A stretch of DNA of 35,320 bases. Source: a virus. Shown here one piece after another: positions 1-35,320 of this stretch; the first letter of the stretch is position 1; each line of letters starts with the position of its first letter. Location of the stretch: positions 1 to 35,320 of IMG/VR virus record IMGVR_UViG_3300048548_000315, one strand, 5' to 3'. The position numbers were made by a program, and so were the translations under genes. Below the pieces are notes generated by a model. That model worked only from the letters and a program-made list of their open reading frames with translations, was not told the DNA's origin and searched no databases.

Positions 1-1
1 T

Positions 2-322
2 TTTATAGCTGAGCCAGCACTTGGTAATAATACATTTGATTTAATTCGCTCATGGGCAGATGTTCGTGGCATAACACAAAATGGAGATGTTAAAACACAA
101 TATATTAAGTTACTTGAAGAAGTTGGTGAGCTTGCGGACGCCATACTCAAAAACAATAAAGAGGACATTATTGACGCTATTGGTGATGCCGTTGTGGTAC
201 TTACCAATCTTTCCACTTTGGCTGGTGTCAACATTGAGCATTGTATCGATAGTGCATATGGCGAGATCAGTAATCGAACTGGATCTATGGTAAACGGAAC
301 ATTTGTAAAAGACACGATATGA
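2..322 (+). CDS. MazG-like nucleotide pyrophosphohydrolase, 5' end outside the window
   Basis: The reading frame is open from base 2 and ends at TGA 320-322, leaving 106 residues of the C-terminal part. The visible all-alpha NTP pyrophosphatase signature is EEVGELADAI followed about 20 residues later by DAIGDAVVVL, which supply the Glu and Asp residues that hold Mg2+ in MazG-type enzymes. The tail (NRTGSMVNGTFVKD) resembles MazG-like proteins of many marine phages. Such enzymes hydrolyse (d)NTPs to monophosphates; in phages they are thought to tune nucleotide pools or alarmone levels. The stop overlaps the next start (ATGA at 319-322), so translation is probably coupled. The family call is firm. 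The substrate cannot be told from sequence. Confidence 0.85.
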   Translation, partial: FIAEPALGNNTFDLIRSWADVRGITQNGDVKTQYIKLLEEVGELADAILKNNKEDIIDAIGDAVVVLTNLSTLAGVNIEHCIDSAYGEISNRTGSMVNGTFVKDTI

Positions 323-549
323 GAGATCAAATAATTAAACAAGTAATTGATAAGATACAAAGCCGCTCAGATGTAGGCTATAAAAAATACGGTGTTACAC
401 TCGCCGATGATGATCAACCGCTTGATAGATGGTTACAACATTTGCAAGAAGAACTTATGGATGCTGTTAACTATTTAGAAAAAGCACGAATGGTACTTCG
501 TAATGAAGTAGAAGAATGTTATATTAGAGATGCGAAAAAAAACATTTAA
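319..549 (+). CDS. Small MazG-like (dNTP pyrophosphohydrolase-like) protein
   Basis: This 76-residue protein contains the block GYKKYGVTLADDD...DRWLQHLQEELMDAVNYLEK. This is the usual core of short phage proteins of the all-alpha NTP pyrophosphohydrolase group, in which the EEL-D residues of the helix would bind metal. It follows another MazG-like gene with a 4-base overlap, so two members of the same broad fold are expressed in series. The last 20 bases are shared with the nuclease gene starting at 530. It may be a dimeric single-helix-pair enzyme or a non-catalytic relative. Family membership is recalled from the motif; activity is inferred. Confidence 0.7.
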   Translation: MRDQIIKQVIDKIQSRSDVGYKKYGVTLADDDQPLDRWLQHLQEELMDAVNYLEKARMVLRNEVEECYIRDAKKNI

Positions 550-985
550 AAGAAAAAAGCGAGGCCCTGTACAAGCAAAGAAGATAACATACGATGGTAT
601 TAACTTTGCTTCGGGACTTGAACGCTATATGTATATGGGATTGAAGAAAGCTAAAATTAAAGCTAAGTATGAGGGTGAAACTTTTGTACTTATTAATGGT
701 TTTCATTTTGAAAACGAAGCTTTTGAAAGACAAGCTAATGGTAAAGGCAGCTATCAAAATAGAGGCAGTAAACGTATATTACCAATAAAATATACGCCTG
801 ACTTTATAGGTGAAGACTTTATTATTGAAACTAAAGGCAGGGCAAATGAATCTTTTCCAATCCGTTGGAAACTATTTAAGTTGCTAGTGTCACAGCAGTT
901 TCCTAGTTATACATTATATAAACCACAAAATCAAGCTGAATGCGACAGAACAATAGAGTTAATCCTAAACTCTCGAAACACGTAG
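530..985 (+). CDS. PD-(D/E)XK phage endonuclease (DUF1064 / T7 endonuclease I-like)
   Basis: The product has 151 residues and a basic N-terminus. The nuclease signature is complete: an early Glu in SGLERYMYMGL (E31), then IKYTPDF (D91) and IIETKGR (E100, K102), matching the E...PD...ExK arrangement of endonuclease VII/T7 endonuclease I-type and VRR-NUC-type resolvases. Such enzymes resolve branched DNA before packaging or help to degrade host DNA. The start overlaps the upstream gene by 20 bases and the 3' end overlaps the next small gene by 46 bases. The choice between Holliday-junction resolvase and general endonuclease is open; the catalytic residues are visible. Confidence 0.75.
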   Translation: MRKKTFKRKKRGPVQAKKITYDGINFASGLERYMYMGLKKAKIKAKYEGETFVLINGFHFENEAFERQANGKGSYQNRGSKRILPIKYTPDFIGEDFIIETKGRANESFPIRWKLFKLLVSQQFPSYTLYKPQNQAECDRTIELILNSRNT

Positions 986-1113
986 CCCGCCAAAAATATA
1001 AGGAGCGGCAGATTGATAAATTTATTAAGTGGTCTATCAATCAAAAAGGATATGTAAAATATAAAGATGTAGTAAAGCTGCATGATGAACATAATATAAA
1101 AGTATATGGCTAA
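940..1113 (+). CDS. Small conserved-looking basic protein, unknown function
   Basis: A 57-residue frame starts at ATG 940 inside the 3' end of the nuclease gene and stops at TAA 1111-1113. It is rich in Lys and Arg (LSKHVARQKYKERQIDKFIK, then GYVKYKDVVKLHDEH). The hydrophilic, helical look and the stop overlapping the next ATG (1106) fit the dense packing of this operon. No family was recognised. A later start is possible, because the part unique to this gene begins only after 985. The frame fills a space that would otherwise be empty between 985 and 1106, which supports it being real. Confidence 0.5.
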   Translation: MRQNNRVNPKLSKHVARQKYKERQIDKFIKWSINQKGYVKYKDVVKLHDEHNIKVYG

Positions 1114-1240
1114 GTTAACTTTATCGAATTATTTAGAAAGACCTACTATATCTAGGCCAGGCGTGCACGCAAAATCAAAAACAAGTAATAACAAAAAATC
1201 TAAAAATTATGTCAAAAAATACAAAGGGCAAGGGCGCTAA
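1106..1240 (+). CDS. Tiny basic protein with RPGVHAKSK motif
   Basis: This 44-residue frame overlaps the previous stop by 8 bases. It has a short N-terminal part (LTLSNYLERP) and a very basic tail containing RPGVHAKSKTSNNKKSKNY and ending KKYKGQGR. I recall similar short proteins with the RPGVHAK...NYKK-Y-GQGR pattern in phages of flavobacteria, usually near nrd genes, but no function is known to me. The charge suggests nucleic acid binding; that is inference. Its 3' end overlaps the next gene by 32 bases in another frame. Confidence 0.6.
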   Translation: MAKLTLSNYLERPTISRPGVHAKSKTSNNKKSKNYVKKYKGQGR

Positions 1241-1379
1241 AAAAAGAAAAGATTGGTCAATTAGTTTAGGTACATATCCAGGCATTGTTGTAGGTATGCG
1301 TACATATCACGGTGATACACATCACCAACACGTAGTATATTTACCGTTTATTGATATTGCGCTTGAAATAGAAAACTAA
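1209..1379 (+). CDS. Small conserved phage protein, unknown function
   Basis: A 56-residue frame starts at ATG 1209 within the preceding gene and ends TAA 1377-1379, sharing one base with the nrdB start (TAATG). After a basic start (KNTKGKGAKKRKDW) come SLGTYPGIVVGMRTYH and HVVYLPFIDIALEIE, a mix of short beta-like hydrophobic stretches. It resembles small proteins found beside nrd genes in other Bacteroidota phages; this is recollection. The one-base overlap with nrdB suggests translational coupling, so it may serve in or near nucleotide metabolism. No catalytic motif is visible. Confidence 0.6.
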   Translation: MSKNTKGKGAKKRKDWSISLGTYPGIVVGMRTYHGDTHHQHVVYLPFIDIALEIEN

Positions 1380-2347
1380 TGGGATTATTTGATGAGCGTA
1401 TAGCGTATAAGCCTTTTGAATATCCTGAATATTACAATGAAGGTTGGTTAAAACAAGCACAAGCATTTTGGCTACACACTGAAATACCGATGCAAGGCGA
1501 TGTTAAAGACTGGAAAGAAAAACTAACAGCCGAAGAGAAAAACTTAGTAGGTAATATACTATTAGGTTTTGCACAAACTGAATGTGCGGTGTCAGATTAT
1601 TGGACGCAAAAAGTAGTTGGTTGGTTTCCAAAACACGAAATACAACAAATGGCAATGATGTTTGGATCGCAAGAAACAATACATGCGGTTGCATATAGTT
1701 ATTTAAATGAAACATTAGGATTAGAAGATTATGAAGCATTCTTACACGAGCCTGCTACGGCAGAAAGATTTGATAATTTGGTTGCTTACAGCGGTTCAAG
1801 TTCTGTTGGTATTGGAAAGTCTTTGGCAATTTTTTCAGCTTTCGCAGAAGGTGTTAGTCTCTATTCAGCTTTTGCTGTTTTATATAGTTTCCAGTTACGC
1901 AATTTACTTAAGGGTATCGGGCAACAAATGAAATGGAGTGTTCGCGACGAATCACTTCATAGTAAAATGGGCTGTAAGTTGTTTCGCGATATGTGTAGTG
2001 AAAATAATCAATTAGCAGACTTATGTCGAAAAGATATTATTACCGCTGCCGAAACAATGGTAAAACTTGAATGTAAGTATATAGATAAAATGTTTGAGAT
2101 GGGTGACATTGAAGGCATTAAAGCAAATGATTTAAAACACTTTATAAAAAAGAGAACAAATGAAAAACTCGTTGAACTCGGTTACGCGGATCTTAAGTCG
2201 CATATCCCATTTGACAAAAACGCAGCAAGCAATCTTGATTGGTTCTACCATCTTACCGGGGGGCATACTCATACTGATTTTTTCGCGGTTCGGCCGACGG
2301 ATTATTCGAAAGCTGGTGAAGGCGAGGACTTTGAAGACATTTGGTAA
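1379..2347 (+). CDS. nrdB: Ribonucleoside-diphosphate reductase, class I small (radical) subunit
   Basis: The 322-residue product is a ferritin-like radical subunit that feeds the cysteine radical in NrdA so that ribonucleoside diphosphates become deoxy forms. Metal ligands are readable: E68 (in AQTECAVSDYW), E99 and H102 (QETIHAVAY), E157 (FAEGVSLY), E191 and H194 (RDESLHSKMG). A tyrosine (Y106) sits four residues after H102, where the radical Tyr lies in class Ia/Ib enzymes. The first ligand is Glu rather than the usual Asp. There is no N-terminal ATP-cone. The acidic tail EDFEDIW fits the C-terminal peptide that docks on NrdA. It is followed by a small membrane protein gene and nrdA on the same strand. 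Confidence 0.95.
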   Translation: MGLFDERIAYKPFEYPEYYNEGWLKQAQAFWLHTEIPMQGDVKDWKEKLTAEEKNLVGNILLGFAQTECAVSDYWTQKVVGWFPKHEIQQMAMMFGSQETIHAVAYSYLNETLGLEDYEAFLHEPATAERFDNLVAYSGSSSVGIGKSLAIFSAFAEGVSLYSAFAVLYSFQLRNLLKGIGQQMKWSVRDESLHSKMGCKLFRDMCSENNQLADLCRKDIITAAETMVKLECKYIDKMFEMGDIEGIKANDLKHFIKKRTNEKLVELGYADLKSHIPFDKNAASNLDWFYHLTGGHTHTDFFAVRPTDYSKAGEGEDFEDIW

Positions 2348-2385
2348 GCTGCTAGATGAATACGAAATGTGGGAACAATTAAGCA

Positions 2386-2643
2386 ATGAATAAGAAAGTA
2401 TTAAAATTTTTAGTAAGACAACGTAGGTTAAAGCCTATTGAAAGACTCGCGAATAGATTAGGATATATGGGGACGGCATTTATGATGTTATCCCCACATA
2501 TATTACCTGATAGAACAGGTATAGTTACATATATTATTGCAGGAGTAATATCAATTCCTCAAGTATTTGTAGCAAAACAATGGAACTTAGTATTAGTAAA
2601 TATGAATGTAGCTATAGCCTACGCAATTTTATTTTTTAAATAA
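2386..2643 (+). CDS. Small membrane protein between nrdB and nrdA
   Basis: The product has 85 residues, a very basic N-terminus (KKVLKFLVRQRRLKPIERL) and two hydrophobic stretches: roughly residues 27-40 (YMGTAFMMLSPHIL) and 47-83 (including IIAGVISIPQVFVAK and MNVAIAYAILFF). It probably sits in the inner membrane with a cytoplasmic basic head. The stop overlaps the nrdA start by one base (TAATG at 2641-2645), so it is coupled with nrdA. The gene lies inside the nrd operon, but no known reductase partner is membrane-bound, so its job is unknown. The fold could be compared with PnuC-like or small holin-like proteins; neither can be claimed. Confidence 0.6.
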   Translation: MNKKVLKFLVRQRRLKPIERLANRLGYMGTAFMMLSPHILPDRTGIVTYIIAGVISIPQVFVAKQWNLVLVNMNVAIAYAILFFK

Positions 2644-4409
2644 TGTGGAATAATGAATGGAAAAAAGGTATTGACTACCCAGCTTGGGGAGATACCGATG
2701 TATACAAGAAAACTATATCCGGGGGATATTTGCTGCAAGGTGAGTCACCCCGTGACGCATACAAAAGAGTCGCAACAACAGTCGCAAGACGATTGTACAA
2801 ACCGGAACTGAGTGAAACGTTTTTTGATTATATTTGGAAAGGCTGGCTTAACCTCGCTAGCCCTGTACTTAGTAACACAGGTACTGATCGTGGGTTACCT
2901 ATTTCTTGCTTTGGTATTGATGTAGGTGATAGTATAGCGGATATAGGGGGTAAAAATTTAGAAATGATGTTACTAGCTAAACACGGCGGGGGAGTTGGTA
3001 TCGGATTAAATATGATACGTCCTGCCGGAGCAACAATTACAGGTAATGGAACATCAGACGGAGTTGTCCCCTTTTGCAAAATCTACGACTCAACTATCCT
3101 CGCGACTAATCAAGGCTCTGTTCGCAGAGGCGCAGCATCAGTCAACATCAATATTGAACACGACGATTTTGAAGAGTGGCTTGAAATTAGAGAACCAAAA
3201 GGCGACGTTAACAGACAGTCACTCAACCTTCATCAATGCGCAGTTGTTGGTGATAAGTTTATGCGACGCCTTGAACAAGGAGATTCGGAAGCGCGGACTA
3301 GATGGAGTAAACTTATTAGAAAACGAAAAGCAACTGGAGAGCCGTATATCATGTTTAAAGGAAATGTTAACAAAGCAAATCCAAAAGCATATAAAGAAAA
3401 CGCGTTAAAGGTACACATGACAAATATCTGTAGTGAGATTACATTACACACAGATGAGTCACATAGCTTTGTTTGTTGTTTATCATCAGTAAATTTAACT
3501 AAATATGAAGAGTGGAAGAATACAAACCTTATATATGACGCTATATGGTTTCTTGACGGCGTCTTGGAAGAATATTTGCAAAAAGCAAAAGGACTCAAAG
3601 GATTTGAAAATGCAGTCAGATCTGCGGAAAAAGGCAGAGCTATCGGCCTTGGCGTACTTGGATGGCACACATACCTCCAGCAAAATGGAATCCCGTTTGA
3701 GGGGTTACAAGCGCAATTTGAAACGCGAAGAATATTTTCGCAAATTAAAATTGAAAGTGAAAGAGCATCTAGGGCTCTTGCTGAAGTTTATGGTGAACCT
3801 TTGTGGTGCCGCGGTACTGGCTTTCGTAACACTCATCTTAGGGCTATTGCTCCTACTGTGTCTAATAGTAAGCTTGCCGGTAACGTTAGTCCTGGCATTG
3901 AGCCTTGGGCCGCTAATGTTTTCACTGAACAAAGTGCGAAGGGTACGTTCATTAGGAAAAACAAAGAGCTAACTAAAGTCCTCCGCAAAGCAGGTATTAA
4001 CACTAATGAAACGTGGGATAAAATAATGGCCGATGGCGGCAGTGTACAAGATATACCTGAGCTAGATGATTGGGGGTATGTAAATAAAAAGCTTACACGT
4101 ATTTCAGAGCAAGAATCGCTCGATTTAACGGGCTTTGATACAGTCAAAGATGTATTTAAAACCTTTAAAGAAATAAACCAATTAGAGCTGGTTAATCAAG
4201 CCGGGATCAGACAACAATATGTTGATCAAGCTGTATCACTTAACTTAGCGTTTCCTTCTGAAGCTTCGCCTAAGTGGATTAATCAAGTTCATTTAGATGC
4301 GTGGAAAAAAGGTGTTAAGACTTTATATTATATGCGTACCGAATCGGTACTCAGGGGCGATATTGCTGCAAAAGCAATGGATCCAGATTGTTTAAGTTGT
4401 GATGGCTAA
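2643..4409 (+). CDS. nrdA: Ribonucleoside-diphosphate reductase, class I large (catalytic) subunit
   Basis: The 588-residue enzyme reduces ribonucleoside diphosphates. The active-site set is complete: C89 (PISCFG), N261/C263/E265 (NICSEI), C278 (CCLSSVNL), the radical-transfer Tyr pair at about 562-563 (TLYYMRTES), and the C-terminal thiol pair C583/C586 (CLSC) that passes electrons from thioredoxin or glutaredoxin. The sequence GGGVGIGLNMIRPAG is typical of the family. The protein is clearly shorter than the E. coli enzyme (761 aa); the missing part is the N-terminal ATP-cone, so dATP shut-off through that domain is absent. It is translated from an ATG overlapping the previous stop and ends the plus-strand operon, just before two hairpins. 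Confidence 0.96.
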   Translation: MWNNEWKKGIDYPAWGDTDVYKKTISGGYLLQGESPRDAYKRVATTVARRLYKPELSETFFDYIWKGWLNLASPVLSNTGTDRGLPISCFGIDVGDSIADIGGKNLEMMLLAKHGGGVGIGLNMIRPAGATITGNGTSDGVVPFCKIYDSTILATNQGSVRRGAASVNINIEHDDFEEWLEIREPKGDVNRQSLNLHQCAVVGDKFMRRLEQGDSEARTRWSKLIRKRKATGEPYIMFKGNVNKANPKAYKENALKVHMTNICSEITLHTDESHSFVCCLSSVNLTKYEEWKNTNLIYDAIWFLDGVLEEYLQKAKGLKGFENAVRSAEKGRAIGLGVLGWHTYLQQNGIPFEGLQAQFETRRIFSQIKIESERASRALAEVYGEPLWCRGTGFRNTHLRAIAPTVSNSKLAGNVSPGIEPWAANVFTEQSAKGTFIRKNKELTKVLRKAGINTNETWDKIMADGGSVQDIPELDDWGYVNKKLTRISEQESLDLTGFDTVKDVFKTFKEINQLELVNQAGIRQQYVDQAVSLNLAFPSEASPKWINQVHLDAWKKGVKTLYYMRTESVLRGDIAAKAMDPDCLSCDG

Positions 4410-4426
4410 AGGTTAAAAGTTATGAC

Positions 4427-4462
4427 TTTTTTATACATATAATAACTAATGTGTATAAAAAA
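4427..4462. repeat. Perfect 11-bp inverted repeat downstream of nrdA
   Basis: TTTTTTATACA at 4427-4437 is the exact reverse complement of TGTATAAAAAA at 4452-4462, separated by 14 bases. It lies just after the nrdA stop and just before the terminator hairpin, in the 89-base gap between convergent operons. An AT-only stem is weak, but the perfect match at this junction suggests a second hairpin for transcript ends or protection from exonucleases. It could also be chance in AT-rich DNA. Confidence 0.45.
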
Positions 4463-4482
4463 TTGAATAATCTATACATATT

Positions 4483-4517
4483 AAAAAAGGGTGGCTTTTC
4501 AGCTACCCTCTTTTTTT
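4483..4517. terminator. Bidirectional intrinsic terminator between convergent operons
   Basis: The stem GGGTGGC (4489-4495) pairs with GCTACCC (4502-4508) across a six-base loop, with one G-T wobble. It has a run of six A on its left and TCTTTTTTT on its right, so each strand gives a GC hairpin followed by a U tract. It ends the nrd operon on the plus strand and the late operon on the minus strand. The stop codon of the last minus-strand gene (4499-4501) lies within the loop. Confidence 0.85.
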
Positions 4518-4744
4518 CCTTGTAAATATCCTTTTTCGTATTCTATATCTTTTTCGAGCTGGATTACTCTGCTTTCAAGTTCGTTTATTATTTCAATTTT
4601 TTTTCCAAGACGATCTTCTAAAACCATTACTTGATTTTTTAAAGAAGCAAACTCGCTGTAAATGCCACCTGCTGCAAAAACAGCCGCAACAAACCAAACT
4701 ACTATAGTCCAGTTTTTAGATAAAAAATTATTTATATCAGACAT
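4499..4744 (-). CDS. Membrane-anchored coiled-coil protein, possible spanin (Rz-like)
   Basis: This 81-residue protein has a short N-terminus, one transmembrane helix at about residues 12-28 (TIVVWFVAAVFAAGGIY), then a long charged helical region (ASLKNQVMVLEDRLGKKIEI onward) that looks like a coiled coil. This N-in, C-out layout matches inner-membrane spanins (Rz/i-spanin) of phage lysis cassettes. It sits one base after the peptidase endolysin gene, in the last place of the late operon. No outer-membrane lipoprotein partner was seen, so the spanin role is an inference from topology and position. It could also be a structural coiled-coil membrane protein. Confidence 0.55.
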   Translation of the reverse strand: MSDINNFLSKNWTIVVWFVAAVFAAGGIYSEFASLKNQVMVLEDRLGKKIEIINELESRVIQLEKDIEYEKGYLQGKKEGS

Positions 4745-4745
4745 A

Positions 4746-5207
4746 TTATATAATGCTATACACGGTTTTACCGTTTATTTTTTCGGCTTTTAAACAACGC
4801 ATTCTGTTTTCATCTGCAGATACATAGCTCACATGCACCCAATCTGGGTTTTTGTCTGTTCCAAATTCCCAAATCATTTGATCAAAATCTAAGTTTTCTT
4901 TTATCCAATCATACATTTCAGCATTAGTTTTATAACCGTATACATCATCAATGTCTATAGCTCTACCTTCACAGTGTTGTGATTTAGAACTCCCCCCTAT
5001 TGCTTTATTAAGTTCGGGTGATCGAAAAAAAGAATTTATTTTTATTGGGCTACCGGCCCATTCGCGAAGAGGTTCAAATATGTTTTCTGCAACTCCGGCC
5101 ATATTTGTAAGTTGATAACCGCTGGGTATATTATTAATACCTAAGCGTTTTGCAGTATACGACTCGGTTGCTTCTCGCATACTAATATGTTTACTAAGCT
5201 TACTCAT
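4746..5207 (-). CDS. Endolysin: M15-family D-Ala-D-Ala / L-Ala-D-Glu carboxypeptidase-like peptidase
   Basis: The product has 153 residues and the zinc-peptidase M15 pattern: SQHCEGRAIDID gives H78 and D85, and PDWVHVSY gives H125, the three metal ligands; MIWEF (E114) lies where the family has a conserved Glu. The preceding INSFFRSPELNKAIGG is the usual M15_3 lead-in. Phage endolysins of this type cut stem peptides of peptidoglycan. The compact size and the lack of a signal peptide mean that it needs a holin to reach the wall. It lies between small membrane-protein genes, as expected for a lysis cassette. Confidence 0.88.
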   Translation of the reverse strand: MSKLSKHISMREATESYTAKRLGINNIPSGYQLTNMAGVAENIFEPLREWAGSPIKINSFFRSPELNKAIGGSSKSQHCEGRAIDIDDVYGYKTNAEMYDWIKENLDFDQMIWEFGTDKNPDWVHVSYVSADENRMRCLKAEKINGKTVYSII

Positions 5208-5218
5208 TTAATTTAATT

Positions 5219-5551
5219 TTATTCGTTCATACAAGATTCTAGCTCTTTTACTTGTAATTTTAAAACGTCAATATCTTCGACTGCTTTTTCCTGGTATTTT
5301 TCTAAATAGATTAATCGCATATTTTGCTCCGCATCGTCTGGCAATGCTCCTAGTTCTCCACGCGGCCATTTAATTCTAAACTCGGAGTTCATGCTTAGCT
5401 CAGATTCCATGCGCATAATACTTAAATGCATTTGTTGTATCTCCGCTATTAATGTAAAATATACCCCAGCAATTGACAATAAACCAGCACAGATTGCAAT
5501 TATAGTTTTTACATTAACGTTAAACTTTGTATTTTCACTGAGCTCAGACAT
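5219..5551 (-). CDS. Small membrane protein of the lysis cassette
   Basis: This 110-residue protein has one transmembrane helix at about residues 15-35 (IIAICAGLLSIAGVYFTL) followed by a hydrophilic, likely helical domain with EFRIKWPRGELGALPDDAEQ and a C-terminal coiled-coil-like segment. I recall proteins with the same WPRGELGALPDD-type block in marine phages, without a defined role. Its place directly before the endolysin suggests a holin accessory or spanin-like role; a structural membrane protein is also possible. Its start is next to the stop of the 51-aa membrane protein. Confidence 0.6.
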   Translation of the reverse strand: MSELSENTKFNVNVKTIIAICAGLLSIAGVYFTLIAEIQQMHLSIMRMESELSMNSEFRIKWPRGELGALPDDAEQNMRLIYLEKYQEKAVEDIDVLKLQVKELESCMNE

Positions 5552-5706
5552 TATTTATTTTTTTTAACATCTTTCCATTTAGCTATAGTATATCCTATTG
5601 TAACTAATAAAAGAACAATTTTTAAACTATCTTCTATTTGAGCAAAAGTAGTAACGCCAAGCGTGCTACCGTTTATAACATAAAGTCTAAGTTCATTTAA
5701 GCTCAT
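5551..5706 (-). CDS. 51-aa membrane protein, holin candidate
   Basis: Starting at ATG (5706 on the minus strand), the frame gives 51 residues: MSLNELRLYVINGS, then a hydrophobic helix around residues 28-43 (LKIVLLLVTIGYTIAKW) and a basic end (KDVKKNK). A single helix with a positive C-terminus, the tiny size and a position just ahead of the endolysin gene make it the best holin candidate here. The start overlaps the end of the 92-aa basic protein by 4 bases (ATGA), and the stop overlaps the next start by one base. I recall similar short proteins in Bacteroidota phages. The holin function is inferred. Confidence 0.6.
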   Translation of the reverse strand: MSLNELRLYVINGSTLGVTTFAQIEDSLKIVLLLVTIGYTIAKWKDVKKNK

Positions 5707-5981
5707 TTCTTTTTTCTTTTCACAGATTTAACACGACGAGGCTTGCCTGCCGGCTGTCCTAATCTTTTCTTTTCAGCAATTTTTTTACGTTTTTCAACAG
5801 CAGACATTTCGCCAGCTGTTTTAGGCGTGGCTGATGATACACGTTTTTTAGGGCGACAATATGGAGTACCACGCTTTTCACCTTTGCGTCTACCACAAGG
5901 CTTGCCGGTGCGGACATCAATCCATTCTTCTTTAAACCAACGTTTAAGCGATGCGCCTTTTTTTGTTTTGCGTACTGCCAT
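5703..5981 (-). CDS. Small, very basic conserved protein (DUF5872-like)
   Basis: The 92-residue product holds the block SLKRWFKEEWIDVRTGKPCG, followed by RRKGEKRGTPYCRPKKRVSS and TPKTAGEMS, then a Lys/Arg-rich tail. The pattern of a W-[DE]-[DE]-W-hD-x-x-TGKPCGR core with two Cys and RP-K is one I associate with DUF5872-like proteins in cyanophages and large DNA viruses. Its function is unknown. The high charge suggests DNA or RNA binding, perhaps in the virion or near packaging. It lies between the giant virion protein and the lysis genes together with a second small basic Cys-containing protein. Confidence 0.65.
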   Translation of the reverse strand: MAVRKTKKGASLKRWFKEEWIDVRTGKPCGRRKGEKRGTPYCRPKKRVSSATPKTAGEMSAVEKRKKIAEKKRLGQPAGKPRRVKSVKRKKK

Positions 5982-6000
5982 TACTATGTGATTACGTAGT

Positions 6001-6135
6001 TTATTTCTTTTTAGATTTATTTCCCCAGTTTTTTGCGCCCACTTTACGGCATTTAGCTATTGCACCGCTTGCATAAGCAGATGGGAATACACGGTAACGT
6101 GCTTTTACTTTTTTATAACATGCATCTTTAGCCAT
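6001..6135 (-). CDS. 44-aa conserved basic protein (DUF6321-like)
   Basis: This frame starts at ATG (6135) and overlaps the stop of the giant virion protein by one base (TAATG). The product reads MAKDACYKKVKARYRVFPSA, then YASGAIAKCRKVGAKNWGN and a Lys-rich end. The pattern ACYxKVKxRYxVxPSAYASGAxxKCRKVGAxNWGN is, from memory, widespread in marine phages and fits DUF6321-like proteins. Two Cys residues (6 and about 33) in a small basic protein could form a metal site or a disulfide. No role is known to me. It is almost certainly a real gene because the motif is so well kept. Confidence 0.75.
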   Translation of the reverse strand: MAKDACYKKVKARYRVFPSAYASGAIAKCRKVGAKNWGNKSKKK

Positions 6136-9100
6136 TATTCAAATCTTTTTAGTAGTTTCTTTTTTCTTTGCTCTTCTGTTGTTTTTATTTTTTGTGCCGC
6201 TGTAGGTTTTTTAGGTTTTTTAGGTTTTGGAGGCTCAAGCTGCCATTCTGGCCACCCCATAAGTAAAGCTGTTCTTTGCCAAAATTCTCTATCTTGATCT
6301 AGCGAAGAAGATATATTGTCATATTTTAACAATAGCCTGTCCAGCGGAACATTAGTAGCTCCAGATATTATTTGAGCGTTAGCCATATAAAACGGGTTTT
6401 CTATTGTAGGCCCCATTTTTTTCATTTTTTTACTATTAAATTCATAGCTTTTTAATCCACTTTTAATTCTAGTAACTTTTGAATCTATAGGCGGCGATAA
6501 ATCAAGTAAATTCCACGCGGCTTCCGAATATTCCGGTCTTTTCTTTTTTGATTCAGCTTGCAAGCGTAAAACTACATTTTTAACAGTACTAACAGCTGCT
6601 CCTGGTATGCCCATACCTCGTAAAACACTATCACTCATGCCATTTGCAACATCATAAGCTTTATTTTCTATTGATGCGTCAGGATATTCATCTCCATCAA
6701 ATGCTAAAGCAAACAACCCTTTTTGAAGCGTATTAAATATTAAGTTTTGCATAAATGTATAATACGCTAGCTTTGAAAGGTTTTCTTTATCACTGCCTCT
6801 TCTATTGTATAAATCTAATACAGCTTTTTTACTTAAACGCGCATACTGCGAAGGAGTATTAGCGTAAGCTAATATTGTTCGGCCAAGTGTACTTGCTTGC
6901 TCCATAGATATTTTAGAAGGATCTGAAGACTGCTGAGACTCTTCAGTTGCTTTTTGAAAATCTCTAAAAGCCTTGAGTTCAGCCGCCTCAAGTTTCATTC
7001 CTTGCTTTAAATATGTATTAACTCTGTTTCTATAAAACGTAGCACCCCCAGCCGAAATAGCAAAGCTATCTGCAATTTGTGTTGGTAAAAATCCTTTTTT
7101 AAGTAGTTTACTAAAAAACCCTTGTACACCACCTTGCTGGGCTAACTCTGCAATTTGGGCATCTTCAACATTTATTTTTAATCCACCACGTCTATTAATA
7201 AGATAGTCTGAATTAAAAATCGTTTTAAAGTCTTTAGTATACTGCGGAATATTAGTAAAAGCTTTTCCAGCGGCTAAAAGATTATTATCAGACCAATTAA
7301 TATAGTTAGCGGTTGATATTGTTTGTAGCACTGCGGAGCGGCTATTAAAAAACATTGTGGTACCTACAGCACCATTTATCCACTCTTGAAATTTATCAAC
7401 CGTTTTATTACCAGTTAATGATCTATTTCTTCCGCTTTCCATTCGTTTTAAAGAGTTTTCTAAAGCTTCTCTGTAAGATGTGCCGTATGTGGCTTCTAGT
7501 TTATTTAAATTTTCTTTACTAAAAATAATATCTTTATTTTCATTAAATTGTTTTAAATATTTGCTTCTTACGCCTTCGTTGTTTAAAGCTATTAAGTCAC
7601 CAACAATATTTCTAGCTTCCCAATTTTTACCTGGTTTTTGGTATTTACCATCGGTTAAAGTTATAAGCTGATCTGCAAACGCTTGCAACTCAGGCGATGT
7701 TTTAATATAATCTAAAGCGCTTTTTAATTCTGTTTTTGTTAAATCTGGAATATTATATTTTAGTTTATTCCATATATATAACTGCATAACTTGATTACCA
7801 GTAAACCCACCGGCTTCTGGTATAGCTTTTTTAAGCTTTTTAGGCGCAACGTCTAATTGCTTGCCTAGCTGTTTTACACTTTGTAATAGTTTAACTCGGT
7901 TTCTAGAAACAGCATCAACGCCTCTAGTGTAAGGATCTAAAAGGTTTTTCTTATAAAACTCCATCTGCGCTTCACCTTGCGTTCCTTTGCCAAGTGTTCT
8001 ATAAAGTAATCCAACAAAGTCATCTGATTTAGGGCCTATAACTATGTCCCACTTGCCTTTTCCTTTGCCAATTATAGATGCTCTTTTAGCTCCTATTTTT
8101 TGACTACCTTTAAATCCAGTAGCTGGACGAAGTATAAGCTGATTAAATTTTTTATTTAAATCAGTAGACGCAAATTGTTGTTTTATATTATCTACAACTT
8201 CTTGTTGTTTCTTTTTATTAGCGCCAATCAATTGCATTTTACTAGCGCCTTTAAGTTCAGTAGAAGCCATAGAACCAGAATTTTTTGCTATACGCAACTC
8301 TTCATTATAAGCCTTCTGCTCTATTCTACTAGCTGCGGCAAGTTTTTCTAATATTAATTTTCCTGCGACTGTTTTACCATTACCTATATATTCTATGACT
8401 GCATCTTTAATAAATGGTTGATTTATTGTATTTTTAGGTATATTTAATTCTTTAGCAACATTATTAAAATAATAATCTTCTAAAGTTTGTTTACCTTTAC
8501 TTTCAACAGTAACAAATTTATTAAGTTTATCAGAAACAAGTAATAATCTATCAATATTAGAGGTGTTTATTTTACCGCCAATTTTATCCATTATATCCAT
8601 AATATAACGATCTCCAATAATAACGCCCGCATCTTTCATAACTTCAGAGCTTTGTTCTTTCCAAGACTTAGCGGGGTTAGTAATAGCATCAAATGATTCT
8701 AAATTTTGTAGTATCATTGCTTTAAGATGCTCGGTTTTTTTAGGGCCGCCAATACCGGCAGGTTGATATGCTAAAACAGGCATTAGCTGTCTTTCGCCAC
8801 TTATAACATTAGTGTTATATCGTTTTACTCTAGCAACATGCTCAATACGGGCGTTTTTAGAAGTAACATCTGGAGCGTCATTTATAAATTGCTCTAAAGA
8901 TTGCTGGATAGCATCGTAAATTTTTACTCTTGTTTTGTTATTAATGCTTTCAAAGGCGTCAGCAACAACCGCAGCCGCTTGTTTACCTTTTCCGTTTACT
9001 TGAAGCTTGTCTGCTCTTTTTAAAGCACTTTGTAATTTATTTATATCTTTAATTTCAAGGCCGCTAAGTTCTTGCCAACTTTTATGAGTGTTTTTGCCTA

Positions 9101-12100
9101 AATTATTTTTACTATTATCAAAAACTCTAGTATAATCTGGCGTGCCTTTTATTTTTTCTCCGTTTTCATTTATTCTTTCGCTTATTTTTTTAGCGCTCAT
9201 TCCTTCACCATTATTTTTATAATGTAAAGACATAAATCCTTTTATTAATTGTGGATCTAGTTCTTTAGGAAAATATTTTATAAGCTCTTTAGATTGTTCT
9301 AAATATTGATTAGCAATAGTTTCATTTATTATTTTTTTATCTACCCTTTTATTTTTTATAGTTTGTTTTTGAATAAAATCAGGGTTAATAATATAATCTA
9401 CTTTATGATTATCTAAAATATCTTTTATACTGTTTGTAAAAAAGCTTTTAGTTCCAACATCAGATTGTATTACTTCAATTACTTTTTGTTTTAAATAATC
9501 TTTATCAAATTTGTTTAATCTAGTTGACGCAAGCACTTCTGATTTACCGTCAGCAATACGTTGGATTGTTTTAGGCTCTATACCCTCAATTTGGCGAATA
9601 GTATAGTTTGTTATAGCTTTACCAATAGCGTCTTCTAAAGTACGTTGCAGTGATTCTGCTTGGTTACGTGTTTGTTTTTGCCCTTTATTAATACCAAAAG
9701 TATCTAACCATAATTGTTTGTTAAACGGAAGCTTTGTTCTTTCTATAAGCCCCGCTGCTGTTCCAGCTGCTTTTGAAACACGTTCTTTTTCTTGTGTTAC
9801 TCTACCTAGTTCAGTTTCTGGATAAAATACTTTTAAACCTGTTTTAGCAATACCCGTAGCTGATTTTGTTCTTGTAACAGCTTGCTTCATTGCTGGTTCT
9901 GGCAACAATGCGTACAAGCCTTCCGCTTCGTTTCTTAAAAACTGCACACGGTTTTTAGGTTTGCCAAATAATTTTTTAATAGATTTTTTAGCTAAGTTAG
10001 GTATGTTGCCATAATTTAAGTTTTCAAAATCTAAACTTTTAGCCCCATCAAGTATTTCAGCTTCGATTGCATCTTTAATTTCTTTTGGTATTTCAGTATT
10101 TTTACCTAAAATAAATCCTTTAGCCTCTTGCTGCCCTTGAAATGGCGTTCTAGCTTCAAATTGTCTATCGGTGGCTCTACCACTTGATATTTCAACGTCA
10201 ACCTCTGTGGCTTCAATGCCTTTAGCTTCAGTAACATCAGCTTCAAATAAGTCTTCGCGACCAGCTTTTCTTTGCCCTACTACTTCAAATGCAGTAGGTG
10301 TTCTTTTCGGTAAATTAGCTCTTAAGTATGCTCCGAATTCGCCTTTTTCTGCAGAATATGTTTTAATTAAATCTGAAAAGTTTTTAAGTATTTCGCCTTC
10401 AAATAATGTTTTATCACCGCCTAGCTTTGGATCAAATCTATTTATTTCTTTTTGAATTATAGCTTGGTTATCTTTAAGCAAATTACTTTCAGCGCTTTGT
10501 AACAATGCAGATTTATGCTTCGATACATCTAATATAGGATCGCCTTTTTTGTCTTTTAAAATATTACCTTGAGCATCTTTAACAAAATCTTGATTAGCTT
10601 TTGCCCGTTCTTCAGCTAGAGGTAACTCTCTTTTTATTATGTCGGTGTTTTTAGCGTTGCTTTCTGCAATCTTAATGTTTTTATCAAGCCTATCTAATTC
10701 TTTTTTAATTTCAGCAATACGAGCAACATTAGCGTCTATTTTTTCTTTAGGCCCTTTTGTTTTAGCTAATTTTTTTTGGGCTTCAATAATTTTAGCCCGC
10801 TCAGCAATAAGGTTAGATTTTTCTAATTGTAGATCTCTAGATGCAACAGTTTCTGTTGTTGGTACAACTCTATCAATAAGTTCATTAAATCTTTCCGCTT
10901 GTTTAGCCGCACTTTTACCGCCTTCTATATTAAGATTCCATCTGCCTAAAAAGTCAATAAGGTCTTGCTCTGTTTTTATTTTAGGTTTATGCTTTAATCT
11001 TTTTTCAGTAAAGTTTTGAATACGAAGTTTTAAATCTTTAAAAGCATTTTGAGAAACAAAATCTGTATAATATTCAGGCTTAGACAAATACTCGGCAGTA
11101 TATCCAAATAGTTCTTCTTGAAATTTTTCTGCTGTTATATTTTTATCTTGTTTAATAGCTTCTAATAAAGATCTACCATCATTAAGTTTCATTTTGCCAG
11201 CAATGCTTTCGAGCATGCCTAGTATTTCTGCTTTAAACTCCGGTCTTCCTTTAAATAACGAGTTCCACGCCATATGAGTACCTTCGTGCGGAAGTACTCC
11301 CATTTCAGCTTTATTTTTATTTATAATAAGCCTATTATTGCTTTTGTCTACATTCGCTTTATCTTTTTCAGAAAGCATAGTGGAAGAATCTTCTACAACT
11401 TCAATTTCAAATTTTTTACCGCCAGCTTCTTCCAAAGTTTTATTAATAGCGTCTGTTTCTTTTTTTATAGCTTTTTTAGCTTTTTCTTTTGTAGAATAAC
11501 TGTCTAATAGATTAGCTTGTTCTTTATAAGCGTCAATTTCAATTATTAGCTCTGCATGCTTTTGAGCGTCTTGTTCATTACCTTTAGCAGCAGCTTCATA
11601 AAATTTATTTTGAGCCTCTCTGTAAAGCTTATTTATTTCTTGAGTAGTTTTAATATCTTTAGACTTCAAATGCGTTACACCAAGCCCCATACCCATTATA
11701 ACATTATGCAATACTCTTTTGCCTACTTCGCTATAATCTCCATAATTTTCATTTATATAAGTTTGGTAAGACTCTACATTTTGCACATCTCTAACCAATG
11801 CTTCCAGATTTCCAGCGGCTTCACTAGCTATTGGAAAACTAACCCCACCCATTAATACTTTATTAATAAATGTATTTAGTTGATTATATTTTGAAGATAT
11901 TTTTAAAGGTGATAAAGCTTTGCCGGCAACAGCAAAACCTACACCTGATCCTGTGTCAAACCCAACTATTTGTGTTTTTGTTTCTTCAAGCCCAGCTAAA
12001 ATGCCAAGTGATTTAGCTTTGTCAACAAATCGTTTGCTTTTTTGCAGTTTATTTAAATAACCGCCCAATTTAGTTAATCCAGTAATAGCTGATTGCCCTT

Positions 12101-13778
12101 TGTTTAAAAAAGCAAATTCGGCGAGTATAGGGACCATGCCACCTGCTCCATAAGACACATCTTCGCCAAATGACATTTTAGTTGCTTTTTTTTGCTTTTC
12201 TGTTAAAGTTATACCTGCGTCTTCGGCAATAGTATTAACTTGATTTAATACTTCTAATCCAGCAATTTTATGGTGTTGTTTTATATCTTTATCGATAGGT
12301 AAAGCATCTATAATACCTTTTCCAAACGCCCAACCTCTGTTTATTGCTTCCGGTGATTTATTTAATAAGTAAACTTGTTTAAAAGCCTCTCTTCTTGCTT
12401 TTATATCAAAGCCGTCATTAGTATACCTAACAAGTGTATTTGCATATTCTTTTGCGCTGCCGTCATGTTGAATTTTACCATTTTCAATTTTAACAGGTTG
12501 TATAGCGTCAAATTCAATAGGGCTATTCCCTTTAGTGAACAAGCTGTCATTATCTAAAATAACAGAATATTTAGATATAACATTTAAGGGGACGTCTCTA
12601 TATAACAAGCGGCCTTTGTCTTTACCGTTTGTTAGCATTGTAGATTCAAAGCCCTGTTCTTGCAAACGATTTTGTACTAGTTGATTATCTATAAGGTAAT
12701 TTGAAGTTTCGTTGCCCTCTCTTATATAAGCAGCTGTTTCTAAATTAAAATCTTCGTAAGCTTGCTTTAATAAATCTTTATCAGTGTATGTTTCTAGCTG
12801 GGCTACGCTAGATTTATACAAATCTGTTAAATCTAAGCCATTTTTTTTATCAGCTTCTTCTTTACCGATAATCATATTAGTGGACGGGTCTATAAATAAA
12901 CCTTCTTTTTTTATAAAAATCCCCCTATTTAATATTTTATCTAATTCTTGCCTTGCAGCTAATTTATTTTCGTCAGTAGCGTTAGGATCGGCTAATAAAC
13001 TTTCTAATTCTGATTGGCGAAGGTCAACTTTAGAAATTGAAGCTCTATCAATATCTTCGTATTTTTTAGATAGTATGCTTGGATCAATGCCTAATTCTTC
13101 AGCTTTTGCTAATTCGCTGCTAATTCTATTTTGTTTAATTTCTGCCTGGCGTTTTTGTACTTCTTCTTGAAATGTAAGTTTAAGTATTGCGTCAAAATCG
13201 GCATCTTTCAATGCATCGTATTGCATTTTTCGCGGAGATCCTATTAAATTTTGCGGTATATTTTTATATACAGCCGTGCCGTCAGATTTTATATATTTTA
13301 GTTCTTTTTGTTTTGAAGGCCCTTCAAGCGCTTTATTAATTTGTTTACGTAGTGTTTTGGGTAAGTTGCCATCGTTTTCATCAAATATTGTTATTAAATT
13401 ATTTGATCCGGCATATGTTGTTAAAACTTCGTTATCACCAAATACATTATTAAGAATAAAGTTTTTATACTCTAAAGCTTGATCTTGTTTTTTCTTTTTT
13501 GGATCAATATCAATTTGTGATGATTCCAATAAAGAATCTTCCAATGCTGATTCCCCATCTTGCTGCATTTGGTTTACCGGCCCTACAGGTGCAGCTTCCT
13601 CCGCAGGACCCATTTCCTTTTTTACATTTTTCAAAAATGGATCTGTATCTATAGGATCTGTTTTAAATTCTAAACCTTCTTTTTGATTTACATAATCTTC
13701 AATAGAAAGTCCGTTAACTTCAGCGGCTTCAATTACAAAAGCTTCGTTAATTGGTTGCCCGTTAAAAATGTAAGACAT
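6135..13778 (-). CDS. Giant internal virion / DNA ejection protein with zincin-like motif (T7 gp16 position)
   Basis: A single frame encodes 2547 residues. It follows two smaller ejection-type genes in the order of T7 genes 14-15-16, so it probably enters the host with the DNA. HEGTH at 831-835, preceded by RLIINKNKAEMGVLP, has the HExxH form of zinc metallopeptidases; T7 gp16 instead carries a transglycosylase. Hydrophobic or Gly-rich patches occur near residues 540-560, 610-660 and 2140-2160, and coiled-coil-like stretches near 1000-1070. The C-terminal quarter (about 2140-2360, including ADSFAISAGGATFYRNRV) resembles helical domains shared by large polyvalent phage proteins. The tail is Lys/Pro-rich. 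The start MSYIFNGQPINEAFVIEAAE looks like N-termini of large virion proteins in related phages. A virion RNA polymerase was considered, but no polymerase motif was seen. Confidence 0.75.
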   Translation of the reverse strand: MSYIFNGQPINEAFVIEAAEVNGLSIEDYVNQKEGLEFKTDPIDTDPFLKNVKKEMGPAEEAAPVGPVNQMQQDGESALEDSLLESSQIDIDPKKKKQDQALEYKNFILNNVFGDNEVLTTYAGSNNLITIFDENDGNLPKTLRKQINKALEGPSKQKELKYIKSDGTAVYKNIPQNLIGSPRKMQYDALKDADFDAILKLTFQEEVQKRQAEIKQNRISSELAKAEELGIDPSILSKKYEDIDRASISKVDLRQSELESLLADPNATDENKLAARQELDKILNRGIFIKKEGLFIDPSTNMIIGKEEADKKNGLDLTDLYKSSVAQLETYTDKDLLKQAYEDFNLETAAYIREGNETSNYLIDNQLVQNRLQEQGFESTMLTNGKDKGRLLYRDVPLNVISKYSVILDNDSLFTKGNSPIEFDAIQPVKIENGKIQHDGSAKEYANTLVRYTNDGFDIKARREAFKQVYLLNKSPEAINRGWAFGKGIIDALPIDKDIKQHHKIAGLEVLNQVNTIAEDAGITLTEKQKKATKMSFGEDVSYGAGGMVPILAEFAFLNKGQSAITGLTKLGGYLNKLQKSKRFVDKAKSLGILAGLEETKTQIVGFDTGSGVGFAVAGKALSPLKISSKYNQLNTFINKVLMGGVSFPIASEAAGNLEALVRDVQNVESYQTYINENYGDYSEVGKRVLHNVIMGMGLGVTHLKSKDIKTTQEINKLYREAQNKFYEAAAKGNEQDAQKHAELIIEIDAYKEQANLLDSYSTKEKAKKAIKKETDAINKTLEEAGGKKFEIEVVEDSSTMLSEKDKANVDKSNNRLIINKNKAEMGVLPHEGTHMAWNSLFKGRPEFKAEILGMLESIAGKMKLNDGRSLLEAIKQDKNITAEKFQEELFGYTAEYLSKPEYYTDFVSQNAFKDLKLRIQNFTEKRLKHKPKIKTEQDLIDFLGRWNLNIEGGKSAAKQAERFNELIDRVVPTTETVASRDLQLEKSNLIAERAKIIEAQKKLAKTKGPKEKIDANVARIAEIKKELDRLDKNIKIAESNAKNTDIIKRELPLAEERAKANQDFVKDAQGNILKDKKGDPILDVSKHKSALLQSAESNLLKDNQAIIQKEINRFDPKLGGDKTLFEGEILKNFSDLIKTYSAEKGEFGAYLRANLPKRTPTAFEVVGQRKAGREDLFEADVTEAKGIEATEVDVEISSGRATDRQFEARTPFQGQQEAKGFILGKNTEIPKEIKDAIEAEILDGAKSLDFENLNYGNIPNLAKKSIKKLFGKPKNRVQFLRNEAEGLYALLPEPAMKQAVTRTKSATGIAKTGLKVFYPETELGRVTQEKERVSKAAGTAAGLIERTKLPFNKQLWLDTFGINKGQKQTRNQAESLQRTLEDAIGKAITNYTIRQIEGIEPKTIQRIADGKSEVLASTRLNKFDKDYLKQKVIEVIQSDVGTKSFFTNSIKDILDNHKVDYIINPDFIQKQTIKNKRVDKKIINETIANQYLEQSKELIKYFPKELDPQLIKGFMSLHYKNNGEGMSAKKISERINENGEKIKGTPDYTRVFDNSKNNLGKNTHKSWQELSGLEIKDINKLQSALKRADKLQVNGKGKQAAAVVADAFESINNKTRVKIYDAIQQSLEQFINDAPDVTSKNARIEHVARVKRYNTNVISGERQLMPVLAYQPAGIGGPKKTEHLKAMILQNLESFDAITNPAKSWKEQSSEVMKDAGVIIGDRYIMDIMDKIGGKINTSNIDRLLLVSDKLNKFVTVESKGKQTLEDYYFNNVAKELNIPKNTINQPFIKDAVIEYIGNGKTVAGKLILEKLAAASRIEQKAYNEELRIAKNSGSMASTELKGASKMQLIGANKKKQQEVVDNIKQQFASTDLNKKFNQLILRPATGFKGSQKIGAKRASIIGKGKGKWDIVIGPKSDDFVGLLYRTLGKGTQGEAQMEFYKKNLLDPYTRGVDAVSRNRVKLLQSVKQLGKQLDVAPKKLKKAIPEAGGFTGNQVMQLYIWNKLKYNIPDLTKTELKSALDYIKTSPELQAFADQLITLTDGKYQKPGKNWEARNIVGDLIALNNEGVRSKYLKQFNENKDIIFSKENLNKLEATYGTSYREALENSLKRMESGRNRSLTGNKTVDKFQEWINGAVGTTMFFNSRSAVLQTISTANYINWSDNNLLAAGKAFTNIPQYTKDFKTIFNSDYLINRRGGLKINVEDAQIAELAQQGGVQGFFSKLLKKGFLPTQIADSFAISAGGATFYRNRVNTYLKQGMKLEAAELKAFRDFQKATEESQQSSDPSKISMEQASTLGRTILAYANTPSQYARLSKKAVLDLYNRRGSDKENLSKLAYYTFMQNLIFNTLQKGLFALAFDGDEYPDASIENKAYDVANGMSDSVLRGMGIPGAAVSTVKNVVLRLQAESKKKRPEYSEAAWNLLDLSPPIDSKVTRIKSGLKSYEFNSKKMKKMGPTIENPFYMANAQIISGATNVPLDRLLLKYDNISSSLDQDREFWQRTALLMGWPEWQLEPPKPKKPKKPTAAQKIKTTEEQRKKKLLKRFE

Positions 13779-13798
13779 ATTTATAAATTATTAAAGTA

Positions 13799-15136
13799 TT
13801 ATTGTAGCAATAATGGATTTGTTCTACTTTCTTCTTCGGTAGGTGCAGTAGGCTCGGTTGGAGCGTTTATATTAAATGTTGGAAGCTCGGTATAATCAAC
13901 ACCCTCTCGTAAATTTGTTTCATCATAAAATTTTTGAATTGAATTTTGAGGGTTTGATAAATTTATTACAGGCGGAATATAATCTGGGTCAGTTATTCTT
14001 GCTTTATCCCGCAATTTAAAAATACCTCTTTTCAAATCTACAGGGACAATATCTTGACCTATAAGTGTTACTAAATTATCAAAAGCACTAGCTTTTAAAT
14101 TTTTATTATTAAAAGCGCTAATTGCGTTTTTAAAAACATTATCTATACGGTTTTTATTTGCTTTATTTTGATTTCTTTTATCAATTTGGGCTTGTGTAAG
14201 CGTGCCTCCCCTCGTGGCTGGAGCTTTATATAACGCCGCGCCCTGTTTGCTTGCGTCTATATAATTATCCATTAATTTTTTTTGAACAAAAGCTTTTAAT
14301 TCATTTCCCTCTAAAGTAAATAATTGTTCTTTTTCTTCTGGAGTTGATAAAAACAAAGGCTTGCCATTTACAAAACCATCAACACCAGCGCTGCGTAATT
14401 CTTCATCACTAAAATTATTTAATACATCACCTAAAGCAATACTTTCGGTAATGTATTCTTCGCTACCCTCTGTCATTACTCTACCTGTTCTTATAGCTTT
14501 TTCTTTAATAGTGCCTAGTTTAGGGGCATATGATTTGGCAAGCGGATAATTTGGCATTGCAAAATCATCAAGCTGCTCTTGCGTGTATTCGTTGCCAGTG
14601 GCTGATACATAAGTTATATTGCCTTTTCCGTCGTCTTTTATATTAAACCTACCGTGCAGCAATATTGCGTCTAAGTCTTGCACTTTACGCCCGTCCATTG
14701 CGGTAGTAAGTTCTTTTTCTTTTCTAACCTGAGCATACTGTTTTGCAATATTATTATAAGCTAAAGCGTTTTTATTAAGCCGATCAAAAGAAGCGCGTAT
14801 AGAATTTATTTGAGTAGTAAGCTCATTATACCGGGCATCTAAAGGGCTTAAGTTTTTTCTTTCTTGTATTAGCTTTGCGGCTTTAACTTTAGAATTTTGT
14901 AAAGTATTAGTAAGGGTATTTCTTACTGACTCAACTTCGAATAAGCTAGGATCATAATCATCGCCAATAGTGTTTAACACAGCGGCAATTTCTTCGTCTG
15001 CTTTTCTGCGATCAGCTTGAATTTTTTGTACTATCCCAAGCCCCGTTTGTAATCCTTTGCTTACAGCGCCTGCTATATCTGGCTGTGCTCCACCGCTGAT
15101 CTGCCCTATTTTAAAAAAATCAATTCCTTTTGCCAT
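13799..15136 (-). CDS. Internal virion protein, T7 gp15 position
   Basis: The 445-residue product is hydrophilic and mostly helical, with long charged stretches (IQADRRKADEEIAAVLNTIG; KNRIDNVFKNAISAFNNKN). It has no signal peptide, membrane helix or enzyme motif. It lies between the Ala/Gln-rich gp14-like gene (2-base gap) and the giant protein gene (20-base gap). By position and length this matches the middle component of a podovirus ejection apparatus, which forms a periplasmic tube in T7. Sequence similarity to gp15 cannot be seen, so the call rests on gene order. The C-terminus is rich in Thr, Pro and Glu. Confidence 0.55.
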   Translation of the reverse strand: MAKGIDFFKIGQISGGAQPDIAGAVSKGLQTGLGIVQKIQADRRKADEEIAAVLNTIGDDYDPSLFEVESVRNTLTNTLQNSKVKAAKLIQERKNLSPLDARYNELTTQINSIRASFDRLNKNALAYNNIAKQYAQVRKEKELTTAMDGRKVQDLDAILLHGRFNIKDDGKGNITYVSATGNEYTQEQLDDFAMPNYPLAKSYAPKLGTIKEKAIRTGRVMTEGSEEYITESIALGDVLNNFSDEELRSAGVDGFVNGKPLFLSTPEEKEQLFTLEGNELKAFVQKKLMDNYIDASKQGAALYKAPATRGGTLTQAQIDKRNQNKANKNRIDNVFKNAISAFNNKNLKASAFDNLVTLIGQDIVPVDLKRGIFKLRDKARITDPDYIPPVINLSNPQNSIQKFYDETNLREGVDYTELPTFNINAPTEPTAPTEEESRTNPLLLQ

Positions 15137-15138
15137 GT

Positions 15139-15936
15139 TTAAAATCCTTTTAATGGGTCTTTAGATAAATTAGAAAAATTGTTGCCTAACCCTGCTCTTA
15201 TACCAAAAAGCTTTGAACCTGTTAAATCTAAGTTATTAGTAAACTGTTGTCCGGCTGTGGGAATTCCAGCTTGATCTAATAACGACGGTGGAGTTGTTCC
15301 AATATTACCACCGCTAGCTCCTCCATCATAGCCTTCTTTAAAAGCACCACCAACTGCCATTGCTCCAATGCCAGCTACTCCGCCTATCAATGATTCTGTA
15401 GCACGTTGCCTAGCGGCATCAGCAGCTTGCTTTCTTCCAGCAGCCATTTGTAATAAATTACCTGATTTCATCATTTCCATTTGTTGTGATCTAGCTTCGC
15501 CCGCTGCTCTTAGTTGTTGCATACGTTGTTCGCCTTGTGCCGCTAACATTTGATTGCGTTGTTCTTGCTGGCCTATACTTGCTGATGCCGCTTGAGCCGC
15601 TTGTGTTTGTTGGTTAGCTAAGCTTTGTGCTAGTGCAGCAATACCACCCCCACCAGCTGATACCGCTAAATTACTTAAAATATCAGCACGACCTTGCTCA
15701 GCCTGCTGTTGCGCAAACTGTGCTGCCTGTGTATTTACTGTAAGATCTTCAAATGTGTTTGTTACGTTTGCATAAGGATTAGACGTATCTAAAGCCTGAT
15801 AGCGGCTTTTCATTTGATTAAATTCAGCTTGAGCAGCGCGCTGTTCACGTCTTCTTGCTCTGCCCCCAATAATTCCTTGGGCGATGCCTCCTAAACCCTG
15901 GGCTAACCCGCCTATAGCTGCTAATGGTAGTGCCAT
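15139..15936 (-). CDS. Internal virion protein, T7 gp14-like
   Basis: This 265-residue protein starts with a Gly/Ala/Leu hydrophobic segment (LPLAAIGGLAQGLGGIAQGI), then Arg-rich GRARRREQRAA, then a very Gln/Ala-rich helical middle (AAQFAQQQAEQGRADILSNL; QRMQQLRAAGEARSQQMEMM) and a second hydrophobic Gly/Ala helix near residues 184-200 (GGVAGIGAMAVGGAF). T7 gp14 has the same build: a hydrophobic start, Ala/Gln helices and a second hydrophobic stretch, and it forms the outer-membrane pore of the ejection channel. The function is inferred from this architecture and from gene order. It follows the nozzle-like gene with a 39-base gap. Confidence 0.65.
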   Translation of the reverse strand: MALPLAAIGGLAQGLGGIAQGIIGGRARRREQRAAQAEFNQMKSRYQALDTSNPYANVTNTFEDLTVNTQAAQFAQQQAEQGRADILSNLAVSAGGGGIAALAQSLANQQTQAAQAASASIGQQEQRNQMLAAQGEQRMQQLRAAGEARSQQMEMMKSGNLLQMAAGRKQAADAARQRATESLIGGVAGIGAMAVGGAFKEGYDGGASGGNIGTTPPSLLDQAGIPTAGQQFTNNLDLTGSKLFGIRAGLGNNFSNLSKDPLKGF

Positions 15937-15975
15937 ATTTTAATTTATTATTATGTTATTTTAATTACGTGTTAA

Positions 15976-18900
15976 TTAACTACTTAACGATACTTCACTT
16001 CCAACGGAGTAAAGCTCTTTTTTGTCAGTACTGTTATGTGATAGCTTAACTTGTAAAAAATAGCCCAACACACCTGATGTATTAAACTTATTATTTTTTG
16101 CAAAGAAATTAAATGCATTTGTTGGCGCACCATCTAAAGTTATAGTTTTACCTGAAATACCAGTAACAGTTCTTCCGGTATCATTTGAATTATTGTATAC
16201 TACATCACCAACTTGCAGCGCATTATTCAATTCAGAAAAAGTTGCATTATTACCCAATATATTTGTGGGTGTGCCTAAGCCCTGCACATTTAATGCTTTT
16301 AAATCTAAGCTTGATTTTGTAGTATTATTAATTCCTTGAATATAATTATAAAATACGCCTTCTTTTTCAACAAAAGATAGTACTGTACCACGGTCTGTAT
16401 TTGTTGTAACACCCGCCGCAGTTGCGTCCCAGCCGCTATCGCCTTGATAGTTTAATGTTCTAAAGTTTTTAATATTACCTGGGTTACCGTTTAAAAACGA
16501 TGTTACTTCCGATGTATAAGCGTACCCATAAAAAGTATTTCTAGTTTCGTTATCATGTGAAAATATTTTACCATCTTTAAATGTGTAGTACATGTTATTA
16601 AGGCTTATACCCGCTTCGGGAATAAACGATTTTCTACTAGGCCAGCCATTCACGCTTTCAGAAAATGAAATGGTACCAGAGGTAGATATAAAATCTGTTA
16701 CAAAACTTACATTGTATTGATCTTTATTTTCATCATAAGACCCAACAATTCTATTATAGCTTGAAGAAAGCTTATCTTTAAAATAATCTTTCATGCCATA
16801 GTTAGATATTTCAGTAATGCCGTCGCCGCTTAATCTTAACACCTTGCCTCTTGTTTTATCTATAAAATAAGCTCTATAAATGTGATCTGCAAAACTTTCA
16901 GGGTGTTGGCAGCCATAATTACCTTGGTAAGGTATAATAGTGCCTATAAATCTATCGCTTGACAATACCTGGGGATTGCCATCTGCTTGGAATAATAAAT
17001 CTTTTCTAATTGGTGCTTTTAATATTTTATCATCACATAAAAGTGTTAAATCAGTATCACGCGTATTTAGTTTTTGAATATTACCGTATACAGGATTAAT
17101 TTCTTCTGTTATATTTTCAGCTATAATAAACTGATTTAATCTATTAACACCGTTTTTTCTATTATATAAGCCTGAAAATATTAAACCGTTTTTAACTCTT
17201 TCTTCTTTATATTCCTCTTCAAATGTAGTAGAAACTTTAGGCCCTTTGTCTATATATATTGCGTTATAATCATCTCTAATTCTATTAGATTCTACGCCGT
17301 TGTTAAATGTAAAAGAATTAAACCATTTTAAATTATTAAAACTGCCATGGCTAGATATAGGCCACGTTTCTTGCGTTTCATAATAAAGTTCTAATAAACT
17401 TTCTTCTGGAAATGTTTCAAATATTGGCGGCTTTTTTTCTTTGGTTAAATCAAATTGTTCTTTATCTTCAATTATTTCCATTTCAATACTATCTCTTAAA
17501 GAATAGCCGTTGTTTTGGTCTCCTTCCTGAAAAGGCAAATCTTTTACAAACTCTTTATCAAAATTAAGATAAAATCTATCTATTTGTGGGTTTGATCCAA
17601 CTTGCTCTTCGATGCGCATATCTGTAATAGTATATATTTCATCTTCTACAGCAGTTAATGTTAATGTAGCATCTTCGTTACCACCAGAAACAACAACTAC
17701 ATCACCTGTTTTATATCCTGCGCCGGCATTATCTCCAATTGTAACAGAGGTTATAACATTGTTTGTAACCGTTGTATTTACTGTCAAACCGCTTCCGTTG
17801 CCTCCGCTAACAGAAACATTTGTGTTTGAAGAATAGCCAGTCCCTCCGTTTTGTATTGTTACAGTATTTACCCCCATAAACGCCTGCTCTTTAGCAAAAT
17901 TAGCGGAAACTGCTTGGTAGTCTTTAAATCTAACTTTAGCACCAACTTTTATACTATCTCTAAAAGCATACTCATTTCCGCCAAACTCAACACTGACTGC
18001 GTGGTGTCCTAGCGTAAGCGCCCATGTAACCGACTCATAAACATCCGCGCCTCCTTGCGTATCTGGAATAGTATTATCGGGAGTACCCGCTTTTCCGCCG
18101 CTTATAATATACCATTTGCCTTGGGCATCATTAGCTATATAATAAGCTGTACGTAATGTAGTAGCATCCGCTATAGCTTGCTCAGATTCAGATTGTAAAT
18201 AACTATTTAATATTGCATTTTGTTGTACTTTAGCAAAAAACAAACCATCAAATTTAGACGCAATATTATTTTCTGAAAAAAATCCTACACTAATATTAGG
18301 TTTTAAAATATAATCATCTAAAGAAACATAGTAAGTAGAGTCCGCTCCTCTATATTCATATAAAAAATCAATATCATCCGTAAAAGGCTCATCTAAAGTA
18401 ATTTCTATATGTTTTCTTTGATCATTAAATCCTGTATAATATAAAAAATTAGCTTCTTTTGTAGAAGAAATTTTATAATATTTTGTTTTAGCATTTCCAA
18501 TGCTAAACTGGACATATATACTATTATTAATTGAAGTTATTTGTTCCGTGGAAAGCCCTTCGCCTGAATAATCTGCTGTTGGAGCTGTATCGCCGTTTTC
18601 CCAAAACGATCCTGGAACTTTTTTACTTCCGGCTAAAACAAATTGTTTTGAACCTTTCGCGGGGGAACCGCCGGCTTGCTGCACTAAAAGAGGGTTATTG
18701 TCTTCTGTAGCTGGCGAAAATGCAACAGAATTTATATTTAATTCTGTAATTTTTTCTTTTGCAATTTCATCAGGCGCTTCGGTTTCAATACTAGCAACTT
18801 TATTTTTTTCAAATTCTGTAACAATAGTATTATTAAAACCTTTTTTCATTACAAGAAAATCACCTGCCTGTATTTTGTTTACTTCAGCGGAAGGAAAAGA

Positions 18901-20562
18901 TAAATAATAAAAACCATTATCAGTTTTAAACGCGCCTGCTAATGCTAAATTATAATATTCATTTGAGTTTTCTTTTATAAAATATCTATAGTGCGTTGCC
19001 CAAGATGGTGCTGTACTAGTTATTTTTGCTTTAAATTGAGATGGATTAAACAATGAAGTTAAATTCCCCCCACCGCCATATGGCACATCAAAAACTCCAG
19101 TTTTGTCTGTTAGTACAGGCGTTTGTCTCTGATATTCATCTAAATATACAACACCAAATTCGTATGTTCTTTTACTTTTTATAGATTGTTTTGCTTCAGA
19201 AGCGCCGCTTCTATCTATAAGGTTTATTTCAAATACAGGTTTAGTAACATCAAAATTTTGAACATAATTACCAAATATTAATCTATTGCCAGAAAGCTCT
19301 AAAGCTTTTGCTTTTTTAGGTATACTATCAAAAGCTCTTAATAATTGATTAGACGGTATAATTTCGCCTTTAATTTCTTTTTCAAAGCTAAATTCTGTTT
19401 CAGTTGTAAGTTCTGCTATCTTATAAATATTGGGGCTATTACTATATTTAAATAGTATTTCAACTTCTATTACATCAACCGGTTTTGTATCAAAAGTATT
19501 TAATGTTATTTTTTGCAATGTATTTTCCATTGCTAAATTAAACCCTTTTAAAGTATTATATTTAAAATTCCCAGGTATAAAAGCGGTTTCTGAAAATGGC
19601 GATATTAATGAATATTGTGTTATGCCATTTATTTCATATTTCCATCTATAAGCAAATCTAACAAAATTAAATTCATAAAGTATAGGCTCTTCAATTAAAG
19701 AATGTTTATAGACTACGCGCTCATCTGTAAAATCCCCTACAATAGATACTATTTCGTACGTATAAGAAGTTGAGCTTACTGCTGTTAATTCAGCAATTGC
19801 AAATGCGTCATAATCTTCATTATGTATTTTAATTTTATTTCCTACTACCCATCCGCTTGGAGATGTAAGATCATAAGAAGATGAATTCCCCTGCCACATT
19901 TGAGTTATTACATCCCCTACTTTTAATGGCTGATCACCTGCTATAAAAGGATTTTTATCTACATAATTTACAGGTATACCGTTATTATATGTTTTTAATC
20001 CATTAGATTTAGTATTTTTCAATACTAAATTAGGAGCATTAATAGGCGATTTTTTAATTAATGATATTCTATCAGCAGAAAGATTTGTACTAGTTGTAAA
20101 ATCCGTCGCGGTTACGCCTCTCCAATATTCTATATCAACTTGTTTTGGTTCATTTAAATCATCTGTAAAATACAAAATACCGTCAAGCACCGCTACGCCT
20201 GTAATAAGATTTGAAGTGCTAAAATTAAGTATTGAGCCTGTGTCGCATAAAATAATATCTACACTATTATCAGATGGATTAAGTTCAGCAATGTAGTCGG
20301 CTGTTGCCGATGTTCCAAACCAATATACTTTATCGTTTTCAGTATCACGTACAGTGCCTATACAAGTTGCGTCTGACGGAAAAGTAAGCCCGCCAACTCT
20401 TTCTGTATTACCTAAAATATTTTGCAGCGCACCTACATCAGAGCCTTCTGAGTAAGATACGCTAACATTCAAAGCATCTCTATATTCACCTTGAGGAACT
20501 AATCTTTCATCAAGGTCTTTATTCATTTTGCCTTTGATGAACAGGTTTTTTAATTCTGGCAT
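15976..20562 (-). CDS. Large tail nozzle / tail tubular protein B-like structural protein
   Basis: The 1528-residue protein begins MPELKNLFIKGKMNKDLDER and continues with LVPQGEYRDALNVSVS and EGSDVGALQNILGN. This N-terminal pattern is one I recall from nozzle/stabilisation-type proteins of Bacteroidota podoviruses, and its logic is like T7 gp12 (a start that fixes the protein to the adaptor, then a propeller). Propeller-like strands follow (KVYWFG, YIAELNP, ILYFTDDLNEPKQVDI, RAYFIDKTRGKVLRLSGDG). An inserted Gly-rich repeat unit lies near residues 900-975 (GGTGYSSNTNVSVSGGNGSG, then GAGYKTGDVVVVSGGN), of the kind found in phage baseplate and fibre proteins. Position after the two connector genes supports a tail role. 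It is much longer than T7 gp12. Confidence 0.65.
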   Translation of the reverse strand: MPELKNLFIKGKMNKDLDERLVPQGEYRDALNVSVSYSEGSDVGALQNILGNTERVGGLTFPSDATCIGTVRDTENDKVYWFGTSATADYIAELNPSDNSVDIILCDTGSILNFSTSNLITGVAVLDGILYFTDDLNEPKQVDIEYWRGVTATDFTTSTNLSADRISLIKKSPINAPNLVLKNTKSNGLKTYNNGIPVNYVDKNPFIAGDQPLKVGDVITQMWQGNSSSYDLTSPSGWVVGNKIKIHNEDYDAFAIAELTAVSSTSYTYEIVSIVGDFTDERVVYKHSLIEEPILYEFNFVRFAYRWKYEINGITQYSLISPFSETAFIPGNFKYNTLKGFNLAMENTLQKITLNTFDTKPVDVIEVEILFKYSNSPNIYKIAELTTETEFSFEKEIKGEIIPSNQLLRAFDSIPKKAKALELSGNRLIFGNYVQNFDVTKPVFEINLIDRSGASEAKQSIKSKRTYEFGVVYLDEYQRQTPVLTDKTGVFDVPYGGGGNLTSLFNPSQFKAKITSTAPSWATHYRYFIKENSNEYYNLALAGAFKTDNGFYYLSFPSAEVNKIQAGDFLVMKKGFNNTIVTEFEKNKVASIETEAPDEIAKEKITELNINSVAFSPATEDNNPLLVQQAGGSPAKGSKQFVLAGSKKVPGSFWENGDTAPTADYSGEGLSTEQITSINNSIYVQFSIGNAKTKYYKISSTKEANFLYYTGFNDQRKHIEITLDEPFTDDIDFLYEYRGADSTYYVSLDDYILKPNISVGFFSENNIASKFDGLFFAKVQQNAILNSYLQSESEQAIADATTLRTAYYIANDAQGKWYIISGGKAGTPDNTIPDTQGGADVYESVTWALTLGHHAVSVEFGGNEYAFRDSIKVGAKVRFKDYQAVSANFAKEQAFMGVNTVTIQNGGTGYSSNTNVSVSGGNGSGLTVNTTVTNNVITSVTIGDNAGAGYKTGDVVVVSGGNEDATLTLTAVEDEIYTITDMRIEEQVGSNPQIDRFYLNFDKEFVKDLPFQEGDQNNGYSLRDSIEMEIIEDKEQFDLTKEKKPPIFETFPEESLLELYYETQETWPISSHGSFNNLKWFNSFTFNNGVESNRIRDDYNAIYIDKGPKVSTTFEEEYKEERVKNGLIFSGLYNRKNGVNRLNQFIIAENITEEINPVYGNIQKLNTRDTDLTLLCDDKILKAPIRKDLLFQADGNPQVLSSDRFIGTIIPYQGNYGCQHPESFADHIYRAYFIDKTRGKVLRLSGDGITEISNYGMKDYFKDKLSSSYNRIVGSYDENKDQYNVSFVTDFISTSGTISFSESVNGWPSRKSFIPEAGISLNNMYYTFKDGKIFSHDNETRNTFYGYAYTSEVTSFLNGNPGNIKNFRTLNYQGDSGWDATAAGVTTNTDRGTVLSFVEKEGVFYNYIQGINNTTKSSLDLKALNVQGLGTPTNILGNNATFSELNNALQVGDVVYNNSNDTGRTVTGISGKTITLDGAPTNAFNFFAKNNKFNTSGVLGYFLQVKLSHNSTDKKELYSVGSEVSLSS

Positions 20563-20565
20563 ATT

Positions 20566-21696
20566 TTAATGTTTAATCCATTTAGATTGGCCACGCAACG
20601 TTTGAGCAAACTCTTCAGGCTTATAATTAGATAAACGAAGTTTTGCTTGCCTTACTGCCGCGAATTTTTCTTTCTTAAATCTATTTACAATATATTCAGG
20701 TGTGTTTGCGCGGGTAGCTAATATTGCGTGGGCAATACTTTTATACATTGCTTCTTCGGCAAACTTATGTACAACTTTTTCTTCCGCGGTTGCAACGCCG
20801 TCGCTAATATATTTTAAAGTAATAATTTTTCCAGATAAATGACCCGAAAAGAATATTTTACCTTTTAACTCATCTATAAAAAATGAACCATTAGCATTCA
20901 TAAGCTCAGGGTCTAAGCCATATCTACCGCCTTTTAAATCTTCAAATCCGTCTTCGTCTTTTCTGTAGTAACTATTACTTAAATCTACAGTGGTATTTAA
21001 TGCTCTAAACCTTTTATTTGTTTCAGACTCATTCGCGGTCAATAACTTACCGTTATTATCAAATAAGTAGTTATAGTTATTATCTTGTAAAAGCGCGCTA
21101 GGATTGCTTGAAACGCGAATTGGCATTATTCTGTGCTCTATCCCGGCCGCGTCTACCCATGCTAACTTCACATAATTAACATAATCATGAGGCAATTTCA
21201 TTTGAAGGTTATCCGGCACTTCTATTTCTTGCGACTTTTCACTTTTTAAAGTATCGTAACTAAGCTCTTGTATTGCTCTTTGCGCAAAGAAAAGCACATT
21301 GCTACGTTTTACTTTTGGTATAATTTTTTCTTCACCAACATACGAAATCATAAAGTTATTTACAACGTCAGCTAAAGTAATATGTTGATAACCGCCTAAT
21401 TGTTCAATTGCATTAACTTGTACAACTACAATTTGCAAACCGTCTTTTGGTGCTCCATCAGATTCTAATACATCTGTATTATTTGTGTTTCCTGAAAATA
21501 TAATTGTAGGCGAAGAATAACTATAATTACCTTGGCTTATTTCTTTGCCATTAACAAATATTTGCAAATCACCAAGCACAGTTGGCAATGGATCAAACAT
21601 CGCTGTTGTTAAAGTAAACGCGAGCGCAGATCCGTCACCGGTAAAATTCGTACTGTTATTATAATAACGTTCTTGTGTAATTGTGAATAGAGACAT
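20566..21696 (-). CDS. Head-tail connector / ring or tail tubular protein
   Basis: The 376-residue protein has an N-terminal beta-rich part (FTGDGSALAFTLTTAMFDPL; LQIFVNGKEISQGNYSYSS) that resembles a small strand domain of virion proteins. It is followed by a helical-plus-beta core (NNFMISYVGEEKIIPKVKRS; LSYDTLKSEKSQEIEVPDNL; MKLPHDYVNYVKLAWVD) and a C-terminal helix with KEKFAAVRQAKLRLSNYKPE and RGQSKWIKH. I recall this core, ending in a WIKH-like tail, as a structural protein in marine Bacteroidota phages. It sits between a second connector gene and the nozzle gene, which fits a ring below the portal (T7 gp11-like). The exact ring identity is unknown. Confidence 0.6.
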   Translation of the reverse strand: MSLFTITQERYYNNSTNFTGDGSALAFTLTTAMFDPLPTVLGDLQIFVNGKEISQGNYSYSSPTIIFSGNTNNTDVLESDGAPKDGLQIVVVQVNAIEQLGGYQHITLADVVNNFMISYVGEEKIIPKVKRSNVLFFAQRAIQELSYDTLKSEKSQEIEVPDNLQMKLPHDYVNYVKLAWVDAAGIEHRIMPIRVSSNPSALLQDNNYNYLFDNNGKLLTANESETNKRFRALNTTVDLSNSYYRKDEDGFEDLKGGRYGLDPELMNANGSFFIDELKGKIFFSGHLSGKIITLKYISDGVATAEEKVVHKFAEEAMYKSIAHAILATRANTPEYIVNRFKKEKFAAVRQAKLRLSNYKPEEFAQTLRGQSKWIKH

Positions 21697-21699
21697 TTA

Positions 21700-22389
21700 T
21701 TAAGCTTTTTCTTGTTGAACGTTTTTAACTTCTTCCGCGGATCCAATTTGATATAATCCGGGATCTTTTAGTACAATACCAGCAAGCGCTAATATTTTAA
21801 CCACTAATTCTGTTTCTTCAGATGCGTGTAATTCAAAATTTGTTGAATTGCCTGAATCATATAACCCTGTAGTGCCGTCATACGCCCAGTTGGCGTTTGC
21901 AGGTGTTTTTATATAATTACAAGTAACATCTGCTGTTTCATTTGCAGTAATACTATCTGCATATACTTTTATTGCGTTTGTTTCGCTATCTCTTAAGTAT
22001 ATGGGGAAATCATTTGAAGGTTGTGATAGTGGTGATTTTTTAATATATAACCAATTTTTTTGTGTTATATGCTCAGCATCAATATCATTATATAATATAC
22101 TGCCTAATCTATATACGTCAGATGGTAGCGTAATACCGCCTGTAACAGTAACACCAACTTTTTCAAATAAACTTATTTTTTCTTCTAAAATATCCAGCAT
22201 GTCTGAATACTCTGTACTATTTCCTGGGATTCTAGCGAATTGGTTTAAATCATAGAAGTATTGCTCAAATATATCTAATTGAGCTTGATTCGCTATATAG
22301 TTAAATTCCTGAGGTGTAATGTAGCCCCGTTGTTCTTTGTTTGTAATTGCTAATACCCTTTGGTATACAGTGTTTACATTTACACTCAT
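21700..22389 (-). CDS. Head-tail adaptor / ring protein
   Basis: This 229-residue protein begins MSVNVNTVYQRVLAITNKEQ, then RGYITPQEFNYIANQAQLDI and FEQYFYDLNQFAR. This N-terminal helix bundle is well kept among crAss-like and other Bacteroidota phages in my memory, where it is a connector/ring component. A beta-rich middle follows (GITLPSDVYRLGSILYNDID; PIYLRDSETNAIKVYAD; VTCNYIKTPANANWAYDGTT) and a C-terminal helix rich in Glu/Val that ends QQEKA. It is preceded by a 56-base gap containing a strong hairpin. The role follows from position between head and tail genes. Confidence 0.65.
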   Translation of the reverse strand: MSVNVNTVYQRVLAITNKEQRGYITPQEFNYIANQAQLDIFEQYFYDLNQFARIPGNSTEYSDMLDILEEKISLFEKVGVTVTGGITLPSDVYRLGSILYNDIDAEHITQKNWLYIKKSPLSQPSNDFPIYLRDSETNAIKVYADSITANETADVTCNYIKTPANANWAYDGTTGLYDSGNSTNFELHASEETELVVKILALAGIVLKDPGLYQIGSAEEVKNVQQEKA

Positions 22390-22401
22390 ATTTTAATATT
22401 T

Positions 22402-22437
22402 TAGGTTAGGCCCACGGATATTGTAGGCCTATACCTA
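22402..22437 (-). repeat. Strong hairpin between structural genes
   Basis: TAGGTTAGGCC (22402-22412) is nearly the reverse complement of GGCCTATACCTA (22426-22437): eleven pairs with one extra base. It occupies most of the 56-base gap between two late genes. On the minus strand it is not followed by a U run but by AATATTAAAATATG, which leads straight into the next start codon. It may be an attenuator, an RNA processing or stability element, or a hairpin controlling the next start. A simple terminator is unlikely. Confidence 0.6.
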
Positions 22438-22445
22438 AATATCAC

Positions 22446-23258
22446 TTATTTTAATCGTTTTTCAACTGTTTGGTATACTTCTATACCTTCATCAGTTTTA
22501 AAATACGATGCTAGCGCCGAATATGGGTTTTCATCAAATGGAACAGTGATTAGTTTTCTGTCGTTGCTAGCCCATATAAATGTGCGCTGGTCATTTGATA
22601 ATTTAATAATCCCTTGCTCTACAGCTTTAATACCAATATTTCTTATATTGATATTTTCATCGTTTGCAAGCTCTATAAGGAGTCTTGGGTTTCTTTTAGC
22701 AAATACCATCAAATCTCTTTTAAGCTCTTTGGAGGTCATTGTTGTTACAGATTTACCTATCTCAGTACGCATAATAGCTTCAGCCTGGTCTATATCCATC
22801 TCCATTGCTATTTGCAATGCCTCAAACTCTCGCTCTATAAAAGTTAATTCATCTTCTGCAACAATTTCAGAATCAAATTCTGCATATATTTTATTTTTTG
22901 CAGGATGATAAAGCGATAATATTTGTTGTAATACTATTTTTTCTTTTGGAACATTTAAAACACCATCTTTAAATACAATATGCTCTAAACGCGCACTGCC
23001 TTTAAATTCATCAACAAATGGGGTTTTTTGATTTGTAGTATATTTAATTTCTCTTTCAAAACCTTTTTCTTCATCATACCACATTATATTCCTTGACTTT
23101 AATCTAAATGTCAAGGGCTCCATGCCGTTTAATAAATAATAGGTTCTATCTTTTCTTTCCCAGCTTGGCTTAACTGGTTCTTTAGTTGTTGTTTTTTTTG
23201 CAACAACTGGTTGAGGTGCAACCTCAATAGTTTCTTCTGCTATAGCTTTTTTTGCCAT
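22446..23258 (-). CDS. Conserved phage structural or assembly protein following the capsid gene
   Basis: The 270-residue product has a low-complexity, Lys/Thr/Pro-rich start (AKKAIAEETIEVAPQPVVAK), then a conserved-looking core with YYLLNGMEPLTFRLKSRN, MWYDEEKGFEREIKYT, FAKRNPRLLIELANDENINI and RNIGIKAVEQGIIKLSNDQR, then VPFDENPYSALASYFKTDEG near the end. I recall this core immediately downstream of the major capsid gene in related phages, but do not know its role. It could be a head-completion, decoration or assembly factor. It is separated from the capsid gene by a terminator-like hairpin, which suggests a lower dose than the capsid protein. Confidence 0.55.
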   Translation of the reverse strand: MAKKAIAEETIEVAPQPVVAKKTTTKEPVKPSWERKDRTYYLLNGMEPLTFRLKSRNIMWYDEEKGFEREIKYTTNQKTPFVDEFKGSARLEHIVFKDGVLNVPKEKIVLQQILSLYHPAKNKIYAEFDSEIVAEDELTFIEREFEALQIAMEMDIDQAEAIMRTEIGKSVTTMTSKELKRDLMVFAKRNPRLLIELANDENINIRNIGIKAVEQGIIKLSNDQRTFIWASNDRKLITVPFDENPYSALASYFKTDEGIEVYQTVEKRLK

Positions 23259-23259
23259 G

Positions 23260-23320
23260 ATATAATAAAATAAAAAAATTAATAAAAATAATACCCAGGG
23301 CTGATATTAAACAACCCTGG
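23260..23320 (-). terminator. Hairpin and U-rich tract behind the major capsid gene
   Basis: On the minus strand CCAGGGTTG pairs with CAGCCCTGG (top-strand positions 23312-23320 and 23295-23303, eight-base loop, one G-T wobble), followed by a U-rich stretch containing runs of five and seven T. It lies directly after the capsid stop and before the next gene, so some transcripts probably end here and leave the capsid mRNA in excess. Downstream genes need partial read-through or another promoter. Confidence 0.8.
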
Positions 23321-23334
23321 ATATTAGTTAATGA

Positions 23335-24780
23335 TTATGCTTTGAATAATACAAAGTTATTAGCTGCTTGTGTAACCAAACATCTTTCAGATAAGTAATG
23401 TACTTCCATCGCATCAAGATCGCTAGTAGCAGCACCACCAACAGATCCAGTAATCCAAGACTTCATACGACGATCATCTGCTTCAGAAGCTTTGTAACGT
23501 ACGTGTAAGAATGGACGACGAATGTTTTTACCTAAAATTTGATCGTACACAGAAGACGTACCAGCAGGAACTAATACTCCTTCAATATCAGCAAATAAAC
23601 CTCTTGTAGACTTATTGTTAAGGTATTTCCAGTCAGTTTTGTAGAAGTCATAAGATCCTCTGCGGAAACCTCTAAACCCTAGGTTTAAAGCCATATCTTC
23701 GCTATTTTCAAATACACCGAATGCAGTACCGCCAGCAGAACCAGCAGAAATTTCAGCTAGACCATCATCCATAACTAGATTAGCATTTCTGTTTAAGAAA
23801 AGCATGTTTTCTTCAATAGCTCCTTGCTTATCAAGTTCTTTTAAGATAAGATCGAAATCTGAAATTACGTCAGCTTTATCATCAAATGCATCAGCCGCAA
23901 CGTGACCTCTTGCTGTAATAGCTGCAAAAAGCCCTTCAGTGCCTGCTGTGTCATCAGTTGCAGCAGTTCCTAAAATAGAATCTACACCACCTGTTGCTTT
24001 AGCAAATTCTGCTTCAACCATTGCGGTTTCAAGATAGTCTTCAAAACGAACGCGAGTATCGCCTTCAGCTTTTAAATACCATAAGTAACCTGATTGACCA
24101 CCTTCACCAGATACTTCTACCCAACCAATTTGAGAAGCATCAGATCCTGAAACTTCAAATTTATCTTTTAAGATAATTGGTTTGTTAGTAAAAGATTGGA
24201 ATTCAGGAGTAACAGAACCAGACATTCCCAATTCACCCTTTTTAAATTCAGAACCATAAACAAAGAAAGTACAAGTATTAGCTGCGTTATCATCAGTAGT
24301 TAAAAAATTTGATACAGCGCCTACAGTTGCTCCTCCAGAATAAGGAATTGCAGTAAGAGTTGTATTATCAGAAGCTACCGCGCTAACATAAGCTTTAATA
24401 ATTGTTGGAGTAGCGTCATTATCAGAAAGCACAATAGTTTGACCAACGCGTACTGCGTGGGTTCCACTATTTGCAATTGTAATCACACCAGCGTTATCAA
24501 TTGCCGCCCCTTCGTAAGCTAAGTGAAGACGCCCTTGCTCAGACCAAATAACTTGATCAGAAGCCATAGGCATTTCTGCACCTACCATACGTAAGAAAGA
24601 TGCGATTGAACGATTACCGTAACGCTCTACTTCTTGTTCGTAAAGCTCAGGTAGATATTGTTGAGACCAGTTTGCACCGCTAGCCCCGTGGAAGTTAAGG
24701 TAGTTTCCAGTTGTTACTGTCTTACTTGCATAAGGAGTAAACTCAGTTGGAACGCCACCAGTAAAATTTACATTTGCCAT
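23335..24780 (-). CDS. Major capsid protein (HK97-fold type)
   Basis: The 481-residue protein begins MANVNFTGGVPTEFTPYASK. It contains QYLPELYEQEVERYGNRSIA followed by SFLRMVGAEMPMASDQVIWS, a block I associate with capsid proteins of crAss-like and similar Bacteroidota phages. A small inserted domain lies near residues 105-190 (VRVGQTIVLSDND and on). C-terminal features include YDQILGKNIRRPFLHVRY and AMEVHYLSERCLVTQAANN, typical of the strand region at the end of HK97-type shells. Its base use is richer in G and C than its neighbours, as expected for a highly expressed gene. It follows the scaffold gene by 12 bases and has a terminator behind it. Confidence 0.88.
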   Translation of the reverse strand: MANVNFTGGVPTEFTPYASKTVTTGNYLNFHGASGANWSQQYLPELYEQEVERYGNRSIASFLRMVGAEMPMASDQVIWSEQGRLHLAYEGAAIDNAGVITIANSGTHAVRVGQTIVLSDNDATPTIIKAYVSAVASDNTTLTAIPYSGGATVGAVSNFLTTDDNAANTCTFFVYGSEFKKGELGMSGSVTPEFQSFTNKPIILKDKFEVSGSDASQIGWVEVSGEGGQSGYLWYLKAEGDTRVRFEDYLETAMVEAEFAKATGGVDSILGTAATDDTAGTEGLFAAITARGHVAADAFDDKADVISDFDLILKELDKQGAIEENMLFLNRNANLVMDDGLAEISAGSAGGTAFGVFENSEDMALNLGFRGFRRGSYDFYKTDWKYLNNKSTRGLFADIEGVLVPAGTSSVYDQILGKNIRRPFLHVRYKASEADDRRMKSWITGSVGGAATSDLDAMEVHYLSERCLVTQAANNFVLFKA

Positions 24781-24792
24781 TTTTTATTTTTT

Positions 24793-26016
24793 TTAGTATT
24801 TTTTTAGTTTTATTTTTAATTTTGAAGTATCATCGCCAATTACTCTTGCTACTGGTTTTCCGCTTGCATTAGCTTTATTATGTACCCCTCTCGGGTCCAT
24901 GCTAACATTTTTAGAAGTTTTTGCACTTTCTTTCACAGCATCTGCGCGACCCTGTTCATAAAAGTGATTAGCAATTGCATCTGGATTCATAGCTGTAAAT
25001 AAAGATTTATGATAGCCTTTAGCATCACTCATAACATTGTCATTATTAAGAAACTTCTTAATAAAGTTATTTATGTCGCCTTGAGCGGTTTTTACTTCAT
25101 TTGCATTTTTAACATTAAAGCGATATTTTTTATCTCCAACCTTATATTCAAAACCTTTGAATTGGTCATTAAAAACTTGCTCAGTTTTTTGTAAAAATAT
25201 GTTTTTCTGTTGCTCAGCTACCTTAGATGACTCTTCGGCTTCTTTATTATAGCGATTAAAAAACTCAACAGCTTCTTGTTGTTCAGCTGTAAGTTTAGAT
25301 CCTGCTTTAATTTCTTTATAATATTGATCTTTTAATCCTTCTAAAGATTGACGTGCTTTTGCAGCCTCTTCTTTAAAACGTAGTTTTTTACGTTTAATAT
25401 CGCGCTCATCATCAACGTCTTCGTCAAATGAAAAGCTATCTTCGATTAAAAAATCAATTTCGTCCGCAGATAAATGCGGTTTATTTTGTTTATAATAATC
25501 ACGTAACAATGCCATATCATCCACTGATGAATAATCTTTGTTTAGTGCTACGTAATCTTCAAGCGTACCGCCTGTTTCATTAATAAAGTCTACGACTTTT
25601 TGAATATTTTCCGGGAGTTCAATACCAGAATCTTGTTGCTCTTGAATAGCTTCTTCCACTTCAGATGCTAATTCTTGTGCTTCTTCTTGTACTGTTTCTT
25701 CCGGGGTTTCGTTTTCGGTGATTTCTTCTAAAACTACCGCTTCTTCTTCTTGGGTAGGTTCTTCGGAATCCCGTACTTCTTCTGCCACTTCTTGGCTAGC
25801 TTCGGGTTCGTCGCGTACAGGAACCTCATCTGTGCTTTGCTCTTGAACGGCATTTTCTTCGTTTTGTTCTTGTTCTGTTACTGGTGGTTGACGTAAATCA
25901 ACTTTATATACACCATCTTCAAATACAGCCCCTGATTTTTCAGCTGCTGCTTGTTCTTTTTCTTGAATTGACAACTCTTCGCTGTCAACTATCTTAGCTT
26001 CTACATTTTCAGCCAT
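24793..26016 (-). CDS. Scaffold-like protein
   Basis: The 407-residue product has a long acidic N-terminal half made almost wholly of Glu, Val, Gln, Asp and Thr (EEVRDSEEPTQEEEAVVLEE is typical). Then come helical coiled-coil-like segments (KLRFKEEAAKARQSLEGLKD; EFFNRYNKEAEESSKVAEQQ) and a basic C-terminus ending KLKIKLKKY. This charge layout and the place between portal and capsid genes are those of scaffolding proteins, whose basic C-terminal end binds the capsid protein. A minor structural protein with a disordered acidic half is the alternative. Confidence 0.75.
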   Translation of the reverse strand: MAENVEAKIVDSEELSIQEKEQAAAEKSGAVFEDGVYKVDLRQPPVTEQEQNEENAVQEQSTDEVPVRDEPEASQEVAEEVRDSEEPTQEEEAVVLEEITENETPEETVQEEAQELASEVEEAIQEQQDSGIELPENIQKVVDFINETGGTLEDYVALNKDYSSVDDMALLRDYYKQNKPHLSADEIDFLIEDSFSFDEDVDDERDIKRKKLRFKEEAAKARQSLEGLKDQYYKEIKAGSKLTAEQQEAVEFFNRYNKEAEESSKVAEQQKNIFLQKTEQVFNDQFKGFEYKVGDKKYRFNVKNANEVKTAQGDINNFIKKFLNNDNVMSDAKGYHKSLFTAMNPDAIANHFYEQGRADAVKESAKTSKNVSMDPRGVHNKANASGKPVARVIGDDTSKLKIKLKKY

Positions 26017-26047
26017 AATAAAATATTATAAGATTATACACTATACA

Positions 26048-28471
26048 TTACCTAGGTTCGAAAGAACCTAAGTCAAAATCACCACTAAGTATATCATTAC
26101 CTGCTGATTCGAATGATTTAGGTGGTAAATTATTTTTTCTTTGATTAATTAGCTCGCTTTGTTGGGATGCTTGTAATTTTGTACGATCATCTTTGCGATC
26201 TTCTTTTTCTTTAATTGTTTGTTTCTGCACATCAACTTCCATGCCTTTTAGCTGCATGTTCATTTGAAACTCAAGATTCATTAAATCTTTCTTAAGTTGT
26301 GCTTCTTGCATTAAGCGTTGCATATCAAGCTGAGACTCTATTTGTTTTAACTCTGCTTTCTGAGCGGTTAGCGCTTGCTGTTTTTGCACTTCTGCCTGCG
26401 CTGCCACTTGCTGAGTTTGCGCATTTGCCTGTGCTTGCATTTGAATATTCTGTTGTTGCATTGCTTGGTCACGCTCTAATTTTTTACGTCTGCGTATTTT
26501 AAGCATTTGATTTGCTAACTGAATATTTTTAATTTCCCGAAGATCAATAGCATCTTCTAAATCAATAAGCCCTGCAGACAATGCAGTTTGAATATTGTTT
26601 TCAAGTTTTTGTTGCTCTTCTTCGTCTGGCATTAAATCAATAAATATGCCAAAATCGTGAATGTGCAACTCTGATAGTTCAGCCAAAGTTGCTACATTAT
26701 GTACGCCGATAGATTGTATGAATGCTTCACGCGCCGGTGAATATTCTATAACGTCTGAAACGCGTAGTGATATTTTTTCTGCAGTTTCCGCTGCTAAGAA
26801 CAATCCTGCATTTAGTATGTGTCTTGTGGCGGTATTTGAATTTGCTGCTGCAATTTTTTGTATTCCAACTAGTGCTCTACTATCCGGAGTACTACCGTCA
26901 CGAGCCTCATTTAGCCCGGTTGCATCTCGCATCATTTGTAAATAGTAATTGTATGTACTAATCAATGATGAAATTTTATTGCCCCCAGAGCCAGCTGATA
27001 TTTGTTGAATAGGAACTTTGCCCGGATTCATATCGCCTTCTGAAGTAAATGATCTACCAATTACAGAACCTGTTTGGAAAAACATATTTAACGCTTCTTG
27101 CGGGCTATAATTTGTTCCATTACCTAAATCTATTTCTGCCAGACCGTCGGCGTCTAAATAAACACCGTCTGGAACGATTTTAGATAATACCTGTTGAAGT
27201 TTTAAATGGGTTAGCTGAATCATATCAGCAAAACCTGTAATTCTGCTTACTAATGATTCGATACGACCTTGGTACATACGTGGCGCTACTATTGAGTAAT
27301 TCATTTTTACTTTATTAGCATCACTTTTTGGGCGCATCATATTTTCACAAAGCTCCCATTTTAATAACATATTAGCACCTGGGACATATACTCCTTCGTA
27401 TAATACTTCAATATTTGTAGCTATTCTTTCAAACCTTGCCCTTGGATCTTTAGGAGGATTAAATGAATCATCTTTTTTAATTGCTTTTTTAGCTCCGGTT
27501 CCTGTTTCTTTTATTTTATAAACTTCATTGTGAAAAGTTTTATAATTAAAATACAGCACATCTACCGTGTTAGAATCTTCTTTTTTAGCTATAGGGTTAT
27601 GCCTATTATATATTCTATAATTTGAATACCCTTCGGAAGAAAGTTTTTCTAATTGTTCATTTGTAATATTTGGAAATTCTTTCTTTAATTCATTAATTGG
27701 TATTGTTTTAATTTCGCCAATATAATATATATCGTCATAATATGGCGATTCTGTGTATGAATGCACAATATTAGCCGGGTCTACATAATCAATTTTTATA
27801 CCTTCTGAATTATTATATGTAGTTTTTACTGCAGCAGTACCTAAAACAGCAAGATCATAATATAATTGCTTTTTAGTTAATTCATATCTATTCTTATTTA
27901 GAATAACATTTATTGCTTCTTCTTCCGCAATTTCAATAGCTTGTTTATAGTTAAGCTGCATATGTAATTGCAACTCTTCTTCATTTTCAGGAAGTTCAGC
28001 CATATTACTTTCCTGAAGGTTTATACCAAAATTAGCTTGCGCAAAATCGTTAAGCTCTTTTGTTTGCATATCTCTAAGTATACCTTCCATATACTCAGTG
28101 CGTTTGTTAACACCAAAAGGATCTTGCGAATATGCCTTAATATCATAAGTACGATTAGCCATGCCATTCACTACAATATCTACAAACTTAGGTATAATTG
28201 GAACAGGTTTCCAATCAAGATTAAGATAAGACATATCGCCATTGATAGACAGCTCATCTTTATATTTTTGAACAGATTGCTCGCCTCGAGCATATAGGCG
28301 CAAATTGTGGTAAGCATTTTGGTTTACATAAAATCTGTTTGTAGCTGCGTCTCTTTTAAACCATTCGTTTTCAATAGCACGCGCTATTTCAAGACCATAT
28401 TCTGGACTTGCTTTTTCTACATCGCTAACTGTTTGGCTAGGAAAATAACTTTTTACAACTGACTCAGCCAT
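26048..28471 (-). CDS. Portal protein
   Basis: The 807-residue protein lies directly between the large terminase and scaffold genes and overlaps the terminase gene by 8 bases. It has the layout of portals: a mixed wing region (ELTKKQLYYDLAVLGTAAVK; YVDPANIVHSYTESPYYDDI), a clip/stem region (SLVSRITGFADMIQLTHLKL; VLSKIVPDGVYLDADGLAEI; TYNYYLQMMRDATGLNEARD) and a long Gln/Lys-rich coiled-coil C-terminus (MQQQNIQMQAQANAQTQQVA onward). The MMRDATGLNEARDG part is very typical of podovirus portals of this group. It forms the dodecameric DNA entry ring at one vertex. Confidence 0.85.
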   Translation of the reverse strand: MAESVVKSYFPSQTVSDVEKASPEYGLEIARAIENEWFKRDAATNRFYVNQNAYHNLRLYARGEQSVQKYKDELSINGDMSYLNLDWKPVPIIPKFVDIVVNGMANRTYDIKAYSQDPFGVNKRTEYMEGILRDMQTKELNDFAQANFGINLQESNMAELPENEEELQLHMQLNYKQAIEIAEEEAINVILNKNRYELTKKQLYYDLAVLGTAAVKTTYNNSEGIKIDYVDPANIVHSYTESPYYDDIYYIGEIKTIPINELKKEFPNITNEQLEKLSSEGYSNYRIYNRHNPIAKKEDSNTVDVLYFNYKTFHNEVYKIKETGTGAKKAIKKDDSFNPPKDPRARFERIATNIEVLYEGVYVPGANMLLKWELCENMMRPKSDANKVKMNYSIVAPRMYQGRIESLVSRITGFADMIQLTHLKLQQVLSKIVPDGVYLDADGLAEIDLGNGTNYSPQEALNMFFQTGSVIGRSFTSEGDMNPGKVPIQQISAGSGGNKISSLISTYNYYLQMMRDATGLNEARDGSTPDSRALVGIQKIAAANSNTATRHILNAGLFLAAETAEKISLRVSDVIEYSPAREAFIQSIGVHNVATLAELSELHIHDFGIFIDLMPDEEEQQKLENNIQTALSAGLIDLEDAIDLREIKNIQLANQMLKIRRRKKLERDQAMQQQNIQMQAQANAQTQQVAAQAEVQKQQALTAQKAELKQIESQLDMQRLMQEAQLKKDLMNLEFQMNMQLKGMEVDVQKQTIKEKEDRKDDRTKLQASQQSELINQRKNNLPPKSFESAGNDILSGDFDLGSFEPR

Positions 28472-30683
28472 AATTTTTTATTATTTTAGATTGTGAACCA
28501 TCGTTTTTATATCTAGCGATGTTCAGATTAAGCTTTAATTTTTGTTTTTCTTGATTTGGGGCATATAAATTTTTATTACAAGCCATAATTGCTAAGCCAG
28601 AACTAATGGCGGCATCATATTTTGTTCTTTTGTTTATATCAAATTTTGCCCAATCATTTAATGTATTATTGAAATACATATTTCCATATTCGCCATTTTC
28701 TGATAAACCAACATATTTTTGTATGTATGATTCTATTGCAGCGGCATGTGCTTGCCGTATATCTTCAGAAGAGTTAGGAATTCCACCAATTTCTTTTTCT
28801 GTAACAGATAGCTTGTTTCTAGCTCTGTCAGGTCTATTCATTGAAAATCCGCGATAACCTCTTCTTCTTAAATAATATAATAATCTAGGTTTGTTATTTT
28901 CCGCAAGCAATGGCATTCCGTAAAATACCAATGACATAAGCACATCTTCAAAAAACATTTCTGCTGTTTGTGGGCGCGCTACATATTCTAAAAAAAACAT
29001 ATTAGCAGGAGCATCTTCCATACTAAATTTTGTTAATCCATGCAGTGCGCCTTTAGATCCTTGCCCGTCTGTAGTACCTGATATATCGTAACTATCACAG
29101 CCAAAGGCACCCATATGCTCATTTCCAGGGTAATTTACCCCATTCTTTACTATTACACGGTTTTGTAAATTTGCAGGTGGCACCCAGCTTACTTTAAATC
29201 TTCCATTTGGGTTTGGTACGAACTCTACTTTACTATCTTTTATTCCATTTTCCCATTGAAAGCTACCTGTTGTAACCCCTGCTAAAGATTCAATATCGTC
29301 ATTATAATCTATTTGCTCGTATATTCTAGCTAGATTAAATATGCTATTTTTTGTTTCATCTCGAAACGCATGCTCTTCAGTGCGCGGGAATTGCCTGTAA
29401 TATTCGTTTAAGCCGTCCTGGTCGCCTTTTAATCCATCAACCTCATTATCCCAATGCTCTATTACTCCTTGGTCAATGAGGTCCCCGTATGGGCCTTCAG
29501 CTGGTTCTGCCGGCGTATCAAAGACAGGGTGTCCATAAGAATCAATGAATCCTTCGTAATTCCACTCCATAGGTATGAACAAACTATATAATCCGCTGCG
29601 AGTCTGTCCATTGCGGTTTCTTTTTGTAACGTTGGAATCATTATATAATTTTTTAAAGTTTTCACCACCTTTATCTAATGCGTTTGATGTTGATCCCATC
29701 ATACACTTACCTATAACTCTACTACCTAATCTTAATGTAGTTTTTGTTACACGCCAGTTATTTAATATGTTATCCGGCTTTTCCCATTTACCACTTTCGT
29801 CGTGTACTAACAGTTTTAGTTTTTCACCGTCATAACTGTTGTCACCTGTATTTTTCCAGTCAATAGTTGTATCTAAGCCTTCAAGCTCTTCGCGCTGCTG
29901 TCCTGATGCTATTGATTTTCTTGTTAATTTTGATGCGGGTACCCTGTAAGCTAGTTCTGTTTTTGGGCGGTCCATACCGTCTTGTATTGGTTTAAAAAAG
30001 AACGGATAGTTTATTGATATTGGTACAACTTTATCTGTAAACATTTTTTTTGCATCGGAACCAGATTTGGACAATATTCCGAAACGTGCGTCGCTTGATA
30101 TTGTAGCCCAGTTAACGGTTTCAGCCGATGCCATAAACGAAAATCCCGAACGTCTGTTTTTGAGATAGCACATTCCATAACACCTGGTATCTGCTTTGCA
30201 AGCTTCCCAGAAAATAAAGAAAAGTCTGTTTGCTTCTCTAAACTCAGGTGCCCCAACATCAATCTTGGTCCACTGCAAGTACATATAGTTAGTACCAGTA
30301 ATGTAAGTAGCCACGCCCTTATTATAGAACCAATGGCCTTCTTCACGTCTTTTGAATTCTTCATCTATATATGGCTCCCATTTTTCTTGGAATTCGGGAG
30401 GATAATTTTTCCAATCAAATATGGTTTTTATTTTACTTAACTCTTTAGGGTATTCTGCTTTAACCCATTTATCATCACCTTTACTTAATTTAGCGGGCGC
30501 GGGAGGTAAAGCTATTTTGAGATTTTGTATGCTATACACATCGCCAATCTGTCCGGTTTTGCTTATAACAACAATATCTTCTTCCTTGTTATAACCGTAT
30601 TTCCACCGCTTAGCTTTATTAAATCTTTTAAGCTTGTTTATTTTAATGGGCTCTATAACCTTATATAAAGTTTGCTTATACAT
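28464..30683 (-). CDS. terL: Terminase large subunit
   Basis: The 739-residue packaging motor has an N-terminal ATPase and a C-terminal nuclease. The Walker A-like loop is the degenerate LKNRRSGFSFMAS (K175 to S182), and Walker B is KLLVHDESG with D295 and E296. The nuclease begins at AFGCDSYDISGT (D530, D533), with an RNase H-like Asp. Other typical stretches are YITGTNYMYLQWTKID and RLFFIFWEACKADTRCYG. The overall build agrees with large terminases of crAss-like and related phages. The start overlaps the stop of the small-subunit-like gene by one base (TAATG), and the end overlaps the portal start by 8 bases, as in coupled packaging genes. Confidence 0.92.
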   Translation of the reverse strand: MYKQTLYKVIEPIKINKLKRFNKAKRWKYGYNKEEDIVVISKTGQIGDVYSIQNLKIALPPAPAKLSKGDDKWVKAEYPKELSKIKTIFDWKNYPPEFQEKWEPYIDEEFKRREEGHWFYNKGVATYITGTNYMYLQWTKIDVGAPEFREANRLFFIFWEACKADTRCYGMCYLKNRRSGFSFMASAETVNWATISSDARFGILSKSGSDAKKMFTDKVVPISINYPFFFKPIQDGMDRPKTELAYRVPASKLTRKSIASGQQREELEGLDTTIDWKNTGDNSYDGEKLKLLVHDESGKWEKPDNILNNWRVTKTTLRLGSRVIGKCMMGSTSNALDKGGENFKKLYNDSNVTKRNRNGQTRSGLYSLFIPMEWNYEGFIDSYGHPVFDTPAEPAEGPYGDLIDQGVIEHWDNEVDGLKGDQDGLNEYYRQFPRTEEHAFRDETKNSIFNLARIYEQIDYNDDIESLAGVTTGSFQWENGIKDSKVEFVPNPNGRFKVSWVPPANLQNRVIVKNGVNYPGNEHMGAFGCDSYDISGTTDGQGSKGALHGLTKFSMEDAPANMFFLEYVARPQTAEMFFEDVLMSLVFYGMPLLAENNKPRLLYYLRRRGYRGFSMNRPDRARNKLSVTEKEIGGIPNSSEDIRQAHAAAIESYIQKYVGLSENGEYGNMYFNNTLNDWAKFDINKRTKYDAAISSGLAIMACNKNLYAPNQEKQKLKLNLNIARYKNDGSQSKIIKNYG

Positions 30684-30958
30684 TACCTACTTCTTTTTTC
30701 AGCAAAACCTTTAAACGCTTCTTTTGTTTCTTTCCGCGGTTTATTTTCAAGTATAGCTTCCTCTTCTTGGATTCTATTCAATATTTCAAAAGCATCAAAT
30801 ATTGCAAGCTTTTTTGTAGCCGCAGCGTTTTTAAGCCTGTCTGTTGAAACATCATCTTCTGTGTTAGTAATGATTTTTTCTTCAGCAACCTTTATAAGCT
30901 CATCAACTGCTTTGCGTCCAGCTTGGATTATATTCTTCTTCGTTTCCTTGATACTCAT
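30683..30958 (-). CDS. Terminase small subunit-like protein
   Basis: I place the start at the ATG at 30958, giving 91 residues beginning MSIKETKKNIIQAGRKAVDE. The alternative ATG at 30988 would extend deeper into the upstream gene and adds ten residues that look unlike the family. The middle (DRLKNAAATKKLAIFDAFEI, then LNRIQEEE) is a pattern I recall for small proteins directly upstream of the large terminase in marine phages. Such proteins recognise packaging DNA and regulate TerL. The product is helical and charged, with no clear helix-turn-helix. It is coupled to terL by a one-base overlap. Confidence 0.6.
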   Translation of the reverse strand: MSIKETKKNIIQAGRKAVDELIKVAEEKIITNTEDDVSTDRLKNAAATKKLAIFDAFEILNRIQEEEAILENKPRKETKEAFKGFAEKRSR

Positions 30959-31508
30959 ATTTAATTGAAATTGAATTGGTCGGCACACGATACATTCTTT
31001 CGCCCTCTATAATAAATTCATATTCACTTGAAGGTGTGAAACCAACTAAGCATTCGTTTTTAATACCGTTTTTTTCTAAGGCTTTATCAGTATATTTTAT
31101 AATACCTATTAAAGGTCTTTCTTGGTCGGTATTAAATTTATCATTAGATTTTAAAGGCTTTACAAAACAAAAACCTTTTGGTGCGTGCCATTTGCTATTA
31201 CGCTTGTATAAAAAAATTTGGTCGGCAGTTATAAAGTATTTGTCTTCTTCAAAGTAACTTGATGAATTTTTTTCTTTACCACGAACATCATACCATCTGC
31301 GAAAAACATTATGGTGTACGATTACTTCGTCACCTTTTTTAATATCTGTTTTTTCGGCTAATGGGGTTTCAAGCACAATAGCATTTCTGCTAATATACCT
31401 ATGATCAGATATTTCTGTATTTAATATTAATTCGTTATCGCCAATTTGTTTTTTGTTATTATAACGCTCTTCTTTTGGCTCAACTATAAAACTAAAAATG
31501 CTTCGCAT
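30903..31508 (-). CDS. GroES-like co-chaperonin domain protein (tentative)
   Basis: The 201-residue product begins MRSIFSFIVEPKEERYNN and has a beta-rich N-terminal half with RYISRNAIVLETPLAEKTDI followed by KKGDEVIVHHNVFRRWYDVR. The order of a basic strand, an I-x-x-GD turn and VIVHHNVFR resembles the beta-barrel of GroES and phage co-chaperonins (where the turn is I-K-x-GD-x-V). A second half has GFCFVKPLKSNDKF, PLIGIIKYTD, ECLVGFTPSSEYEFI and SIKYEYQGNEEEYNPSW, suggesting a duplicated barrel. No mobile-loop sequence can be named. I recall marine phage relatives with such an annotation. The stop overlaps the next gene by 56 bases. Confidence 0.5.
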   Translation of the reverse strand: MRSIFSFIVEPKEERYNNKKQIGDNELILNTEISDHRYISRNAIVLETPLAEKTDIKKGDEVIVHHNVFRRWYDVRGKEKNSSSYFEEDKYFITADQIFLYKRNSKWHAPKGFCFVKPLKSNDKFNTDQERPLIGIIKYTDKALEKNGIKNECLVGFTPSSEYEFIIEGERMYRVPTNSISIKYEYQGNEEEYNPSWTQSS

Positions 31509-31727
31509 TTAATATTCTAGGTTATATTCAACCGCGACTGCCATGTTTTTATTAAAATCTTTCCAAGGCAATACTTCGTTGTTTTTCTTAATATAAATAC
31601 TAAATTTATTTTCTTCCTCAACTATATCACAAATAGTATGCCCCCCGTAGACCTCTTGGCCTACGGAGTAATGCATAGCTTCATTTTTATAGTCTCTCCC
31701 GATACTAATCTTTCTTATCAGATTCAT
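31509..31727 (-). CDS. Small conserved phage protein, unknown function
   Basis: The 72-residue frame reads MNLIRKISIGRDYKNEAMHY, then SVGQEVYGGHTI and a strand-rich end with IYIKKNNEVLPWKDFNKNMA and VEYNLEY. It directly precedes the GroES-like gene, with stop and start codons abutting at 31508/31509. I recall short proteins with the same MNLIRKISIG start and the W-K-x-FNKNM end in Bacteroidota phages; no function is attached to them. The small beta-like domain could bind a virion or chaperone partner, but nothing in the sequence shows this. Confidence 0.6.
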   Translation of the reverse strand: MNLIRKISIGRDYKNEAMHYSVGQEVYGGHTICDIVEEENKFSIYIKKNNEVLPWKDFNKNMAVAVEYNLEY

Positions 31728-31965
31728 CTTCTTCCGGGATTGCTACATAAGTTCCATCTTGAATGTTTACGGATACTTTACCGTATTCTTCTTCAAGTTC
31801 TTTTTGGAACGTTTGTAATTGTCCTTGGATTTCTCCGGTCTGGTGCAATAGGCTGTGTTTTTCAACTTCTAGTTGTCCTAATTGCATTTGTGATTGGTTT
31901 AGAGCTGATACAAACCCTTGTAGTTTTTGTAATTGCTCTTCGGTTAATTTTGCGTCGTTAGACAT
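31705..31965 (-). CDS. Small coiled-coil protein
   Basis: This 86-residue protein is helical throughout most of its length (QLQKLQGFVSALNQSQMQLG; EIQGQLQTFQKELEEEYGKV) with the heptad-like spacing of Leu and Gln of a coiled coil. It ends in a short beta-like segment (VNIQDGTYVAIP) and an acidic tail (EEDESDKKD). Its end overlaps the next start by 23 bases. Similar small coiled-coil proteins are common near packaging genes in marine phages. It may be a structural or assembly factor; no enzyme motif is seen. Confidence 0.6.
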   Translation of the reverse strand: MSNDAKLTEEQLQKLQGFVSALNQSQMQLGQLEVEKHSLLHQTGEIQGQLQTFQKELEEEYGKVSVNIQDGTYVAIPEEDESDKKD

Positions 31966-31995
31966 AATTTAATTGTATTTAATTGTTAATAATAA

Positions 31996-32337
31996 TTATG
32001 CAGTTGGTAACTGCTTTGTTACACTTGTAGGTGTAATTTTTTCTTCAATTTGAGAATCAAGACCTTCTTTGATTGCTTCAACATCTAACTCGCTTGCTTC
32101 TAGCCACGCCTCCACAACCTCTTGTGTAAGATCTTCAAAAGCTGTATAATCATCAGCGTCAGCTGCTGCAACAGTTTGCGTGCCGATAGAGTTTGCTGTA
32201 TAAGCATTACCATCCGCATCTGTTTGATCCGACTCAGCTGTTAATCCCCAATGGATATTGTAAACAACATCTGCAAGATCTTCTTGTGAAGGATATGTGT
32301 CTAAAGCATTAATTGTCCAAGAATATGTATTTGCCAT
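31996..32337 (-). CDS. DUF7936-like conserved phage protein
   Basis: This 113-residue protein begins NTYSWTINALDTYPSQEDLA and continues DVVYNIHWGLTAE, TYTAFEDLTQE-like stretches, VEAWLEASELDVEAIKEGLD and SQIEEKITP, ending KQLPTA. The string of YSW-I-ALD-YP, VVY-IHW, GTQTV and W-L-E...LD-QIE matches my memory of DUF7936 proteins, which are frequent in cyanophages and other marine phages. Their function is unknown; a small virion-associated protein is likely. It lies between the fibre genes and the small packaging-side genes, after a 64-base AT-rich gap in which no clear promoter or terminator is seen. Confidence 0.75.
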   Translation of the reverse strand: MANTYSWTINALDTYPSQEDLADVVYNIHWGLTAESDQTDADGNAYTANSIGTQTVAAADADDYTAFEDLTQEVVEAWLEASELDVEAIKEGLDSQIEEKITPTSVTKQLPTA

Positions 32338-32401
32338 TTTTTGTTTTTATTAATTAATATTTGTATAAAGTTATTATTACACAATTGTTTAGGTTTTTAT
32401 T

Positions 32402-33157
32402 TTAGCTTACTACGTCTACGTGTATTTTCACGGTTCCTATAGTTGACCCGCATCTTGCTAGGTATACTTCTAAGTTGTGGTAAGTTGATGTTACTGAAAC
32501 ATTAGGCGACCTTAGCCAAAAATTTTTACTAGGATAACCGGAGTTTGAGGCTTCAGCGTAAAGATAAAAAGGAGATGAGGGATTTCCACCAGCGTCAAAA
32601 GCTAAGCCAGTGTTGCTAGAAGGCGTCCCGCCGGAATCTCTATTCCACCTAAGCTGGGTAGTACCATCTGCTACATATGACCAAGTAACATTGCTATAAG
32701 AGGCTGTATCAGTAGTAGAAGTTTGAAAATTATTGGCTGAATTAGAAAAACCATAAGAAGGCTGCCCTGCGTTTTTACTGTCATTCCAAAGCGTAATATC
32801 ATCTACCTGCACATCTCCTGTATAGTCAGAACCTGAAACATAATGTATAACTATTTTAACGGTATTACCTATATAATTAGTCAAATCTACTTCAATTGAT
32901 TCATAAGAACTACAATTATATTGCCCGCTTTTGGTAGCTAAAGCCGAGCTTAACCCCAAGCCGTGATCATAACTATACCACTCAGACATTGCATGCGGCG
33001 CTGTTTGATTTATGCCCCCCGCTTCACCTAATTTAAACAAACTACCACTTTGCGGTGTTGTTCCCCCCGCAAAATTTGAATTTGCAGTATTTGACGCTCT
33101 GCCTAGCTCTGTATTTATATCAGACACACTAATTTGTCCGCTACTTGGTAAAGGCAT
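32402..33157 (-). CDS. Fibre-associated or adhesin protein with jelly-roll-like domain
   Basis: The 251-residue protein begins MPLPSSGQISVSDINTELGR, an N-terminal start common to many phage fibre and virion proteins, followed by APHAMSEWYSYDH. The rest (from residue ~70) is Ser/Thr/Asn/Gly-rich and strand-forming (SIEVDLTNYIGNTVKIVIHY; GDVQVDDITLWND), resembling a MAM- or carbohydrate-binding-like beta sandwich. It probably sits at the tip or side of the tail and binds a host surface glycan. It overlaps the preceding large fibre gene by 17 bases. Which domain family it belongs to cannot be settled by reading. Confidence 0.65.
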   Translation of the reverse strand: MPLPSSGQISVSDINTELGRASNTANSNFAGGTTPQSGSLFKLGEAGGINQTAPHAMSEWYSYDHGLGLSSALATKSGQYNCSSYESIEVDLTNYIGNTVKIVIHYVSGSDYTGDVQVDDITLWNDSKNAGQPSYGFSNSANNFQTSTTDTASYSNVTWSYVADGTTQLRWNRDSGGTPSSNTGLAFDAGGNPSSPFYLYAEASNSGYPSKNFWLRSPNVSVTSTYHNLEVYLARCGSTIGTVKIHVDVVS

Positions 33158-35320
33158 TTAATTTATTTTTAAGTTCGTCAATTTGTTTTTGCTGTTCTTT
33201 TATAGCTTCAATAAGCACGGCTGTAATATTGCCATACGCTACAGATTTCATTCCTTTATCATCTTGTCTTACTACTTCAGGCAATATCTTTTCTATTTCT
33301 TGCGCTATAACACCTATAGATTTTTTATCTTCTCCTATTTTATTAAATTCAACACCTCTTAATTGATTTACTTTTTCTAAAGAATTGTCTATTGTTTTAA
33401 TATTTTCTTTTACTCTAACATCTGAATAAGCTATAACATCTCCTGTTGCTCTAATTGTACCTGCAACATCTAATTTGTAAGAAGGAGTACTAGTCCCAAT
33501 CCCGACGTTGCCACCGCCTTGTATAACAAGTTGTGTTTGGTTAGATGTCGCGTTATATACGCTAAACCCGTCTTGGGTAACATTGTGTACACCTGCTACT
33601 AAATCAATATTATCACCCCCACTACCTGTATTTGTATTAGATAATCTTATTCTTGCTGTTGATTGGTCGCTTGAAGATATGTGAAGTTTTTCACTCGGAC
33701 TAGTAGTCCCAATCCCGACGTTGCCGTCCCTGTCAATTAGTAGTTTATTTGACTCAGTACCGCCTATAAAAGTGTTTACTTTGAAATCACCTGTTCCTCC
33801 ACCTACATTAGCACTTCTTATTGTCCACCCTTGACCTCCTCCATCAGTAGTCATTTCAAGTACGGCATCTCCTAATTCTCCTGTGTCATTGTCGCTATCC
33901 CCTGCTATTCTTATTATTGAATCCCCTGTGTTGGAAACTTCTAGTTGTCTACTAGGATTGGTCGTCCCAATCCCGACGTTGCCGCTGGAATCAATCATCA
34001 TGACCTCTTGAGCCGCTGTTGTGGCATTTCCTGTAGCAAAAAACAATCCCGTTGCTCCAACTGTTCCTTCGTCATACCCGCCAATAGCCGCTACTGCTTG
34101 TCCAGACGCATCTCTTATAGCTATATGCCTACCGTAATCTCCTGTAGCTCCTTCAAAATTTAATGTTAATGCATAAGCTGTTGCATCATTAGCCACAGAA
34201 GAAGAGCTGCTAGTGTGTTTTAAATTTAAAAGACCATCAGGATTAGTAGTCCCGATCCCGACGTTGCCGTTTTGGTCTATTAAAAATCTATTTGTGCCTG
34301 ATGCGGAATTGTTATGATAGTTAATTTTAAAATCGCCTACGCCGCCAGATGTTCTTTGTGCGCCAAAAGAATAACCGTAATTATTCGCGGTTGAAGTTGC
34401 AGCGGTTATACCACAAAAGCCGCTTCCATCGGCTGTAGCTGAAGCTGAAAGTTTTAAATGAGTATTTGTAAAAGCCCCTGTGTTGCCATTATTTGCGGCT
34501 TGGTGAATTCCCAATTTCGCAGTAGGATTTGTAGTCCCAATCCCAACGTTGCCGGAGGAATTAATAACCATTCTAGAAGTTGCGCCTGTTGATGAATCAA
34601 CTCTAAAATGCAAGAGGCCAGAACCTCTGTGATCAAAATAACCATTACCAGCGTTATCGATAGACATTCTAATACCGTCTTGCGAAGAATCTGTTTTACC
34701 GCCAACGTATAAGCTTTGATAATCACCCGCTACAAGTAAGTTTCCTCCTGAAATAGTTAGTTTTTCACCTGGACTCGTAGTCCCAATCCCGACGTTGCCT
34801 CCGTAAGGATTTATAGCAATATCTCTTCCTGTTGTAGCAGCGTTATTAACAGCTTGTATATACTGCCTTGAGCTTGCCCCAGAGCTTATTGTTAATTTGC
34901 TATCAAAGCTGCCCGAAGATTTTACAGATAATCCAGCTCTAGACTCAGTGTCAGATAAATTAATTGCATATGAGTTATCTGTTCTAAATACTGTTAATTT
35001 AGCGCCTGGCGCCGTGTCCCCGATCCCTACGTTGCCGTTCGCGGCAAACCTTGTATTGAAGCTTTGATTTCCTGTATATATATCAATGTGTTCATTGTAT
35101 GAAGCGTCATTTACAAAGTCTATAGACTGGTGGGATGTAGTATCTATTTTTGCTAAAATCTTAAACGTATTGTTATTCCAATCAGATCCTGCAGCTGTTC
35201 TTTGATTTTCAAAGTAAAGATTTTGTCTACCCGCTCTAAATATAGCTGCTGTTGTAGAATCTCCTTGCGCACTACCTATGGCGCCACCTTCTACGTCTAG
35301 CTTAGCACCAGGGTTAGTCG
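33141..35320 (-). CDS. Tail fibre/spike with C-terminal S74 intramolecular chaperone, 5' end outside the window
   Basis: The frame is open to the right edge, so about 726 residues are visible and the true start lies beyond 35320. The internal ATG at 34667 is not the start, because the repeat pattern continues upstream of it without a stop. The body is built of repeated units with NGNVGIGTTNP-type motifs followed by KL-hydrophobic strands, as in trimeric beta-helix fibres. The last roughly 95 residues contain SDVRVKENI (catalytic Ser codon at 33423-33425), GVIAQEIEKILPEVV and IEAIKEQQKQIDELK. These are the signature of the peptidase S74 chaperone that folds the trimer and then cuts itself off at the conserved Ser. 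The protein is the likely receptor-binding fibre. Confidence 0.92.
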   Translation of the reverse strand, partial: TNPGAKLDVEGGAIGSAQGDSTTAAIFRAGRQNLYFENQRTAAGSDWNNNTFKILAKIDTTSHQSIDFVNDASYNEHIDIYTGNQSFNTRFAANGNVGIGDTAPGAKLTVFRTDNSYAINLSDTESRAGLSVKSSGSFDSKLTISSGASSRQYIQAVNNAATTGRDIAINPYGGNVGIGTTSPGEKLTISGGNLLVAGDYQSLYVGGKTDSSQDGIRMSIDNAGNGYFDHRGSGLLHFRVDSSTGATSRMVINSSGNVGIGTTNPTAKLGIHQAANNGNTGAFTNTHLKLSASATADGSGFCGITAATSTANNYGYSFGAQRTSGGVGDFKINYHNNSASGTNRFLIDQNGNVGIGTTNPDGLLNLKHTSSSSSVANDATAYALTLNFEGATGDYGRHIAIRDASGQAVAAIGGYDEGTVGATGLFFATGNATTAAQEVMMIDSSGNVGIGTTNPSRQLEVSNTGDSIIRIAGDSDNDTGELGDAVLEMTTDGGGQGWTIRSANVGGGTGDFKVNTFIGGTESNKLLIDRDGNVGIGTTSPSEKLHISSSDQSTARIRLSNTNTGSGGDNIDLVAGVHNVTQDGFSVYNATSNQTQLVIQGGGNVGIGTSTPSYKLDVAGTIRATGDVIAYSDVRVKENIKTIDNSLEKVNQLRGVEFNKIGEDKKSIGVIAQEIEKILPEVVRQDDKGMKSVAYGNITAVLIEAIKEQQKQIDELKNKLNAFTK
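33493..35046 (-). repeat. Seven in-frame repeats with a near-identical DNA core inside the fibre gene
   Basis: The core GTCCCAATCCCGACGTTGCC (top strand), encoding GNVGIGT in reverse, recurs with few changes. The cgttgcc part starts at 33506, 33719, 33977, 34262, 34547, 34793 and 35030, and an eighth copy begins at the right edge. Spacings are 213, 258, 285, 285, 246 and 237 bases, all multiples of three. Copies 1, 2, 3 and 6 are identical over the core, including synonymous positions, while the sequence between them differs. Confidence 0.85.

Follow-up and report, generated by a model that had tools for sequence, protein, structure and literature searches.

The largest gene in the window, as we call the whole 35,320-base stretch of viral DNA analysed here (an IMG/VR virus record), probably codes for the largest protein of an ejection cassette with three members, a polyvalent virion protein with a zincin domain that would act after ejection. 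The firmest part of this reading is the fold: on computational evidence, residues ~755-964 are very likely to form a zincin metallopeptidase domain, with H831, H835 and E889 as the predicted metal ligands and E832 as the predicted general base. It is also highly likely that the protein is packed in the head and then threaded down the short tail to reach the cell together with the DNA or before it. The domain would bind zinc and carry out catalysis, and is likely to be an active enzyme. An earlier examination of the letters and open reading frames (the sequence-only reading) had described the gene as an ejection-type protein with a zincin-like motif. The open reading frame of 2547 aa at 6135..13778 is indeed present, has an ATG start and is the largest in the window; it lies on the minus strand, which had been left unstated.

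The phage, a marine one, is placed near Cellulophaga phi38:1, Elemovirus and ctfjg026. Judged by the identity of the large terminase subunit, the closest annotated records are ctfjg026 (64%) and the Flavobacterium elemo phages (45%), together with Cellulophaga phi38:1/Calle of the family Pervagoviridae, and the carrier of the giant gene is best explained as an uncultured flavobacterial-type podovirus. Three cysteine-free genes follow the tail "muzzle" gene, and the giant gene closes the series (Table 1); it is encoded in the virion cassette and adjoins the tail genes, a position by which ejection proteins are recognised. The "T7 gp16 place" given to it by the sequence-only reading thus holds in the sense that the virion genes end with it, the tail gene and two smaller genes coming before. 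The last virion gene is also giant in phi38:1 (gp101, 1691 aa), elemo (Elemovirus gp18, 3694 aa) and ctfjg026 (UOF82488, 3859 aa), and the first two products are annotated as "structural", the phi38:1 labels being based on similarity to phi18:1. A parallel order is seen in N4, where the succession of giant, mid-size, small and tail genes, then capsid and then portal genes, corresponds to gp50, gp51, gp52, gp53, gp56 and gp59, respectively, and gp50-52 are described as ejected proteins (PMC12633501). Homology of the 445- and 265-aa genes to N4 gp51 and gp52 was looked for and not found.

Some other features of the window can be mentioned. The crAss muzzle domain (PF25729) of the tail protein links this phage group to the tail architecture of Crassvirales. 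Downstream of the giant gene lies a gene for a small, very basic DUF5872 protein (5703-5981, minus strand), and the small (1379-2347) and large (2643-4409) subunits of ribonucleotide reductase are encoded on the plus strand, opposite to the virion genes. A MAM-like domain match (PF00629, E 4e-8) was found at 32402-33157 on the minus strand, beside a Peptidase_S74 tail-fibre-like protein.

Table 1. Virion genes of the window and features of the giant protein (window coordinates)
Feature	Position	Strand	Basis
Terminase large subunit	28464..30683	-	PHROG 6681, E=1e-162; places phage near phi38:1/Elemovirus/ctfjg026
Portal protein	26048..28471	-	PHROG 6547, E=1e-150
Probable major capsid protein	23335..24780	-	PHROG 13704 "virion structural protein"; phi38:1 gp93 position; role inferred from gene order
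Tail protein, 1528 aa, with crAss muzzle C-terminal domain	15976..20562	-	PF25729, E=5.9e-7; PHROG 14478, E=6e-128
265-aa gene, 0 Cys, first of putative ejection trio	15139..15936	-	N4 gp52 / phi38:1 gp99 position
445-aa gene, 0 Cys, second of putative ejection trio	13799..15136	-	N4 gp51 / phi38:1 gp100 position
Giant ejection-type virion protein, 2547 aa, 0 Cys	6135..13778	-	ORF with ATG start; homologues
Weakly hydrophobic, Gly-rich segments, residues 540-655, just upstream of zincin	11814..12161	-	Hydropathy peaks at 540, 604 and 637
Predicted zincin (MPTase) domain, about residues 755-964	10886..11515	-	AlphaFold2 model and alignments
HEGTH, residues 831-835, predicted two His ligands and catalytic Glu	11274..11288	-	Sequence, alignments
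E889, predicted third zinc ligand, in QEELFGYTAEYL	11112..11114	-	Invariant in alignments; shuffle control; aligns with N4 NEFMAW
Conserved all-helical C-terminal domain, residues 1860-2547, family signature	6138..8201	-	Homologues; AlphaFold2

HEGTH was confirmed at the residues given by the sequence-only reading, preceded by RLIINKNKAEMGVLP. It is the sole HExxH in the 2547-aa protein, in which His makes up only 0.6% of the residues and the composition gives an expectation of 0.007 such motifs per protein. Scans of the giant protein (P0001) against Pfam, PHROGs and PADLOC gave no usable match, tblastn of P0001 against annotated phages gave none, and direct queries of IMG/VR with P0001 returned no relatives. 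Relatives were instead reached by walking from terminase matches to the giant open reading frames on the same contigs. An alignment of their C-terminal domain then revealed at least 588 stretches in IMG/VR that encode the family (confirmed by tblastn), and yet Pfam and PHROGs assign no function to it. Eighty loci were kept from these stretches; they contain 78 giant open reading frames with the domain, two of them truncated, of which 67 carry a single HExxH and one carries a pair.

When syntenic and homologous giant proteins are pooled, HExxH is found in 83 of 92, nearly always exactly once and in the same mid-protein region. The remaining nine have QExxH (three; L107, L128 and L202), EExxH (five; EELFH in L135, L137, L141, L142 and L147) or HExxxH (one; HEMVGH in L134), and in all of them the motif Glu is retained along with the second His and a downstream Glu. 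The shorter syntenic gp101 of phi38:1 was found to have no HExxH. Loss of the motif in close homologues had been named beforehand as an observation that would speak against a zincin, and such loss was encountered in part: the first His is replaced by Gln or Glu in 8 of the 92 proteins and the spacing is altered in one, the motif being retained in the rest. These first-His changes and the HExxxH form show that the canonical zincin chemistry is dispensable in some members, and since the first His is lost in two groups, a non-catalytic role is conceivable for the members concerned.

Alignments of the zincin region, containing 70 and then 69 sequences with a mean identity of 16%, have only four invariant columns: H831, E832, H835 and E889. 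The rows had been chosen by the first three of these residues, and E889 played no part in the selection. When the downstream residues were shuffled and realigned six times, an invariant column after the motif appeared 0 times, which rules out an alignment artefact as the source of the invariant Glu. It lies 54 residues past H835, in the expected second helix and within the 20-70 residues after HEGTH where a third ligand had been anticipated. The AlphaFold2 model of residues 711-981 (pLDDT 81.4, pTM 0.74) has, in model numbering, a helix followed by strands 81-85, 98-101 and 106-110, the HExxH helix 118-131 and the Glu helix 173-189. This is the order of elements described for the core of polyvalent MPTases, in which an N-terminal helix and a three-stranded sheet come first and HExxH and Glu are carried by the two helices at the C-terminal end (Iyer et al., 2017; PMC5512222).

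In a Foldseek search of BFVD the zincin model matched giant viral proteins with a probability of 1.00, including a structural protein of Flavobacterium elemoC, and, at somewhat lower probability, proteins labelled "large polyvalent protein associated domain". The fold search of PDB with the same model gave nothing significant (best E 0.95), MATCAP, IrrE, selecase and M61 zincins being among the weak matches, and sequence searches of PDB with the zincin and C-terminal profiles gave nothing credible. No curated Pfam model for a zincin matches P0001, and weak M78, SprT-like and DUF5700 matches occur in some relatives; Pfam coverage is not in itself a defining feature of the polyvalent MPTase domain. 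Comparison by hhalign with the zincins of 13 N4-like vRNAPs resulted in a probability of 87% (E 4.5e-6), in a register that puts HEGTH on N4 HELVH and E889 on the Glu of NEFMAW, and controls as well as all other regions of the giant protein compared with N4 stayed below 4%. The zincin fold proposed around HEGTH is thereby supported by the invariant E889, the order of the modelled core and the match to the N4 zincin profile. A hidden virion RNA polymerase was considered and rejected: P0001 has no DxDxD-type motif, and the hhalign probability was below 1% for all regions tested.

The C-terminal domain is 38-51% identical in nearly all relatives (residues 1860-2540 of P0001 mostly 38-48%). Its AlphaFold2 model (pLDDT 76.6) is all helical and has fold matches with a probability of 1.00 and E values from about 1e-5 to 1e-12, several of the targets being labelled ART-PolyVal, MuF or LPD. 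Several targets, such as A0A516M5M8 and A0A218ML07, were found with the zincin model and again with the C-terminal one. Because of these labels and shared targets the giant protein can be regarded as polyvalent by fold, and the suggested likeness to polyvalent phage proteins is borne out by the N4 zincin profile as well; in Pfam the C-terminal family has no annotation and no curated polyvalent domain was matched. Homology of the domain to N4 C2 was looked for and not found. The zincin is located between the variable N-terminal half and the conserved C-terminal domain, and about a dozen relatives can be aligned over residues 451-963, the zincin included. In the same pairs of proteins the zincin is 28% identical and the C-terminus 54%, meaning that the zincin diverges faster. 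Between the two domains, some giants that are otherwise more diverged share segments with 71-77% identity (protein coordinates 1314-1533 in L171 and 1260-1476 in L180; 1136-1622 in L135 and 1210-1704 in L150), suggesting possible module exchange as judged from the sequences.

P0001 has no cysteines, about 26 being expected from codon-position base composition. The 92 giants together contain 15 Cys in 242,686 residues and 84 of them have none, compared with 0.70% Cys in other open reading frames of 300-1200 aa in the same loci. Nine of the 15 belong to the extreme C-terminal tails of two proteins, L102 (residues 3234-3291) and L104 (residues 2394-2415), in which a Cys occurs every ~10-15 residues at the end of an otherwise Cys-free giant; another two are residue 2 of reading frames read from the previous stop and probably precede the start codon. 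Both smaller genes of the trio are Cys-free, and so are 88 homologues of the 265-aa gene (18,965 residues). The same is true of N4 gp50 (3342 residues), gp51 and gp52, and their relatives in twelve N4-like phages have 0 Cys in 50,472 residues versus 0.74% in replication genes. T7 gp15 and gp16 as well as P22 gp7, gp20 and gp16 have none, T7 gp14 has one, and the content is also low in the cargo proteins of crAss001 (7 in 7478 residues). No sequence similarity was detected between the ejection systems that share this exclusion. Cys is also absent from some virion proteins that are not ejected (N4 gp56 and gp57, P22 gp26), and the exclusion is supportive of ejection, not diagnostic. We found it mentioned in neither the ejection-protein review nor the N4 and DEV papers, although it may be noted elsewhere. 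Injection with the DNA, as proposed in the sequence-only reading, is supported indirectly by the synteny of the ejection cassette, the "structural" labels of the syntenic proteins and a Cys exclusion like that of proven ejected proteins.

As the giant member of the cassette, the protein would be kept in the head, leave it by way of the short tail and enter the cell before the DNA or along with it. Packaging or anchoring is probably the task of the conserved helical C-terminal domain, and the hydrophobic stretch may contact the membrane, residues 540-655 being the candidate part. A protease delivered in this way might, as originally proposed, open the envelope or disarm host proteins. Cleavage of a host protein by the injected peptidase, after ejection and not during assembly, is the most likely single role, if held only tentatively. 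Action after entry is favoured because the N4 vRNAP, which retains the zincin, is according to Iyer et al. packaged uncleaved (PMC5512222), and because the zincin diverges faster than the C-terminus. Such fast divergence fits a changing target; it also fits a co-evolving site of self-cleavage or plain relaxed constraint.

Together with host-protein cleavage, self-processing is a leading option and a close second, possible but somewhat doubtful. The zincin would then free domains by cutting the giant polypeptide, or else the two proteins that accompany it, inside the head or during entry. Autoprocessing has been named as a likely role of polyvalent MPTases, with the cleaved DdrB of P1 as the cited case (Iyer et al., 2017; PMC5512222), and both the place of the zincin between a variable half and a conserved domain and its rapid divergence would suit a cut site evolving along with it. 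The uncleaved state of the packaged N4 vRNAP, the clearest relative by profile, argues against this, as does the persistence of QExxH and EExxH members with an otherwise similar architecture. That the first His has been exchanged in two groups, with the other ligands unchanged, would be easier to understand if the domain were a metal-stabilised or degenerate fold serving packaging, refolding or partner binding. In N4 the C1 domain is within the C-terminal region needed for encapsidation, the CTD is called autoinhibitory, and the available text on N4 was found to describe no proteolysis. However, the Glu of HExxH, which is not needed for holding the metal, is kept in 92 of 92 proteins including the variants, and the full motif persists in 83 despite 16% identity, and we consider a non-catalytic domain unlikely.

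An enzyme for opening the envelope appears still less probable. It would cut peptidoglycan cross-links or an envelope protein at entry, replacing the transglycosylase of T7 gp16; the giant protein must cross peptidoglycan, occupies the gp16 position and, in agreement with the sequence-only reading, has no lysozyme or transglycosylase domain found by Pfam or PHROGs. By profile and fold, however, the domain is closest to polyvalent MPTases and not to M23, M15 or other wall peptidases, and the phage encodes a separate M15 endolysin (4746-5207). That HEGTH is a chance motif could be argued from the missing significant PDB and Pfam matches, but the chance is practically nil: conservation of HExxH in the same mid-protein region of so many giants refutes it, as do the third ligand, the fold and the profile match.

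Placement among ejected polyvalent proteins with a zincin turns the largest gene of these flavobacterial-type phages from one without assigned function into one with a concrete hypothesis, and Cys exclusion could be a simple way to spot ejected proteins from sequence alone. Taken jointly, and speculatively, the data might point to a large unrecognised marine-phage family of injected metallopeptidases that hit host proteins within the first few minutes of an infection and with fast-evolving specificity, including lineages in which the first ligand is replaced and the other catalytic residues are kept, and to a near-absolute Cys exclusion as a general, sequence-readable mark of tail-ejected proteins; this combined reading is rather doubtful.

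Among the known systems, T7 gp16 and P22 gp16 are likewise large, ejected, Cys-free proteins encoded last in a three-gene cassette, but T7 gp16 carries a transglycosylase (endolysin) domain. The N4 vRNAP gp50 of Schitoviridae shares the place in the gene order, the layout of the three-gene cassette, the zincin ligands in register with its C1 domain and the lack of Cys; in contrast to it, the giant protein is devoid of an RNA polymerase region, shows no detectable likeness to either the RNAP or the C2 part of N4, and has its zincin in the first half, far from the C-terminus. The syntenic proteins of phi38:1, Elemovirus and ctfjg026 differ in that the C-terminal domain is undetectable in them by sequence; the elemo giant has a HEIFH zincin (HMM E 9e-35) and that of ctfjg026 two HEFGH motifs. 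With the polyvalent MPTase proteins (PMC5512222) the giant protein has in common the giant multidomain organization, the MPTase core and the C-terminal fold of ART-PolyVal/MuF/LPD proteins, whereas its family has no curated Pfam polyvalent match and some of its members carry QExxH or EExxH. Giant multi-domain phage proteins of this sort are already known; the present one adds a well-supported new family to them and does not amount to a novel type of system.
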